A stretch of DNA of 64,000 nt from contig NZ_CP030041.1 of the NCBI RefSeq assembly GCF_003260975.1, forward strand, positions 3,705,001 to 3,769,000, read 5' to 3'. Position 1 is the first letter of the stretch; each line of letters starts with the position of its first letter. A program made the position numbers and the translations under genes. The notes under the pieces were generated by a model. It was not told the origin of the DNA. It saw nothing but the letters and a program-made list of their open reading frames with translations, and ran no database searches. Of this stretch, positions 1 through 64,000 are shown one piece after another. Origin of the DNA: Echinicola strongylocentroti (GTDB taxonomy: Bacteria; Bacteroidota; Bacteroidia; Cytophagales; Cyclobacteriaceae).

Positions 1-2802
1 TTTGTGATGTCCGGGGTGAAAGCCCAGAAAACGGAAGTCCAGTACCTATCAGGTAAAGGCTATCAGGACACCAAGGAATGGGAGTTTAAAATTTCCGGAG
101 GCCGAAACAGTGGCGAGTGGAGCACGATCAGCGTGCCTTCGGTGTGGGAGCAGGAAGGCTTTGGGAAGTACCAATATGGCATCAAATTTTACGGCAAGCC
201 ATTTCCCGATGGGATCGCCGATGAAGTGGGGCAATACAAATACGCCTTCGAAGTACCCCGGGGATGGGAAAATAAGCTGGTAAGAATTGTTTTTGACGGC
301 TCCATGACCGACACAGAAGTGAGGGTCAATGGCCGTTCGGCAGGGGATAAGCATCAAGGAGCCTTTTACCGCTTTAAGTACGATATTACCGACTTGCTGA
401 AGTATGGAAAAGAGAACCTGCTGGAAGTGACAGTGAGTAAAGAATCCACCAATGCCAGTGTCAACTTGGCTGAGCGCAGGGCCGATTATTGGAACTTTGG
501 CGGCATTTTCAGACCGGTGTTCTTGGAAGCATACCCCGCAAAATTCATCGATCGCACCGCGATAGACGCGCAGGCCAATGGTGAATTCAGCGCCGAAGTC
601 TTCCTCGGCAGCGCGAGCTCAGAAGACATGAAAGTGGTGGCCCAAGTGACCGATGAGGAAGGTAATGCTGTGGGGCAGCCAATGGAGAAGCCCATTACCC
701 AAGGGGGAGACAAGGTGGTCTTGGAAAGTGCTTTTGACGGGATAAATCGCTGGACTGCGGAGACACCAAACCTATATCATATACAGTTTTCACTTTTTGA
801 TGGCGATGAGCTCGTGCATCAGACCGATGACCGCTTTGGTTTTCGTACCATTGAGCTGAAAGCCAGTGATGGGATATATGTCAATGGCCAACGGGTGCTG
901 ATGAAGGGGGTGAATAAGCACAGCTTTTGGCCAGAATCCGGGAGGACACTTAATAAAGAACTTAATTATGCCGATGCCAAGTTGATCAAAGAAATGAACA
1001 TGAATTCGGTGAGGCTTTCCCATTATCCATCTGATCCTGAGTTTTTGGATGCTTGTGATGAATTGGGGCTTTATGTGCTCCACGAGTTGGGCGGCTGGCA
1101 TGGTCACTATGACGAAGCCATAGGCATGAAGCTGGTGGAATCCTTGGTGACGCGTGATGTCAACCACCCCAGCGTGATCTTCTGGGACAATGGCAACGAA
1201 GGAGGCTGGAACACGGAATTAGATGATGAGTTTGCAAAGTGGGATCCTCAAAACCGCCCTGTGCTGCATCCGCAGCAATTGCTCAACGGTGTCGAGACGA
1301 TGCACTATCGCTCGTACGGCGAGACGGAGGAATATTTCAGAGGTGACTATATCTTTATGCCAACGGAATTTTTACATGGCCTGTATGATGGCGGCCATGG
1401 TGCTGGCCTGTATGATTACTGGGAAATGATGCGCAAACATCCCCGAAGCGGTGGTGGTTTTCTTTGGGTTTTTGCCGACGAGGGAATTGCCCGTACCGAT
1501 CAGGATGGCCGTATCGATAATCAGGGTAATTATGGGGCAGACGGTATAGTAGGTCCTCATCATGAAAAAGAAGGAAGTTTCTTTACCATCAAGGAAGTAT
1601 GGTCGCCAGTGATGGTGATGCACGAAGATCAGTTGGCGAGTGACTTTGATGGTGTTTTTGAGGTAGAAAACAGGTATGATTTCACCAACTTGAATGCCTG
1701 TACTTTCGAATGGGCTCTGGCGGAATTCTACAGCCCTGAGGCAGGCCAAAGTGGCCACAAGGTAACCAAGTCTGGAGAACTGAAAGGCCCTGATGTGGCA
1801 GCACATGAAGCGGGGAACGTGTCCATACCGTTGCCGTCAAATTGGCAAGCGGCCGATGTACTTTACCTTACCGCAAAGGATCCGGAAGGCAAGGAGCTAT
1901 GGACTTGGCATTTCACATGGGAGCAGCCCCAGCAGTATTTACAGGCAGGTGCTGGAGCAGTGGAGTTGGAGGAGCGCGCTGCAGGCTATGTAGTGTCTTC
2001 TGGAGAACTGGAAGTGGAGTTTAGCAAAGAAAATGGACAGATCTCTTCTGTTAAAACCGGTGGAAAAGCTATTTCTTTTGGGGGAGGACCACGGTTTGTG
2101 GCTGCCAGAAGAGGAGACCGAACCTTGGACGGAACGGTAGACCCTGATTTCGAAAAAGGAATGGACAGGATTTATAAAGAACTGGACTTGGAGCAAGAAC
2201 TAAGGACGGTCACAGCAGGCAAGGACGGTGACAATGTAGTGATCAGCGCTAGCTGTTTTGGCCCACTGCAAGAGGTGGAGTGGACGATTCAGCCCGGAGG
2301 ATTGGTGCAGCTGGATTATGCGTATGAATACAACGGTGTTGTTGAATTGATGGGGGTGTCGTTTGATTATCCAGAAGACAAGGTAAAAGCGATCCGTTGG
2401 CTTGGAGAAGGGCCCTATCGCTCTTGGCAAAACCGGATTCATGGCACTACTTTGGATATCTGGGGAAATGATTACAATGACCCTATTCCCGGCGAGTCCT
2501 TTACTTATCCTGAGTTTAAAGGGTATTTCCACGATTGGCATTGGGCTGCATTGGAGACAGAAGAAGGTCACATCTACATGGCCAATGACCAGGCGGATAA
2601 TTACCTGGGCGTGTTTACCCCTAGGGATGGCAGGGATGCCCTTTTGTACACTTTGCCCCAGACTGGGCTGGCTGTCTTTGATGTGATTCCCGGAGTGAGA
2701 AACAAGGTGAACGCCACCGATCTGGTCGGTCCATCATCTCAGCCGCAGCATGTGAGCGGCCCGAAGCAAGGCAGGGTTTATTTTAAATTTAAGGCGCATT
2801 GA
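1..2802 (+). CDS. Glycoside hydrolase family 2 protein, 5' end cut by window edge
   Basis: Secreted GH2 enzyme, probably a beta-galactosidase, beta-glucuronidase or related exo-glycosidase. The reading frame is open to base 1; the first residues (MSGVKAQ) look like the end of a signal peptide, so the true start lies upstream of the window. An N-terminal jelly-roll, an Ig-like domain and a TIM barrel are followed by C-terminal beta-domains ending at SGPKQGRVYFKFKAH. The GH2 acid/base Glu is in the GNEGG motif (nt 1198-1200), and the likely nucleophile Glu is in MPTEF (nt 1366-1368). It lies 73 bp upstream of a sugar isomerase-like gene and may be co-transcribed with it. The substrate cannot be assigned from sequence alone. 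Confidence 0.88.
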   Translation, partial: FVMSGVKAQKTEVQYLSGKGYQDTKEWEFKISGGRNSGEWSTISVPSVWEQEGFGKYQYGIKFYGKPFPDGIADEVGQYKYAFEVPRGWENKLVRIVFDGSMTDTEVRVNGRSAGDKHQGAFYRFKYDITDLLKYGKENLLEVTVSKESTNASVNLAERRADYWNFGGIFRPVFLEAYPAKFIDRTAIDAQANGEFSAEVFLGSASSEDMKVVAQVTDEEGNAVGQPMEKPITQGGDKVVLESAFDGINRWTAETPNLYHIQFSLFDGDELVHQTDDRFGFRTIELKASDGIYVNGQRVLMKGVNKHSFWPESGRTLNKELNYADAKLIKEMNMNSVRLSHYPSDPEFLDACDELGLYVLHELGGWHGHYDEAIGMKLVESLVTRDVNHPSVIFWDNGNEGGWNTELDDEFAKWDPQNRPVLHPQQLLNGVETMHYRSYGETEEYFRGDYIFMPTEFLHGLYDGGHGAGLYDYWEMMRKHPRSGGGFLWVFADEGIARTDQDGRIDNQGNYGADGIVGPHHEKEGSFFTIKEVWSPVMVMHEDQLASDFDGVFEVENRYDFTNLNACTFEWALAEFYSPEAGQSGHKVTKSGELKGPDVAAHEAGNVSIPLPSNWQAADVLYLTAKDPEGKELWTWHFTWEQPQQYLQAGAGAVELEERAAGYVVSSGELEVEFSKENGQISSVKTGGKAISFGGGPRFVAARRGDRTLDGTVDPDFEKGMDRIYKELDLEQELRTVTAGKDGDNVVISASCFGPLQEVEWTIQPGGLVQLDYAYEYNGVVELMGVSFDYPEDKVKAIRWLGEGPYRSWQNRIHGTTLDIWGNDYNDPIPGESFTYPEFKGYFHDWHWAALETEEGHIYMANDQADNYLGVFTPRDGRDALLYTLPQTGLAVFDVIPGVRNKVNATDLVGPSSQPQHVSGPKQGRVYFKFKAH

Positions 2803-2875
2803 TCGCTACCCTTAACTGGAAGTCAGAGACAGTGGGACAACCAACAATTTTCAAATCTTTTAATTTTCCAATGAT

Positions 2876-3748
2876 ATGATCAAAAACACCAACGACGGAA
2901 CGAACGCAGCCCCTTATCTAAGGGTGGACATGAATTATGGCGGATGCAATGATTTGCCTGACTTTTCCACAGGACCCAAAGGGGATGATAGGGAGAAGCA
3001 TGAGGCCATCAAGCAAGCGGGCTTTCAGGGGATTCAAGATGGGGATCCAGCTCTTTGTAAGAAGCTGGGATTGGAGTTGACTGGTCACGCACGGATGAAT
3101 GAAGTGGGAGAGCTGGATGAATTACTGCCCAAGTGGAAGGACGATGGCTATAACTGTGCCACGCTCCATGTGGGCTGGGGAATGGAGGGTGATGCTGAAG
3201 TGGATAAATTGGTAGAATATGTGCTGAACAGTGCAGTAAAATTTAAGCTGCCGATCTATATCGAAACCCACCGGGCGACCATCACCCAGGATATGTGGCG
3301 AACCGTAGAGCTGACCAAGCGTTTTCCGGAGATTCGTTTTAATGGTGATTTTTCGCATTGGTACACCGGCCAGGAAATGGTCTATGGTGGGATTGAAAAC
3401 AAGTGGGAATTTATCCAGCCGGTAGTTGACCGTGTCCGGTTTATGCATGGCAGAATAGGGAATCCTGGTAGTATCCAAGTGGATGTGGGCGACGGTCAAG
3501 GCCAAAGCTATGTGGGGCACTTCAAGGAAATGTGGACCCGGGCGTTCCAGGGCTTTTTGAAATCCGCTGGAGCAGGAGATTTTATCTGTTTTGCCGTAGA
3601 GCTGTTGCAAGCAGATATTTTCTATGCCCGGACCTTTAAGAACACCAATGGTCAGCCACAAGAAGAAGGCGATCGATGGCAGCAGGCATTACGCTATAAG
3701 CAACTGGCGGAGGAATGCTGGAAAAAGGCATTGGAGCGGGAAGTATGA
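2876..3748 (+). CDS. Sugar phosphate isomerase/epimerase family protein (TIM barrel)
   Basis: A 290-residue xylose-isomerase-like TIM-barrel protein with no signal peptide, so cytoplasmic. Likely divalent-metal ligands follow the family pattern: Glu in YIETHRA, Asp in NGDFSHW, His in RFMHGRIG and Glu in FAVELLQ. The family includes isomerases, epimerases, dehydratases and the 3-oxo-isoapionate decarboxylase OiaC. Given the RuBisCO-like protein and DUF1537 kinase about 3 kb downstream, a role in branched or acidic sugar breakdown is plausible but inferred. It follows the GH2 gene and precedes a Gfo/Idh oxidoreductase by 279 bp. Confidence 0.82.
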   Translation: MIKNTNDGTNAAPYLRVDMNYGGCNDLPDFSTGPKGDDREKHEAIKQAGFQGIQDGDPALCKKLGLELTGHARMNEVGELDELLPKWKDDGYNCATLHVGWGMEGDAEVDKLVEYVLNSAVKFKLPIYIETHRATITQDMWRTVELTKRFPEIRFNGDFSHWYTGQEMVYGGIENKWEFIQPVVDRVRFMHGRIGNPGSIQVDVGDGQGQSYVGHFKEMWTRAFQGFLKSAGAGDFICFAVELLQADIFYARTFKNTNGQPQEEGDRWQQALRYKQLAEECWKKALEREV

Positions 3749-3869
3749 AGATAAAAGTCCGAGGTTTTTTTGAGCGCTGTAGCTTGTCAGGTACTGAATA
3801 TAAGGTTTGGGCCAAGATGTTAGCGATTACTGGTTTTGGATACCAGTTGAAATAAGGCTTCAACGGATG

Positions 3870-3928
3870 TTTAGATGGGCGATTAAATTATGAAAAAAAC
3901 GTTCATAATTTAATATTAGCGCCTAAAT
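3870..3928. repeat. Long imperfect hairpin in the intergenic gap
   Basis: A 13-bp perfect inverted repeat (ATTAAATTATGAA at 3882-3894 with its complement at 3902-3914) has an 8-bp loop. Shorter pairing outside it (GGCG 3878-3881 with CGCC 3920-3923, and TTTA with TAAA) extends the stem. No T-run follows directly, so it is not a classic terminator. It could be an mRNA stability element or an intergenic palindromic repeat between the isomerase and oxidoreductase genes. Confidence 0.6.
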
Positions 3929-4027
3929 AGTGTAGAAATTGATGTGATAGAATAAAAAGGTTTTATATTAAGATGGAAGAGAAAAAGCACTTAGTGCTTT
4001 TAGCGATTCAGCGAGAAATATAAAGCC

Positions 4028-5059
4028 ATGAAAATACAACTTATCGGTGCGGGAGGTATTGTGAAGGATGCGCATTTGCCGGCATATAAAATTGCTGGAT
4101 ATGAGGTGGAGGGAATTTTTGATCTTAACGAAGGAAAAGCTGCTGCGCTTGCGGAGGAGTTTGGGATTCCAGGTGTATTTGCTTCTCTGGATGAATTGGT
4201 CGCTCATGCCGGTGAAAATTCCGTTTTTGATGTGGCAGTACCGGGGAGTGCTGTGTTGGAGGTGTTGGAAAAGCTTCCAGATGGTGCCGTGGTATTGATC
4301 CAGAAGCCGATGGGCCAAGATTTGGCGGCAGCCAAAGCTATCTTGGCCCTTTGCAGGAAAAAGCAGTTGAAGGCAGGAGTCAATTTTCAGATGCGCTATG
4401 CACCCTATATCCAGAAAGCCCGTGAAATCATCGATTCTGGTCAAATAGGAGAGCTTTGTGATATAGAAATCAAGATCAATGTCTACACTCCTTGGCACCT
4501 TTGGGATTTTTTGTTTACGGCAGCGCGAGTGGAGATTTTGTACCACAGCATCCATTATGTGGATTTGGTCCGATCATTTTATGGCAATCCCAAAAAGGTA
4601 TACGCCAAGACCATCAAGCACCCAAAGATGTCCCAATTGGCCTCAGTGAAGACGAATATCATTATGGACTACGGCGAGCTGAAAGGCGCCAATATCCTGA
4701 CCAACCATGCCCATGAGTTTGGTCAGAAACATCAACAGTCCTACGTGAAATTGGAAGGAACAAAAGGGGCCATTATGATAGAAATGGGGTTGATGAAGAA
4801 TTATCCAGTAGGCACTGCGGATAAATTCGAATATGTGGTGATGGAAGAAGGAAAGGAACCTGAGTGGAAAGAGGAATCCATCGAGGGAACTTGGTTTCCA
4901 CATGCTTTTGTAGGCTCGATGGCCGAGATGAAAAAGGCCTTGGAAAACCCCAAGTATATTCCTGACAATAGCGTAGAGGACTGCATCTACACCATGGCCT
5001 GTGTGGAGGCCGCCCACCAGTCCAACGAAGTGGGAGGAGTGGAGCTGTCCACGGATTAG
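4028..5059 (+). CDS. Gfo/Idh/MocA family oxidoreductase
   Basis: A 343-residue NAD(P)-dependent sugar dehydrogenase-like protein. The Rossmann dinucleotide loop is at the N-terminus (GAGGIVKDAHLPAY). The usual EKP motif reads QKP (IQKPMGQDL), so the Lys is kept. The second domain carries the HSIHYVDLVRSF segment with the usual histidine. No signal peptide, so cytoplasmic. It lies in a sugar-catabolic neighbourhood and may oxidise a sugar released by the GH2 enzyme. The D-apiose dehydrogenase ApsD belongs to this superfamily, but the substrate here is not determined. Confidence 0.85.
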   Translation: MKIQLIGAGGIVKDAHLPAYKIAGYEVEGIFDLNEGKAAALAEEFGIPGVFASLDELVAHAGENSVFDVAVPGSAVLEVLEKLPDGAVVLIQKPMGQDLAAAKAILALCRKKQLKAGVNFQMRYAPYIQKAREIIDSGQIGELCDIEIKINVYTPWHLWDFLFTAARVEILYHSIHYVDLVRSFYGNPKKVYAKTIKHPKMSQLASVKTNIIMDYGELKGANILTNHAHEFGQKHQQSYVKLEGTKGAIMIEMGLMKNYPVGTADKFEYVVMEEGKEPEWKEESIEGTWFPHAFVGSMAEMKKALENPKYIPDNSVEDCIYTMACVEAAHQSNEVGGVELSTD

Positions 5060-5078
5060 GCAAATTGACAAAAAGCGG

Positions 5079-5115
5079 CCTGAAAATCTCCCGGGTTTTT
5101 TGCTTCAGGTTTGAA
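5079..5115. repeat. 37-bp direct repeat with hairpin, left of toxin-antitoxin cassette
   Basis: This copy matches 5911-5947 at 35 of 37 positions. It contains CCTGAA and TTCAGG as an inverted repeat around a T-rich centre. It ends about 80 bp before the antitoxin start. Confidence 0.75.
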
Positions 5116-5196
5116 GATTTTTGACTACAAATATGTTTTTTTCATAAACTTTTTATATCGTTATTACGTGATTATAAGTCTAATACTCTAGTAATT

Positions 5197-5454
5197 ATGA
5201 ACGCAAAGTTGACATTATCAATCGAGAAAGAACTAATTGAAGAGGCAGAAAAGTATGCGGCTGGAAAAGATGGAAATCTTTCTGAAATTGTGGAAAACTA
5301 TCTGAAATACCTGATCTCAAAAAGGGGAAAAACCACCCCAACAAAAATTCAATCTAATAGGGTCAAAAAGCTTCAAGGTATTCTAAAAGTTGATGCTGAT
5401 TATGATTATAAAAAGATCCTAAAGGAGGAGAAAGTAAAAAAGTATGGCCACTAA
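5197..5454 (+). CDS. DUF6364-like antitoxin
   Basis: An 85-residue protein with a ribbon-helix-helix-like N-terminus (KLTLSIEKELIEEAEKYA) and a basic C-terminal tail rich in Lys that probably wraps the toxin. It overlaps the PIN-domain gene by 11 bp, the usual coupled layout of type II toxin-antitoxin pairs, and these antitoxins normally repress their own promoter. The antitoxin role is inferred from size, fold pattern and partner. The cassette is more AT-rich than the catabolic genes around it and lies between two direct repeats. Confidence 0.8.
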   Translation: MNAKLTLSIEKELIEEAEKYAAGKDGNLSEIVENYLKYLISKRGKTTPTKIQSNRVKKLQGILKVDADYDYKKILKEEKVKKYGH

Positions 5455-5866
5455 GTTATTTTTGGACACTGATGTAATTATCGATTTTTTAATTGATAGA
5501 AGGCCTCATTCGATATATTCAGCTAATATTTTTGACCTTGCTGAAGAAGGAAAGTTGATCTTATATATCTCCTCCTTATCAATCAGTAATATTCACTATA
5601 TCATAAGAAAGGTTCTTGGCCAGCAAAAATCCCGTGAAGTAATACATGAAATTATGTCCATGGTAGAGGTTTTAGAGGTTTCCAAGTATCATATTCAAAA
5701 AGCACTTAAAAGTTCTATAAAAGATTTTGAAGATGCTATTCAGCATGAGGTGGCCTATGAAGAAAGTGCGATCAAGGCAATTTTGACAAGAAATATAAGG
5801 GATTATAAAAATGCCTCCCTGTCCATTTTTTCACCGGAAATGTGGTGTAATGATCTTTCAGACTAG
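5444..5866 (+). CDS. PIN domain toxin (VapC-like ribonuclease)
   Basis: A 140-residue PIN-domain protein expected to be a Mg2+-dependent RNase neutralised by the upstream protein. The first acidic cluster is in LFLDTDVIIDFL (Asp8, Asp10, Asp14). A central acidic helix KDFEDAIQ and a TRNIRDY motif near the C-terminus match the PIN active-site pattern. Its start codon lies inside the antitoxin gene, implying translational coupling. Catalytic acids appear intact, so it is likely functional. Confidence 0.85.
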   Translation: MATKLFLDTDVIIDFLIDRRPHSIYSANIFDLAEEGKLILYISSLSISNIHYIIRKVLGQQKSREVIHEIMSMVEVLEVSKYHIQKALKSSIKDFEDAIQHEVAYEESAIKAILTRNIRDYKNASLSIFSPEMWCNDLSD

Positions 5867-5910
5867 GCAATTCTCATTTGTATACTTATTCGCTATGTGA
5901 GAAGCTGTAG

Positions 5911-5947
5911 CCTGTAAATCTCCCGGGGTTTTTGCTTCAGGTTTGAA
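5911..5947. repeat. 37-bp direct repeat, right of toxin-antitoxin cassette
   Basis: Second copy of the repeat at 5079-5115 (two mismatches). The two copies enclose only the antitoxin and toxin genes. Confidence 0.75.
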
Positions 5948-6044
5948 AACCGAGCATTAGTCTTTTAACCTTCCAATCTTAAAATTTCCCAATACCCAAT
6001 CCACAAGCAGGTAAGTTCAGGATGCTGATATAAAGTGTCTTAGT

Positions 6045-6052
6045 TACATTTG
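6045..6052 (+). promoter_or_regulatory. Putative Bacteroidota -7 element upstream of RuBisCO-like gene
   Basis: TACATTTG fits the Bacteroidota -7 consensus TAnnTTTG. No convincing -33 TTTG is seen at the usual spacing, so support is moderate. An intrinsic-terminator-like hairpin lies between this site and the gene start. Confidence 0.4.
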
Positions 6053-6078
6053 TGTTAATAGGGTTTTATTAGGTTTTT

Positions 6079-6117
6079 AAGTAGGATGGGGGGATTTCTC
6101 CCGTCTTACTTTTTTTA
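6079..6117 (+). terminator. Terminator-like hairpin in the 5' region of the RuBisCO-like gene
   Basis: A 14-pair stem (three G-U pairs), a 5-base loop and a run of seven T residues form a classic intrinsic terminator. It lies downstream of the putative promoter at 6045-6052 and only 36-74 bp before the gene start. It could therefore be a leader attenuator rather than the end of the toxin-antitoxin transcript. Confidence 0.65.
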
Positions 6118-6152
6118 TCACCTACCTCATGACCTTTTCCCTCCTACATTTT

Positions 6153-7397
6153 ATGGAAAGAATTTCAGCAACATACTATATCGAAACACCTTATGAGGTG
6201 GAAGCGGCGGCTCAGGTATTGGCTGGGGAGCAATCCTCGGGGACTTTTGTAGCAGTACCCGGTGAGACAGCCGAACTGAAGCAGCGCTTTGCTGCCAGGG
6301 TGGAGTCCATCGAAAAGTTAGAAACCGTCAGCCATCCAGCCATACCGGGTGCAGTATCAGCCAGTGGACAGTATCACAGGGCCATCATCACGGTATCTTG
6401 GTCTATTGAAAATTTTGGGTACAATCTGCCTACGATGATATCGACCCTGCAAGGAAACTTGTACGAAATCACCCAGTTTACAGGCTTGAAATTAATGGAT
6501 TTGGAAGTGCCTGCTTCCTTTGCGGAGCACTTTGATGGGCCAGCTTTTGGGATCCAAGGTTGTAGGGAACTGACGGGTGTGGAAGAGGGGCGACCACTGA
6601 TCGGGACGATCATCAAGCCAAGCATAGGGATGAGTCCTGAAGAAACCGCCACTTTGGTAAAAACCTTAGTGGAGGCGGGCATCGACTTTATCAAGGACGA
6701 TGAACTGATGGGGTCAGCTGCTAATTCACCCTTTGGCAAACGTGTCGAGGCCATCATGAAGGTCATCAATGCCCATGCGGATAAATCGGACAAGAAAGTG
6801 ATGTATGCCTTTAATATTTCTGATGAAATGGACAGCATGCAGCGCAATTATGATACGGTGGTGCAGCATGGAGGCACTTGTGCCATGATGAGCATCAATA
6901 GCGTTGGCTTGGCAGGCGTGAAAAAAATTTGCGACCGTAGGGAGCTGGCCATCCATGCCCACAGAAACGGCTGGGGAATGCTCAACAGGCATCCACTGCT
7001 GGGGATTGACTTCAGGGCATATCAAAAACTATGGCGACTTGCCGGCGTGGATCAGCTCCATGTGAACGGCATTAAGAATAAATTTTGGGAATCGGACGAT
7101 TCCGTGGTACGATCGATTGAAGCGTGTTTGACGCCCATGTTGGGCGGCTATGAGGTGATGCCTGTGGTCTCTTCGGGACAATGGGGTGGCCAAGCGCCAG
7201 AAACGTACCGTCGAACCAATACCACTGATCTGCTTTATATGGCAGGAGGAGGTATAATGGCCCATCCTGCCGGCCCTGCCGGAGGTGTGAAGGCACTGCA
7301 GCAAGCTTGGCAAGCTGCTGTGGACGGCGTTTCCGTGGAGGAAGCAGCGAAAATCTATAAGGAATTTGGTCTGTCGGTAGAGAAATTTGGTCAATAA
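6153..7397 (+). CDS. RuBisCO-like protein (form IV; OiaX/OiaT-type candidate)
   Basis: RuBisCO large-chain homologue of 414 residues from the chosen start (MERISATYY); an in-frame ATG at 6129 would add eight residues with no family counterpart. Counterparts of RuBisCO catalytic residues are visible: Lys155 in GTIIKPS (spinach K175), Lys181, Asp183 and Glu184 in DFIKDDE (carbamylated K201, D203, E204), His270-Arg271 in AHAHRNG region (H294-R295) and His303 in QLHVNG (H327). Lys310 lies near the loop-6 position. The stop is 2 bp before a DUF1537 kinase, which is the pair used for 3-oxo-isoapionate 4-phosphate decarboxylation or transcarboxylation in D-apionate breakdown. No small subunit or phosphoribulokinase is present, so carbon fixation is unlikely. 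Confidence 0.88.
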   Translation: MERISATYYIETPYEVEAAAQVLAGEQSSGTFVAVPGETAELKQRFAARVESIEKLETVSHPAIPGAVSASGQYHRAIITVSWSIENFGYNLPTMISTLQGNLYEITQFTGLKLMDLEVPASFAEHFDGPAFGIQGCRELTGVEEGRPLIGTIIKPSIGMSPEETATLVKTLVEAGIDFIKDDELMGSAANSPFGKRVEAIMKVINAHADKSDKKVMYAFNISDEMDSMQRNYDTVVQHGGTCAMMSINSVGLAGVKKICDRRELAIHAHRNGWGMLNRHPLLGIDFRAYQKLWRLAGVDQLHVNGIKNKFWESDDSVVRSIEACLTPMLGGYEVMPVVSSGQWGGQAPETYRRTNTTDLLYMAGGGIMAHPAGPAGGVKALQQAWQAAVDGVSVEEAAKIYKEFGLSVEKFGQ

Positions 7398-7399
7398 TT

Positions 7400-8791
7400 A
7401 TGCGAAAAGAGGCGGCACCATTGCTACTGGCCTATTATGGCGATGACTTTACTGGCTCATCCGATGCGCTGGATTTTTTGAGCAAAGCAGGAGTGAAAAC
7501 GGTGTTGTTTATCGCTCCACCCACCCCTGTGCAATTGGAAAAGTATCAAGGCATTCAGGCCATCGGAATCGCTGGAATGACGCGTTCTATGGCGCCAGCG
7601 GAAATGGAAAGGGAGTTGGAAAGTGCCTTTGGGATGCTGAAGGAAACAGGAGCCCGGCAGGTGCATTATAAAGTCTGCTCTACGTTTGATTCATCACCAA
7701 AAATTGGCAGTATCGGAAAGGCCTTGGAAGTGGGCCTGGATGTATTCCAAACCCCATACGCCTCCCTCTTGGTGGCTGCTCCAGCGTTAGGACGCTATTG
7801 TGCTTTTGGGAACCTCTTTGCCCGGATGGGTATCGGGAGCCAAGGAGAGATCTATCGGCTGGACAGGCATCCATCCATGAGCAAGCACCCGACCACCCCT
7901 GCGGATGAGAGCGACTTGCGTCTTCATTTGGCCAAGCAGACGAGCCTAAAAGTGGGCTTGGTGGATTTGTTGGAAGTGGAAAATGGTGGAAGCCTTTTGG
8001 AAAAAGCATTAGATCGGGAGGTGGCGAAGGGGGCTAAAATAGTGCTTTTTGACGCCATGTATTCAAGGCAAATGGCAGGCATCGGACAAATGATCGATGA
8101 AGCGGGCAAGGATAAAATACATTTCTCCGTGGGGTCTTCAGGAGTAGAAATGGCCTTGGGTGACTATTGGAAAGAAAAAGGTATTCTCCAACAGGGTAAG
8201 GCTTGGGAAAACCCCGGAAAAGTAACGCCAATGCTCGTCCTTTCGGGAAGTTGTTCTCCTATTACAGAAGAGCAGATCGCCTACGCCCTCTCACGGGGAT
8301 TTGAAGAAGTCTCGCTGGATCCAGAAAGGCTGGCCAAAGACCCCGAGGTGATCTTGGAGAATGCAGGGAAAGTGGTGGAGAAGATGAAGGGAGGAAAGAG
8401 TGTGATTGTTCATACTGCCTGTGGGGCCGATGATAAAAGACGAAATATTACACGAAAAATATTAATAGAACAGGGCATTGCTCCAGAAGATGTCAGTGCC
8501 AAAACGGCCGACTTCTTCGGCCATGCGCTAGGGGAAATTGCGCGAATGGCGGCAGAAGAATTCCCTTTTAAAAGACTCTTGATAGCCGGTGGAGACACCT
8601 CCAGTAAAGTGGCGAGAGCCCTTGGGATAGAAGCCGTGGAGATGATCGCTCCGTTGGTGCCTGGTGCCCCATTGTGCAAAGCGCACGCTCCCCAATCGCC
8701 CATGGATGGCATGGAGGTAAACTTCAAGGGTGGCCAAGTCGGGGCTGAAGATTACTTTGTACAGGTGATGGAGGGGAGGATTGGCGGATGA
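7400..8791 (+). CDS. Four-carbon acid sugar kinase family protein (DUF1537; OiaK-like candidate)
   Basis: A 463-residue cytoplasmic kinase of the DUF1537 family, which phosphorylates sugar acids using ATP. The N-terminal substrate domain opens with AYYGDDFTGSSDAL and includes HYKVCSTFDSSP. The C-terminal nucleotide-binding domain carries IAGGDTSSKVARALG and PGAPLC. It starts 2 bp after the RuBisCO-like gene, so the two are almost certainly translated together. In characterised D-apionate pathways OiaK phosphorylates 3-oxo-isoapionate for an RLP enzyme. That substrate is inferred here from the pairing. Erythronate or threonate-type kinases are the main alternative. Confidence 0.88.
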   Translation: MRKEAAPLLLAYYGDDFTGSSDALDFLSKAGVKTVLFIAPPTPVQLEKYQGIQAIGIAGMTRSMAPAEMERELESAFGMLKETGARQVHYKVCSTFDSSPKIGSIGKALEVGLDVFQTPYASLLVAAPALGRYCAFGNLFARMGIGSQGEIYRLDRHPSMSKHPTTPADESDLRLHLAKQTSLKVGLVDLLEVENGGSLLEKALDREVAKGAKIVLFDAMYSRQMAGIGQMIDEAGKDKIHFSVGSSGVEMALGDYWKEKGILQQGKAWENPGKVTPMLVLSGSCSPITEEQIAYALSRGFEEVSLDPERLAKDPEVILENAGKVVEKMKGGKSVIVHTACGADDKRRNITRKILIEQGIAPEDVSAKTADFFGHALGEIARMAAEEFPFKRLLIAGGDTSSKVARALGIEAVEMIAPLVPGAPLCKAHAPQSPMDGMEVNFKGGQVGAEDYFVQVMEGRIGG

Positions 8792-8930
8792 CAGAAGTAG
8801 GGTGTCTTTTCGTCACACCTATAATCAACAAGGTTTTATCAAATTTTAACCAAAGATCACCTCAACTGCTCCCTATAACATTGGCAGCTAAATTAATAAC
8901 CAATCACGACATAACTCAATAATCAACTAC

Positions 8931-9593
8931 ATGAAAACATTAGGACTTATACACACTTCAGCCACGCTGGTACCGATTTTCCAAGCGCTATGTGAGGAGC
9001 ATTTGCCAGGTGTAAACGTGTTCAATATTGTCGATGACAGCCTGATCAAGGATGTCATCAGTAAAGGGGAATTGACGCCTCATACCGCCAGAAGAGTGGT
9101 GGATTATGTGGGTTCTGCAGAGGCAGCAGGTGCAGACCAGATCATGGTGACCTGTTCATCCATCGGTGCAGCGGTAGAAGCCGCGGCGGACTTGACTCAG
9201 GTTCCCGTACTGCGCGTAGACCAACCCATGGCTGATTTGGCCATCAGGACTGGCGTCAAGATCGGAGTGGTAGCGACTTTGCCTACTACCTTGGAGCCTA
9301 CATCAGATTTGGTGAGAAGGAGGGCCAAGGTCTTAGGAAAAGATATTGTGCTGACGTCCAAATTGTGTGAGGGAGCTTTCGAAGCATTGATGGGAGGTGC
9401 TCCTGAAAAGCACGATGAGATGGTGGCCAAAGCACTTAAAGAACTTGCCTCAGAGGTGGATGTCATCCTCTTGGCACAGGCATCTATGGCCAGGGTCGTA
9501 GCACAACTGGATGATGCGGATAAAAAAGTACCTATCGTGGCCAGTCCACCAGAGGCTGTAAAATACCTGGCGAGCCTAGGTAACATTAAGTAG
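8931..9593 (+). CDS. Aspartate/glutamate racemase family protein
   Basis: A 220-residue protein of the Asp/Glu/hydantoin racemase superfamily. The first half has a conserved cysteine in VTCSSIG. In the second half, the position usually holding the partner cysteine reads LLAQASMAR, so the two-cysteine racemase site is incomplete. A decarboxylase, isomerase or carbon-acid chemistry on a sugar acid is more likely than amino-acid racemisation, but this is inference. It lies 139 bp after the DUF1537 kinase and before a BASS transporter, and probably belongs to the same pathway. Confidence 0.82.
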   Translation: MKTLGLIHTSATLVPIFQALCEEHLPGVNVFNIVDDSLIKDVISKGELTPHTARRVVDYVGSAEAAGADQIMVTCSSIGAAVEAAADLTQVPVLRVDQPMADLAIRTGVKIGVVATLPTTLEPTSDLVRRRAKVLGKDIVLTSKLCEGAFEALMGGAPEKHDEMVAKALKELASEVDVILLAQASMARVVAQLDDADKKVPIVASPPEAVKYLASLGNIK

Positions 9594-9762
9594 GATTTCG
9601 GACGTGTAAATGTCAAATGTAGCGAAGGTGAAGTGAAGCTATCCCGTATACTGTGATCGAGCTTCCTTCACCACAATTTCAGCTCAATGATGCCAAAGCC
9701 GTTATCTTCTTTCTCACATAAAACCTTTTTACCTACAACATTCAACCCCAATAACCACTCCT

Positions 9763-11073
9763 ATGCACAGGATTCGCAAGTTTATGCTAATGTGTTCCCC
9801 CGTTATTTTGCTGGTTTTTATCATTGCTTTGATATGGGGCTATACTGAGGTATGGCAAATCGCAGCAGTTGTTTTTTCAGTGGTATTATCGCTTGGCTTG
9901 GGGGCTACCGAAAAGTTTAAAGGATACCAATATACCGCCTGGATCATGACGGCAGTGGTGGCAGGAATGATTTACCCGAATGCCTTTTTGCAGTGGGGCG
10001 AGATTGATTTACGGAACAAATGGTTGATCTTGATTGTCGTACAGGCTGTGATGTTTGGGATGGGAATACAGATGAGCTTGCGTGATTTTTCTAACTTGGC
10101 CAGCACGGGAAAAGGTGTTTTGGTGGGGCTGCTTAGCCAGTTCAGCATTATGCCGATAGTGGGCTTTATGCTGACCAAGCTGTTTGATTTTGATCCTGAG
10201 ATTGCCGCTGGAATTATCCTGATGGGGGCCTGTAGTAGCGGCTTGGCATCGAATGTCATGGTGTATTTGGCCAGGGCCAACTTGGTGCTTTCGGTGACGG
10301 TAACCGCTATGGCGACGATGCTGGCTCCGCTGATGACGCCTTTTTGGATGAAGACGCTGGCGGGAACGCTGATTGATATCAAATTTCTGGATATGATGTT
10401 GAATATCATTAAGATTGTATTGGTACCCATCGGAGCCGCCTTGCTGCATGATTACTTGAAGATGGCCGGTAAGGGAATGAAAAACCGTATTTATTTGCTA
10501 GCGATATTTTGCCTTGTTTACCTGCTGGCATTACCTCTTGGGCTTTGGCAGGTCTTTGTTGACATGATACCGGCAGAAATCTTACCATCTGTGGAGATTT
10601 TGAGCTTTTTTGTGGGAGCAGTGGTGTTTGGTGTAGGCTATCATTTATGCACGCGCCAATTTAAAAATCTGGATAAACTGATGCCTTATATTTCCATGTT
10701 TGGCATTGTGTATTTTACTACGGTAACTACCGCCGCAGGCAGGGACAATCTACTGCAAGTAGGAGCGCTGCTGTTTATGGCCTCGGTGATTCACAATGGA
10801 TTGGGTTATTTCTTTGGCTACTGGCTCAGCAGGTTGCTTGGCTTGGGCATTCCTTCCGCCAGGGCCATGGCTTTGGAAGTAGGCCTCCAAAATGGCGGGA
10901 TGGCCTCCGGTCTTGCAGGCTCTATGGGAAAGCTTGGCACAGTGGGCCTGGCACCAGCCGTATTCAGTCCTTGGATGAATATCACAGGGTCTATACTGGC
11001 CAATTACTGGCGAAAGAAGTCCCACAAGCAAGAGGCTGAGCGGGGTGAAAAATCAGATCCTCACAACAACTGA
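9763..11073 (+). CDS. Bile acid:sodium symporter (BASS) family transporter
   Basis: A 436-residue inner-membrane protein with about ten hydrophobic segments and a short charged C-terminal tail. Motifs typical of BASS carriers are GMGIQMSLRDF, the crossover-helix region MGACSSGLASNVMVYLARAN, and EVGLQNGGMASGLA near the C-terminus. Members move organic anions with sodium, including 2-keto acids. Downstream of a sugar-acid kinase and RuBisCO-like protein, it probably imports the acid substrate of that pathway. The N-terminus (MHRIRKFMLMCSPVILLVF) starts a membrane helix rather than a cleaved signal. Confidence 0.88.
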   Translation: MHRIRKFMLMCSPVILLVFIIALIWGYTEVWQIAAVVFSVVLSLGLGATEKFKGYQYTAWIMTAVVAGMIYPNAFLQWGEIDLRNKWLILIVVQAVMFGMGIQMSLRDFSNLASTGKGVLVGLLSQFSIMPIVGFMLTKLFDFDPEIAAGIILMGACSSGLASNVMVYLARANLVLSVTVTAMATMLAPLMTPFWMKTLAGTLIDIKFLDMMLNIIKIVLVPIGAALLHDYLKMAGKGMKNRIYLLAIFCLVYLLALPLGLWQVFVDMIPAEILPSVEILSFFVGAVVFGVGYHLCTRQFKNLDKLMPYISMFGIVYFTTVTTAAGRDNLLQVGALLFMASVIHNGLGYFFGYWLSRLLGLGIPSARAMALEVGLQNGGMASGLAGSMGKLGTVGLAPAVFSPWMNITGSILANYWRKKSHKQEAERGEKSDPHNN

Positions 11074-11084
11074 CTTGGAAGCAA

Positions 11085-11324
11085 TTTCAGCTCGCAATAC
11101 CTGTGCCGTGGCGTAGATAGGCTAATGCATAAACCGGCTTCAATGCAGTTTAAATTAGTATTTATCTGGAAATATGGGTGCTATATTTTTTCCTTGTGCA
11201 GTTATTTTTAATTTCTTAACGCCCAATACCTGCAAGGTGGAGGCCGTTAAGAAAGGGAGTTGGCTCGCGTCGTGGAACAGCGAGACCCACTCGCTTTTAG
11301 GCCGTAGCCACCGAGTTGAACTAA
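11085..11324. repeat. Gene-free gap with repeat fragments
   Basis: No gene is seen. 11085-11147 resembles one end of the 166-bp inverted-repeat element found at 15755, 29836 and 55958, including CTAATGCATAAACCGG. 11155-11215 matches 63875-63935 (TATCTGGAAATATGGG and CTATATTTTTT blocks), another dispersed repeat. Confidence 0.5.
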
Positions 11325-12569
11325 CTAATTCATTTCATACTTTTCTAACCAATTGTCACCGGCGATAATTTCTTCCATGCTTTTTCCAAAATGGGCTTCC
11401 AATAGCTCTTTTCTATAGGCACTGTACTCAAGGAGGATGTCTTTCTGTAATTCACTAATAGCCTCAGAATCATATGCAAAAATATCCCTTACCATGAGGT
11501 AATATGGTTCCGCTTTGTCATATTCTTGCTTGGCCATATGGATCTTGCAGCGCACGGAATAGAAGAGGTGTACGTTAAATTCTCCCAAACCATCATTACC
11601 CATTGGCAAATCCCTCACATCAAAAGCTCCCCAGATCAGTTGTTCTGCCTCATTGATTTTCCCCATTTTTAGCAGGTTAATTGCATAGAAAAACCGGGCG
11701 GTATAATTTTCCGGAAACCGCTCGATCCCTTGTTGTAGGATCTGGTAGGCTTCTTCTGTAGTGCTAAGCTCGTTCATTAAATTAGCCAATAAGTCATAAA
11801 GCTGGGGTACATCAGGGTGCTCTTTGAGCTTTTGGGCTACTTTATCGGTGAATTTCGCCAGTTTTTTATTGTCAGACAATTCAATTTCAGATAGCTCGGC
11901 TGTCAGGGGGGTGCAAACGTCAAATTCATCCAGAGTCATCGAGTCCCTGTCCATTTCACTATATATTACCAATTCATCAGCTTCTAATCGCTCTTCTGCA
12001 AATTCATCATTCATATGGACTTCCCCGAAGGTATCCAAATAGATTAAATCTGTCATCCCCAATAAAATAGTGGCTCCTAGATCCAATGGGGAAAGGTCCA
12101 TGTCGTTATCGTCTAATTCATCCCCAAAGGGAATAGGGAAAATAGGAATATCATCGGAATCTTCTTGGAGGACATATTGGGTCCAGGCGAATTGCTTATC
12201 CCCTTTGGCTCCCATGTCTTTTGCAAACTCAAGCCCTTGATAAACAATATTATGAGCCAAATCGTAGTCAATCTCTACGAATGCTATTTCTTTGGGATTG
12301 TCTATGACTATGTCCAGCATTTCTCCGTCCACATTCACTTCAGCAAAGGAATCCTTTAACCCATTCTCCATCAGGTCAACTAAGTAGGAGGCAAAGGTGA
12401 ACCTGCCATTATCATGCTTTCTGGATACCACCACATGGGCAAACATCCCCACCTCCCAATCTTCGTTTACCCAGCATTTATAAATGGGCAATGACCTGGC
12501 ACGGGTTTTCAGGTAGGCTTTTGGAGAGAATTTAACTTGCTGTTTGTTTTTTGATTTCTTTTTGGCCAC
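11325..12569 (-). CDS. Hypothetical protein with C-terminal TPR-like helical repeats
   Basis: A 414-residue protein of unknown function with no signal peptide or membrane segment. It starts with a very basic tail (MAKKKSKNKQQ), continues with an acidic mixed alpha/beta region of about 230 residues, and ends in helices resembling tetratricopeptide repeats (TTEEAYQILQQGIERFPEN, then MGKINEAEQLIWGAF and QEYDKAEPYYLMVRDIF). Such repeats usually mediate protein contacts. It is monocistronic and transcribed away from the channel gene at 12929. The family is not recognised. Confidence 0.75.
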   Translation of the reverse strand: MAKKKSKNKQQVKFSPKAYLKTRARSLPIYKCWVNEDWEVGMFAHVVVSRKHDNGRFTFASYLVDLMENGLKDSFAEVNVDGEMLDIVIDNPKEIAFVEIDYDLAHNIVYQGLEFAKDMGAKGDKQFAWTQYVLQEDSDDIPIFPIPFGDELDDNDMDLSPLDLGATILLGMTDLIYLDTFGEVHMNDEFAEERLEADELVIYSEMDRDSMTLDEFDVCTPLTAELSEIELSDNKKLAKFTDKVAQKLKEHPDVPQLYDLLANLMNELSTTEEAYQILQQGIERFPENYTARFFYAINLLKMGKINEAEQLIWGAFDVRDLPMGNDGLGEFNVHLFYSVRCKIHMAKQEYDKAEPYYLMVRDIFAYDSEAISELQKDILLEYSAYRKELLEAHFGKSMEEIIAGDNWLEKYEMN

Positions 12570-12788
12570 TTTTTCCGATGATTTTAGTTATTGGTCGAAT
12601 TTAGATCTGAATAGAATAAGATCAAAAGTAAAAAGATAAACGAATGATCCCATCACCTGTAAATGGTAATATTGGAGATCTTTACAAAAATCATAAGCTG
12701 TCTATTTAGCAAAGGTGTGTGCAGGTAGCGTTTTGAAGGAAACGGTCATGGTATGGGTTGGTGGTAAAAGAGATAACTGGCAGATAAG

Positions 12789-12816
12789 TTGCTTATTTCG
12801 TTAATTTTTACGTTTT
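12789..12816 (+). promoter_or_regulatory. Putative promoter for the glutamate-receptor-like channel
   Basis: TTG at 12789-12791 and TACGTTTT at 12809-12816, separated by 17 bp, resemble the Bacteroidota -33/-7 pair. The ATG lies about 113 bp downstream. Confidence 0.35.
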
Positions 12817-12928
12817 TTTAGCGAGTGATTTTTTATATCATTAACCCTTACTGCTAGCGTCTGTAGCATTATGGGATTTTGTACTAATCAGAAGTGTAGC
12901 AATTAATTTTAAACTTAAACGTAGCCAA

Positions 12929-13999
12929 ATGATCCGTTTTATACCGTTGTTTTTTTGTTTTGTAATCTTTTGTGGGGCAAGCCTTGCCCAGACAGAGAGT
13001 GATGCTGTCATTAGAGTGGGGTTTACGGGCTCCCAGCCTTTTGTTATTCCCGGTACTGATTCTGATGGTATTTCGGTGGATTTATGGAGAGAGGTGGCAT
13101 TTCAGGGTGACTTGGATTATGAATTGACCCACTTTGAAAATGTAACTTCCGGTCTTGACGCGGTCAAGAATCAAACGGTGGATGTATTGGTAGGCCCCAT
13201 TACTATAAACTCTGACCGTGCCGCTAATGTGACATTTTCACAACCGTTTTTCGAAACGGAAATGGCCATTTTGGCACCGAAGATCGAGCAAGGTTTTTGG
13301 GATTATGTCAAGCCAATCTTCAGCACGACTTTTCTTTTTGGTGTGTTGGGACTGTTTTTTTTGCTTTCCATTGTAGGAGTACTGTTGTGGATGGTGGAGC
13401 GAAAGACCCTTACTCCAGAAGGGAAAAACAGCACCATCGGTGGTATCGGGAACGGTATCTGGCTGGCCATTGTGACGATGACGACAGTGGGGTATGGGGA
13501 TTTGGCTCCCAAGACACTCGCTGGACGGGTTATTGTCGGTATGTGGATGATTATTTCCTTAATCACCGCCACTTCTTTTGTCGCTGGTATCGCCACGACG
13601 ATTTCCCAAATAAAAGGCGAAGGCGATACTATTACTTCTTTACTTCATTTGGAAGGAAAAAAAGTGGCTGTTCCCGATAATCAAAAGATCATCGATAACA
13701 TCACCACTGTAGGAGGAAGACCCGAGCCGGTAGCTAATATTAATGAAGGCTTTGAGCGCTTGTCCAATGGTGAGGTGGATGCGTTGGTATATGATGTGAT
13801 CGCATTGGAATATACGTACCGAAGCCATGATGAAGGCCAATTTGTGCTGAGCAAAAAAAGGATTGTTCCCCAAAATTATGGATTTGCATTTCATGAGGCA
13901 TCCAGTCTAAAGCGCTTGGTAGATATCGAAATCCTAAAGCTCAAAGAGTCCGGAGAGATCCAGAAAGTCATTGACAGGTGGGTCAATAGTGGTGAATAG
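12929..13999 (+). CDS. Prokaryotic glutamate-receptor-type potassium channel (GluR0-like)
   Basis: A 356-residue ligand-gated channel. Order: signal peptide (1-21, cut after SLAQ), first lobe of a periplasmic amino-acid-binding domain (about 25-125), membrane helix 133-156, pore loop with the potassium filter TVGYGD at 186-191, membrane helix 200-224, second binding lobe (about 232-352). Arg97 in TINSDRAAN matches the Arg that binds the ligand carboxylate, and an Asp in VDALVYD is a candidate amino-group ligand. A binding domain split by a two-helix pore is the architecture of cyanobacterial GluR0. It is expected in the inner membrane with the sensor in the periplasm. Ligand and physiological role are unknown. 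Confidence 0.9.
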   Translation: MIRFIPLFFCFVIFCGASLAQTESDAVIRVGFTGSQPFVIPGTDSDGISVDLWREVAFQGDLDYELTHFENVTSGLDAVKNQTVDVLVGPITINSDRAANVTFSQPFFETEMAILAPKIEQGFWDYVKPIFSTTFLFGVLGLFFLLSIVGVLLWMVERKTLTPEGKNSTIGGIGNGIWLAIVTMTTVGYGDLAPKTLAGRVIVGMWMIISLITATSFVAGIATTISQIKGEGDTITSLLHLEGKKVAVPDNQKIIDNITTVGGRPEPVANINEGFERLSNGEVDALVYDVIALEYTYRSHDEGQFVLSKKRIVPQNYGFAFHEASSLKRLVDIEILKLKESGEIQKVIDRWVNSGE

Positions 14000-14473
14000 T
14001 CGTTGGTGTTTTTAATTCAGAATTCAAGACATCGAAAAGGAATAGCGTAAGGATTTGATAACGACATTAGGGACATAGGACACAATAGGGAGGGCATCTA
14101 ATTAGCTTGCTGTACCTGTAGTGCTTTTGTTGGATCAATAGGGTGCCACTAAGACACTAAGTTTTCAGGAATATAACAAGCTAAGTACACAACAAACCCC
14201 AATCCAACCCCCTTTTATCTGGATTCAGGATTGCAAATACTGAATAGCTCGGAGCAATTACCTTCTAACATTCCAACCTTCCCACTTGCTAACCCGGGTT
14301 TAACTCCCAACACCATGATAGCACAGGAAGGTAAAAACAGGGTGTTTTGTAATTTTATTGAGTTAAAAACTCGGTATATGCATTGGAATATCTATTTCAA
14401 ACTTCATAACGAAGTACCAATGCATTACTCGGATTAAATGAGAAGTCTGCTTTAGGCAATTTCAATAAACTCG
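14000..14473. other. Gene-free gap with degenerate dispersed repeats
   Basis: No credible gene. The stretch around 14021-14090 (CAAGACATCGAAAA, then blocks ending ACACAATAGGGA) resembles 63725-63803 at the other end of the window. This is relic repeat sequence of unknown function. Confidence 0.5.
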
Positions 14474-15627
14474 ATGATGAATAGACAAATAACCTCCCTG
14501 TTTTTCCTGGTCCTGATGATAGGGCTAGAAAGCAGTTGCTCCTCTGAAAAAACCAATCAGTCCACTTCTTCTGAGAAGGCCCCACTGCCGGCAGTGACCG
14601 ATTCGGTGATGCGGCAGGTGTATGAGGAAATCAAGACTCCCCATAAATACGGTTTGGTGAAGATTCCGCCCAGCAACGATTTAAAAATGGATTGCCCCAG
14701 TATTTTTAGGGATGGAGACAAATGGTATATGACTTTCCTGATTTATGGTGGGCGCGGCTATGAAACCTGGCTTGCCGAAAGTGAAGACCTGCTGCATTGG
14801 GAGGATAAGGGCAAGATCATGTCCTTTTCCGATACCACGGACTGGGATATGAACCAAAAAGCCGGATATATCGCACTCCAAGACTTGGAATGGGGCGGTA
14901 GCTATGAATGGGGGACTTATCAGGACAAGCACTGGATGAGTTATTTCGGAGGCAATACTCGGGGCTATGAAGCCGGTGTACTTTCCATTGGAATGGCCTC
15001 TACTGATCAATCCCCGACTACAGCCCATGAATGGCAGCGGCTGGAAAAACCAGTGCTGACACCCCATGACGAAGACGCTCGCTGGTGGGACAATAGCACC
15101 ATGTACAAAAACTCCATCATCCGTGATGAGCATGAGTTTACCGGACATCCCTTTATTATGTATTACAACGCCCGCGGTGATAGCATTAATCCTGGCCGGG
15201 GGCAGAAAGAATTGCCATGGCCGTGTCGGATGACATGGTCAATTGGGAGCGTTATGGTGATGCTCCACTGATTAACCATCACAAGGGTATTTCTGGTGAC
15301 GCCTATATCCAGCAGATGGGAGACTTGTACGTGATGTTTTACTTTGGTGCTTTTTGGCCGGACAGGGAGAATACTACAGCATTTAACCGCTTTGCCGTTT
15401 CCAATAACTTGGTGGATTGGGTGGACTGGGAAGGAGAAGACCTGATCAGCCCTTCTGAGCCTTATGACAACCTCTTTGCCCATAAATCTTTTGTGGTCAA
15501 GCACAATGGGGTGGTGTACCATTACTACTGTGCGGTCAATAAGGACGGCCAGCGGGGTATTGCCGTGGCCACTTCCAAGGATTTCGGTACGAGTGAGCTG
15601 GAGTTTCTTCCTTTGGAAGGGGAATAG
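14474..15627 (+). pseudogene. Secreted five-bladed beta-propeller glycosidase with frameshift
   Basis: The two halves of one glycoside hydrolase lie in different frames. The N-terminal part (14474 to about 15200) has a lipoprotein signal ending at ESSC and GH43/GH117-like propeller motifs (MDCPSIFRDGDKWYM, then WWDNSTMYKNS). The C-terminal part (about 15200-15627) continues with AVSDDMVNWERYG and AHKSFVVKHNG. The break falls at a G5 run (15198-15202); one more G would restore a continuous frame of about 384 residues. It could be a sequencing error, a recent mutation or a slippery site. An arabinosidase or galactosidase-like activity on plant polymer would fit the neighbours but is unproven. 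Confidence 0.75.
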
Positions 15628-15671
15628 AAATGAGACTTGAGACGTGGCAATCAAGTATCAAGAAAAAAGTA

Positions 15672-15738
15672 CAGCAAGAGGGTTGTGCTGGGTCTCTGCT
15701 CCAGCACTGACAAGCGTTGAGTTGTTGACTCAATTAAG
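15672..15738. repeat. Degenerate REP-like hairpin element (copy F)
   Basis: Related to the elements flanking the transposase at 51 kb. It has two hairpins: GTGCTGG pairing with CCAGCAC around GTCTCTGCT, and TTGAGT with ACTCAA. Compared with the 51-kb copies the arms differ by paired changes that keep base pairing. Confidence 0.6.
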
Positions 15739-15754
15739 CTGTTCCTGATTTGAA

Positions 15755-19232
<3,478 letters not shown>

Positions 19233-19336
19233 CTGGTATTGAGATGTGAGTTTTGAGTCTTGAGACATGAGATTTGAGACATGAGTCTTGAGTCTTGAGA
19301 CTCAGGTAGTCAAGTGTCAAGATGAAAAAGTACGAT

Positions 19337-19399
19337 GAATGTTGTGCCGAGGGCTGTGCTCCGGTACGATTTAGCATTGAGCTTAATGCTCAATTCAAA
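19337..19399. repeat. Degenerate REP-like element (copy D)
   Basis: Contains TTGTGCCGAGGGCTGTGCTC followed by a hairpin TTGAGC with GCTCAA. The last hairpin keeps pairing although both arms differ from the 51-kb copies. It lies in the 456-bp gap between two glycosidase genes. Confidence 0.5.
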
Positions 19400-19449
19400 G
19401 CTGTTATGGAGTTACCATCTCGAACGTGGCGATATGGTGGATTTGTGAT

Positions 19450-19515
19450 CCACGATTGGGCTGTGCTTGGTCTCAGCCCCAGCACTGGAAAGCTTTGAGC
19501 CTCTGGCTCCATTAA
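19450..19515. repeat. Degenerate REP-like element (copy E)
   Basis: Hairpins GTGCTTGG with CCAGCAC and GAGCC with GGCTC match the layout of the copies at 51 kb with compensatory changes. The surrounding 19240-19320 stretch is a low-complexity series of TGAGACT/TGAGTCT-like repeats. Confidence 0.5.
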
Positions 19516-19687
19516 GTTGTTCCTGATTCCTGTCCTGAGCGTGTCGAAGGATGAATCAGGAACTCGTGAGAGGGGGATTTGCAATCCCAAACTTGCCCAA
19601 CACGTGGATTTTAATCTACGAGCAATAAAATAAAGCGAGCTGGCAAGCGTCAAGGGCTGCCATATAATGATTTAAATCTGAATCCCA

Positions 19688-22600
19688 ATGTCTGGAACAA
19701 AGACCTTAACTACTATTTTCTATATAATCCTCAGCTGCTGGATAGGAGCTTGCGGCACTTCGCCTAAGGAAGAGGTGTCCAACCCTTTTGAGCCGACTTA
19801 CGAGAGTTCACAGCCATGGGTATATTGGTATTGGATGTATTCGACGTATTCTAAGGAAGGCATCACGGCGGACCTGGAAGCCATGAAGGAGGCGGGCATA
19901 GGCGGGGCATTTTTGATGTCCATTAAAGGTCCCGCTGAGCCGCCGTTGACTGACCGGCCTACTTTGCAGGGATCAGATGAGTGGTGGAAAATGGTGCGTC
20001 ACGCGATGGAAGAGGCTGATCGGCTTGGGCTTCGATTGGCCATGCATGCTTGTGATGGTTTTGCAGTGGCCGGTGGGCCATGGATTACCCCAGAAAAATC
20101 CATGCAAAAAGTAGTGTGGACAGATACCTTGGTCCAAGGAGGGAGGAAGGTGGATTTACAGCTCAGGCAACCTGAAAGTCATGAAGATTATTACCGGGAG
20201 CTGGCGGTATTTGCCGTTCCCGCCAAAGAGGAATTTGAGCAAACTTCCGAAGCATTGCGTCCAGCAGTCACCAATAGCTTGGGAGAAAAAGGGTTGGATT
20301 TTTTGTTGGATGATGCAGGTGACGAGCGTTTTGGGACCAATGATGAAGCCTGGATTCAGTATGCTTTCGATGCCCCCTTCACTTGCCGCTCCATCCGGAT
20401 CAAAACCAGTGGCAACAGTTATCAGGCACATCGCCTAAAAATAGCTGTTAGTGATGATGGGGAGCATTTCCGGGAAGTGACCAGACTACATCCACCCCGT
20501 CATGGCTGGCAGGATTGGGACGAAGATTATACGCACAGCATTCCTGCGACGACGGCAAAATACTTCCGGTTTATTTATGAAAAATCCGGTACGGAACCCG
20601 GGGCAGAAGACTTGGATGCTGCCAAGTGGAAGCCTTCGCTAAAAGTCAACACCATAGCGCTTTCTTCCAGCCCTAAAATTAACCAGTATGAAGGAAAATC
20701 TGCCGCAGTTTGGCGGGTGAGTGAACGCAGCACGTCCGATGTGTTGCCAAATAGTTCCTGTGTGCCCTTGGACAAAGTCGTGAACATCTCAGATCAGCTG
20801 GACGCAGATGGGAGATTGACCTGGGAGGCTCCAGAAGGACAATGGAAAATCATGCGGTTTGGCTATACATCCACAGGTCATACCAACTACACCGGTGGAG
20901 GTGCCAAAGGCCTGGAGGTAGATAAGTTCAATGCAGCAGCGGTCAAGTTCCAGTTTGACCAGTGGTTTGGAGAGGCTTTACGGACGGCTGGGCCTGATTT
21001 GGCAGAGAAAGTCCTGAAGATCTTTCATATCGACAGCTGGGAAGCCGGTAGCCAAAATTGGTCGCCCGTTTTCAGGGAAGAATTCAAAAAGCGTAGGGGC
21101 TATGATATTGTCGATTATTTGCCAGTAATGGCCGGTATTCCCCTGGAAAGCACAGAGACCTCAGAAAAGCTGCTGTATGACCTCCGCCGGACGATCTCCG
21201 AGGTGGTAATGGACAATTTTTTTGGAACCTTACAAAAGGAAGCTTCCAAAAATGGTGTGAAATTCAGCTCCGAAAATGTAGCTCCCACTATGGTGAGTGA
21301 TGGAATGGAGCATTTTAAATACATCGACTATCCTTCTGGAGAATTTTGGCTGAACAGCCCCACGCATGATAAGCCCAACGATATGCGGGATGCGATTTCC
21401 GGAGGTCATATTTATGGAAAGCAGGTCATTCAAGCAGAAGCCTATACCGAGCTGAGGATGGACTGGGACGAATATCCGGGCATGCTAAAAGCACTCGGGG
21501 ATAGAAACTTCGCACTGGGCATCAACAGGTTCTTTTACCATGTGTTTGTCCATAATCCTTGGCTCGATCGGAAGCCTGGCATGACGCTGGATGTGATAGG
21601 CCTTTACTTTCAGCGGGACCAAACATGGTGGAAGCCCGGCAAGGCCATGGTAGATTACCACCAGCGCGTCCAATACCAGCTTCAAAAGGGCAGTCCAGTG
21701 ATTGACTTGGCGGTGTTTACGGGCGAAGATCTGCCCAGTAGGTCGGTGCTGCCCGAGCGTTTGGTGCCTTTCTTGCCAGGCTTGGCAGGAAGGGAGAAAA
21801 TGGCGGCTGAAAAAAACCGCTGGGCCAATGAAGGTCAGCCCACAAGGGTGATCCCTAAGGGCGTGAAGCATTCTGCTAATATGGCTGATGCAGCAGATTG
21901 GACAGACCCGTTGAGGGGCTATCATTATGACTCCTTTAACAAGGATGCCTTATTGAGACTTGCGAAGGTGCAAGATGGCAAGGTGGTTTTTGGCGGTGGT
22001 ACCCGTTATGGTTTTTTGATTTTCCCTGGCCAGCGTAAGATGAATCCCAATGCCAGCTTGATGTCCGTGGAGGTTGCCGAAAAATTGTTGCAATTGGTAA
22101 AGGAAGGGGCCACTGTCTTGGTGGATAAAAAGCCGACAGGTACCTTGGGCTATCGAGAAGAAGACCAGCGATTGGCAGCAGTGGTGGAAGAACTCTGGAG
22201 CGGAGAAAAAGACGCGCCAGAAGAAAGCACTGGTCCTAAAACTTGGGAAGTTGGAAAAGGGAAAGTCGTACAATTGCCTTATGAACAAGCTACATTGGAG
22301 ACATTAGGATTGGGGTCAGACGTGGTGGCTATTGGTGAGGATGGCGAGCGTAATGTAGGCTTTGCCTTTGCCCATCGAAAAAGTCAGGAAGAGGATATTT
22401 ATTTTCTGTCAAACCAATTGGAAAAAACACGAAAATTGGACGTTTCTTTTCGCATAACTGGCAAGAAACCGGTGTTTTATGACCCTGTTTGGGGCAGGGA
22501 GTATCCAGTGTCGAGCTGGGAAACGGGTGCAGGACGAACAGACATGACCGTTAAGCTTCCTGCAAACGGGTCGCTTTTGGTGATTTTCCGGGAAGATACG

Positions 22601-23128
22601 TCCGAAAAATCAGTAAATGAAGGGGACAATTGGCCAGTATACAAAACGCAAAAGACATTGGACAGGCCTTGGGAAGTGGCGTTTGACCCTGCTTATCGCG
22701 GCCCCAAAGCAGTGCAGGAAATGGCTGTTTTGGAAGATTGGAGCCAGCATCCAAATGACAGTGTAAAGTACTATTCCGGTACGGCAGATTACCGCGCGAC
22801 CTTCGAATGGAATGGTGAACTAGGCGGGGCATTTTGGCTTCACCTTGGCAAAGTCGCCAATATCGCTTCAGTAAAATTAAACGGTAAAGACTGTGGCGTA
22901 GCCTGGACATTCCCCTACCAAGTGAATATTTCCGATGCGCTAAAGAAGGGACAAAATGAATTGGAAATCGAAGTGACCAACACCTGGGCAAACCGCACCA
23001 TTGGTGACCTGAAGCTTCCAAAAGAACAGCGATTTACCAATACCATTGCCGACCTGGAAAGGATGGAAGGCCGGGAGCCACTGGAAGCAGGATTACTAGG
23101 TCCTGTGCGGATCTTGCAGGAGAAATGA
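19688..23128 (+). CDS. GH106 family alpha-L-rhamnosidase (secreted lipoprotein)
   Basis: A 1146-residue enzyme, family-typical length, expected to remove alpha-L-rhamnose from pectin-type glycans. A signal with lipobox ends at IGAC (Cys about residue 22), so it is anchored to a membrane. The N-terminal part shows the GH106 signature (PWVYWYWMYSTYSKEGITAD and MKEAGIGGAFLM). The central barrel has FSSENVAPTMV and FALGINRFFYHVFVHNPW. The last 150 residues form a GH2-like beta-sandwich (VKLNGKDCGVAWTFPYQV). It is flanked by GH2 and SASA esterase genes, consistent with a rhamnogalacturonan-degrading set. Confidence 0.9.
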   Translation: MSGTKTLTTIFYIILSCWIGACGTSPKEEVSNPFEPTYESSQPWVYWYWMYSTYSKEGITADLEAMKEAGIGGAFLMSIKGPAEPPLTDRPTLQGSDEWWKMVRHAMEEADRLGLRLAMHACDGFAVAGGPWITPEKSMQKVVWTDTLVQGGRKVDLQLRQPESHEDYYRELAVFAVPAKEEFEQTSEALRPAVTNSLGEKGLDFLLDDAGDERFGTNDEAWIQYAFDAPFTCRSIRIKTSGNSYQAHRLKIAVSDDGEHFREVTRLHPPRHGWQDWDEDYTHSIPATTAKYFRFIYEKSGTEPGAEDLDAAKWKPSLKVNTIALSSSPKINQYEGKSAAVWRVSERSTSDVLPNSSCVPLDKVVNISDQLDADGRLTWEAPEGQWKIMRFGYTSTGHTNYTGGGAKGLEVDKFNAAAVKFQFDQWFGEALRTAGPDLAEKVLKIFHIDSWEAGSQNWSPVFREEFKKRRGYDIVDYLPVMAGIPLESTETSEKLLYDLRRTISEVVMDNFFGTLQKEASKNGVKFSSENVAPTMVSDGMEHFKYIDYPSGEFWLNSPTHDKPNDMRDAISGGHIYGKQVIQAEAYTELRMDWDEYPGMLKALGDRNFALGINRFFYHVFVHNPWLDRKPGMTLDVIGLYFQRDQTWWKPGKAMVDYHQRVQYQLQKGSPVIDLAVFTGEDLPSRSVLPERLVPFLPGLAGREKMAAEKNRWANEGQPTRVIPKGVKHSANMADAADWTDPLRGYHYDSFNKDALLRLAKVQDGKVVFGGGTRYGFLIFPGQRKMNPNASLMSVEVAEKLLQLVKEGATVLVDKKPTGTLGYREEDQRLAAVVEELWSGEKDAPEESTGPKTWEVGKGKVVQLPYEQATLETLGLGSDVVAIGEDGERNVGFAFAHRKSQEEDIYFLSNQLEKTRKLDVSFRITGKKPVFYDPVWGREYPVSSWETGAGRTDMTVKLPANGSLLVIFREDTSEKSVNEGDNWPVYKTQKTLDRPWEVAFDPAYRGPKAVQEMAVLEDWSQHPNDSVKYYSGTADYRATFEWNGELGGAFWLHLGKVANIASVKLNGKDCGVAWTFPYQVNISDALKKGQNELEIEVTNTWANRTIGDLKLPKEQRFTNTIADLERMEGREPLEAGLLGPVRILQEK

Positions 23129-23338
23129 ATGGATCGAGGGCAGATAATACAGATTTAGTCGAGGGTCGCTGATTTAGGTTAAAATGTCCTTTTCGGGATT
23201 CATGCTGACTACGATCATGGCTGTCTTAGCGCGTAGCTGTTCGGGGTTTGTAATAACGAACCTAAATAAAGGGGATTTGTAATCCCCCAAAAAAACATAA
23301 ATTAGCCAAAACATTAAACATTACCACCTTTTAACCCA

Positions 23339-24769
23339 ATGATTTCCATGAAAAATATTATCGCTTTATTAGGGCTATGCTTGATTGCGAATGTATCAAT
23401 AGCAGAAGTGACCTTGCCCGCTATTTTTTCGGACAATATGGTACTCCAGCAACAGATGGAAGCGCCTATCTGGGGTTGGGCAACTCCCAATGCCACGGTA
23501 AAAATTACGACAAGCTGGGATGACAAGGAGTATACTGCCGCAGCCAACAGCAAAGGCGAATGGAAGACTAAGATGAGCACTCCTGAGGCGGGTGGCCCTT
23601 ATACCATAAGCATCAGCGATGGAGAGCAATTGGAGCTCGAAAATGTGCTGATTGGGGAAGTATGGCTGTGCTCTGGGCAGTCGAATATGGAAATGCCGCT
23701 GAAGGGATTTCCCGGCCAGCCCATCCTAGGAGGCAATGAGGCCATCGTGAACAGTAAGAATGATCGCATCAGGCTGATTACTGTTCCCCGAAAATCCACG
23801 GTTCAGCCACAGGACAACTTCGAAGGCAAATGGGAGGAAGCTGCTCCTAAAGTGGTGTCCAATTTTAGCGCCACGGCTTGGTTCTTTGGAAAACAGCTTT
23901 ATGATGCTTTAGATGTACCAATCGGCTTGGTGCATGTGTCTTGGGGAGGTTCCAGCATCGAAGCTTGGATGAGTGAGCAGATGTTGGCCGATTTTAAGGA
24001 GGAAATTAAGGTCCCACAAAGTGAAGACGAAATAGACGTGCCTAACCGTACGGCCACGGCCCTGTACAATGGCATGATCACTCCTGTCGCTGGATATGGA
24101 ATGAGAGGTGCGATTTGGTACCAAGGAGAATCCAATAATGGGCGGCCAGATCAATACGAGGAGCTGATGGTGACGATGGTTCGGGAATGGAGAAGTTTGT
24201 GGGGAGAAGGAGAATTCCCCTTTTACTATGCCCAAATAGCCCCATTCGATTATGGGATGTTCAGCCCAAATGAAGTGGTCGAGAAGAATAATTCCGCCTA
24301 TCTCAGAGATGCCCAGCGGAAGGCCATGGACAGGATTCCCAACAGCGGTATGGCGGTGCTGATGGATATTGGAGAGAAGGAAAATATCCACCCAGCAGAT
24401 AAAAAGGCTGGAGGCCACCGACTGGCATATTGGGCCTTGGCGGAGACGTATGGGATAGAAGGCTTTGAATATAAGGGGCCTGCTTTTGAAGCCATGGAAG
24501 TCAAAGGCAGTACGGTCATCGTGGCGTTTGAAAATGTCCCGGTAGGTATTACCTCATACGGAAAGGAAGTGACCAGTTTTGAGCTGGCAGGAGAGGATAA
24601 AAAGTTCTATCCGGCCACAGCTGTTTTAAGAAGGAAATCAGTGATGTTGTCTTCTCCGCAGGTGGACAAGCCAGTGGCGGTGCGCTATGCATTTGAGGAT
24701 TTTGTGGTTGGCGAAATTTTCAGCACCGGAGGCATACCGATGAGTTCTTTCAGAACGGATGATTGGTGA
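23339..24769 (+). CDS. Sialate O-acetylesterase-like (SASA family) carbohydrate esterase
   Basis: A 476-residue secreted SGNH-type esterase that removes acetyl groups from sugars. The signal peptide runs to about SIAEV; starts at 23339 or 23348 are both possible. The nucleophile is Ser115 in CSGQSNMEM. The oxyanion block reads IWYQGESN, and the Asp/His pair is in NIHPADKKAGGHRLA. An N-terminal beta-domain (FSDNMVLQQQMEAPIWGWA) is typical of the family. Named for sialate esters, these enzymes in plant-polymer gene sets more often deacetylate pectin or xylan side chains. Two hairpins follow the gene. Confidence 0.9.
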   Translation: MISMKNIIALLGLCLIANVSIAEVTLPAIFSDNMVLQQQMEAPIWGWATPNATVKITTSWDDKEYTAAANSKGEWKTKMSTPEAGGPYTISISDGEQLELENVLIGEVWLCSGQSNMEMPLKGFPGQPILGGNEAIVNSKNDRIRLITVPRKSTVQPQDNFEGKWEEAAPKVVSNFSATAWFFGKQLYDALDVPIGLVHVSWGGSSIEAWMSEQMLADFKEEIKVPQSEDEIDVPNRTATALYNGMITPVAGYGMRGAIWYQGESNNGRPDQYEELMVTMVREWRSLWGEGEFPFYYAQIAPFDYGMFSPNEVVEKNNSAYLRDAQRKAMDRIPNSGMAVLMDIGEKENIHPADKKAGGHRLAYWALAETYGIEGFEYKGPAFEAMEVKGSTVIVAFENVPVGITSYGKEVTSFELAGEDKKFYPATAVLRRKSVMLSSPQVDKPVAVRYAFEDFVVGEIFSTGGIPMSSFRTDDW

Positions 24770-24833
24770 AATGGAGCAGGTGATGATATGCGGATGATAG
24801 CAATTGATCTGAAAGGCGCAATGCATTTGAACG

Positions 24834-24868
24834 GGCCGGAGTCTTCTGATTTCGGCCTTTTGTTTTTT
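24834..24868 (+). terminator. Intrinsic terminator after the SASA esterase
   Basis: GGCCG (24834-24838) pairs with CGGCC (24853-24857), followed by TTTTGTTTTTTT. Confidence 0.65.
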
Positions 24869-24907
24869 TGAGATGTGGAGGTTTTACTTAAGCTAAAGGC
24901 AAATGAG

Positions 24908-24982
24908 CTTAACTAATCCAGTTCCTTATTTAAGTATTTAGGTGTTTTTCTTAAATAAGGGTGTTGCTTAGTTAAGTTTTTT
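24908..24982. repeat. Nested inverted repeats with T-run
   Basis: The outer arms CTTAACTAA (24908-24916) and TTAGTTAAG (24968-24976) enclose inner arms CTTATTTAAG (24925-24934) and CTTAAATAAG (24950-24959). A T6 run follows. It could be a second terminator or an intergenic palindromic element in the 379-bp gap before the next gene. Confidence 0.65.
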
Positions 24983-25148
24983 GAATTATGCCAATATTCG
25001 AGTTTAGCGGTTTTTTAACCCGATTTCAATGGCATTCTTTTTAGGGACACTAAACTTTTGTCTCCACACCTACCTCCTGATGCCACAGCATACTACAGGA
25101 AAGTAGAGCGATAAGATTTTTATACTTTGAGGCCATATTAGCGTAAAA

Positions 25149-27485
25149 ATGAAGCGACCCTTTCTGATTGTCTTTAGTCTTTTTTGGCTCGGAATAACCT
25201 CAAGTATTGCCCAAAGCCTATCGGCATACGATCCGGTGTGGACTACCATGAGCAAAAATGCCAGTGAATCCATGCCCTTGGGCGGTGGAGATATTGGGAT
25301 GAATGTTTGGGTAGAAGATGGCGAACTGTTGTTTTATTTTTCCAGAAGCGGGACATTTGATGAGCACAATACCTTGTTGAAACTGGGCAGGGTGAGGGTT
25401 TCCTTTACGCCCAATCCATTTGATGGAGATGATATATTTCGTCAAGAACTTAACCTCCAAGAAGGAAATATAAAGCTTACTGGAAAGACCGGTGGCAAAG
25501 AGGTAACTATCAATTTATGGGTGGATGTATTCCGTCCCGTTATTCATGTGGAAGTGGATGGTGATACGCCTACTTATATGGATGTAGCTTATGAGAACTG
25601 GCGCTACAAAAACCGACCGGTAAAAGGAGCTGCCAATAATGCCAATTCCTACAAGTGGGCACCGCAGGGAGAAGTCATCACCTATCAAGACAGCATTGGT
25701 TTTCAGGACAGCAGCGTGTTGTTTTACCATCAAAATCGAGCAAATACGGTGTTTGATGTGGCGGTGGAGCAACAAAAAATGGCATCTGTAAAGGGACAGA
25801 TGATGAATCCACTCAGCAACCTTATTTTTGGAGGAGTGTTAGAAGGGGGCAATTTAATTCGCCAAAGCGTGAAAAACGGTGTTTATCAAGACACTGATTT
25901 CAAAGCTTTTCCGCTAAAAAGCATTAGCCCCAGAAAGCATCATTCATTTGAGATTTACCTTCATACAGCTCAAACTAGGTCGGTGGAGAAGTGGAAGTCA
26001 GGACTGGACAGTTTGGTGCAAACGGCAAAAACAGCTTCTCCCGAGGCCAGAAAAAACACCACGGCTTGGTGGAAGGGTTACTGGAAACGGAGCTATGTGA
26101 TCACTGATCCCCAACAAAAAGCCGCCAATGACACTGTTTGGCAGATTGGTAGAAATTACCAGCTCTTTCGCTATATGCTTGGCTGCAATGCTTACGGCAG
26201 TTACCCAACCAAATTCAATGGAGGACTATTTACCGTTGACCCGGTATATACGAAACCAGACATGCCTTTTACCCCAGACCATCGCAACTGGGGCGGGGGG
26301 ACGATGACCGCGCAGAACCAACGGCTAGTGTACTTCCCCATGCTTCGATCAGGTGATTTTGACCTGATGAAGCCACAGTTTGACTTTTACCTGCGCCTGC
26401 TGAAGAATGCTGAGCTGAGAAGCCAGGTTTATTGGGGACATGAGGGAGCGAGCTTTACGGAGCAAATCGAAAATTTTGGATTGCCCAACCCAGCGGAATA
26501 CAATTGGAAACGACCGGATGATTATGACCCAGGAATGCAGTACAATGCTTGGCTGGAATATCAGTGGGATACCGTATTGGAGTTTTGCCTGATGATGCTG
26601 GAGCAAGAGCGGTATGCTGACAAGGATATTTCCGAATATATTCCTTTTATAGAAAGCTGTTTACGGTTTTTCGATCAGCACTATCAATACTTGGCTCAGC
26701 AAAGGGGAGCCAAAACCCTTGACGAAAACGGGGATTTGGTATTATACCCAGGATCAGCTAACGAAACCTATAAAATGGCTTACAATGCGAATTCGACCAT
26801 TTCAGCCCTTCAGACGGTATTGAAAAGGTTGATTGCTTCTCCATCAGTAACTAGCGCCGCAAAGTGGCAAGAGATGCTAGAGAGAATCCCGCCACTGAAC
26901 TTCAGGGAAATCAACGGCCACCGTATGTTGGCCCCGGCCAAGCTGTGGGAACGCATTAATAACACCGAGGTGCCGCAGTTGTATCCTGTTTATCCATGGG
27001 GTATTTACGGGATAGGCCGCCCCGACCTACAGATCGCCATCAACACTTATCAATATGATCCTGACGCCCTCAAGTTCAGAAGCCACATTGGCTGGAAGCA
27101 AGACAATATCTTCGCTGCTCGATTGGGACTGACGGCAGAAGCTGCCAAGTGGACGTTGAAGAAGATGGGAGATTCCGAGAGGCGCTTCCCCACATTTTGG
27201 GGACCGGGATTTGACTGGGTACCAGACCATAACTGGGGAGGATCTGGCATGATCGGCATGCAGGAAATGCTATTGCAGACCGATGGTGATAATATCTACC
27301 TTTTCCCTGCTTGGCCAAAAGACTGGGATGTACAATTCAAATTACATGCTCCCCGTCAAACGACCGTGGAAGGCGTATTGGAAGATGGCAAACTAAAAGA
27401 ATTGAACGTCTTGCCCAAGGAACGGGAGGCGGATATTGTGAATATGCTGGGATGGGATTTAGAAAAGAAGGCAGGTTTTAAGTAG
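25149..27485 (+). CDS. DUF5703 / GH95-like secreted glycoside hydrolase-type protein
   Basis: A 778-residue secreted protein with a signal peptide ending near SSIAQ. The N-terminal beta-sandwich (DPVWTTMSKNASESMPLGGGDIGMNVWV) is the DUF5703 domain, followed by an alpha/alpha-barrel resembling GH95/GH65 enzymes (YMLGCNAYGSYPTKFNGGLF, QVYWGHEGASFTEQ). This group is related to alpha-L-fucosidases and alpha-L-galactosidases, but activity is not established for DUF5703 proteins that I know of. The neighbours (GH106, SASA, GH127) suggest an accessory role in pectin or arabinogalactan breakdown. Confidence 0.82.
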   Translation: MKRPFLIVFSLFWLGITSSIAQSLSAYDPVWTTMSKNASESMPLGGGDIGMNVWVEDGELLFYFSRSGTFDEHNTLLKLGRVRVSFTPNPFDGDDIFRQELNLQEGNIKLTGKTGGKEVTINLWVDVFRPVIHVEVDGDTPTYMDVAYENWRYKNRPVKGAANNANSYKWAPQGEVITYQDSIGFQDSSVLFYHQNRANTVFDVAVEQQKMASVKGQMMNPLSNLIFGGVLEGGNLIRQSVKNGVYQDTDFKAFPLKSISPRKHHSFEIYLHTAQTRSVEKWKSGLDSLVQTAKTASPEARKNTTAWWKGYWKRSYVITDPQQKAANDTVWQIGRNYQLFRYMLGCNAYGSYPTKFNGGLFTVDPVYTKPDMPFTPDHRNWGGGTMTAQNQRLVYFPMLRSGDFDLMKPQFDFYLRLLKNAELRSQVYWGHEGASFTEQIENFGLPNPAEYNWKRPDDYDPGMQYNAWLEYQWDTVLEFCLMMLEQERYADKDISEYIPFIESCLRFFDQHYQYLAQQRGAKTLDENGDLVLYPGSANETYKMAYNANSTISALQTVLKRLIASPSVTSAAKWQEMLERIPPLNFREINGHRMLAPAKLWERINNTEVPQLYPVYPWGIYGIGRPDLQIAINTYQYDPDALKFRSHIGWKQDNIFAARLGLTAEAAKWTLKKMGDSERRFPTFWGPGFDWVPDHNWGGSGMIGMQEMLLQTDGDNIYLFPAWPKDWDVQFKLHAPRQTTVEGVLEDGKLKELNVLPKEREADIVNMLGWDLEKKAGFK

Positions 27486-27498
27486 GAAGATTAGGTGA

Positions 27499-27636
27499 AA
27501 GAGCCAAGAATAAAGAGTAAAGAAAGCTAGCAAAAAATAGCGTTGAATCGGAGACTCAACTTCTGCAGTGCCACGTCAGAGACGATGGGACAACGTTTAA
27601 TCGTGGTTGTACCGAGTCTCTGCCTCAAATAAAAAC
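27499..27636. repeat. REP-like structured element (copy C, internal deletion)
   Basis: Matches the long form of the element at 51061-51236, including the upstream AGAGCCAAGAATAAAGAG stretch. The segment between two GTCTCTG repeats (third-hairpin right arm to fourth-hairpin left arm) is missing. It lies just before the GH127 start. Confidence 0.7.
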
Positions 27637-27653
27637 GAAATAAAATAAGTAAC

Positions 27654-29693
27654 ATGAACCTAAAATATGTAATCGCAGGAATTGGGTTGGGTATATTTTC
27701 GCACCAAACAGGGATAGCTCAGGAAAAGGCCTTGGTCGATAATTCCCAAAGTCCCCATGCCAAGCTAAAAAGTATCAACCTTCAGGATGTGACCTGGACA
27801 GATGGTTTTTGGGGGGAGAAATTCAAGATCAGCAAGGAAAATACCTTGCCATTTATGTGGGATTTGTACCATGATGCGGATAAAAACCACGCGGTAAGGA
27901 ATTTTGAAATTGCCGCTGGTGAAATGAAAGGCAAGCATGACGGTCCTTCGTTCCATGATGGAGATTTTTACAAGGTTTTTGAAGGTATGGCCGCTCTATA
28001 TGCGGAAACCCAAGATCCCAAACTCGACGAGCAGATGGATGAAACGATTGCACTGATCGCTGAGACACAACGGGAAGACGGGTACCTGCATACGCCAGTA
28101 CTCATTGAGGAGCGCTGGGGCACACTAGGTGATGAGTATCTCCAGAAGCAGTTGGGATTCGAAAAATACAATATGGGCCACCTGATGACAGCTGCCTGTG
28201 TACACTACCGCGCCACAGGCAAGGATAACTTCCTGCAAGTGGCAATGGGGGTAGCAGATTTCCTTTATGATTTTTATAAAGAAGCTTCCCCAGAACTCGC
28301 CCGAAACGCCATTTGCCCCAGTCACTATATGGGGGTGGTAGAAATGTACCGAACCACTGATGATGAACGCTATTTGGAGCTAGCAAAGAACCTGATAGAC
28401 ATTCGTGGCAAAACCAGTGATGGAACTGACGACAACCAAGACCGGGTACCATTCAGAGAGCAGACAGAAGCCATGGGACATGCCGTGCGCGCCAACTACC
28501 TGTATGCAGGAGTGGCAGATCTATATGCCGAAACGGGCGAGGAAAAGCTACTTGAAAACCTGGAATCCATTTGGGAAGATGTGGTCCATCGAAAGATGTA
28601 TGTGACAGGAGGCTGTGGAGCCCTTTATGACGGGGTGAGCCCCAATGGTACTTCCTATAACCCAACGGAAGTGCAGAAAATCCATCAGGCCTACGGCAAG
28701 CCTTACGAGCTGCCAAACGCCGCTGCCCATAACGAGACCTGCGCCAATATCGGCAATGTGCTCTGGAACTGGCGTATGCTGCAGCTGACTGGTGAGGCGA
28801 AATATATGGACGTGATCGAGCTTAACCTGTACAATAGTATCCTTTCAGGAATCAGCTTGCAGGGAACGGAGTTTTTCTATACCAATCCGCTCAGCGCCAA
28901 AAAGGATTTGCCTTATCACCTGAGGTGGCCAAATACCCGAGAAGGCTATATAGCATTGTCCAACTGCTGCCCGCCCAATGTCGCCAGGACCTTGGCAGAA
29001 GTGGCCAATTATGCCTACAATACCTCTGAAGAAGGACTGTTTGTCAATTTATATGGCAGTAATGAACTGAACACAACATTGCCCAATGGCCAAGAATTGG
29101 TAGTCAATCAATCCACTTCCTATCCATGGGACGGGGCCATTTCGCTGGATTTTGAGAAGGTGCCTACTGATGATTTTTCAGTTTTTATGAGAATCCCTGG
29201 CTGGTGTAACCAAGCATCGCTGGTCGTGAACGGAGAGAAACAGCACACCGAGCTGGCCGCTGGTCAATATGCCGCAATCACCCGAAAATGGAAAAAAGGA
29301 GACCAGGTAACACTCACCTTGGAGATGCCCGTACAATACCTTGAGGCTAACCCACTGGTGGAAGAAGCCCGTGGTCAAGTGGCTGTCAAAAGAGGCCCAG
29401 TGGTATACTGTGTCGAATCCATGGACCTGCCAGAGGGCCGTTCAGTAGATGATGTGGTGATTTCCCTCTCCGAGCAGCTCTCTCCCGAAAAATTCACCAT
29501 TGGCAACAGCGAATTGGTCAGCCTTTCCGGCCAGGTTTACTATCAGTCGGAAGACGATTGGCAAAACCAGCTATACCGGGAAGTTTCAGCAAGTGCCTAT
29601 GAAAAAGGAAACATTCGCCTGATACCCTACTACAGCTGGGCAAACCGTGGCGATGGTGAAATGATGGTATGGTTGCCGTATGAAAGGAAGTAG
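27654..29693 (+). CDS. GH127 family glycoside hydrolase (beta-L-arabinofuranosidase type)
   Basis: A 679-residue secreted enzyme with a signal peptide to about GIAQ. The (alpha/alpha)6 barrel (DUF1680) carries the zinc-thiolate site of characterised GH127 enzymes: Glu361 and Cys363 in HNETCANIG, and Cys438-Cys439 in SNCCPPNVA, one of which is the nucleophile. The C-terminal beta-sandwiches are complete. Known activities are beta-L-arabinofuranosidase and, for a Bacteroides RG-II enzyme, aceric acid removal. The substrate here is therefore probably a furanoside on pectin or hydroxyproline-rich glycan. It is the last enzyme of the carbohydrate run. Confidence 0.92.
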   Translation: MNLKYVIAGIGLGIFSHQTGIAQEKALVDNSQSPHAKLKSINLQDVTWTDGFWGEKFKISKENTLPFMWDLYHDADKNHAVRNFEIAAGEMKGKHDGPSFHDGDFYKVFEGMAALYAETQDPKLDEQMDETIALIAETQREDGYLHTPVLIEERWGTLGDEYLQKQLGFEKYNMGHLMTAACVHYRATGKDNFLQVAMGVADFLYDFYKEASPELARNAICPSHYMGVVEMYRTTDDERYLELAKNLIDIRGKTSDGTDDNQDRVPFREQTEAMGHAVRANYLYAGVADLYAETGEEKLLENLESIWEDVVHRKMYVTGGCGALYDGVSPNGTSYNPTEVQKIHQAYGKPYELPNAAAHNETCANIGNVLWNWRMLQLTGEAKYMDVIELNLYNSILSGISLQGTEFFYTNPLSAKKDLPYHLRWPNTREGYIALSNCCPPNVARTLAEVANYAYNTSEEGLFVNLYGSNELNTTLPNGQELVVNQSTSYPWDGAISLDFEKVPTDDFSVFMRIPGWCNQASLVVNGEKQHTELAAGQYAAITRKWKKGDQVTLTLEMPVQYLEANPLVEEARGQVAVKRGPVVYCVESMDLPEGRSVDDVVISLSEQLSPEKFTIGNSELVSLSGQVYYQSEDDWQNQLYREVSASAYEKGNIRLIPYYSWANRGDGEMMVWLPYERK

Positions 29694-29835
29694 CGATTAC
29701 TTGGACATGAGATGATCTCGGTTTCAGTGCCATTTAGTTAAGGCTAATTCCCATTTAGAGGGTGGAAAATGAGAGAGTTACGGTTTTGATTTTAGCCCAT
29801 AGATGCACAGGTATTGCGAGCTGAAATTGCTTTAA

Positions 29836-29993
29836 CCCGGAATAGGCATTAGCCTATCTGTTGCGACCTTAAACTGCTTCAAAATCAGCCGTTTCACTTT
29901 AGTTTGGAGGCATAACCGTATCGGTGCTATGCTCACACCTCCAAACTGACTAAACGGCATTGGTTTCAGGATTATATTATAGACATAAGCGGG
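29836..29993. mobile_element. Degenerate copy of the 166-bp inverted-repeat element
   Basis: The left end TTTAACCCGGAATAGGCATTAG matches the family closely (element starts after TTTAA at 29831-29835). The right end (GACATAAGCGGG) is diverged and no matching target duplication is seen. Confidence 0.6.
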
Positions 29994-30039
29994 AGCTATG
30001 GTGTGATTGGTGATCCCCAAACCCTGTCCACTTAGAAAA

Positions 30040-30084
30040 AGAAAAGGCTTTCCGCTCATTTACTCGGAAAGCCTTTTCTTATTT
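30040..30084. terminator. Strong bidirectional terminator
   Basis: A 15-bp perfect stem (AGAAAAGGCTTTCCG at 30040-30054 with its complement at 30065-30079) has a 10-base loop and A/T-rich flanks on both sides. It lies between the end of the GH127 region and the 3' end of the minus-strand lipoprotein gene. Confidence 0.85.
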
Positions 30085-30132
30085 TAGCTGTCCCTCACTT
30101 GTAGCGAGGACAGATTATGGGCTAGGTGTTTT

Positions 30133-30867
30133 TTATTTGAATTCACCATTTTTCAGTCGAAGGGCTTCTTCAAGGTGTGCTTCGATCATGTCGTAAACCG
30201 CTTCATTGCCATCTTCGTTATTAGGGCCTACGATGATCATGCCATCACCATTGCCATCTTGGACAAGTCCAGGATCGATGCCCATCAGGAGTTTATCCAT
30301 GTAGAGTTCAAGAACCAGTTCTTGGGTGCCGTTTACTTCCGTTCCGGGATTGAATTTGATGTCAATATTTTCTTCGATGTCCAGGTACATCATGGAAGGG
30401 ATCCCTTTCCAGTCTGCTTTGATCAAGACCGATTTGCCATACATTGGGTCGGTTTCTGGAAGGTGGTCAGCCTTGGTGAGGTCAAAACTCATGTTGGTAT
30501 AAACTCCATTGGGAGCCAAAAAACTGCCCATTCTTGATAAAAGGATATGCTCATCTTTTACCATGGGCACGATGAATTTTGGCCCTTTGTTTGGAGTGAT
30601 GAGCGTAATGGGTAATGTTTTACTATCAGCGATCTTGAGGATCATTTTTACATCTTTTACGCTGATATTAACATCAGTTACTGTGACGTTTCTGAATACC
30701 AAGCTTCCATCATCCCCTTCAGAGGGAATATTGGTACTGACTTTTGCAGAAAGGGTTACCTCACTTTCTTGGATTTCTTGGGATTCTTCAGTTTGACTAC
30801 AGGAAGCAAGCAGGGCAGAAGTGGAAAATGCCAGCAGCAGGTTTCTAAAAGTTGTTTTTCGATACAT
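30133..30867 (-). CDS. Hypothetical lipoprotein (DUF4382-like), paralogue of 61635-62357
   Basis: A 244-residue lipoprotein with lipobox LLASC (Cys about 22). The body is a predicted beta-rich domain. Near the C-terminus it has DGNGDGMIIVGPNNEDGN, an acidic loop resembling a calcium-binding DxNxDG motif. The protein encoded at 61635-62357 shares the same C-terminal pattern and the order of strands, so the two are paralogues about 31 kb apart. Function is unknown; surface or periplasmic binding is likely from the signal. It is a single gene with a strong terminator downstream. Confidence 0.75.
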   Translation of the reverse strand: MYRKTTFRNLLLAFSTSALLASCSQTEESQEIQESEVTLSAKVSTNIPSEGDDGSLVFRNVTVTDVNISVKDVKMILKIADSKTLPITLITPNKGPKFIVPMVKDEHILLSRMGSFLAPNGVYTNMSFDLTKADHLPETDPMYGKSVLIKADWKGIPSMMYLDIEENIDIKFNPGTEVNGTQELVLELYMDKLLMGIDPGLVQDGNGDGMIIVGPNNEDGNEAVYDMIEAHLEEALRLKNGEFK

Positions 30868-31261
30868 AGTTGTAAAGTTTTGGTTTGTGATGAAATAGTG
30901 CTTGTTTATATTGCCGATATTACTTTAATAATCACTGAATGGAATATTGTTTGTAGTCAATTGTAAATTATCTGTATTTTTTTTGAGTAAATGGCTGGTT
31001 GTTAGGGCGGAAAGTATAAATGAAAGCGAGTTTTATAGGGACGTAGGTAATGCTGAAGAGCCATGGCATACAAGTGTGTGTGATCCACGGTGTCGGACGG
31101 TTACACCTAAAACTAACCCTTTGAGGATATTGTAAAAAGAAGCGTTGTTTACAAATAATCCTTTTAAGCGTACAAAAATGAAGTGTTTGTTTTTAGTGGC
31201 TTGAATATCATGTATTTACAGAGTAAATTCAGTCGTTTTACCATCCATTAGTCTTATCATC

Positions 31262-31753
31262 ATGAAGCCGTTATCTTATATTTATCTACTCGGAATTGCC
31301 CTTGTTTTATTTTCATCCTGTAGCAATGGCGACGAAGAGCCAGATGCAGAGATTGGTGGCGGTGGTACATTGACACTGAGCGGAGATGAAGCCCATTATA
31401 CGTCCGGAAAACTGGAGGTCAGCGAAACGGCTTATGGCCGGGCGGATTTGACTGGGTTAGAAGAGTCCTTGGTGGCGGTGTCCAGTGGGATTTCCATTCC
31501 CAAAACTGCAGGTGAAGAACTGGTTCCGGAAGGAAGTGATCTGGAACAGCAGTTTGTCGTTGTTGCTTCAGAGATGGCCATTTCCATGAGTATTTTTGCC
31601 GATGGAACCAAGCGGGATTATGTTTCTGATGTGAGCAAAGCCATTAATGTCACCATAGACCAATCGTCCAAAGAAGTGACCTTCAATGATGCAGCCGTAG
31701 TCAACGCTGATAATGGATCCATACTGACCCTTAACGGTACTTTGGTCTGGTGA
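31262..31753 (+). CDS. Small hypothetical lipoprotein
   Basis: A 163-residue protein with a lipobox at LFSSC (Cys about 20), followed by an acidic linker (NGDEEPDAE) and a Gly-rich turn, then a beta-rich domain with no recognised family. Monocistronic, with a 394-bp upstream gap. The 31260 ATG follows an AT-rich stretch typical of Bacteroidota leaders. Function unknown. Confidence 0.65.
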   Translation: MKPLSYIYLLGIALVLFSSCSNGDEEPDAEIGGGGTLTLSGDEAHYTSGKLEVSETAYGRADLTGLEESLVAVSSGISIPKTAGEELVPEGSDLEQQFVVVASEMAISMSIFADGTKRDYVSDVSKAINVTIDQSSKEVTFNDAAVVNADNGSILTLNGTLVW

Positions 31754-31883
31754 TTTTTCCTTCTTAGCTATTAACCCTCAAGCTTGTCGTGATACCTAGT
31801 CTTCAAAGGAGGAGTTTGCCCTAATTTCTGGTCGGATAGGCCAATGTATATTTCGGGTAAAAATGGCTATACTATACTTTATA

Positions 31884-34800
31884 TTAGAAAGAATACGTTA
31901 CTTGGCTGCCCTTTTCTGGATCAAGCTCCACTTGTGCATACACACCGATTTCCTGCTGCAGTTCTTCTACGTGAGAGATTATCCCAACGATCCTTTTTTC
32001 ATGCCTTAGGGATTTGAGTGTTTCGAATACCGTTCTCAGCGCATTTTTGTCCAAAGCCCCAAATCCTTCATCCAAGAAGAAGAAGCTCTGGTCCGCGCGG
32101 TTCAGGGATTTCACCTTTTCGGCCAAGGCCAATGCCAGACACAGGGACGCTTGGAAGGTTTGGCCGCCCGACAGGGTTTTGAGGAGTCTTTTTTTGCCGC
32201 CATTGAGGTGGTCTTTTACCCAGAAAGTATTGCTTTCATCCACTTCCAGGGTCAGGCTGTTTTTGGATAGCTGCATGAAGCGGATATTGGCAGTTTGTAC
32301 CAGCTCTTTGAGGTAAATGTTGGAAACGTATTTTACAAAGCCACTTCCCTGAAAAAGCCCATACAGCTCTTTTAGGTTGCTTTCGCGATTTTCTACCTGT
32401 TGAAACTCCTTCTTTAGGCGTGTTTTTTCTTCCAGTTTGGAGTGGATGTCCTCGATTTCTTTTTGGAGGAGAGCGACGCGTTTTTGGGTGGCCTCCAAGG
32501 TGGACTTTGCCGTTTGATATTCTTCTTGGATGGTGGTGAACAGCGCTTGGTCATACCCTGCGACTGCCTCATCTGCTTGTAACTCTTTCATCTTTGCCAG
32601 TATGATGTCACGCTGCCTGTCAAAGACCTTGATTTCCTCTTCCAGCTTGGCAGGATCCAGCTGTTTGGCCAGCAGGTCTTTGACAGTGGCGGCATTGGCA
32701 AAATCATGCTGTGCCAAGGCAAGGGAAAGGGATTCTTCTGTTTTTTCCAGCTTGACCTTTACTTCTGCCAGTCGATCTTGGTACGTTTTCAGGTTTGCCA
32801 AGTTGGTGGTTTGTTGTTGCCGCGCTTCGTTTAGGGCATCTTGGGCCCTCGGCAAGTTTACTTCCAAGTCATCCAGGTAGTGCTTTACCTTGGCAATGTC
32901 TTCGTCGATTTTATGGCCACTGGCCGTTCTGTATTTTTCCAATAGGTCAGGAAAATTCACTTCGCCCAGCTTGGTTTCGATTTTGGTCTGAAGGGTTTTT
33001 ACCTGCTGGTCGGCTTCTTGGTATTTTACCAAGTCTTGTTCTGATTTGGCCAAAAATGCCTTTTGGTCTGCCAGCAATGATTTGAGCTGCTGTTGGAGGG
33101 TTTTCTCCTTTTTCAGGGCTGTTTTGGCTGTTTCTAATTGCTGCTCAATGGTAGTCGCCCCATTTTTAGCATCATTTTCTTTTAGCAAATATTGGATGCG
33201 TTGCTGGACTTGGTCGGCTTCCTGTTGTTTTTCGAGGTGGCTTTTCTGGGTGTTTTCCAGGGTTAAGAGCAATTTTTCATAGGTTGACTGCGCAGCGCGC
33301 AATGCTTCCAGCCGTTGACCGAATTGCTGGATGGAATCGTCCGTTTTGTTCAGCATTTTCTCATCAAAGTGATGCTCCAGTGGCTCGGGATGCTCCAAGG
33401 CCCCGCAAAGCGGACAAGCTTCTCCATCCTTCAACTGGTGGGCGTAGACATATAGGCCCTGTTGCTGCAGGAGGTGTTCGCGGTCTTTTTGTGCCTGTTG
33501 GAGTAGCTTGGTGGTTTTCTGAATGGCAGAGGTAAAATCTGCCTCTTGGAGACCGACTCCCTGCAGGACTTGCTCTTTTGCGCTTTGGGTGGATTTGATT
33601 TCTTCAGCGAGGCCTTTTAGCTGCCCGGTCAGAAGGGCAGACCTTTCCTCTAGTTGACGAAGTTCAAGGAGGGCTGTTTCCAGTTTGCTGACCTGGGCCA
33701 TGTCAGGAACATCCAGTTGCTCCATCGCTTTTTCGGTTTGATCTATTTGGAGCACCCACTTGTCTTTATGCTCTTGTTGGGTACTGTTTTGCTGGGCAAG
33801 CTGCTCGAGATTTTGTTGTAGGGAAGCTTTTTCCGCAGAGAGCTTATTGAGTTCCTTGATTTGGAGCAAGTCGCGGATACGGGCTTCCTTTTCGCCTTTA
33901 TGACTGTAGTCTTGATAAAGCTTGTGATAGCGGGCATTTTTCTCTTCGATTTCCTGCTCGAAGCGTGTTTTGAATCGCTCGCAGTCGGTCACACTTACCC
34001 GGTATTTTTCTAGGTCAATTTCCAATTCTTGAAACTGGTCAAGCAGTGGCTTTACATACGCCAATGCCGTTTGGTATTGCTTGAGTTGGGTTCGCTTTTG
34101 CTGGAATGTCGGCAGCAGGCGGTCCGATTCCTCCATTTGTTTTTTGAGCTGGATAAGCTGTTCCGCCTTTTCCTTTACTGCCAGAATGCTGTTGAGCTGC
34201 TGCTCTTTTTGTGAGAGCTGTTGGGTTTCTTTCTGCTTTTGGTCGGTAAGCTGGTGTAACTGACCTTCGGAGGCTTGGAGAGCGTCTTTGGTAAATGCCG
34301 CCAGTCCCTCCAGCTGGGTTTCGAGTTTGATTTTCTTTTCCTTTTCTACCGAAAGCAACTGCTTGGTTTTTCCGGCCAGGTCAAACCGCTCCAAACCAAA
34401 AAGCTCCTTCATCATTTCCGCACGGTCTTTGGGCTTTTGTTCGATAAACTCCCTGAATTTTCCTTGGGGAATGATGACCGTCTGGCGGAAGTGGTCCATT
34501 TTCATTCCCACCAGCGCTTCGCCTTTTTCATCCAGTGGTAGCCAGCCCTCAGTGGTCTTTTCATAGAAAGTGTGGGTGGCCGGCTTTACATCATCAAAAT
34601 TCTTGGTATTTCTCTTGGCGATGTAGGACGCCTTGTAGGTTTTTGCATTATTTTTTCCTGCTTGGAATTCAAAGTGGATGGCAATGCCCGGGCTCTGGAG
34701 GTTAACCATGCTGTTTTTTTCGCCCTTGCTGGCGAGCCTTTCGGTGGTGCCATAGAGTGCCAGCAAGACAGCTTCCAAAATAGAAGACTTACCACTTCCC

Positions 34801-34910
34801 ACAGACCCGAAAATACCAAAAAGCCCGGCGCCGGTAAGCTGGGTGAAGTCGATGGTCTGTTTTTCCTTGTAAGAATATAATCCTTCAATTTCCAGTTGTA
34901 CAGGAATCAT
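31884..34910 (-). CDS. sbcC: Exonuclease subunit SbcC (SMC-like ATPase)
   Basis: A 1008-residue Rad50-type ATPase that works with SbcD to cut DNA hairpins and blocked double-strand ends. Walker A is GSVGSGKS (35-42). Long coiled coils flank a zinc hook CPLCG, and the C-terminus has the signature LSGGQTFQASLCLALA and Walker B FFFLDEGFGALD. Length matches the family. The start overlaps the sbcD stop by 4 bp, so the two are translated together from one minus-strand operon. Confidence 0.96.
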   Translation of the reverse strand: MIPVQLEIEGLYSYKEKQTIDFTQLTGAGLFGIFGSVGSGKSSILEAVLLALYGTTERLASKGEKNSMVNLQSPGIAIHFEFQAGKNNAKTYKASYIAKRNTKNFDDVKPATHTFYEKTTEGWLPLDEKGEALVGMKMDHFRQTVIIPQGKFREFIEQKPKDRAEMMKELFGLERFDLAGKTKQLLSVEKEKKIKLETQLEGLAAFTKDALQASEGQLHQLTDQKQKETQQLSQKEQQLNSILAVKEKAEQLIQLKKQMEESDRLLPTFQQKRTQLKQYQTALAYVKPLLDQFQELEIDLEKYRVSVTDCERFKTRFEQEIEEKNARYHKLYQDYSHKGEKEARIRDLLQIKELNKLSAEKASLQQNLEQLAQQNSTQQEHKDKWVLQIDQTEKAMEQLDVPDMAQVSKLETALLELRQLEERSALLTGQLKGLAEEIKSTQSAKEQVLQGVGLQEADFTSAIQKTTKLLQQAQKDREHLLQQQGLYVYAHQLKDGEACPLCGALEHPEPLEHHFDEKMLNKTDDSIQQFGQRLEALRAAQSTYEKLLLTLENTQKSHLEKQQEADQVQQRIQYLLKENDAKNGATTIEQQLETAKTALKKEKTLQQQLKSLLADQKAFLAKSEQDLVKYQEADQQVKTLQTKIETKLGEVNFPDLLEKYRTASGHKIDEDIAKVKHYLDDLEVNLPRAQDALNEARQQQTTNLANLKTYQDRLAEVKVKLEKTEESLSLALAQHDFANAATVKDLLAKQLDPAKLEEEIKVFDRQRDIILAKMKELQADEAVAGYDQALFTTIQEEYQTAKSTLEATQKRVALLQKEIEDIHSKLEEKTRLKKEFQQVENRESNLKELYGLFQGSGFVKYVSNIYLKELVQTANIRFMQLSKNSLTLEVDESNTFWVKDHLNGGKKRLLKTLSGGQTFQASLCLALALAEKVKSLNRADQSFFFLDEGFGALDKNALRTVFETLKSLRHEKRIVGIISHVEELQQEIGVYAQVELDPEKGSQVTYSF

Positions 34911-36136
34911 AATGGTTCGTTTTGACTGATGATTTCATTAAAAAGTGCGTTGATTTCCTCATTAGGCTCCACGCCTTTGGCGCTTTGGTAAAAGCGGGAG
35001 AAGAGCATTCCCATGTCCTTTCCCAAGTCTTCGGCCTGCAGACCAGTGTTTTGCAAGGAGAGGTCCCCGGTGAGCCGCGGGATGAGGTTCACAATGCCGT
35101 CGTGGGCTTTCATGATGGTTTTGCGCGTTTCTGCATCGATGGACGTTTCGGTCTCATAGATGATTTCTACAAAGCAGTAAGGGTTGGTTTCCAGCCAAGC
35201 AAGTGTGTCTGCCAAATTGGAAAATGCCTTTTGATACAGCGGCCGCCCTTCCTTCAGGGCGATAGGCTGGTATTGGACAGGTTTGTTGGGTTCGGCTTCT
35301 ACCAACACGACCTTTTTTTCTTGACCAGCTTCGCTAAAACTGTATGCCAGAGGCGAACTGCTGTAAACGACAGGACAGGGGCTGCTGTCCACGGCATGGT
35401 AGCGATGGAGGTGGCCGAGGGCGGCGTACTGGATGCTGTCCGGTATCAAATGGGTGTAAAGTGCCTGGGTGCCGCCAACATGGAGAATAGGGCGTTCACT
35501 TTCGGGTTCTGCTTCTGGTTTTTTACCTTCTTTCATGAAGAAGAAATGCCCCATAAAAAGGTTTACACCAGTATCATCACAGTAATTGTCTGCGAGATTT
35601 TGCCACTTTTTGCCCAAAACCTCCCGTAAAGCAGCCTCTTTGTCCTCTTCTCCAAGGTAGGTTTTTAAAAGGACCTCATTGGCATAGGGTGCTAGGATGA
35701 TGCGAACAGGAAAGTTGTATTGTGGCAATTTCAATTCCACAAACCCCGGAGCAGACCGTGTGATCTGAAGACCGCTGTCCAGTGTCCCGGTGGCGATTTC
35801 CTGATCGTATCTACTGTAAAAAAGAATGCCCAGTTCCCTTGCCAGCGGATCCGGCGCACTGATGAACTGCGTGCTGTCATGGTTGCCGGAAATGGCAATA
35901 ATGGGCCTTTTGCCGTCCTTGGAGAGCCTGCGAAGGGATTTGTACAGCAACTCCACCGCCTCGTGGCTAGGGTTAAAGCTGTCAAAAATGTCTCCTGCCA
36001 GCAATACCAAATCGACTTCCTCACGATCAGCAATGGAGATCATCTCCTCTAATACCAGCTGTTGTTCTGGCAATCTGGAATATTCCTGAAGGCGCTTTCC
36101 TAAATGCCAATCAGCTGAATGTAAGAGTTTTAACAT
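34907..36136 (-). CDS. sbcD: Exonuclease subunit SbcD (Mre11-like nuclease)
   Basis: A 409-residue metallophosphoesterase, the nuclease subunit of SbcCD. The metal-binding motifs appear in order: HSADWHLGKRL (residues 6-16), LAGDIFDSFNP, ISGNHDS, FMGHFFF and LGHLHRYHAV. It is the first gene of the sbcDC operon, divergent from the RlpA-like gene, with about 128 bp between them that must carry both promoters. Confidence 0.96.
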   Translation of the reverse strand: MLKLLHSADWHLGKRLQEYSRLPEQQLVLEEMISIADREEVDLVLLAGDIFDSFNPSHEAVELLYKSLRRLSKDGKRPIIAISGNHDSTQFISAPDPLARELGILFYSRYDQEIATGTLDSGLQITRSAPGFVELKLPQYNFPVRIILAPYANEVLLKTYLGEEDKEAALREVLGKKWQNLADNYCDDTGVNLFMGHFFFMKEGKKPEAEPESERPILHVGGTQALYTHLIPDSIQYAALGHLHRYHAVDSSPCPVVYSSSPLAYSFSEAGQEKKVVLVEAEPNKPVQYQPIALKEGRPLYQKAFSNLADTLAWLETNPYCFVEIIYETETSIDAETRKTIMKAHDGIVNLIPRLTGDLSLQNTGLQAEDLGKDMGMLFSRFYQSAKGVEPNEEINALFNEIISQNEPL

Positions 36137-36264
36137 GTTTTAAAAAGATCCGTTATTCGTTTTAATAGAAAATCAGATTAAATTTAGGGGCTTAAAAATT
36201 GGTAAGCAAACCAAGTTGCGGTTCAAAAGTGCGAAAAGCCCAATATGTTCACTGTTTTTAAAAT

Positions 36265-36822
36265 ATGGCATTTAAATTGAGTAAGCCGATGCTTATGAAG
36301 AAAATAGTGTTTCTGTCCCTGTTATTGAGTGTGTTAGTGGTGGAGGAGCTGTTGGCGCAGTCGCCTGTTTTGGGGGTGGATTCTACATTGGTCATTGAAG
36401 AAGGGATAGCGAGCTATTATGGGAGGTTTTTCCATAACCGGAGGACCGCCAATGGAGAAGTTTTTGATATGGAAGGGATGACCGCTGCCCATAAAAACCT
36501 CCCCTTTGGCACTATGGTACGGGTCACCAACCTGAAAAATGGAAAAGAGATCATTGTCAAAGTAAATGACCGTCTTCCCCAAAACTCCAAACGAAGCATT
36601 GATCTGGCAAAAGGAGCAGCAAGAAAGATAGGGATGATCCAAATGGGCCTAGCACCGGTAGCGATAAGTGTCCTGAAACCAGCAGCGATGGCACGGCTGA
36701 TGGATTATTATGAGGACGATGCGCCTGGCGATTTACGCTTGAGGATGTACTATAAACCCATAGCGGTAGATAAGGATACCACCGTTATTTTCGCCTGGCC
36801 TTTTGACCCTCTAGCTTTTTGA
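36265..36822 (+). CDS. Septal ring lytic transglycosylase RlpA-like protein
   Basis: Secreted double-psi beta-barrel protein of up to 185 residues. The most natural start is the third in-frame ATG (36295), directly before KKIVFLSLLLSVLVV, giving a signal peptide cut near LLAQ. The RlpA core is clear: GIASYYGRFFHNRRTANGE, then DMEGMTAAHKNLPFGT, VRVTNLKNGK and VKVNDRLPQNSKRSIDLAKGA. The catalytic Asp (in VNDRLP) and His (in AAHKNLP) are present. No SPOR domain is attached. It probably cleaves naked peptidoglycan strands or assists at the septum. Confidence 0.9.
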   Translation: MAFKLSKPMLMKKIVFLSLLLSVLVVEELLAQSPVLGVDSTLVIEEGIASYYGRFFHNRRTANGEVFDMEGMTAAHKNLPFGTMVRVTNLKNGKEIIVKVNDRLPQNSKRSIDLAKGAARKIGMIQMGLAPVAISVLKPAAMARLMDYYEDDAPGDLRLRMYYKPIAVDKDTTVIFAWPFDPLAF

Positions 36823-36837
36823 CCCCCTGGCCTTTTT

Positions 36838-37060
36838 ACCCCCTAACCCCCTAAAAGGGGGGATTGTCGTTTGAATAAAGGTGTTTCTTGTCGATATGGC
36901 GGCTCCACCTTCAAACCTTTCGACATTAAAACTTTTCAACTTGTTCTTACCCCCTAGCCCCCTAAAAGGGAGAATAGTTGCCTAGCCAAGGGAGTTTCTT
37001 GTCGATATGGCGGCTCCACTTTCTAACCTTTCTACATTGAAACCTTCCAACCTTTCCCCC
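36838..37060. repeat. Tandem duplication of a 111-bp unit
   Basis: The unit at 36838-36948 is followed by a diverged second copy at 36949-37060. Both start with ACCCCCTA-CCCCCTAAAAGGG and share TTTCTTGTCGATATGGCGGC. The second copy ends at the stop of the bestrophin gene. Non-coding; the CCCCCTAAAAGGGGG core can form a small hairpin. Confidence 0.7.
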
Positions 37061-37974
37061 TACATCACATATTCGTCATTGATGGGGCTGACGGGATCTG
37101 GGATGTGCTCTTCGTGGATCATTTCCAGTAGATTGATTTCGATGGAGCGGGTGATTTGGTCTAGGGGGATTCCGGTGGGGATGGGCTCAAATGGATTTAA
37201 AATGGCTTGGCCGATAAAGTGAATGGTGTGGAAAACATAGCCGATGATGGTGCCAAAAAGAATCGCCCGCCAGCCTACCGTAGGGGCTACTGCCAGTGTA
37301 AAGGCGATGTTGAAAAGCCAAATAAAGGCTTTGGTATAGTAATTATAAGAGGTGGGAAAGACGGTGTTTTTGATCCGCTCTGCCTTGCCCATCTCATCAC
37401 AAAACCGGGTGATTTCCCTGTTGAGTTCCAAGAATTCAAAGCCATCGATAAGCTGTTCTTTTCGCCAGGTCTTGAGTTCCATGGTTTGTAGGCTGAGGAT
37501 GGCATTGTGTTTATTGCTTTCGTTTTCGATAATATCGATGTCGCTTTGAATGAGGTACTTTTTGTACTCACTATCATCGGTACCGCGTAGTTTTTCTTTT
37601 AGGGCATAGAGAAAGGCGATGTGTCGTTTGATGGCATATTCCTTTAGTAATTCCAAGTGTTGTCCTTTGATACGGGCATTGGCAGTGGGGAAGTGGAGGA
37701 TGTGTCTGGCCCATGTACGGGAGCTATTGACCAGGGCACCCCATATTTTTCGTGCCTCCCACCAGCGGTCATAGGACTGATTATTATTAAAACCTATAAA
37801 AAAGGCCAAGGCTGTCCCTAGGATAGTGGGGATGATGGAGGGCATTTCGAAGTGGTATTGGATAAAGTACCAATAGAAAAAGTAAGCCATCGAACAAGTC
37901 ACCGCCACAAAGATCGTATTTTTCCAAGTACCTTTTATGATTCTGCTTAATCGGATGTCATGGGTAATGATCAT
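37060..37974 (-). CDS. Bestrophin family ion channel
   Basis: A 304-residue inner-membrane protein of the bestrophin/UPF0187 family, pentameric anion or cation channels. The N-terminal helix has TCSMAYFFYWYF. The family core is ALAFFIGFNNNQSYDRWWEARKIWGALVNSSRTWAR, with further hydrophobic segments near AFIWLFNIAFTLAVAP. Bacterial members conduct Na+ or Cl- and may take part in osmotic balance. Single minus-strand gene. Confidence 0.92.
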   Translation of the reverse strand: MIITHDIRLSRIIKGTWKNTIFVAVTCSMAYFFYWYFIQYHFEMPSIIPTILGTALAFFIGFNNNQSYDRWWEARKIWGALVNSSRTWARHILHFPTANARIKGQHLELLKEYAIKRHIAFLYALKEKLRGTDDSEYKKYLIQSDIDIIENESNKHNAILSLQTMELKTWRKEQLIDGFEFLELNREITRFCDEMGKAERIKNTVFPTSYNYYTKAFIWLFNIAFTLAVAPTVGWRAILFGTIIGYVFHTIHFIGQAILNPFEPIPTGIPLDQITRSIEINLLEMIHEEHIPDPVSPINDEYVM

Positions 37975-38202
37975 GATAAAAATCTCTTTTGTAATATAAA
38001 CAATTTACGAAAAAGTTGATGGAAAGAAAGGGAGGCGAATGGGGTAAGGGCGGATTCAGTGGGTAGTAAACGGGGAATAATGGAGTGGCCAGTATGATTT
38101 TTCTTTCATTTAGTAAGTATTCCTGTTATGAAATATTTCTTTATTTATATATAAAATTGCGTTTAATTTCTATTAAATGAACTTTTATGATTGTTTTGTT
38201 GA

Positions 38203-38224
38203 AAATACCCAAAGTTGGGTATTT
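38203..38224. promoter_or_regulatory. 22-bp palindromic operator-like site upstream of LytTR gene
   Basis: AAATACCCAA (38203-38212) and its perfect complement TTGGGTATTT (38215-38224) are separated by AG. It lies about 60 bp before the LytTR start and looks like a binding site for a dimeric regulator. Confidence 0.6.
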
Positions 38225-38284
38225 ACTATTATCGTTTTATTTTTTTTCTTGTAGTGAAATCGGTCTACTTCAAAACTAAAAAGC

Positions 38285-38632
38285 ATGAAATATCTTTTCT
38301 TGAAAAATGAAACAGAGGCAGCCAATATCCCTATGGATACGATCCTTTCACTTGAGGTAAAGGACTATTATTTGTCCTGTCACACCGTTTGTGGCCGTGA
38401 TTTTAGCTGTAGTAGGGTACTAAATGAAATAGAGGGAGAGCTGCCCGCTCACTTTGTACGGATCAATAGGAATACCATCGTGAACTTGCGAAAGGTACAA
38501 TTGGTCAATTTTAAGGAAAGAACCGTTTATATGAACGAAAATTTGGCCTATCAGATGGCGATAAGGAGAATGAAGACGATACGAAATGCAATCAATGAAT
38601 ATGAATCAGATAGACACGATTTTGGCAGATAA
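38285..38632 (+). CDS. LytTR-only DNA-binding transcriptional regulator
   Basis: A 115-residue protein made almost only of a LytTR domain (ILSLEVKDYYLSCHTVCG, then LNEIEGELPAHFVRINRNTIVNLRKV). No receiver domain or membrane segment, so it may act without a phosphorylation partner. The sulfotransferase gene starts inside its 3' end (47-bp overlap). It stands at the head of the peptide cluster that follows, and LytTR-only proteins in Bacteroidota often control such loci; this role is inferred. Confidence 0.88.
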   Translation: MKYLFLKNETEAANIPMDTILSLEVKDYYLSCHTVCGRDFSCSRVLNEIEGELPAHFVRINRNTIVNLRKVQLVNFKERTVYMNENLAYQMAIRRMKTIRNAINEYESDRHDFGR

Positions 38633-39521
38633 GCAATTCCTCCCGGAGGATGGTTTGGTAATTTTCGGGGAAGCCAGAAGTGGAAGCACTTGGCTAATGG
38701 AGCTCCTCGGTCATATCCCCGGTTCCATTATCAATTGGGAACCGCTACATGAGGAAAGGGGAGTAGTTCCTGTCAGTTTGAATTGGGGAGACCGGCCTTA
38801 TATTCCCATTGAAGATAAGCATGCAGAATATGTGGACTGTATCATGGATATGTTGTCCCTCAGAAAGTATTCCGAGTGGACGATTGGCAAGAATTCCATA
38901 GAAGACTTAGTAAGTGGAAAAATGGTTCTGACCAAATTTGTCAGGGCCAACTTGCTGCTCCCTTGGATGTGCCAACACGTCAAGTTCAAGCATAAACCTG
39001 TGTTACTGGTGAGGCATCCTATAGATACCAGTCTTTCCCAGCTTAGGGCGTTTGGAAGCGGAGTCAATGATTATGGTGAAATTCCGTCGGGTATTAACAA
39101 TGCCCGCTTCACAAACCATAGAAAAATGATGCAAGAAGCTCAAAATGATTTGGAGTATAAGATTACCCTATGGTGCATCAATAATATGCCGGTTTTGGAA
39201 AACCCAAGTTTAAGGGATTGGGTGGAAGTGGTCTTTTATGAAGATTTGATCATCGATCCCCGAAAACAACTCCGTTCGATTTTAGGACGGATCATTCCCT
39301 ATGAACATATTTCGGAAGTAATGTCACACATTCCTTTAAGGGCTCCCAGCGAGACGAATTTGCAGGGACGACTGGAAAACAGTCCTATAAAGCAACTTTA
39401 CAAAAATATTGATGTCATTGATTATAGCCAAAAGGAGCGGATTCAAAACATTTTTGACCATTTTGGATTAAAGCTGTACAATGCTTTTGGGCCTTTTAGG
39501 TTATGTAGTAAATCTTTGTGA
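38586..39521 (+). CDS. Sulfotransferase family protein
   Basis: Up to 311 residues; starts at 38586, 38595 or 38601 are all possible, all within the LytTR gene. The PAPS 5'-phosphosulfate loop is GEARSGSTWLMELL and the 3'-phosphate region LLVRHPIDTSLSQLRAF, both characteristic of cytosolic-type sulfotransferases. No signal peptide. The donor is presumably PAPS; the acceptor is unknown. Being coupled to a regulator and next to Cys-rich peptide genes and glycosyltransferases, it may sulfate a peptide or its sugar decoration. Confidence 0.85.
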   Translation: MQSMNMNQIDTILADKQFLPEDGLVIFGEARSGSTWLMELLGHIPGSIINWEPLHEERGVVPVSLNWGDRPYIPIEDKHAEYVDCIMDMLSLRKYSEWTIGKNSIEDLVSGKMVLTKFVRANLLLPWMCQHVKFKHKPVLLVRHPIDTSLSQLRAFGSGVNDYGEIPSGINNARFTNHRKMMQEAQNDLEYKITLWCINNMPVLENPSLRDWVEVVFYEDLIIDPRKQLRSILGRIIPYEHISEVMSHIPLRAPSETNLQGRLENSPIKQLYKNIDVIDYSQKERIQNIFDHFGLKLYNAFGPFRLCSKSL

Positions 39522-39645
39522 TTTAATCCGTCCCCTGAACGGAGTCGAAGGGGACGGATTAGTGGCATAACAGAGAGGAACCTACCAATGTTTATCATTT
39601 TGTAAACGCACGGGGTTGGTTTAAATTTTAATCTGAGATCTCAAC

Positions 39646-39760
39646 ACTTGCGGGTCGACACACTACGTTCACGAGTTGTAATGATACACTTTCCCTTTGG
39701 TATTGATATATTGTATAGGTTAAAGCTGTTAATCAATTCTTTAACCAAAACCAATTTAAA
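39646..39760 (+). promoter_or_regulatory. Promoter repeat of peptide cassette 1
   Basis: About 100 bp nearly identical to 41940-42040. Both include CACTACGTTCACGAGTT, CACTTTCCCTTTGGTATTG and GTATAGGTTAAAGCTGTTAA, and both run into the peptide start. TTTG at 39696-39699 and TAGGTTAA at 39716-39723 could be the promoter elements. Confidence 0.55.
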
Positions 39761-40009
39761 ATGAAAAAGAAAAGAGTATTACCAAGAGTAGTAATGGCTG
39801 CGAGTGTAGCTGCGATGGGAGTAGGTGTTTTTCAGACTTTTGATGCGGAGGCGATGACTACAGGGGCGGGGTATTATATGGAACCTGATTGGTGTGGAGC
39901 CTATTATCCAGGATGTATGGAGCTTGTAATAAAGTGTAGACCATCGGGCTACGATCCTTGCGATGCTGGACAGCAGGTGCCTTGTGGTGAGGTGTGCGAG
40001 ATGCCTTGA
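39761..40009 (+). CDS. Cys-rich secreted peptide precursor 1 (NVEALA-like)
   Basis: An 82-residue precursor. Residues 1-31 form a basic, hydrophobic export leader (MKKKRVLPRVVMAASVAAMG and onward) ending in AEA, a plausible signal peptidase I site. The remaining about 50 residues contain six cysteines (45, 52, 59, 67, 75, 79), consistent with three disulfides or other crosslinks. The leader matches the precursor at 42041 in 33 of 35 positions, while the mature parts are unrelated. Bacteroidota NVEALA peptides share this layout and also neighbour beta-propeller lipoproteins. Whether the product is modified is unknown. Confidence 0.75.
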   Translation: MKKKRVLPRVVMAASVAAMGVGVFQTFDAEAMTTGAGYYMEPDWCGAYYPGCMELVIKCRPSGYDPCDAGQQVPCGEVCEMP

Positions 40010-40087
40010 AAAGTTTAAAGAAAAGGTTGTTCCTTAGGTATAGGGTCAACTAATTTTAGTAAAAAAATATGAAGTTGACTTAAACTT

Positions 40088-41274
40088 ATGAGAGCAACCT
40101 TTAAAGTCTTAGGCGATAAAACATTATATAGATGTATTTGGATTTTTCCCTTGTTGGTCTTACTCACGTTTTGCAATGGCAAGAATAAACCTTCCAATGA
40201 TCATATTTTAGAATCATCGATTAATTTCTCAAATAATGAAATTTCCTCGATTAGCAAAATTGTATCTAGCATTGAATACTTTGTTTTGCCTTCTAATAGT
40301 TCTATATCTTTTGTGGATAAGGCTATTAGAACTAAAGGTTTCTATGTTTTAGGAGATTTTGATTTATCAAAATCACTTACAGTTTTAAATGAAAAATTAG
40401 AATTAGTAGGTAATATTCAAAATTACGGTGAAGGACCATCTGAATATCAACATATTCAAGACTTTACGATCAATAGAGAGGAGAATACCGTTGATGTTTT
40501 ATCAATAAATAAATTAGGTTTAATTTTAATGGAGAATTTCTAGAAGAAATTAAACTCCCGTATTTATTTTATAAAATTCAACATATAGAAAACTCAAAAT
40601 ATATAGCGTTTACTCCAAATGGAATGAAGTCTGGTTTAAATAGACAAAATAGTTCCAGTTGTTTTACAATTTGGGATATAAAAAATGGTGAAACTGTAAA
40701 TGTAAATTCTCCCATTGAAAAGTTAAAGATTGGTCATGCGAGAGAAAGGAACAATTTGACATACCAAAATGGAGACCTTTTGTTTTCAATAAATTTTTTA
40801 GATACAATTTATACTTTAAATACCTGTGGTGATGTGAAATCGAAAAGATTCTTTAAGAGCGAAATTCCAAGTTTACCACTGGAATATGTAGAATCAACAA
40901 ATTCAATGTTGCATTACCTGAATAACTCTGAAATCAGGACTAAATATTTTTATCATCAAGCTAATTTACTTGAGGATGAAAGTTATTTTATGACAAGAGT
41001 TGTTAAAAACGGAAAATTCACCAACTTACTTTATTCTAAGAATAGTGGAAAAAGTGTTCTTTTTTCGCAATTTGAAAATGATATCGATTTTGGATTAAAA
41101 TGGATAAATCCTTTGATATTGGATGAAGAAACTTTAATAACTGTTACAGAACCAATGGAATTAATTTCTCAATTTGAAGAAGGTTCTCCGGTGGATTCTG
41201 AATTTTATAAAGTAACAAAGAATTTAACTATTGATTCTCCCCTGATTTTAATTAAATATCATCTAAATTTTTAG
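40088..41274 (+). pseudogene. 6-bladed beta-propeller lipoprotein, frameshifted
   Basis: Two open segments (40088-40543 and about 40519-41274) are in different frames. The first has a signal (WIFPLLVLLTFC) and propeller strands such as GNIQNYGEGPSEYQHIQDFTI. The second continues in frame 1 upstream of its first ATG with NFNGEFLEEIKLPY, which is the expected next blade. The shift lies near 40515-40525 in an AT-rich stretch. The gene is strikingly AT-rich. It is the propeller of peptide cassette 1, but is not a close copy of the propeller in cassette 2. Confidence 0.7.
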
Positions 41275-41435
41275 ATGGTTGTATAGCAAGGGGTGGGTTA
41301 ACTATGTTTTGTCGTTGAAATGAGTTTTCAATTTCGCTTGAAGTGAAAAGAGAGGGCCCCATGAACGGAGCTCGCAGGTTATTACATCATTAACTTTACG
41401 TTAGACGTATAATTCATATTTCCTACTCATTTTTG

Positions 41436-41936
41436 GAGTAGTTACTGGGACAGGTAAATGCCGCTACACAGCTGGATTATGGAAACGGATTGGCGGGAAT
41501 CGGTAGCGTTATCAATTACCTGTATCAGAAGGGATTATTGGAAGAAAGCCCCTTTGAACTTTTTTCGGAGCCGGAGGATACGTTGATAAAGGTGCTTTTT
41601 GGGGTCAGGTGCCATGAAATCACCCTTTCGGAGGGATTGCCCGGGATTGGGATATATTTTCTGTTCCGCCTTAGGGAAACCGGTTTGCGGGGGGATTCCT
41701 TTCAGGCCATGCGGTATAGGGAAGCGATCATCGCCACCATAGACCAGCTGAATGATTTCCTTAAGCGAATGCCCCGGGAAAAACTCGCTCAATATGACCT
41801 GAGTATCTGTCATGGCTGGAGTGGGGTTTACCTGTACTTGCTGCAAGTGGAACGATTGGGATATGTAAAGGAGAAAATTACCAAACTGGTCCATCGGATA
41901 CAGATGATGATTGGTAAATTAACGTTCACGAGTTGA
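41436..41936 (+). pseudogene. LanC-like protein fragment (decayed copy of 43405-44487)
   Basis: Closely matches the middle of the LanC-like protein downstream: YGNGLAGIGSVINYL, EESPFELFSEPEDTL, SEGLPGIGIYFLFRL and CHGWSGVYLYLLQ. About 50 N-terminal residues are missing, an in-frame TAG sits near the break (41438 region), and the C-terminal half is lost where the sequence jumps into the ACGTTCACGAGTT promoter repeat. This is the remnant third gene of cassette 1. Confidence 0.8.
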
Positions 41937-41939
41937 AAC

Positions 41940-42040
41940 ACTACGTTCACGAGTTATACCGGTACACTTTCCCTTTGGTATTGATATATTGTATAGGTTA
42001 AAGCTGTTAATCAATTCTTTAACCAAAAAACAATGTTGAC
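41940..42040 (+). promoter_or_regulatory. Promoter repeat of peptide cassette 2
   Basis: Second copy of 39646-39760. An extra ACGTTCACGAGTT (41923-41935) directly before it marks the joint with the truncated LanC-like fragment. Confidence 0.55.
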
Positions 42041-42268
42041 ATGAAAAAGAAAAGAAGATTACCAAGAGTAGTGATGGCAGCGAGTGTAGCTGCCATGGGC
42101 GTGGGTGTTTTTCAGACTATTGATGCGGAGGCGATGACTACAGGATCGGGCGCAATGTGTTGCGCTTTTGATGGAGATGGTTGTGTCGATGATTTTGGGT
42201 TTTTTTATCCAGAAGATGTAATGGTTGCTAGGGAATTCCCTGGAGACACCTGTACTAATCATCAGTAG
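42041..42268 (+). CDS. Cys-rich secreted peptide precursor 2 (NVEALA-like)
   Basis: A 75-residue precursor whose leader is nearly identical to that at 39761 (differences at positions 6 and 27). After AEA the core has four cysteines (40, 41, 48, 71) and acidic stretches (DGDGCVDD). The core is unrelated to precursor 1, a pattern of conserved leader with variable product. A strong hairpin follows the stop codon. Intact propeller and LanC-like genes follow. Confidence 0.75.
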   Translation: MKKKRRLPRVVMAASVAAMGVGVFQTIDAEAMTTGSGAMCCAFDGDGCVDDFGFFYPEDVMVAREFPGDTCTNHQ

Positions 42269-42270
42269 GA

Positions 42271-42301
42271 TATATTGGAGCGATGTAATTCGCTCCAATA
42301 T
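42271..42301 (+). other. Hairpin between precursor 2 and the propeller gene
   Basis: ATATTGGAGCG (42271-42281) pairs perfectly with CGCTCCAATAT (42291-42301) around a 9-base loop. There is no strong T-run. It could trim or stabilise the precursor mRNA so that peptide is made in excess over the downstream proteins. Confidence 0.6.
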
Positions 42302-42325
42302 TATATTCAATTAAATGAAATATAA

Positions 42326-43408
42326 ATGAAAGTAGCCAAGCTTAGCTTTAGTTTAATTGTCCTCTTAATGTTATTTGTTTCATGTTCGTATAATAAGGAT
42401 AGATTTCATAAGGTGTTTTCTTTTGAGTCAATATCAGAAATAAAATCCCTGGAAGGGGTTAAACATGAATTTGTTGAGCTGATAAACCCAAAAAAAATCG
42501 AACTAAAAAATAAATTTCTGATAATAGGAGAAAGTAGAAGAATTGACGATTACAATTTTCCTATACACATTATTGATAAAGTAAAAATGAAGTACCTTTC
42601 AGGAAAAGGGAAAATAGGGTTTGGACCTGGTGAAATATCAGATGCTTATGGAATAGGTGTAAGTGGGAAAGACAGTATGTTGTGGGTGTATTCAGCTCTT
42701 GAAAAGCGATTTTCTAAGTTTAATATTTATGACCAAGAGCAACTTTCAAAATATCAGATAAAGCAGGATGAAAACTTTTTTATGGCAACAGCCATGGCTT
42801 GGAGTTCAGATAGTTCTGTGGTGTGTCGGATGGCCAATGATCCAAAAAAATTTGTTGAGTTTAAAATAGATGGGACAAGGTTAGCGGGCTATGGACTTTG
42901 GCAGAATTTAGAAGTTGGTGAGGAACTTAACGATTTTAATATGGGGCAACTAAATCATGGGTGGTTCAAAGGAAATAGAGAAAAGAATATTTATGTTAAC
43001 GCTGGCTATAATCGGGATCATATTGAAATTCTGCATAAAAGGAAAGGAGAAATTTACACTATAGATGGTCCAAGAAATGAGATTCCTAAATATAAGTTTG
43101 TTTCTGGAGGAAAAGGAAGATTAAATCGCCTAATAATAGATGAAGATAACCCAAAAGCCTACCGAGATGTGTGTATTGGGGATGAATATATATATGGTTT
43201 ATATTCTGGATACACTAGAAAGGAAATATTGCGGGAAGGTAAATATGCCAATGATATCTTTGTTTTTAATTATCAGGGAGATATTATAGATCATTACAAA
43301 ATTGACATTTCTTTAAGTGCTTTTACTGTGGATGATAAATCAGGGAAAATATATGGAATCACTGCGGATGAAAATCCAGGAATTGCTGTTTTTAATGTGC
43401 CTGATTGA
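42326..43408 (+). CDS. BF3164-like / TolB-like 6-bladed beta-propeller lipoprotein
   Basis: A 360-residue lipoprotein with lipobox LFVSC (Cys about 20). Propeller motifs include KGKIGFGPGEISDAYGIG, ALEKRFSKFNIYD and DDKSGKIYGITADENPGIAVF. The minus-strand protein at 56638-57732 ends with the same pattern, so both belong to one family. It overlaps the LanC-like gene by 4 bp, indicating coupled translation. In Bacteroidota such propellers accompany NVEALA-type peptides; they may bind or handle the peptide at the envelope. Confidence 0.82.
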   Translation: MKVAKLSFSLIVLLMLFVSCSYNKDRFHKVFSFESISEIKSLEGVKHEFVELINPKKIELKNKFLIIGESRRIDDYNFPIHIIDKVKMKYLSGKGKIGFGPGEISDAYGIGVSGKDSMLWVYSALEKRFSKFNIYDQEQLSKYQIKQDENFFMATAMAWSSDSSVVCRMANDPKKFVEFKIDGTRLAGYGLWQNLEVGEELNDFNMGQLNHGWFKGNREKNIYVNAGYNRDHIEILHKRKGEIYTIDGPRNEIPKYKFVSGGKGRLNRLIIDEDNPKAYRDVCIGDEYIYGLYSGYTRKEILREGKYANDIFVFNYQGDIIDHYKIDISLSAFTVDDKSGKIYGITADENPGIAVFNVPD

Positions 43409-44487
43409 TCCTGATTTGTATGATAGACTATCTCCATTTAAACACTTCCTTTTCGGACAATCTAGGTCTAATAAATGGCAAAAGCGCTTCCATCCTATAT
43501 TTCTCAAGCTTGGAAGATCCGTTTTATGCCGAAGATATTGCTTATTCTTTTTTAGAGGAGTTGCTCGGACAAGTAAACGTAGCTTCATTGCTTGATTACG
43601 GAAACGGGTTTGCGGGAATTGGCAGCCTTATCAATTACCTGCATCAGAAGGAATTGCTGGAAGAAAGCCCCTTTGAACTTTTTTCGGAGCCGGAGGATAC
43701 GTTGATAAAGGTGCTTTTTGGGGCCAGGTGCCATGAAATCACCCTTTCGGAGGGATTGCCCGGGATTGGGATGTATTTTCTGTTTCGCCTTAGGGACAGC
43801 GGTTTGCCGGAGGATTCCTTTCAGGCCATGCGGTATAAGGAAGCGATCATCGCTACGATTGACCAGCTGAATCATTTGCTTAAGCGAATGCCTCAGGAAA
43901 AATTAGCTGAATATGACCTGAGCATTTGGCATGGCTGGTCTGGGGTTTACCTGTACTTGCTGCAAGCGAAACGATTGGGATATGTAAAAGAGAAGATAGC
44001 TGAGTTAACGCTGCAGGTCAGGAAAATTATGGTTGGAATGTTGGGTACAGCAAAGGTAAGCTGGATGCACTTGGAAGCTTGGTTTACGCTTTTCCAAGAC
44101 CCAGATACCTGGCAAAATGAAGTAATGGCGGACAGGCTGGAGCAGTACCTACAACAAATTAAAAGTGAGCCTGTTGATTTTTATAATGCCGCTTTTTACG
44201 CCTTGTTATTGAGGTTATTGGGGGAAGCCACTGGGGCAGCGTCCGCATCCGACCAGTTAGAAAACTTCGTCAGAAAAAAGCTGGACGAAATACCGCTCAG
44301 TCGCCTGTTTTCCGCAGATCCACGGACAGGCGCGATTCCTATGGGATTGGACAGAGGACTGGTGGGGACAGCACTTCCTTTGCACAGCTTGGAAACGGGA
44401 AATTGGGAGTGGTTGGAGCTGTTGGGAATTGGAGAAATGCAATATGAAAAATTGGGAAAGAAAAGTGTAATGAAAAATTTTGAATAA
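43405..44487 (+). CDS. LanC-like protein lacking zinc ligands
   Basis: Up to 360 residues; the start at 43420 (MIDYLHLNTS) is more likely than 43405. The repeated Gly motifs of the lanthionine cyclase barrel are visible: GLINGKSASILYF, GNGFAGIGSLINYL, EGLPGIGMYFLF, HGWSGVYLYLL and GLDRGLVGTALPLH. From the 43420 start only one cysteine remains (in RCHE), so the Cys-Cys-His zinc site of true LanC cyclases is absent. No lanthipeptide dehydratase is encoded in the window. A binding or chaperone-like role in peptide maturation is more likely than lanthionine formation. Confidence 0.75.
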   Translation: MILICMIDYLHLNTSFSDNLGLINGKSASILYFSSLEDPFYAEDIAYSFLEELLGQVNVASLLDYGNGFAGIGSLINYLHQKELLEESPFELFSEPEDTLIKVLFGARCHEITLSEGLPGIGMYFLFRLRDSGLPEDSFQAMRYKEAIIATIDQLNHLLKRMPQEKLAEYDLSIWHGWSGVYLYLLQAKRLGYVKEKIAELTLQVRKIMVGMLGTAKVSWMHLEAWFTLFQDPDTWQNEVMADRLEQYLQQIKSEPVDFYNAAFYALLLRLLGEATGAASASDQLENFVRKKLDEIPLSRLFSADPRTGAIPMGLDRGLVGTALPLHSLETGNWEWLELLGIGEMQYEKLGKKSVMKNFE

Positions 44488-44606
44488 GGAATGGAGAATT
44501 ACTTTGGCTGTGCCTGATTCCTGTTCTTTGTAGAAGGATGTAATTGGGAACTCCCGATAGTGGGGTGGGAAACCTCTTATTAAACAAAAAGAAATGTGAA
44601 AATAAA

Positions 44607-45395
44607 ATGAGCACCTTCAAAAAGACACCTTTAAAAGACGTCAGTTTTTTGATACCTGTTAGGATCGACCATACCGACAGGCTGACTAATCTGGAAGTGA
44701 TCATTGCTTACCTAAGTAAATACTTCGACACATCGGTATGGATATGGGAAAATGATGTGGAGCCGAAAGTTCCGGACTGGATCAGAAAAACCACCAATTA
44801 TCATTTTGAACCTTCCAAAGGGGACTTGTTTCGGAGGACAAGGATTAATAACCGCCTGATCAAGGCATGTGATACTCCGATAGCGGTGCTTTATGATACG
44901 GATGTTATTATCCCGCCACAGCAGCTTATAGCGTCGGTGGAAATGATCCGTCAGCATAGGGCGGGTTTCGCCTTGCCCTATGATGGGCGGTTTGTACAGG
45001 TGGACCGTTATCACCGGAAACTTTTTTCAAGATTGCTCGAACCACGTATGTTAACGGACAGTTTGACGGCTTTTGCAGTGGATACTTACCTGTCAGTGGG
45101 AGGTTGTTTTGTATTTGATCGTGAAGTGTACCGTAGGTGTGGCATGGAAAACGAAGGAATAGAGGGTTGGGGGCATGATGATGCAGAACGGGTAAAACGC
45201 TTAGAAAAGTTGGGGTACAGCATCTTTCGACCCGAAGGTCCTCTTTTCCACCTATGGCATGAGAGGACGGTCAATTCTTGGTTTTATGATGAAGTACGGG
45301 CTATCAGGAGCTGTAGGGCTTACTTGGAAACCTGTAAGGCAGATAGGGGGGCGCTGGAAAGGAGTATCAGCCTGTGGAGATGGAGGGGAGAATAA
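44607..45395 (+). CDS. Glycosyltransferase, GT-A fold with galactosyltransferase-like C-terminus
   Basis: About 262 residues from the chosen start MSTFKKT (upstream in-frame residues look like spacer). The GT-A domain has VSFLIPVRIDHTDRL and the metal-binding DxD in VLYDTDVII. The C-terminal part EGWGHDDAERVKRLEKLGYS resembles the Glyco_transf_7C region of galactosyl- and GalNAc-transferases. Cytoplasmic, no membrane helix. With the next gene it forms a glycosyltransferase pair that could decorate the peptide or an associated glycan. Confidence 0.85.
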   Translation: MSTFKKTPLKDVSFLIPVRIDHTDRLTNLEVIIAYLSKYFDTSVWIWENDVEPKVPDWIRKTTNYHFEPSKGDLFRRTRINNRLIKACDTPIAVLYDTDVIIPPQQLIASVEMIRQHRAGFALPYDGRFVQVDRYHRKLFSRLLEPRMLTDSLTAFAVDTYLSVGGCFVFDREVYRRCGMENEGIEGWGHDDAERVKRLEKLGYSIFRPEGPLFHLWHERTVNSWFYDEVRAIRSCRAYLETCKADRGALERSISLWRWRGE

Positions 45396-45507
45396 AAAAA
45401 TGTAAAATGATGAATTAAGAATGATAAATGGCTGGAATCAATGACGCTTTCGAGTGAGTCCCATTTCAACAGGCAAACGATTCGACAGTTCTACAAAAGC
45501 AACACCC

Positions 45508-46806
45508 ATGAACAACAATTCACCCATCAATCTTATCCTTTTGTATTGCGGACAACGAACCGGGAATTTTGGAGCAGGCTCACATATTGGAAGCCTTTTG
45601 CCTTTTATTAAGAAGGAAAGTAATATTCGTTTTATGGTGATACAGACGGATGACAAGGAGGCCGAAAAGGTGGGAATGGAAAAGATCGATGGGGTGGATG
45701 TGCTCCGTATTCCCCAGCCGGAAAACAAACTCTTTCTGGCCAGTACGCAGGATCCTATTTTTAAAATTTATGCCAAAAGGTTGGTAGAGATCATTTATCC
45801 TTATGTCAGGGGTATAGAAAACCCAATCTTTTGGGTGAACTCTATCGATTACCTCAACGTGTGCTTTGAACTGAAGGAACACTTGGATTGTCAGCTGCTT
45901 TATGTTCACCATGCCTGGAGCTGGAAGATCCATTATAATGTCAGCGATGAGGAGTTTATGGAAGTTTACCGAAAGAATGAATGTACGGATGCATCTACGG
46001 CCATAGAATTTACCCGGTATCAGCAGTCCATAGCCATGCTGGCGGATCAGGTGGTGACCGTAACCGATCAGGCCAAGGGCTTTTTTACTCGATATTTGGG
46101 TGTTCCTATGGGAAAGGTAAGCACCATTTATAATGGCATTGATATGAACGCTAATTCCGATAAGGTGGATAAATGCTTTATTCGTAAAAGGCTGGGGATA
46201 GCTGAAGGTGAAAAGATCATTCTCTATACAGGAAGAATCAAAGCGGACAAAGGGCTTGGTTATTTGTTAGAAGCCTTTAAGAAAGTGTTGGAAGAAGCGC
46301 CTAACTGTAGGTTGGTATTGGTCGGTAAAGGGGATTTTGAGGAGTTTATACCATTGGCCTATCCGCATTCCACCAAGGTGACCTTTACGGGCAAGCTACC
46401 GAAGGAAGCAGTCTATGATTGGTACCGGATAGCCGATGTGGGCATTTTGCCTTCCTTGCATGAACAGTGCAGCTATACGGCCATTGAGATGCGTTTTTTC
46501 CAAGTTCCCATTATTGTCAGTAGTGTGGACGGGCTAGAGGATATGTTTCGAGATGAATACGATGCGCTAAAATTGAAGGTCAACTATAAAGAGAATGGTG
46601 AAAGGACATTGGATACGAATGATATTGCTTCCAATATTTTGCGGATTCTTTCAGACCAAAATCTAGCAAAGAAACTTGCCGAAAATGGTTTAAGTGAAGC
46701 AAAGGAAAAGTTTACTGGGGAAAGAATGTGGAAAGGGTATTTCGATCTTTTGAGGGATATGAATCAAAAAGAGGGATTATTTCAAAGGGGGCAGGAGGGC
46801 TACTGA
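45508..46806 (+). CDS. GT4-type glycosyltransferase (TIGR04157-like)
   Basis: About 432 residues from MNNNSPINLIL. GT-B fold: the N-terminal acceptor domain starts with LILLYCGQRTGNFGAGSHIG, and the C-terminal donor domain has ILYTGRIKADKGLGYLLEAF and the ExxE-like PSLHEQCSYTAIEM. The N-terminal pattern resembles TIGR04157 glycosyltransferases, which occur in Bacteroidota peptide natural-product loci; this match is from memory and not computed. The last gene before the efflux operon. Confidence 0.85.
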   Translation: MNNNSPINLILLYCGQRTGNFGAGSHIGSLLPFIKKESNIRFMVIQTDDKEAEKVGMEKIDGVDVLRIPQPENKLFLASTQDPIFKIYAKRLVEIIYPYVRGIENPIFWVNSIDYLNVCFELKEHLDCQLLYVHHAWSWKIHYNVSDEEFMEVYRKNECTDASTAIEFTRYQQSIAMLADQVVTVTDQAKGFFTRYLGVPMGKVSTIYNGIDMNANSDKVDKCFIRKRLGIAEGEKIILYTGRIKADKGLGYLLEAFKKVLEEAPNCRLVLVGKGDFEEFIPLAYPHSTKVTFTGKLPKEAVYDWYRIADVGILPSLHEQCSYTAIEMRFFQVPIIVSSVDGLEDMFRDEYDALKLKVNYKENGERTLDTNDIASNILRILSDQNLAKKLAENGLSEAKEKFTGERMWKGYFDLLRDMNQKEGLFQRGQEGY

Positions 46807-46951
46807 AGATAGAAAATTTAATTTAATTTTTGTTTAATATAGGTAAATAGGACTTAAAGTCAATCGCTCTCCTCTAAAAGTCACCAAACTCCCTTTGCTT
46901 TTAATTAAATAATTAGTTAATTGAAGAAGTCAACATTTTATTATCTTTTCC

Positions 46952-48025
46952 ATGAATGCAAACAGCCTGTTTTTATTGCTGATTTTACCGTTTCTTTTTT
47001 CCTGTGAAAACAATACGGAGCAACAAGAGGAAATCCCCCTCGAATCCATGCGCAATGAAGTGTCCGCCACCAAGGTGACGGTGGCCAATGCCGAGAAGCG
47101 CTCTTTTGACTACCTGGTCAATGCCTCGGGGAAGGTGGAGGCAGGCCAGCAGGTAATGGTGGTCATCGAGCGGCAGGGTTACCTCAAGGAGCTGGACGTC
47201 CAGGAAGGCCAGTATGTGGAGGCCGGGACGGTCATCGCCCGTCTGGACAATACTGACAATGTTTTCAGAAAGGAAAAGGCCCTGGTGCAGCTGAAAAATG
47301 CGCAGGCATCCTATAACAGCGAAAAACTGGGATTTGGCTCCATTCTGGAAGGGGAAGACCAAGATCATGTCCTCCAGTTGGACGAGCAGCTAAAGGCCAG
47401 CAGCGGCCTGTTGTCCGCAGAGATCGAACTGAAGGAAGCGGAGCTGGAGCTGGCCAAAGCCACCATCAAGGCGCCCATCTCCGGCAAGGTGGCCGACCTG
47501 CAGTTGAAGCCCGGCAGTCTGGTCAATGGAGGCGATGAGCTCTGCGAAGTGCTCAACATCCACAACCTGTTGCTCAGTGTAAAAGTACTCGAATCCGACA
47601 TTCCCTTTATTTCCCTCGGCCAGACGGCGGAGGTCTATCCCGTTTCTGCCGGCACTGGATCGTTGACGGGCAAGGTAAACAGCATCAATCCCAAGGTGGA
47701 CGAAAACGGCTTGGTGGAAGTGGGCATCAAACTGGGCAATTCCCAAAAACTGCTCCCCGGCATGAACGCCCGTGCGGTGATCCGCGCCCCGCAGTCGGAC
47801 AATGTGGTGGTGCCCAAGCAGGCACTGGTCTACCGCTCCGGCCGCCCGGTGGTCTTCACCGTGAACGGCAAGGAGGCCAAGTGGAACTATGTGGAGGTGG
47901 GCAAGGACAATGGCCGTGAGATAGAGGTCCTTGACGGCATCAAAGATGGAGAGACGGTCATCACGAGCAACAACCTGCAGCTGGGGCACCAGGCACAGAT
48001 CCAAATCTCAAAAGAAAACGAATAG
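46952..48025 (+). CDS. RND efflux periplasmic adaptor (membrane fusion protein)
   Basis: A 357-residue lipoprotein (lipobox LFSC, Cys about 18) linking an inner-membrane RND pump to an outer-membrane channel. It has a split barrel-sandwich (lipoyl) domain (ASGKVEAGQQVMVVIERQGYLKELDVQEGQYVEAGTVIARL and IKAPISGKVADLQLKPGSLV), a short helical hairpin, and a C-terminal beta-barrel and membrane-proximal domain (VVVPKQALVYRSGRPVVFTV). The pump gene starts 2 bp after its stop. The operon is clearly GC-richer than the peptide cluster before it. No TolC-type gene lies in the window. Confidence 0.93.
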   Translation: MNANSLFLLLILPFLFSCENNTEQQEEIPLESMRNEVSATKVTVANAEKRSFDYLVNASGKVEAGQQVMVVIERQGYLKELDVQEGQYVEAGTVIARLDNTDNVFRKEKALVQLKNAQASYNSEKLGFGSILEGEDQDHVLQLDEQLKASSGLLSAEIELKEAELELAKATIKAPISGKVADLQLKPGSLVNGGDELCEVLNIHNLLLSVKVLESDIPFISLGQTAEVYPVSAGTGSLTGKVNSINPKVDENGLVEVGIKLGNSQKLLPGMNARAVIRAPQSDNVVVPKQALVYRSGRPVVFTVNGKEAKWNYVEVGKDNGREIEVLDGIKDGETVITSNNLQLGHQAQIQISKENE

Positions 48026-48027
48026 CG

Positions 48028-51000
48028 ATGGTCAGATTTTTATTGGCGCGGCCGATTGCGGTGACCATGGTCTTTGTGGCCCTGATGGTGTTCAGCCTGA
48101 TCGCCTTCACCAAGCTTCCGGTCTCGCTGCTTCCGCCCATCGACGTACCGCAGATCGTGGTGAAGGCGAATTATCCCAATGCCTCCCCCGAGGCGATCGA
48201 GCAGAACGTGCTGCGCCCGGTACGGGAAAGCCTGATCACGCTGAACGGCCTTGAGGACATGCAGAGCAAGGCCGGTAGCGAAACGGGCACGGTGAGGCTG
48301 CAGTTTGCCTACGGCACTTCCATGGAGCTGGCCTATATCGAAGTGAACGAAAAGATCGACCGATTGACCAACAGCCTTCCCGAAGAGCTCTCCCGTCCCC
48401 AGGTCATCCGCATCAATACCAACGACATTCCCATGGTCCGCATCCAAGTGGTGCCCAAGGAAGGTACCGACTATGCAGAGGTGACCAAGTTGGCCGAAAA
48501 TGTGCTCAAAAAACGCATCGAACAGCTGGAAGGAATTTCCCTAGTGGACATCAACGGCAAGCAGGAACGGGTGATCACCGTGCGTCCGGACAAGGCCGTG
48601 CTGGCAGGACTGGGCATGGCCGAGCAGGACGTAATCAATGCCATCACCTCGGGCAACCGGGAACTTCCCGGCATCAGTGTGAAGGACGGCCAGTACCGCT
48701 ATTTCTTGCGGCTGGCCACACGCGTGGATACGCCAGGGGACATCGAAAATCTTCCGGTCAGTGGTCCAGAAGGCCGCGCGGTGCCGCTGGGCAAAGTGGC
48801 CGAGGTGCAGTACCGGATGGAGGAGACGATGGGATATCACCTGTATGGGCAGCGGCAGGGGCTGGTGATTACCGTCCACAAGCAGGCGGCGGCCAAGATG
48901 AACGAACTCATGGAAAAGGTCGGGGAATCTGTGGGCCATTTCAGGCAGGATTATCCGCAGGTGGATTTTGCCATGACCCAGGACCAGAGCACCCTGCTCA
49001 ACGCGGGCATCAGCAACCTGCAGACCAGCCTGCTCTTCGGAGGGCTCTTTGCCTTTGGGGTGCTGTTTATCTTTATGGGCAACTACCGCATGCCGGTGAT
49101 CATTGGTCTGAGCCTGCCCACATCGCTGGTGATCAGTTTTTTGGTCTTCCAGGCAGCGGGCATCTCTATCAACGTCATCTCGCTGAGTGGCCTGGCCCTT
49201 GGGCTGGGCATGCTGATCGACAATGCCATCATCGTCTTGGACAATATCACCCGTAAGCGCCAAGAGGGACTGCCGCTGTTCGAGGCCTGCGTGCAGGGGG
49301 TAAACGAGGTGATGTCCGCACTGATCAGTTCGGTACTGACCACCTTGGCGGTCTTTGTGCCGCTGGTATTCCTGAGCGGGATTTCCGGAGCCCTGTTCCT
49401 TGACCAGGCGGTATCGGTGGCGGCGATCCTGTTTGTTTCGCTGTTGGTGGCCTTTGTGCTGCTGCCACTGCTGTACCGAGTGTTCTTTTCCCATAAAACC
49501 TGGGAGAGCAACCGCGAGGACAGCCGTTTTTTCAAGGCCATAGTAGCTTGGTACAAAAAAGGCTATCAACGGGTGATGGCCAATAGGAAGCTGAGTTTGG
49601 CGCTGCTCCTGATGCTGATTCCGGTGTTTTTGCTTATTGGAATGGCCCTGCCCACGGAGGGACTTCCGCCCATTGCCAAAAAGGATGCCGTGCTGGAGGT
49701 GGACTGGAACGAGCCCATCGGCGTGGCGCAGAACCGGGACCGTATAAAGGAGGTGATGGCCAGCCTTCAAGGGGAATTTGAACACGCAGAAGCGGATGTT
49801 GGTGTGCGGCAGTTTTTGCTCTTTGACGGGGAGAATTCTGTGCAGCAGGCCACGGTGTACATGGATTTTAAGGACCAGCAGTCCAAAGAGAGGCAGACCG
49901 TCCAGTTGGAAAAAATGCTGGGGAATACCTTTCCGCAAGCCACTGTGGAGATCACTGATGCTCCGAATGCCTTTGACCAATTGTTTGCCTCGGATATCCC
50001 CTATTACGAAATGCGCTGGAAGGAGCTGGAAAGCAAGCGGCCTGTCCCCGCTGCCGAGATGGGGCCTTGGCTGGAGGAGCTGCCTGTGACTAATTGGAAA
50101 AAAGGGCCCGGGCTGCAGGAAGAATCAGCAGTGCTCTTCCGGGTGGATCTGGAGAAACTGGCCCTTTACGGGATCGACATCGGTGCGCTGACAGGTGAGA
50201 TCGAAAGGCTCTTTGGCCGCTACACCATCGATGAGATAAGGCGCTTCAGCGAAGTGACGCCGATCCGGCTGGAGGGCAACAAATCGGATTTTATGGCCAT
50301 CCTCCGCAGCAACCACTTGGAAGGCAAGGAAGACCAGCGCTATGCGCTGGCCAACTTTATCAACGTAAGCTATGAAGACCATTATAAATATGTCACGGCG
50401 GACAAGACGGGCATCTACCAATCGGTAAGCCTGACAGGCGCCCATCCCGAGGAACGGGAAGGTGACCTGAAAGAGTGGGGCCGTGGAAAGAATTTCAGTG
50501 TGTCCTTTGCAGGGCAATATTTTAAGGACCGGGAAAATATCCGGCAGCTGATGGGGATTTTGGGCGTGGCGGTGTTGCTGCTGTACTTTATTTTGGCCGC
50601 ACAGTTTGAGAGTTTCGTGCAGCCGCTGATCGTGATCTTTACCTTGCCCTTGGGCATTGGCGGAGCCCTGTTGATGCTCTGGCTGACGGGCACCTCGCTG
50701 AATGTGATGTCCGCCATTGGTCTGGTGGTCATGCTGGGCATCATGGTCAATGACGCCATCCTGAAGATCGATACCGTCAACCGACTGCGGGAGCGCTATG
50801 CCTTGGAGCATACCGGGGAGACAAGCAGGGAAATTCTCGATCGGGCACTGTTCCGAGCAGGGGAAATTCGCCTGAAGCCCATCCTGATGACCTCGATCAC
50901 CACCATTCTGGCGCTGTTGCCGGTGGTGTTCAGCGCCGGATTGGGAGCAGACCTGCAGCGGCCCCTGGTCTTCAGCGTCATCGGTGGCCTGACCATCGGC

Positions 51001-51081
51001 ACGATGACGGCACTGTATTTTGTGCCGCTGGCGTACTGGGCGGTGAGTAGTGACAAGATTAGAGTAAAGAGCCAAGAATAA
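48028..51081 (+). CDS. RND efflux transporter permease 1
   Basis: A 1017-residue proton-driven inner-membrane pump of the HAE-1/AcrB type with twelve membrane helices and two large periplasmic loops. The start MVRFLLARPIAVTMVFVALMVFSLIA is typical. In helix 4 the proton-relay pair normally reading DD reads DN (LALGLGMLIDNAIIVLDN). The second half has VVMLGIMVNDAILKID. It follows the adaptor by 2 bp. A transposase gene and repeats separate it from the second permease. Confidence 0.93.
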   Translation: MVRFLLARPIAVTMVFVALMVFSLIAFTKLPVSLLPPIDVPQIVVKANYPNASPEAIEQNVLRPVRESLITLNGLEDMQSKAGSETGTVRLQFAYGTSMELAYIEVNEKIDRLTNSLPEELSRPQVIRINTNDIPMVRIQVVPKEGTDYAEVTKLAENVLKKRIEQLEGISLVDINGKQERVITVRPDKAVLAGLGMAEQDVINAITSGNRELPGISVKDGQYRYFLRLATRVDTPGDIENLPVSGPEGRAVPLGKVAEVQYRMEETMGYHLYGQRQGLVITVHKQAAAKMNELMEKVGESVGHFRQDYPQVDFAMTQDQSTLLNAGISNLQTSLLFGGLFAFGVLFIFMGNYRMPVIIGLSLPTSLVISFLVFQAAGISINVISLSGLALGLGMLIDNAIIVLDNITRKRQEGLPLFEACVQGVNEVMSALISSVLTTLAVFVPLVFLSGISGALFLDQAVSVAAILFVSLLVAFVLLPLLYRVFFSHKTWESNREDSRFFKAIVAWYKKGYQRVMANRKLSLALLLMLIPVFLLIGMALPTEGLPPIAKKDAVLEVDWNEPIGVAQNRDRIKEVMASLQGEFEHAEADVGVRQFLLFDGENSVQQATVYMDFKDQQSKERQTVQLEKMLGNTFPQATVEITDAPNAFDQLFASDIPYYEMRWKELESKRPVPAAEMGPWLEELPVTNWKKGPGLQEESAVLFRVDLEKLALYGIDIGALTGEIERLFGRYTIDEIRRFSEVTPIRLEGNKSDFMAILRSNHLEGKEDQRYALANFINVSYEDHYKYVTADKTGIYQSVSLTGAHPEEREGDLKEWGRGKNFSVSFAGQYFKDRENIRQLMGILGVAVLLLYFILAAQFESFVQPLIVIFTLPLGIGGALLMLWLTGTSLNVMSAIGLVVMLGIMVNDAILKIDTVNRLRERYALEHTGETSREILDRALFRAGEIRLKPILMTSITTILALLPVVFSAGLGADLQRPLVFSVIGGLTIGTMTALYFVPLAYWAVSSDKIRVKSQE

Positions 51082-51240
51082 AGAGAAAAGACAGGTAGTA
51101 AAAATACAGCGTTGAGTTGGGAGACTCAGCTTTTGTGGTCCCACGTCAGAGACGATGGGACAACGTCTAATCGTAGTTGTGCCGGGTCTCTGCCCCGGCA
51201 CTAATAAGCACTGAGTCTCTGACTCAAATAAAAAAGAATA
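51061..51240. repeat. REP-like structured repeat, copy A (left of transposase)
   Basis: From 51111 nearly identical to copy B (51801-51934). Four hairpins: TGAGT/ACTCA at 51113-51128, GTCCCA/TGGGAC at 51138-51161, GTGCCGGG/CCCGGCAC at 51179-51201, and TGAGTC/GACTCA at 51212-51226. It ends right at the transposase start. The upstream part overlaps the last codons of the permease gene. Confidence 0.85.
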
Positions 51241-51242
51241 AG

Positions 51243-51800
51243 ATGAATAATTCTGTAAAACCATACAGTATATCTGACCAACATGGAGTTTATTTTCTCA
51301 CCCTAACGGTTGTGGATTGGTTGGATGTTTTTACACGGAAAGAATATAAATTGGAAGTAGTGGACAGTTTGAATTATTGTGTGGGGAAGAAAGGATTGGA
51401 GCTTTATGCCTGGTGTTTGATGAGCAATCATTTGCACCTTTTGGCTAGGGCCAGAGAGCCGTTTAGGATAAGTGATTTCTTGCGGGATTTTAAGAAATAT
51501 GTTGCCGCGAGAATTCTTGATAGTTTGGGTCGGGAATCAATAGAATCTAGGAGGTCGTGGATACTTTCGAGAATGAAATTTAGAGGTGGACAGGTTAAGC
51601 GTGTGCTCAATTATAAGTTTTGGGAAGACAACAATCGAGCGATATGGATTGAGTCAAACAGTTTTCTAATACAAAAGCTTCATTATATCCATGAAAATCC
51701 GGTAAAGGCAATGATTGTAGAGAGTCCGGAAGATTATCTGTTTAGCAGTGCCCGGGATTATGCAGGAATGAAAGGTCTTGTAAAAGTAGCATTGATTTGA
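51243..51800 (+). CDS. REP-associated tyrosine transposase (RAYT, Y1 HUH family)
   Basis: A 185-residue single-domain transposase starting at MNNSVKPYS, right after repeat copy A. The HUH motif is in MSNHLHLLA (His-Leu-His), and the C-terminal helix YIHENPVKA is the RAYT signature with the candidate catalytic Tyr. The C-terminus LFSSARDYAG is also family-typical. RAYT enzymes cut and move hairpin REP elements, and related hairpins occur at least six times in the window. It interrupts the efflux operon. The frame is intact, so it is probably active. Confidence 0.92.
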   Translation: MNNSVKPYSISDQHGVYFLTLTVVDWLDVFTRKEYKLEVVDSLNYCVGKKGLELYAWCLMSNHLHLLARAREPFRISDFLRDFKKYVAARILDSLGRESIESRRSWILSRMKFRGGQVKRVLNYKFWEDNNRAIWIESNSFLIQKLHYIHENPVKAMIVESPEDYLFSSARDYAGMKGLVKVALI

Positions 51801-51934
51801 AGGACTGAGTCGGGAGACTCAACTTTTGTGGTCCCACGTCAGAGACGATGGGACAACGTCTAATCGTAGTTGTGCCGGGTCTCTGCCCCGGCACTAATAA
51901 GCACTGAGTCTCTGACTCAATTAAAAAAGAATAA
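51801..51934. repeat. REP-like structured repeat, copy B (right of transposase)
   Basis: Same four hairpins as copy A; the central about 110 bp are nearly identical. The two copies are in direct orientation and enclose the transposase gene exactly. Confidence 0.85.
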
Positions 51935-51940
51935 TACAAT

Positions 51941-51986
51941 ATGAGTAGTGAACCAATGAGCCCAAAGCTCACTACTCACTACTCAT
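51941..51986. repeat. 11-bp inverted repeat before the second permease
   Basis: ATGAGTAGTGA (51941-51951) pairs with TCACTACTCAT (51976-51986). It ends 15 bp before the permease start and could affect translation initiation. Confidence 0.55.
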
Positions 51987-52001
51987 ATCTCAAGACTATA
52001 A

Positions 52002-55000
52002 ATGAGTTCATTCAGGATCACGATATCGTTTTTTGTGCTGGCCATCATTGGCTTTGCGCTGGTGCCACGGCTGACCGTGGAGCTGAACCCACGTGAGCAG
52101 CAGCCTGTGCTGAGTGTTTCCTTTGGGGTGTCGCAGGCGGCACCGGAGCTGGTCGAAAAGCTCGGTACGGCACCACTCGAAGGGCTTTTTTCGCAGTTGT
52201 CGGAGCTGAAGAAGATCGAGTCGGTATCCAACTATAGCAGTGGCCAGGTCACGCTACGCTTTGACAAGCACACCGATATGGAGTTCAAGAAATTTGAGGT
52301 GGCCTCCCTGATCCGGCAGGTGTACCCTTCCTTGGACCAAAAGGTGAGCTATCCGCTGATCTACCAGTCTGCGCAGCGCAATGAAGAGCCGCCCATTCTC
52401 CAGTACAGCATCAATGCACCCTTTGCGCCCTTTGAGATCAAGAAAGTAACCGAGGACGTGCTGAAGTCCGTGCTTACGCGGTTTGACGAGGTGGAGGAAA
52501 TCCAGGTGTACGGGGCCAACGACCTTCAGCTTTATGTGACGTACGACATCCAGAAATTACAGGCCTTTGGCCTGACCCGCGGCATGCTTACGGGAGTCCT
52601 GCGCAATGCCTTCGGGACAAGCTATCCGGGGATGGCGGTAAACCACCAGGGGGAAGCGCTGTTTGTCCAGCTGGACCGCAGCTTGGGCAGTTTGGAGCAA
52701 TTGGAAAACCTACGGATCATAAGCCGTGGCGGCAAGGACATCTACCTTCGGGACCTCGCCCGTCTTACCTTGGAAGAGGCCGAACCCAGCCGGTATTACC
52801 GTATCAATGGCAACAACTCCGTGACCATGAGCATCACCAGCCGGCCGGGCGTGAACAAGGTGGTGTTGGCCAAAAAACTGAGGGAAGCTGTCGAGCAGGC
52901 CGGACAATTGCTGCCATCAGGCTATGATGTGCGACTTGAGCAGGACGATACCGAGTACCTGTCCAAGGAACTGCACAAGATCTACCAGCGCTCTGGGCTT
53001 TCTATCCTGATCTTGGTGGTCTTTATCTTTCTGATCAACCGCAACTGGCGGTACCTGACCGTGCTGTTTCTCGGGATACTGGTGAACCTGAGCATCACCG
53101 GGATTGTCCTGTATGCACTGGGTACGCACCTGCACCTGTACAGCATTGCGGGACTGACGATTTCCTTTGGGCTGATCGTGGACAATGCCATCATCATGAT
53201 CGACCACTTGCACAAACACCGCAACAGGAAGGTTTTTCTTGCGCTTTTGGCCGCATCCTTCACGACGATCGCGGCATTGCTGATGGTGTTTCTGCTGCCC
53301 GAGGAAGACCAGCGCAACCTGACGGACTTTGCGGTAGTGGTGGCGGTGATGCTGGCGGTGTCCCTGTTGGTGGCACTGTTGTTTACCCCGGCCATGTACG
53401 GGCTGTTGTTTGGCGAAAAAGCCAGGAAGGGACGAAAGCTGACCTTGCCGCAGCTGCGGAAAAGGGCGGTCTGGTTCAGGAGGTATTTTGGTACGATCGG
53501 CTTTGTGGCGCGGTTCCGGAAAACACTTATCGTGCTGCTCGTATTGCTCTTTGGCTTGCCCATATTTTACCTTCCGGCCAAATGGGAGGGGCAGGACTGG
53601 TACAACAAGACCATTGGCAGCACGGTCTACCAAGAGGATCTCCGTCCTTATGTGGACAAGGCACTGGGCGGATCGCTGCGCATGTTTGTGCGCGGGGTGT
53701 TCGAAAAATCGGGTTACCGGGAAGCAGCCCAGACCCGTTTGTATGTGAATATCCGGCTGCCCTTTGGCAATACGCTCGATCAAATGGATTTTATCGTACG
53801 GGAATTTGAGGAATTCCTGAATGGGGTGAAGGGCGTGGACAAGTTTGTCAGTAGCGTTTATTCTGGGCAACAAGCTTCGATCACCATCACTTTTGAGGAG
53901 GCCTATGAGAATTCTGCGCTTCCCTATCAGCTGAAAGGGCGGCTGTCGGTAAAGGCCACCGACTGGAGTGGTGCCAACTGGAGCATTTATGGTGTGGGGC
54001 AGGGCTTCTCGGCCGGTCCCGGTGGAGAGGGAATCCCTTCCTTTACGGTCATGATGAAGGGGTACAATTTTGACGAACTGGAGCGGCAGTCGGAGGTGCT
54101 CGCCGAAAAGCTGGAACGGCACAAACGTATCCAAGAGGTAAACACCAATGAACGAATGGGCTACAGGGAAAGGACCTCAGAGGAATTTGTGCTGCGATTT
54201 GACCAACGGCAGTTGGCACTCCAGCGGGTCAACCAGTACGAGGTGATCAGCGCATTGGAGGCTGTGTCCAAGCCCACGCGTACTTCCCTTTACCTGAGCC
54301 TGGACGATACCCATTACGGGGTGATGGTAAGGGAGGAAGATTCGGAGGGTTTTTCCCGGTTTGACCTGGAGGAGACCACCCTGATCAGTGGTGAAGACCG
54401 GATGTTCAAGGTGTCCAGCTTGGGTACGCTGCGGAAGGAAACCACCACCAATTCCCTGCATAAGGAAGACCGCCAGTACATCCGTAGGGTGGCCTTTGAA
54501 TACATGGGCTCGCGGAAGTTTGGCAGCGAGTACTTGGATGAGGTACTGGAAGAGATGACGGCCAGTATGCCCATCGGTTATTCGGCAGAGACTTCGTCTT
54601 ACTACTGGGGCCGTGACAAGGCCAAGCGGCAGTACACCTTGCTGCTGGTACTCATCGTGGCTATTTTCTTTATCTGCGGAGTGCTTTTTGAAAACCTTAA
54701 GCAGCCGTTTTATATCATTGCCGTGATTCCGATTGCCTTTATCGGGCTGTTTTTGATCTTTTCGCTGTTTGATTTTTACTTTGATCAGGGCGGTTATGCG
54801 GCCTTTGTCATGCTGGGAGGTCTGGCCGTAAATGCGGCCATCTTTATCGTCAACGACCTGAACAATCGCCAAAGCGGACGCTATAACCGCAATGTACTGA
54901 AGGCTGTCGCGGGCAAGGCCATTCCGATCCTATTGACGGTACTTTCGACCTGCTTTGGGCTGATCCCTTTTATCATGGAGGGCCAAAACGAAATTTTCTG

Positions 55001-55124
55001 GTTTTCACTGGCCATTGGTACCATCGGTGGACTGGTGTTCAGCATGGTGGGGGTGTTTTTTGCCCTGCCGGTATTCCTGTGGAGGAATAAGAGTAGGAGG
55101 TGTAGGGGAAGTATTGTGGATTAA
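52002..55124 (+). CDS. RND efflux transporter permease 2
   Basis: A 1040-residue RND pump, paralogue of the upstream permease. The N-terminal helix is FRITISFFVLAIIGFALVP. Helix 4 again carries a DN pair (ISFGLIVDNAIIMIDHLHK). The second half has VMLGGLAVNAAIFIVND, so its acidic residue is replaced by Asn-Ala. An adaptor with two different permeases resembles heteromeric pumps of the MdtBC type. Because the transposase lies upstream, it may need read-through or its own promoter. Confidence 0.92.
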   Translation: MSSFRITISFFVLAIIGFALVPRLTVELNPREQQPVLSVSFGVSQAAPELVEKLGTAPLEGLFSQLSELKKIESVSNYSSGQVTLRFDKHTDMEFKKFEVASLIRQVYPSLDQKVSYPLIYQSAQRNEEPPILQYSINAPFAPFEIKKVTEDVLKSVLTRFDEVEEIQVYGANDLQLYVTYDIQKLQAFGLTRGMLTGVLRNAFGTSYPGMAVNHQGEALFVQLDRSLGSLEQLENLRIISRGGKDIYLRDLARLTLEEAEPSRYYRINGNNSVTMSITSRPGVNKVVLAKKLREAVEQAGQLLPSGYDVRLEQDDTEYLSKELHKIYQRSGLSILILVVFIFLINRNWRYLTVLFLGILVNLSITGIVLYALGTHLHLYSIAGLTISFGLIVDNAIIMIDHLHKHRNRKVFLALLAASFTTIAALLMVFLLPEEDQRNLTDFAVVVAVMLAVSLLVALLFTPAMYGLLFGEKARKGRKLTLPQLRKRAVWFRRYFGTIGFVARFRKTLIVLLVLLFGLPIFYLPAKWEGQDWYNKTIGSTVYQEDLRPYVDKALGGSLRMFVRGVFEKSGYREAAQTRLYVNIRLPFGNTLDQMDFIVREFEEFLNGVKGVDKFVSSVYSGQQASITITFEEAYENSALPYQLKGRLSVKATDWSGANWSIYGVGQGFSAGPGGEGIPSFTVMMKGYNFDELERQSEVLAEKLERHKRIQEVNTNERMGYRERTSEEFVLRFDQRQLALQRVNQYEVISALEAVSKPTRTSLYLSLDDTHYGVMVREEDSEGFSRFDLEETTLISGEDRMFKVSSLGTLRKETTTNSLHKEDRQYIRRVAFEYMGSRKFGSEYLDEVLEEMTASMPIGYSAETSSYYWGRDKAKRQYTLLLVLIVAIFFICGVLFENLKQPFYIIAVIPIAFIGLFLIFSLFDFYFDQGGYAAFVMLGGLAVNAAIFIVNDLNNRQSGRYNRNVLKAVAGKAIPILLTVLSTCFGLIPFIMEGQNEIFWFSLAIGTIGGLVFSMVGVFFALPVFLWRNKSRRCRGSIVD

Positions 55125-55297
55125 GATTATAGAGCCGCTAAACAAAGAGAAAGGTGCTTTCTGTGGGTTGTTCTGAAAGGAGTACATATGCCAGAGACCT
55201 TGGCTGGTCTAACTATCACCATTGCCATCCACAAATAGTTTATGATTTCTGTTTTGTTAAGGATTCAGCTCAGGTTGGGGCATGAGGTATGCTTTAT

Positions 55298-56641
55298 TCA
55301 CTGCGGAGGTTTCTCTATTTTCAACCCTACTTTATAAAGTTTGAAGTAATCCAATTCGATGTCCTCATCCGGTTTCTCTTTCATCCAAAGATCCCCATTT
55401 CGCATAAGCATGCTTGATACCTCTAATCCGGACGGAATGATGTCATTTAGCCTATTTCCTAAAGAATCAAAAATAGTGATCCTTGAACGATATTTCCTTT
55501 GCATCCGCTGTCGAAAGGTCTTGGCCTCTTCTGGGGTTTTATTGCCTTTTGACGTTTCTAAATCTACAGCGTCGTAACCAGGGAAGTAGGCTATTACGAA
55601 ATAGTCATTTAGTTTTTTGATGTTTAAAATCCGACCCGTTTTAATATACAGACTGATCATTTCACTTCTCGATAATGGTGCCTGTGATCCTTTAAAATAA
55701 TGGTAATCAAGTAAGTTCAAAGGGGTTTGAGAAGATAGGGAGTATGGAGGTACAGTGTTATAGATATAGATAGTGGGATCACCACCAAACACAATGTAGA
55801 GTAAGTCGCTGTCAAATGTAAATACGGGATAATGGGCTGATATAAAAAAGTGGAGGCCGTTTCGATAAAGACTTGTTTTAGGAAGCGTAATAATGGGCTT
55901 TTTATTCCCTGTAGAAGGATTCAGTATGTTGAGAAAAAACATTTCTTTATAATTAAACCCGGATTATGCGTTAGGAATCGTAGTGAGAGCTGAAATTGCA
56001 AGAAAATCAGTTAGTTTGGAGGCATTAGCGTAGCACCGCTACGGTTATGCCGAAAACTAAAGTGAAACGGCTGATTTTGAAGCAGTTTCAGGTCGCAACA
56101 GATAGGTTAATGCATATTCCGGGTTAAAGAAATTTGAGGATGATTGATTTACATATAGATAGTCGCTTCTGAATTTTTCCATACCATAGCCCATTGCCTT
56201 TATTGAAAAGGAGGGGATTTGAAAATCATCTATCCTTGTTTGAGACAAAAGGTTACGTGAAAAATCGTATGATAAGAACCCTTTATAACCATAAGCGATG
56301 AATGAGCTATCCGAATTTAATCTCAATGAGGATAGAAGTCCACCATAACCATCAGGCACATCTCCCAGTTTTGAAAATGACGATTGAATACTTCCATTAA
56401 AATCGGCAATAAAAATTTCTTCAGAATAGGGTAAGTTTTCCGAGAAAAGAACAGTTTCCGAAACGGGGTCTATATCATGGACAGTAGTGATTCCCAAGTA
56501 ATCGATCTGGATGCTGTCCAGCTTTTCCAACGTGACCGAAATTTGGCTGTTTTCCGATTTGGAAGTCTTATTATCCTTATTTGCGCAAGAAAACAAGAGC
56601 AAAAGGAGGACAAGTCCCACAATATTAGTGTAAGATTTCAT
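55298..56641 (-). pseudogene. DUF4221-like lipoprotein gene split by a 166-bp element
   Basis: The N-terminal part (56641 down to about 56124) has a lipobox LLLFSC and propeller strands; the C-terminal part (55957 down to 55298) starts before MFFLNILNPSTG. Between them lies the element at 55958-56123. Removing the element and one TTAAA copy joins the halves in frame (SSSNFF to NYKEMFF) into 390 residues, the same size as the DUF4221 protein at 57923. The element adds stop codons, so only a truncated N-terminal product could be made. It overlaps the next minus-strand gene by 4 bp. Confidence 0.85.
55958..56123. mobile_element. 166-bp inverted-repeat (MITE-like) element, TTAAA target duplication
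   Basis: The ends CCCGGATTATGCGTTA and TTAATGCATATTCCGGG are inverted repeats. Flanks are TTAAA at 55953-55957 and 56124-56128. Same length as the copy at 15755-15920. Confidence 0.85.
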
Positions 56642-57732
56642 AGGCTGAGGTGTTTGCTAAGGTCGAAAATAGCCACATTTGGGTTTTGGTCCCTAGTGAT
56701 GCCGTAGAGGATACCATTTTTACTATCCATCGAAAAACTCAGGATGGGATAATCAAGCTGGAAATTATTGATAAAATTACCTTCATAGTCAAATTGAAAA
56801 AGTTGAGGGTTGGATGTTAAGGCATCATCGCTATCTGTATTTTGTCCAACATACAAGGCGAAAAAGTACTCTTCTTGAAGATACAATTGCGTGTAGTACG
56901 TCGTCAATGGATCATCAAATACCGGATAAGTGGTCTTATTATAATGGTGAAGTTGAAATTTCGGGTCTTGGTTTACTGGGCCTTGGATATAAAGACGCTT
57001 TACCGTGTGAATGTTGAAAATTTCGAAAAAGTCCTTTAGTACTCCCGTGATACCCACCAAGGTTTTATCGTTAGAAGTGGTTAACGGACCTTGGCAAATG
57101 AGTGAAACGGTTAATGGGGACAGTTTTTCATTTTCGACCATGTTATTCCATGTACCAATGGTCTTCAAAGTGTCTTCTTCTAGGTTAATTTCGGCAAGTT
57201 TGTCCCATGTTTGGGCGGTTTTGACCAAGTAAGAACTCGGTGAAGTCAATGATATTTGAGTTGTGAAATTTAAGTTGGTGGGAGTTTTGAGCTGCTTTTG
57301 TGTCAATTTAGTGGTGTCAGCCCCATGGATATTATAGAAATTGAGTGTTCTGCGGTTGCCGTCAAATGTGAAAAATTCCCCTTCTGAAAAACCCGGCTCC
57401 ATCCCCGTAGATTGCACCATTTCACCTGGACCAAATCCTTTTTTTCCTATGGAACCAATAAAAGAATCATTTTCTAGGTCGTACAGATAAAATAAATCGG
57501 TTTCTAAATTAGCGTTTTGGGCCACGACAAGGTGATTGTCCAAGAATAGAATATGCCGTGGATTAAGAAATTCCTGAAAATTGAGCTTTCTCCCATTCAA
57601 TTGGGTGGGGGGAGGGATGTCTTCTGTAGTAAACCGGATAATGGTTTCCAGTTCAGATCTTTTAAACTCCTTTTTAGATTGACAGTTCACCATCATAATC
57701 ATGACAAGAAATATAATGAGAATCCTTCGCAT
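56638..57732 (-). CDS. BF3164-like beta-propeller lipoprotein
   Basis: A 364-residue lipoprotein with lipobox MMVNC (Cys about 17). Propeller motifs: FIGSIGKKGFGPGEMVQ, GNRRTLNFYNI and, at the end, SMDSKNGILYGITRDQNPNVAIFDL. The same ending is seen in the propeller at 42326. It is the upstream partner of the split DUF4221 gene (4-bp overlap). Function unknown; likely envelope binding or structural role. Confidence 0.85.
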   Translation of the reverse strand: MRRILIIFLVMIMMVNCQSKKEFKRSELETIIRFTTEDIPPPTQLNGRKLNFQEFLNPRHILFLDNHLVVAQNANLETDLFYLYDLENDSFIGSIGKKGFGPGEMVQSTGMEPGFSEGEFFTFDGNRRTLNFYNIHGADTTKLTQKQLKTPTNLNFTTQISLTSPSSYLVKTAQTWDKLAEINLEEDTLKTIGTWNNMVENEKLSPLTVSLICQGPLTTSNDKTLVGITGVLKDFFEIFNIHTVKRLYIQGPVNQDPKFQLHHYNKTTYPVFDDPLTTYYTQLYLQEEYFFALYVGQNTDSDDALTSNPQLFQFDYEGNFINNFQLDYPILSFSMDSKNGILYGITRDQNPNVAIFDLSKHLSL

Positions 57733-57922
57733 GGCTAAAAGTTGTAATGGTTGAGGTGTAGTAAAACTATTAAAATAGTTTATTAACTAAAAGGTTTTTA
57801 GTTAGTTTTATTTATCTTGGGCGATAATTGGCCATTGGTTTGCAGCATGGCATTATCCCATACCGGCAGCATCGTGTTGACACCCTTGGAAAAATAGCTA
57901 TCACCTAAAATAAACATATAAA

Positions 57923-59116
57923 ATGAGATCGTTGAAAACTACCCTAGCATGCACTGTAACGGTTTTGATAAGTTTGGTTTCCTGTGGGGAATCTGAGAAG
58001 AGGAAACCTGCGGGGCCGACCGCTGAGCTGAAACTCGAGGTGGTAGATTCCTTAATAGTCGATGAGTTGGAGCCGTTGGTGATGGATGATCATCGAGGTG
58101 ATTTGGGGTATTATTTGCTCAGAAATACCAAAAGCCGCCAGCCGCTGTTGGTGGATGAACAAGGGACGGTGATTCAGGAGTTTGATATTCTTAATGACGG
58201 ACCGGATGGAATAGGCAGCTATGGTTCAGGGTATCGACTGCTTGATGATACCACTTGGGTGGCACAAAACCTGATGGATGGATATTATATTTTTGATTAT
58301 CAAGGAAGCAGAAAGAAGCACCTGTCCCCTCATCGGGCCGGCTTGTTCTCTATTTCTGTATATGCCAATCGAACGACATTTACGCCCTATTTGAAAGGAG
58401 GCAAAGCCCACATTCTGGGAGAAGAGCCCAATGCCTTTGACCATAAGTCCATCAGTGCTAAAGAACTCGGGAGTAAATTTTATGACAGTGCCAAGACTAT
58501 TTTTGATTACGAAGTGCAATCGGAGGATTTTAAATTAATAAGTACTTTCCCCAAGGCTTGGAGGCCTAAGGCAGAGGAGCGCTATGTGGGACTTTCCTTT
58601 CCGTTGGTGACCATCAATCGCAAAAGCCTAAAAATGGCTTTACTGCCTACAGTGGGCAATCAACTGTTTATCTATGATTATTCTGGGGATAGCCCCGTTT
58701 TGGAAGATACCGTGCTGCTGTCCCATCGGCATCGTCCAGATACAGCTCCAGATGCCAAGCTGGATGCAGAAAAGTGGCTAGAAGATTATCCCTTGTTTAC
58801 GGATTTGAGGGTGTGTGGGGATGGTTTTTTGGTGGGTTTTTATACTCGGATTCCTGCCGATGTCCTGAAGGAGCTCAGGGCCAAAAGTGAGGAGTATTAT
58901 AAGCTTCCTGAATTTAAGAAGGCCTCCGCCCAATACGCTAAACCGTACCATATGCTGGTCCAAAATGGTGAGCAAGTAGGGGTAATTGATGAATTGCCCG
59001 TGCATGGAGGAATTAACTTTGCTGATGAAGATGGATTTATCTATGTCAATGATAACAGTGATCCTGAAGTGGAAAGGGATTATAATGTGTTTTATAAATT
59101 AAAGGTGAAGCAGTAA
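57923..59116 (+). CDS. DUF4221 family lipoprotein
   Basis: A 397-residue lipoprotein with lipobox LVSC (Cys about 21). It has the DUF4221 pattern of propeller-like repeats (LLVDEQGTVIQEFDILNDGPDGIGSYGSGYRLLDD, YIFDYQGS) and ends INFADEDGFIYVNDNSDPEVERDYNVFYKL. Divergent from the BF3164-like gene by 190 bp. With the two preceding genes it forms a group of propeller lipoproteins next to the peptide and efflux region. Molecular role unknown. Confidence 0.82.
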   Translation: MRSLKTTLACTVTVLISLVSCGESEKRKPAGPTAELKLEVVDSLIVDELEPLVMDDHRGDLGYYLLRNTKSRQPLLVDEQGTVIQEFDILNDGPDGIGSYGSGYRLLDDTTWVAQNLMDGYYIFDYQGSRKKHLSPHRAGLFSISVYANRTTFTPYLKGGKAHILGEEPNAFDHKSISAKELGSKFYDSAKTIFDYEVQSEDFKLISTFPKAWRPKAEERYVGLSFPLVTINRKSLKMALLPTVGNQLFIYDYSGDSPVLEDTVLLSHRHRPDTAPDAKLDAEKWLEDYPLFTDLRVCGDGFLVGFYTRIPADVLKELRAKSEEYYKLPEFKKASAQYAKPYHMLVQNGEQVGVIDELPVHGGINFADEDGFIYVNDNSDPEVERDYNVFYKLKVKQ

Positions 59117-59348
59117 AACTTATTTTAAACCGGGTTAAGAAATAGTCTTTTGCAAAAAAAAGATTAGCCCTTAAAAAAAACTTTTTTCGAGGTTGAAATT
59201 ACCAAAAATGTAAATAATCGGCCTGATTTTGCTTAAAACAAGGGCTATTTCGACAGCGCAAACGGTTTCGGTTTGAAAATATCGAATCTATAAGTATTTA
59301 ACCTTAAAGTTGCTGAAATGTTAATTTTATATATTTTTTATTGATGTA

Positions 59349-59380
59349 TTTGCAATAATGGATTCTCTTCTTTACGTTTG
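59349..59380 (+). promoter_or_regulatory. Promoter for the secreted protein at 59507
   Basis: TTTG (59349-59352), a 20-bp spacer and TACGTTTG (59373-59380) match the Bacteroidota -33/-7 consensus. The flanking TTAATTTTA-TATTTTT segment is shared with the promoter at 60828. Confidence 0.65.
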
Positions 59381-59506
59381 AAGTACAATCACGTGATTCA
59401 TTAATTAATAGTACCTGCCCAAAATAATTAGCCTCAGAAAATCCGGTGAAGTCCATCGGGAGGTTTTTACAAGAGTTAGTTTGTTAACCCTTAAAACTTT
59501 AAAACC

Positions 59507-60112
59507 ATGAGATTAATTATTGCAACAATGATGGCCCTAAGCATTTCACTAAATGCCTCGGCCCTAACTGCAGGTCATACTGACCTCAAAAAAGAAGAAA
59601 AAGAAGCTAAAGCTGTTCTCGAAAAAATTGGGAACAAGAAAGTACAGTTAAAGTTTTTGACCGAGCCAAATGGAAACGTACTGGTAAGGATCAAAAACGC
59701 CAACAGTGGAGTGATCTACAAAGAAATAATCAAGACAGAGAAGGAATTTAAGAAAAACTATGACCTCTCTGCGCTCGCTGAAGGTGATTACAAGTTTGAG
59801 GTGTTTACCCGAGAAGATGGTACCATCTCCAATTTTGAGTTTAACCTTGGCGAAGAAAAGTCTGCTGGATCCAATTATTTCACCAAAATCAAGGTGATGG
59901 ATGATAAAAAGATAGCTCTCCTTGTAAAAGCAAAAGGAGCTAACAAAAAGTACATCCGTATCCTTGAGGAAGGTCATGTGATTTTTGAAGACACTTTCGA
60001 GGGGGATAAATACGGGAAATTATTCACTTTCGAAAAAGTAGCCTCTCTCAGTAACCTTGTATTTGAGGTGAGAGATGAGGAGGGAGCTGGCAAATACCTG
60101 TCCGCTCTGTAA
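59507..60112 (+). CDS. Secreted hypothetical protein, paralogue of 60988-61572
   Basis: A 201-residue protein with a signal peptide (MRLIIATMMALSISLNASA). The mature part seems to hold two beta-sandwich repeats: one ending KKNYDLSALAEGDYKFEVF, similar to sorting-domain-like modules, and a second ending KVASLSNLVFEVRDEEGAGKY. The same order is seen at 60988, and less closely at 62967. Expected in the periplasm or on the surface. Family not recognised. A terminator follows. Confidence 0.75.
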   Translation: MRLIIATMMALSISLNASALTAGHTDLKKEEKEAKAVLEKIGNKKVQLKFLTEPNGNVLVRIKNANSGVIYKEIIKTEKEFKKNYDLSALAEGDYKFEVFTREDGTISNFEFNLGEEKSAGSNYFTKIKVMDDKKIALLVKAKGANKKYIRILEEGHVIFEDTFEGDKYGKLFTFEKVASLSNLVFEVRDEEGAGKYLSAL

Positions 60113-60137
60113 GTACACTTCTTAGCTAAGAAATTGA

Positions 60138-60165
60138 AGGACTGTCTTTAGGGGCAGTCCTTTTT
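60138..60165 (+). terminator. Intrinsic terminator
   Basis: AAGGACTG pairs with CAGTCCTT around TCTTTAGGGG-type loop, followed by a T-run. Confidence 0.75.
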
Positions 60166-60179
60166 ATTTTTATGTGTAT

Positions 60180-60640
60180 TGAGGTTTTAGCGTGAATTTA
60201 TAAGCGCTAGGAAGATGATTGCCGCTAAAACAAGGATATTAATATTGATGTTTACGCATAAGCGTTGACCATGGCTATGGGTGTCATGCCCTTTCAGGGC
60301 TTTTGTTATACAAATTGGCTTTTTCAGTTTAAGAAACAGATCAGCGCAAATCTTAATCATCTGCGCCATCAGCGTCCTATCAAAACGAACCGCTATCCCC
60401 CCCAATTTTTCTGCTTTATCTCTAATTCGGAATAAAGCAAGGCCTCTGGGGTATATCCATAAATCCGGATACAGCCAAATCATTTCCCATTTCATAACAG
60501 CGATAGGTAGGGCTGAATTAATAACCCACTGCGAGTTGTTCCGCAGTAAAGCCATTGGCACAGCAGTTTTTGAGAAGACAAAGCGTTACGATATTTCTCA
60601 AAAGCTGGTGCAAACGTTTGAAATGAATCCCGAATTTTAA
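60180..60640. other. Degenerate non-coding repeat-rich gap
   Basis: Although open frames exist, codon pattern and stops in homologous-looking phrases argue against a gene. The stretch includes ATGCCCTTTCAGGGCTT, a small palindrome, and GCGCAAATCTTAATCATCTGCGC, resembling degenerate intergenic repeats common in Bacteroidota. Confidence 0.4.
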
Positions 60641-60827
60641 TGGTGAAATTAATTTTAAAAATTTTATCGAGTAATTTTATTTTGTTTAATGATTATTGTT
60701 TGAAATAATATTTTAAAAAGTGTTGCCCGGCTTTATTATGGGAGGAATGAAGTCGATAATACGGTATAATTAATGTTTTGGCGGTATTGTTACTGAATCG
60801 TTAATTTTAGATATTTTTCATTGAATA

Positions 60828-60860
60828 TTTGGTAAATATATCGTTCGTGTATTACATTTG
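60828..60860 (+). promoter_or_regulatory. Promoter for the secreted protein at 60988
   Basis: TTTGG (60828-60832) and TACATTTG (60853-60860) match the -33/-7 consensus. Layout and flanks parallel the promoter at 59349-59380. Confidence 0.65.
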
Positions 60861-60987
60861 TAGTGTAATCAAAAACAAAAAACAATTACACGCCCAAAAT
60901 AATTAAGCTCAAAAAAACTAAACGCCCAGAAAGCCCAAACGGCTAATGGGAAAAAGAAATCTAAAAACTCTATAAAATTTTCTAGTT

Positions 60988-61572
60988 ATGAGATTAATTA
61001 TTGCAACACTAGTAGCGTTCTGTATTTCAGTAAGTACATTCGCGAAGACAGGATCTGACCTGGACGAAAAAACCGTTAAAATTGAAAAAGTAGGAGACAA
61101 AAAGGTAGAATTGAAGTTCTTGGCTGTACCTAGCAGCAAAGTGCTGGTAAGAATCAAAGATGAGAACAGCTCAGTGATCTTCAAGGATATTATTTCAAGC
61201 GATAAATTATTTGCCAAAAAGTATGACCTTACAGCCCTAGCTGATGGCGAATACCACTTTGAAGTATTCACTCCTGAGCAAGGAACTATCCAGAACAAAG
61301 ACCTTTTTGTAGGTACCAAAAGAGTGAAAGCAGGTTACTTCACTAAAGTAAAAGTACTTGACGAAAGCAATATCGCCTTCTTGGTGAAGTCTTCCGATGA
61401 CAGCAAAAAAATTGTTAGAATCCTTGACCAAGGAAATGTGATTTTCGAAGATAGCTTCGAAGGTGACAAGTTTGGAAAAGTCTTCAAATTCGAAAAAGTA
61501 GCTTCTCTTGACGACTTGGTATTTGAAGTAAGAAATGAAGCAGGTGACGGTGAATACATCTCTGCCCTGTAA
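60988..61572 (+). CDS. Secreted hypothetical protein, paralogue of 59507-60112
   Basis: A 194-residue protein with a signal peptide (MRLIIATLVAFCISVSTFA). It matches the 59507 product along its length: KVLVRIKDENSSVIFKDII, KKYDLTALADGEYHFEVFT and KVASLDDLVFEVRNEAGDGEY. It was probably formed by duplication including the promoter. Function unknown. A bidirectional terminator separates it from the converging lipoprotein gene. Confidence 0.75.
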   Translation: MRLIIATLVAFCISVSTFAKTGSDLDEKTVKIEKVGDKKVELKFLAVPSSKVLVRIKDENSSVIFKDIISSDKLFAKKYDLTALADGEYHFEVFTPEQGTIQNKDLFVGTKRVKAGYFTKVKVLDESNIAFLVKSSDDSKKIVRILDQGNVIFEDSFEGDKFGKVFKFEKVASLDDLVFEVRNEAGDGEYISAL

Positions 61573-61597
61573 GAAGTATAGTATTTAATAGACTTAA

Positions 61598-61628
61598 AAA
61601 GGTGTTTCCGGTTTGGAAACACCTTTTT
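61598..61628. terminator. Bidirectional terminator between converging genes
   Basis: AAGGTGTTTCC pairs with GGAAACACCTT around GGTTT, with A- and T-runs on the two sides. Confidence 0.85.
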
Positions 61629-61634
61629 TTATCC

Positions 61635-62357
61635 TCACTCGCCAGAAATGTACAGGGCCTTTTCTAGATTGCCGATAATGGTCAGGTAGATGTCCCGGTT
61701 ACCATCCAAATTGTTCGGCTCTATCTCTATGGTGCCGTTTCCATTGCCATCCATGGCCAGCGTCAGGTCTACATTTTCCAGTAACCTGTTAATATCAACG
61801 TTAAGGTAGATGTCCTGATTTCCTGTAATGCTGATACTCCCCGATTGGGCTGCCGCAGTGAGCATTTCCTCAGTATTGGTATGGAATGTCATCAGCTGAT
61901 TGTTGACATTGCCATCTATTTTTAAGGTCTTTTCATACATGGCATCCGTTTCAGTAAGTGCAGTATCCTGCTGGAGCTGCAGAGTGATGTCAGCGTATTC
62001 CCCCGGGTTTAGTGTTACTGTCCCTATTGTTTTGGTCAGCGGCAGGGCACTTTCCAAAAGGCTCAGCCCAATGGAAGCATCCCCTTCAAGTGGAAGCTGA
62101 ACGGAGGCAGCACCTTCGTCACCACCATGAAGGCTTATATTCCCAATGCTCAGTGCTGTACTGATGATATTGGCGCCTGAGATGGTTCTGGCATTTTCGA
62201 CTGGCTGTTCTTCCTCTAGGGAACTGTTTTCAGCAATTGCCCTTGCTTTTACATTCACCGTGGCATTTGGCATTTCGTCCTGGTCTTCATTGTTACAGGA
62301 AAATAGCCCCAGTGTACCGGCGGTGAATAGTCCGATTACCAATAATTGCTTTTTCAT
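61635..62357 (-). CDS. Hypothetical lipoprotein (DUF4382-like), paralogue of 30133-30867
   Basis: A 240-residue lipoprotein with lipobox LFSC (Cys about 21). It shares with the protein at 30133 a C-terminal block DGNGNGTIEIEPNNLDGN preceded by a predicted strand-rich region (YLNVDINRLLENVDLTLAM). The acidic DxNxNG loop may bind calcium. Beta-rich throughout. Function unknown. Confidence 0.75.
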   Translation of the reverse strand: MKKQLLVIGLFTAGTLGLFSCNNEDQDEMPNATVNVKARAIAENSSLEEEQPVENARTISGANIISTALSIGNISLHGGDEGAASVQLPLEGDASIGLSLLESALPLTKTIGTVTLNPGEYADITLQLQQDTALTETDAMYEKTLKIDGNVNNQLMTFHTNTEEMLTAAAQSGSISITGNQDIYLNVDINRLLENVDLTLAMDGNGNGTIEIEPNNLDGNRDIYLTIIGNLEKALYISGE

Positions 62358-62966
62358 AATCTTAATAATAGTTGGTTTACAGGATCAGTACCAAGCCTAA
62401 TGCCAAGAGCCCGGAGGAGTAAAACAATCCTGTTAAACGCTCTGTTTGAAGCATTAAGAGCCGTAATGGGAGAAAACGGGTAGGCCGAACTTATGAAATG
62501 TAGGTTGTTTTTGTGGTGGTTATGGATAATGTGTGGAGCATTTTATGAGTGATATTGGGCGAGTTTTGTGTCAGAATAGAACATTCGAGTGTTCGGAATA
62601 GTACAGTCCTAAAGGACTAATGACCTGAAATAGAGCCGGGTGAGAATTGAAAAAAATATTTTTTTAATTATTTTTTATGATAGCATTACAATAATTCCAG
62701 GGCAGCGCTAGACTGTAAAATCGAAAAAAACTGTATTGTTTCCGCTCATTTGTCCGAACACCTTGTTGATTTTGATACACTTTTGGCGTTGATATCCCAT
62801 GCCAAAAGAGGCTGTTTTACGTTTTTTTAATGTTTTGATAATTTTTTGAAGGGTGATTTTTGCTGTGCCAAAACAAGAAAAATGGTTGTGGTATGCGATT
62901 GGTGTATAGGGAAGTACAAACGCAATCAGATTTTAAAAACTTACAATTAACATAACAAATACCGTC
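62358..62966. other. Gene-free gap between divergent genes
   Basis: No gene in 609 bp. It must hold promoters for the lipoprotein and the secreted protein. Small inverted repeats GAACA/TGTTC and AGTCCT/AGGACT occur near 62577-62620. No clear -33/-7 pair identified. Confidence 0.4.
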
Positions 62967-63563
62967 ATGAAAGCATTATTCACATCCGTTTTTGTAGTAG
63001 GAATGATTTTCCTGGCCAATGCATCCGCTAACCCCGATACCTTGGCAAAAAAAGAAAGTTTAATGGCCAATACCATGGTAGAGGCCACAGATAAGCATGT
63101 CGCAGTCACATTGGGTGCTCCAGTGGGTAAGGTGAAGATCTTTATCCTGAATGAAGACAATAAAATTTTGGCTGTTAACAGGTACAGGGCAAACCAGTCA
63201 TTGAAAATACCTTATAACTTGGATGACCTTCCAGAAGGAGCGTATAAGATCAAGATCAAAACGAAAGACGAAGAAATCACTTATGAGGTGCTCACGAAAG
63301 AAAAGAAGATTGTGATGGACATGCCGATCGTCGCTTATGGCAAAGTGAGTGATCAAAACACCATCAACCTCAAAGTCCTTGGGATCAAAGTACCAGGTAC
63401 CCACGTGGACATCTTCGACGAATCCAATAAGCGCATCGCCACGGATGAGGTCAATGTGGAAGAAGGGTTTGAGCGAAATTATAGATTTACCAATAGAAAA
63501 GTAGAAGGGCTTTATGTGCGGATAAAGGATGCCCAAGGAAGGAAGAAATATATTTATTTCTAA
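62967..63563 (+). CDS. Secreted hypothetical protein, distant relative of 59507 and 60988
   Basis: A 198-residue protein with a signal peptide (MKALFTSVFVVGMIFLANASA). Two beta-sandwich-like repeats: VGKVKIFILNEDNKILAVNRY followed by IPYNLDDLPEGAYKIKI, and GTHVDIFDESNKRIATDEV followed by YRFTNRKVEGLYVRIKD. The pattern YxLxxLxxGxY matches the two paralogues upstream, but overall similarity is low. Function unknown. A strong terminator follows. Confidence 0.75.
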   Translation: MKALFTSVFVVGMIFLANASANPDTLAKKESLMANTMVEATDKHVAVTLGAPVGKVKIFILNEDNKILAVNRYRANQSLKIPYNLDDLPEGAYKIKIKTKDEEITYEVLTKEKKIVMDMPIVAYGKVSDQNTINLKVLGIKVPGTHVDIFDESNKRIATDEVNVEEGFERNYRFTNRKVEGLYVRIKDAQGRKKYIYF

Positions 63564-63594
63564 GATCCCACCAATTAGCATAGGTTTGGGCATG

Positions 63595-63624
63595 GGGCTG
63601 TCAATACGTGACAGCCCTTTTTTT
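63595..63624 (+). terminator. Intrinsic terminator
   Basis: GGGCTGTCA (63595-63603) pairs with TGACAGCCC (63609-63617), followed by T7. Confidence 0.85.
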
Positions 63625-63639
63625 GTTGTTGCGACATGT

Positions 63640-64000
63640 CTTTTGTTATTCAGCTATAGAAGCCACAAAGTCCCTAAGTCACTAAGGGATTGGGACTCTT
63701 ATAGCAGAGTATTAAACCCGAATTACAAGACATCGAAAAAGGGTAAAGTAAAGTAGCTAACTTATTTGAGAACCACATTAGGCACAATAGGGCACAATAG
63801 GGAAAATACGGTAATCAATGCCATAACCGAGGCAATAACTAGGGGAATGTTTAACCCGGAATTAATGCCGTTTAGTTAGTGTGTATCTGGAAAATATGGG
63901 TTCTATATTTTTTTCTTGGGCAGTTATTTTTCTGGCTAAATTCTTAGGTGGTTTTCATCCCTTTACCTTTGTTACTTTTTTGCTTCAGGTCAAAAAAGTA
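63640..64000. other. Gene-free window end with dispersed repeat fragments
   Basis: No gene seen. 63725-63803 resembles 14021-14090. 63850-63880 starts like the 166-bp element (TTTAACCCGGAATTAATGCCG) but is internally deleted. 63875-63935 matches 11155-11215. Confidence 0.5.

Follow-up and report, generated by a model that had tools for sequence, protein, structure and literature searches.

The genes between 38285 and 46806 of the window (the whole 64-kb stretch analysed, from contig NZ_CP030041.1 of the marine bacterium Echinicola strongylocentroti) raise the question of whether a sulfotransferase, glycosyltransferases and a LanC-like protein act on the short Cys-rich peptides encoded beside them, or whether these genes are neighbours with separate tasks. 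An earlier note had favoured a single system, in which a secreted peptide is sulfated and/or glycosylated with a LanC-like helper. As a whole that reading is partly supported by our analysis, and the covariation of peptide cores with their partners, the LytTR-type repeats and the broken first cassette, all described below, were absent from it. The gene set is partly confirmed, being real with corrections, and its parts all lie on the + strand:

38285..38632, +, LytTR-only DNA-binding regulator, 115 aa, without receiver domain (PF04397, 7.5e-14, residues 14-103)
38586..39521, +, sulfotransferase (PF13469, 30.6 bits, cut-off 27; PF00685, 22.8 bits, cut-off 22)
39644..39677, +, peptide-1 promoter, by eye: intact half-site at 39665-39677, degenerate one (9/13) 21 bp earlier
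39761..40009, +, precursor peptide 1 of 82 aa, with a leader of 31 aa; 6 Cys and 5 Tyr in the core
40088..41274, +, propeller 1, with a frameshift near 40541 (ORFs 40088-40543 and 40624-41274, both matching PF17170)
41418..41936, +, LanC-like remnant, residues 45-214, with in-frame TAG, 80% identical to the intact copy
41922..41955, +, peptide-2 promoter: the 13-bp half-site ACGTTCACGAGTT present twice without mismatch (13/13), at a distance of 21 bp
42041..42268, +, precursor peptide 2 of 75 aa, with a leader of 31 aa; 4 Cys in the core
42326..43408, +, propeller 2, intact; a lipoprotein-type signal was read by eye (PF15869, 51.1 bits, cut-off 29.2)
43405..44487, +, zinc-less LanC-like protein, ATG at 43420 (PF05147, 26.4 bits, cut-off 23.2)
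44607..45395, +, GT-A glycosyltransferase with GT7-type domain (PF02709, 27.9 bits)
45508..46806, +, GT4 glycosyltransferase, relative of TIGR04157 (PF00534, 90.1 bits)

Of these parts, the regulator, the sulfotransferase, both peptides and both glycosyltransferases are intact, as are one propeller and one LanC-like protein. The earlier note had correctly named the LytTR regulator, the sulfotransferase (which two Pfam models support), the two exported Cys-rich peptides and the two glycosyltransferases. Propellers had also been claimed, and both cassettes do bear one, with the correction that propeller 1 is frameshifted; of the LanC-like proteins, the copy at 43405-44487 stands and the first copy proved a mere remnant. 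No radical SAM gene is present in this cluster, and among the ORFs of 34000-52000 neither annotation nor inspection by eye revealed a dedicated or peptidase-type ABC exporter. RND efflux genes were seen by eye after the cluster.

The peptides show the conserved leader and variable core of RiPP precursors, with a median identity of 70% for leaders and 21% for cores among 48 of 51 peptide clusters, the three with cores shorter than 30 residues being left out. Such near-constant leaders with hypervariable cores are new here. The core type of peptide 1 is common to propeller-linked peptides of other genera, and that of peptide 2 also occurs in E. soli, E. marina and Cyclobacterium. Tyr is present in 8/9 Echinicola cores, one core being without it, and the number of Cys is odd in 17/51 cores. 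NVEALA-type peptides of Bacteroidota are short exported peptides encoded immediately 5′ of a propeller lipoprotein, and the order of peptide before propeller is the same here. However, the assignment of the precursors to this type was not borne out, as peptides 1 and 2 match no Pfam model up to E 10, that of the NVEALA peptides (PF14055) included, and no NCBIfam model up to E 1; the locus also differs in having LytTR, sulfotransferase, LanC-like and glycosyltransferase genes in addition. To our knowledge, no role has been described for the propeller-associated small peptides of Bacteroidota.

The partners of cassettes 1 and 2 belong to different propeller families (PF17170 vs PF15869), and across loci the partner family (PF17170, PF15869 or DUF4221) tracks the core type, all under one leader type. 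In 20 cassettes the Mantel correlation of core with partner was r = 0.85 (partial 0.84) and that of leader with partner 0.20, where linkage alone would yield some core–partner covariation because core and partner are adjacent. When just the 16 cassettes with a PF15869 partner were used, the core–partner value was 0.87, and a set of 12 diverse cassettes gave 0.69. Cassette 1 with its broken propeller, L015b (12241), G010, the second of two adjacent Lunatimonas peptides (L080, L082), L120 and those cassettes of L085 that are broken or shortened were excluded from the 20. Core and partner sequences thus vary together and the leader does not follow, which is new here.

A near-identical promoter repeat at the start of each cassette, reported in the earlier note, was recovered as 100 bp of 93% identity plus 124 bp, covering the 5′ end of the peptide gene, of 88% identity. 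The half-site pair of peptide 2 lies 119 bp ahead of the start codon; 0/200 shuffles matched this repeat, and the pair is the sole whole-genome match at ≤3 mismatches (reversed-pattern control, 0). The half-sites of the peptide-1 promoter were not recovered by two repeat scans. Direct repeats spaced by 21 bp exceeded shuffles at 9/27 peptide promoters, and the absence of a significant 21-bp repeat from the other 18/27 counts against the explanation that we prefer below. Published LytTR sites are direct repeats with a 21-bp period, as at several peptide promoters here (PMC6193735), and from this site architecture we infer that LytTR activates the peptide promoters through the paired repeats. 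The streptococcal systems described there likewise use a stand-alone LytTR protein and repeats of that period, but there the neighbour is an inhibitory membrane protein, whereas the gene next to LytTR in this operon is the sulfotransferase.

The sulfotransferase ORF overlaps the LytTR gene by 47 bp, and its relatives begin at an ATG equivalent to 38595. A LytTR ortholog precedes the sulfotransferase in four further Echinicola genomes, so that this pair heads the locus in 5/11 genomes of the genus. Across these five the RSG..W and R143...S151 stretches, which we take to be PAPS-binding motifs, are invariant. An APS kinase adjoins the glycosyltransferase genes in E. marina, and another adjoins a sulfotransferase and a GT7-type gene in locus L122. 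In one genome (G010) the peptide is intact and both LytTR and sulfotransferase are absent. RaxX-RaxST of Xanthomonas (PMC6637879) resembles the locus in pairing a small peptide with a Tyr-containing core with a neighbouring sulfotransferase; here, in contrast, no RaxAB-type exporter was seen, the core is Cys-rich, sulfation is putative, and there are several variable cassettes with LanC-like and glycosyltransferase genes besides.

The intact LanC-like protein is predicted to keep the LanC fold without the zinc-site motif, which is new here: WC.G or CHG occurs in 0/18 LanC-like rows, that of the window included, vs 12/16 control LanC ORFs. Pfam scans of the cluster's proteins returned no dehydratase, so the earlier description of a LanC-like helper without dehydratase was right, and the zinc motifs are missing as well. 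In a context comparison that set aside L133-L158 (26/40, weaker matches), the zinc-less protein was paired with a GT7-type enzyme in 12/14 loci, and the pair was seen in roughly twelve lineages, from Bacteroidota and Balneolaceae, and in two export contexts. D99 and GWG..D of the GT7-type enzyme are invariant in 13 relatives, and its predicted model has a pLDDT of 90.3. TIGR04157 is the best model for the GT4 enzyme, yet with 281.2 bits against a curated cut-off of 400 its membership of that family, as given in the earlier note, is not supported. Zinc-less LanC-like proteins in Bacteroidales RiPP-type clusters have already been published (PMC10352776); there they similarly occur without dehydratase, with glycosyltransferases in some clusters and C39 exporters in most. 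Our locus differs in being without radical SAM, in having a signal-type leader instead of a double-glycine one, and in adding core-matched partner lipoproteins, LytTR and a sulfotransferase; the main text of that article never uses the words 'sulfotransferase', 'propeller' or 'LytTR'. Class I lanthipeptide clusters of Bacteroidetes (PMC7268733) share a LanC-fold protein and secreted peptides and have double-glycine/C39 relatives, whereas the present cluster is without dehydratase and without the zinc motif.

The earlier note had made its proposal depend on co-occurrence in other genomes, and Cyclobacterium, Lunatimonas, Pedobacter and a further genus of Cyclobacteriaceae do combine a leader-type peptide with a partner lipoprotein, a LanC-like protein and a glycosyltransferase. 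Of the five Echinicola genomes with the LytTR–sulfotransferase head, only two retain intact copies of all three of the LanC-like, GT7 and GT4 genes at this place. Our literature search found no description of this gene combination.

Taking anatomy, recurrence, covariation, repeats, predicted fold and missing zinc motifs together, we propose, with a probability of about one half, a polymorphic RiPP-like system of secreted-peptide/partner cassettes, whose peptides are probably sulfated, and glycosylated where the LanC/GT module survives. Once switched on by LytTR, each cassette would yield a peptide with near-constant signal-type leader and hypervariable Cys-rich core, plus a core-matched partner lipoprotein, mostly a beta-propeller. 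Tailoring enzymes common to all cassettes would grip the peptide by its constant leader. Probably the sulfotransferase would add sulfate to Tyr or to a sugar on the peptide and both transferases, GT7-type and GT4, would glycosylate it, and the zinc-less LanC-fold protein may be a non-catalytic partner of the GT7-type enzyme that presents the peptide to it. Once the peptide has been exported and has lost its leader, it would be met by its own partner lipoprotein, acting as receptor or immunity protein, and new cassettes may arise by recombination through promoter/leader and LanC-like sequence. The neighbouring APS kinases also speak for this explanation. Against it, besides the promoters without a repeat, stand the peptide of G010, the three Echinicola genomes in which the LanC-like, GT7 and GT4 set is not complete, the core without Tyr, the odd Cys numbers and the absence of a dedicated exporter from the cluster.

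Alternatively, the sulfotransferase and glycosyltransferases may modify a surface or extracellular glycan, with the peptide–partner pairs as an independent secreted unit nearby, which we find plausible if rather unlikely. Relatives of the sulfotransferase in other genera (∼30% identical) lie outside such loci, many of them beside glycosyltransferase-like genes, and therefore glycans are possible acceptors; moreover, the 3-kb loci inspected around many peptide–propeller pairs contain no tailoring gene, and in fold the GT7-type enzyme ties with polysaccharide synthases. However, the LanC-like/GT7 pair recurs in C39-exporter clusters with double-glycine peptides, and Echinicola and Cyclobacterium hold different sulfotransferases, unlinkable by BLAST (E 1e-2), in the same position directly 3′ of LytTR.

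We consider it unlikely that the products are plain disulfide-bonded, Sec-exported bacteriocins or signals, with tailoring genes as decaying relics and a leader kept solely as recombination homology. Remnants are indeed frequent (LanC-like pieces, the propeller with its frameshift and, in E. soli and E. salinicaeni, LanC-like genes that are truncated), and promoter and leader DNA are near-identical among the cassettes of one genome, but the sulfotransferase is intact in all five Echinicola genomes and leader residues are preserved across genera as far as Pedobacter. A true lanthipeptide locus, whose LanC-like protein cyclises residues dehydrated by an enzyme encoded elsewhere, is very improbable: the LanC fold is there, and in locus L123 a dehydratase and a zinc-motif LanC adjoin the LanC-like/GT7 pair, but the missing zinc motifs and the dehydratase-free cluster described above argue against it.

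Returning to the polymorphic peptide/partner system, a more specific form of it is tentative: cores and cognate partners would be exchangeable cassettes within a constant set of leader, promoter and tailoring genes, yielding strain-specific sulfated or glycosylated signals or toxins, each paired with a lipoprotein of its own as receptor or immunity protein, and a retired lanthionine cyclase would have become the subunit that presents the substrate to a peptide glycosyltransferase. Such an arrangement might let bacteria recognise or compete with one another, and core–partner covariation points to a concrete candidate binding partner for each peptide. The pairing of a zinc-less LanC-like protein with a GT7-type enzyme suggests a peptide-glycosylation module, which would explain LanC-like genes without dehydratase. 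Should the peptide prove to be the substrate of the sulfotransferase, the locus would represent a bacterial sulfopeptide system outside Xanthomonas.

The genome of Echinicola strongylocentroti is 6.25 Mb in size and its nearest relatives are other Echinicola. In the window, all parts of the gene set that the earlier note had assigned to one strand were found on the plus strand:

38285-38632, plus: LytTR-only protein
38586-39521, plus: sulfotransferase
39761-40009, plus: peptide 1
40088-41274, plus: propeller 1, split by a frameshift near 40541
41418-41936, plus: LanC-like remnant (first copy), containing TAG
42041-42268, plus: peptide 2
42326-43408, plus: propeller 2
43405-44487, plus: LanC-like protein
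44607-45395, plus: GT7-type transferase
45508-46806, plus: GT4

However, the frameshift in propeller 1 and the decay of the first LanC-like copy mean that only the peptide is intact in cassette 1. The near-identical promoter repeat between the cassettes was borne out, with 100 bp at 93% and a further 124 bp at 88% reaching into the peptide gene. Beyond the locus, 46952-55124 holds RND efflux genes, assigned by eye to a membrane-fusion protein and two pumps, the second of them RND-like. Between the pumps is an ORF resembling a REP-type transposase (51177-51800; also by eye), and an identical GTGCCGGGTCTCTGCCCCGGCAC palindrome flanks it on each side (51179, 51872). Further propeller-like lipoprotein genes lie at 55298-59116, with no obvious small peptide gene seen alongside; one of them (56638-57732, minus) has 25% identity to propeller 2. 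Two tandem paralogous secreted proteins of ~200 aa each are encoded at 59507-61572.

Failure of these genes to co-occur elsewhere had been named beforehand as the refuting observation, and the opposite was found, since peptide, partner, LanC-like and glycosyltransferase genes recur outside the window's genome. With peptide 1 as query, 51/295 genomes of the family gave matches at E ≤ 0.1, many via the core part alone. The Cyclobacterium locus (L079) contains two peptide-partner cassettes, a DUF3405 protein, LanC-like, GT7, an FkbM methyltransferase, GT4 pieces, a LytTR gene overlapping a sulfotransferase, and a third cassette. In Lunatimonas (L080) the set is peptide, propeller, DUF3405, LanC-like, GT7, FkbM, GT4 pieces and LytTR, and no sulfotransferase was found in this neighbourhood. 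Another genus of the family (L078) has peptide, propeller, LanC-like and GT4 at 46%, and GT7, LytTR and sulfotransferase were not found nearby. The Echinicola and Cyclobacterium sulfotransferases have no mutual BLAST match at 1e-2, yet in both genera LytTR immediately precedes the enzyme, which suggests that they were recruited independently.

Intact sulfotransferases of the window's type are present in 5/11 Echinicola genomes, always with a LytTR gene directly upstream and leader-type peptides and partner genes downstream, and in G004 both sulfotransferase and peptide are decayed. Among these five genomes, LanC-like, GT7 and GT4 are all intact at the locus itself in the window's genome and E. 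marina only. APS kinase makes PAPS; its gene (PF01583) lies downstream of the GT genes in E. marina and at another place in the window's genome. In a further genome, G010, peptide and partner are intact without LytTR or sulfotransferase, which counts against a strict sulfation requirement; reading its promoter by eye shows a single half-site out of the two. In E. soli (L015), N-terminal LanC-like pieces that each stop at codon 51 precede three peptide genes at a distance of 142-146 bp. Between one peptide and its partner sits an element that by eye is IS21-like, and two peptide genes (12241 and 14514) start with ATA, the others with ATG.

In a search of 5.8 billion proteins, the peptide profile matched 51 protein clusters. 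Median pairwise identity in 48 of them was 70% for leaders, 21% for cores and 15% for shuffled cores, and leader identity exceeded core identity in 1112/1128 pairs. Cores have four Cys in 26/51, six in 7/51 and an odd number in 17/51, Tyr is present in 45/51, and by eye the leaders resemble Sec signals with AxA-like ends. A second peptide type with a partner gene, its long leader ending in ELGNQAYA, lies at L016 12235-18787 alongside an O-antigen-ligase-like protein (PF04932).

Core distances followed partner distances across 20 cassettes (r 0.85, p 1e-4); r was 0.84 with the leader controlled for and 0.73 in a less redundant set of 17 cassettes. Gene adjacency could lie behind part of this correlation, but the leader, which neighbours the core on the opposite side, is uncoupled from the partner (0.20 in the 20 cassettes). 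The coupling of core and partner was also obtained in seven Echinicola cassettes (r 0.90, p 0.001; leader 0.04), in 16 cassettes with PF15869 partners (r 0.87) and in 12 diverse ones (r 0.69; leader -0.02). Peptide-1-type cores have a PF17170 partner in 12/15 loci and one without Pfam match in the other three, and the partner is PF17170 in L079 and the window as well; peptide-2-type cores are partnered by PF15869, and one core type in E. soli and E. salinicaeni by DUF4221. The rule is not exclusive, as PF17170 also partners other cores in L119 and L120.

Searching one genome per GTDB species for GT7 gave 40 loci, of which 14 good ones (Bacteroidota and Balneolaceae) were used, and LanC-like adjoins GT7 in 12. 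The LanC-like part of L128 is a weak piece of 118 residues, L119 ends at a contig end without its LanC part, no LanC-like gene was found within 11 kb in L122, and L125 and L080 are the same genome. A further five LanC-like loci, found at E ≤ 1e-30, have GT7 adjacent in every case, preceded by an HlyD exporter part in both of the two checked. The pair occurs in two contexts, one with signal-type leader peptides and a propeller (Pedobacter sp. Hv1, L120; Lunatimonas; L119 without the LanC part), the other with C39 peptidases, on full ABC exporters in four loci (L122, L123, L129, L131) and as a separate ORF in L127, with double-glycine peptides in several by eye. L129 and L132 have sulfotransferase domains beside the pair; in L122 such a domain lies beside GT7, together with an APS kinase. 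In Pedobacter polysacchareus (L123 3134-11775) a lanthipeptide dehydratase and a zinc-motif LanC are found near the zinc-less pair and C39 exporter, and an Alistipes genome (L130 8979-18091) has two pairs with several double-glycine peptides.

Scanning 10 sequences for ACGYTCACGRGTT (≤3 substitutions each; spacings 19-24 bp) gave eight pairs, every one at exactly 21 bp, and in the window's own genome the 34-bp pattern has a single occurrence. De novo, 9/27 upstream regions, from Echinicola and Lunatimonas or relatives, have a ≥11/13 repeat at exactly 21 bp (reached by ≤6/200 shuffles); the other 18, including peptide 1, L078, L081, L084, L119 and L120, lack it. No LytTR gene was seen at L078 and L120, one is present at L081 and L084, and L016 has a different repeat at 20 bp (0/200 shuffles). 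Published LytTR sites consist of 9-bp repeats with a 12-bp gap (PMC6193735). In E. soli, a second LytTR gene (46%) is followed by a different peptide type (L015 16906-19842), and the 21-bp repeats recur in the promoters of that type (17465, 19495), hinting that a single regulator family may serve several leader types.

The locus as first observed stands, with the corrections described, and the hypothesis for its chemistry is that the peptides would be sulfated and glycosylated; they may bind their partners and act as signals or toxins. Most simply, the findings are accounted for by a RiPP-like system, in which a constant leader and common tailoring enzymes would be combined with exchangeable core-partner cassettes.
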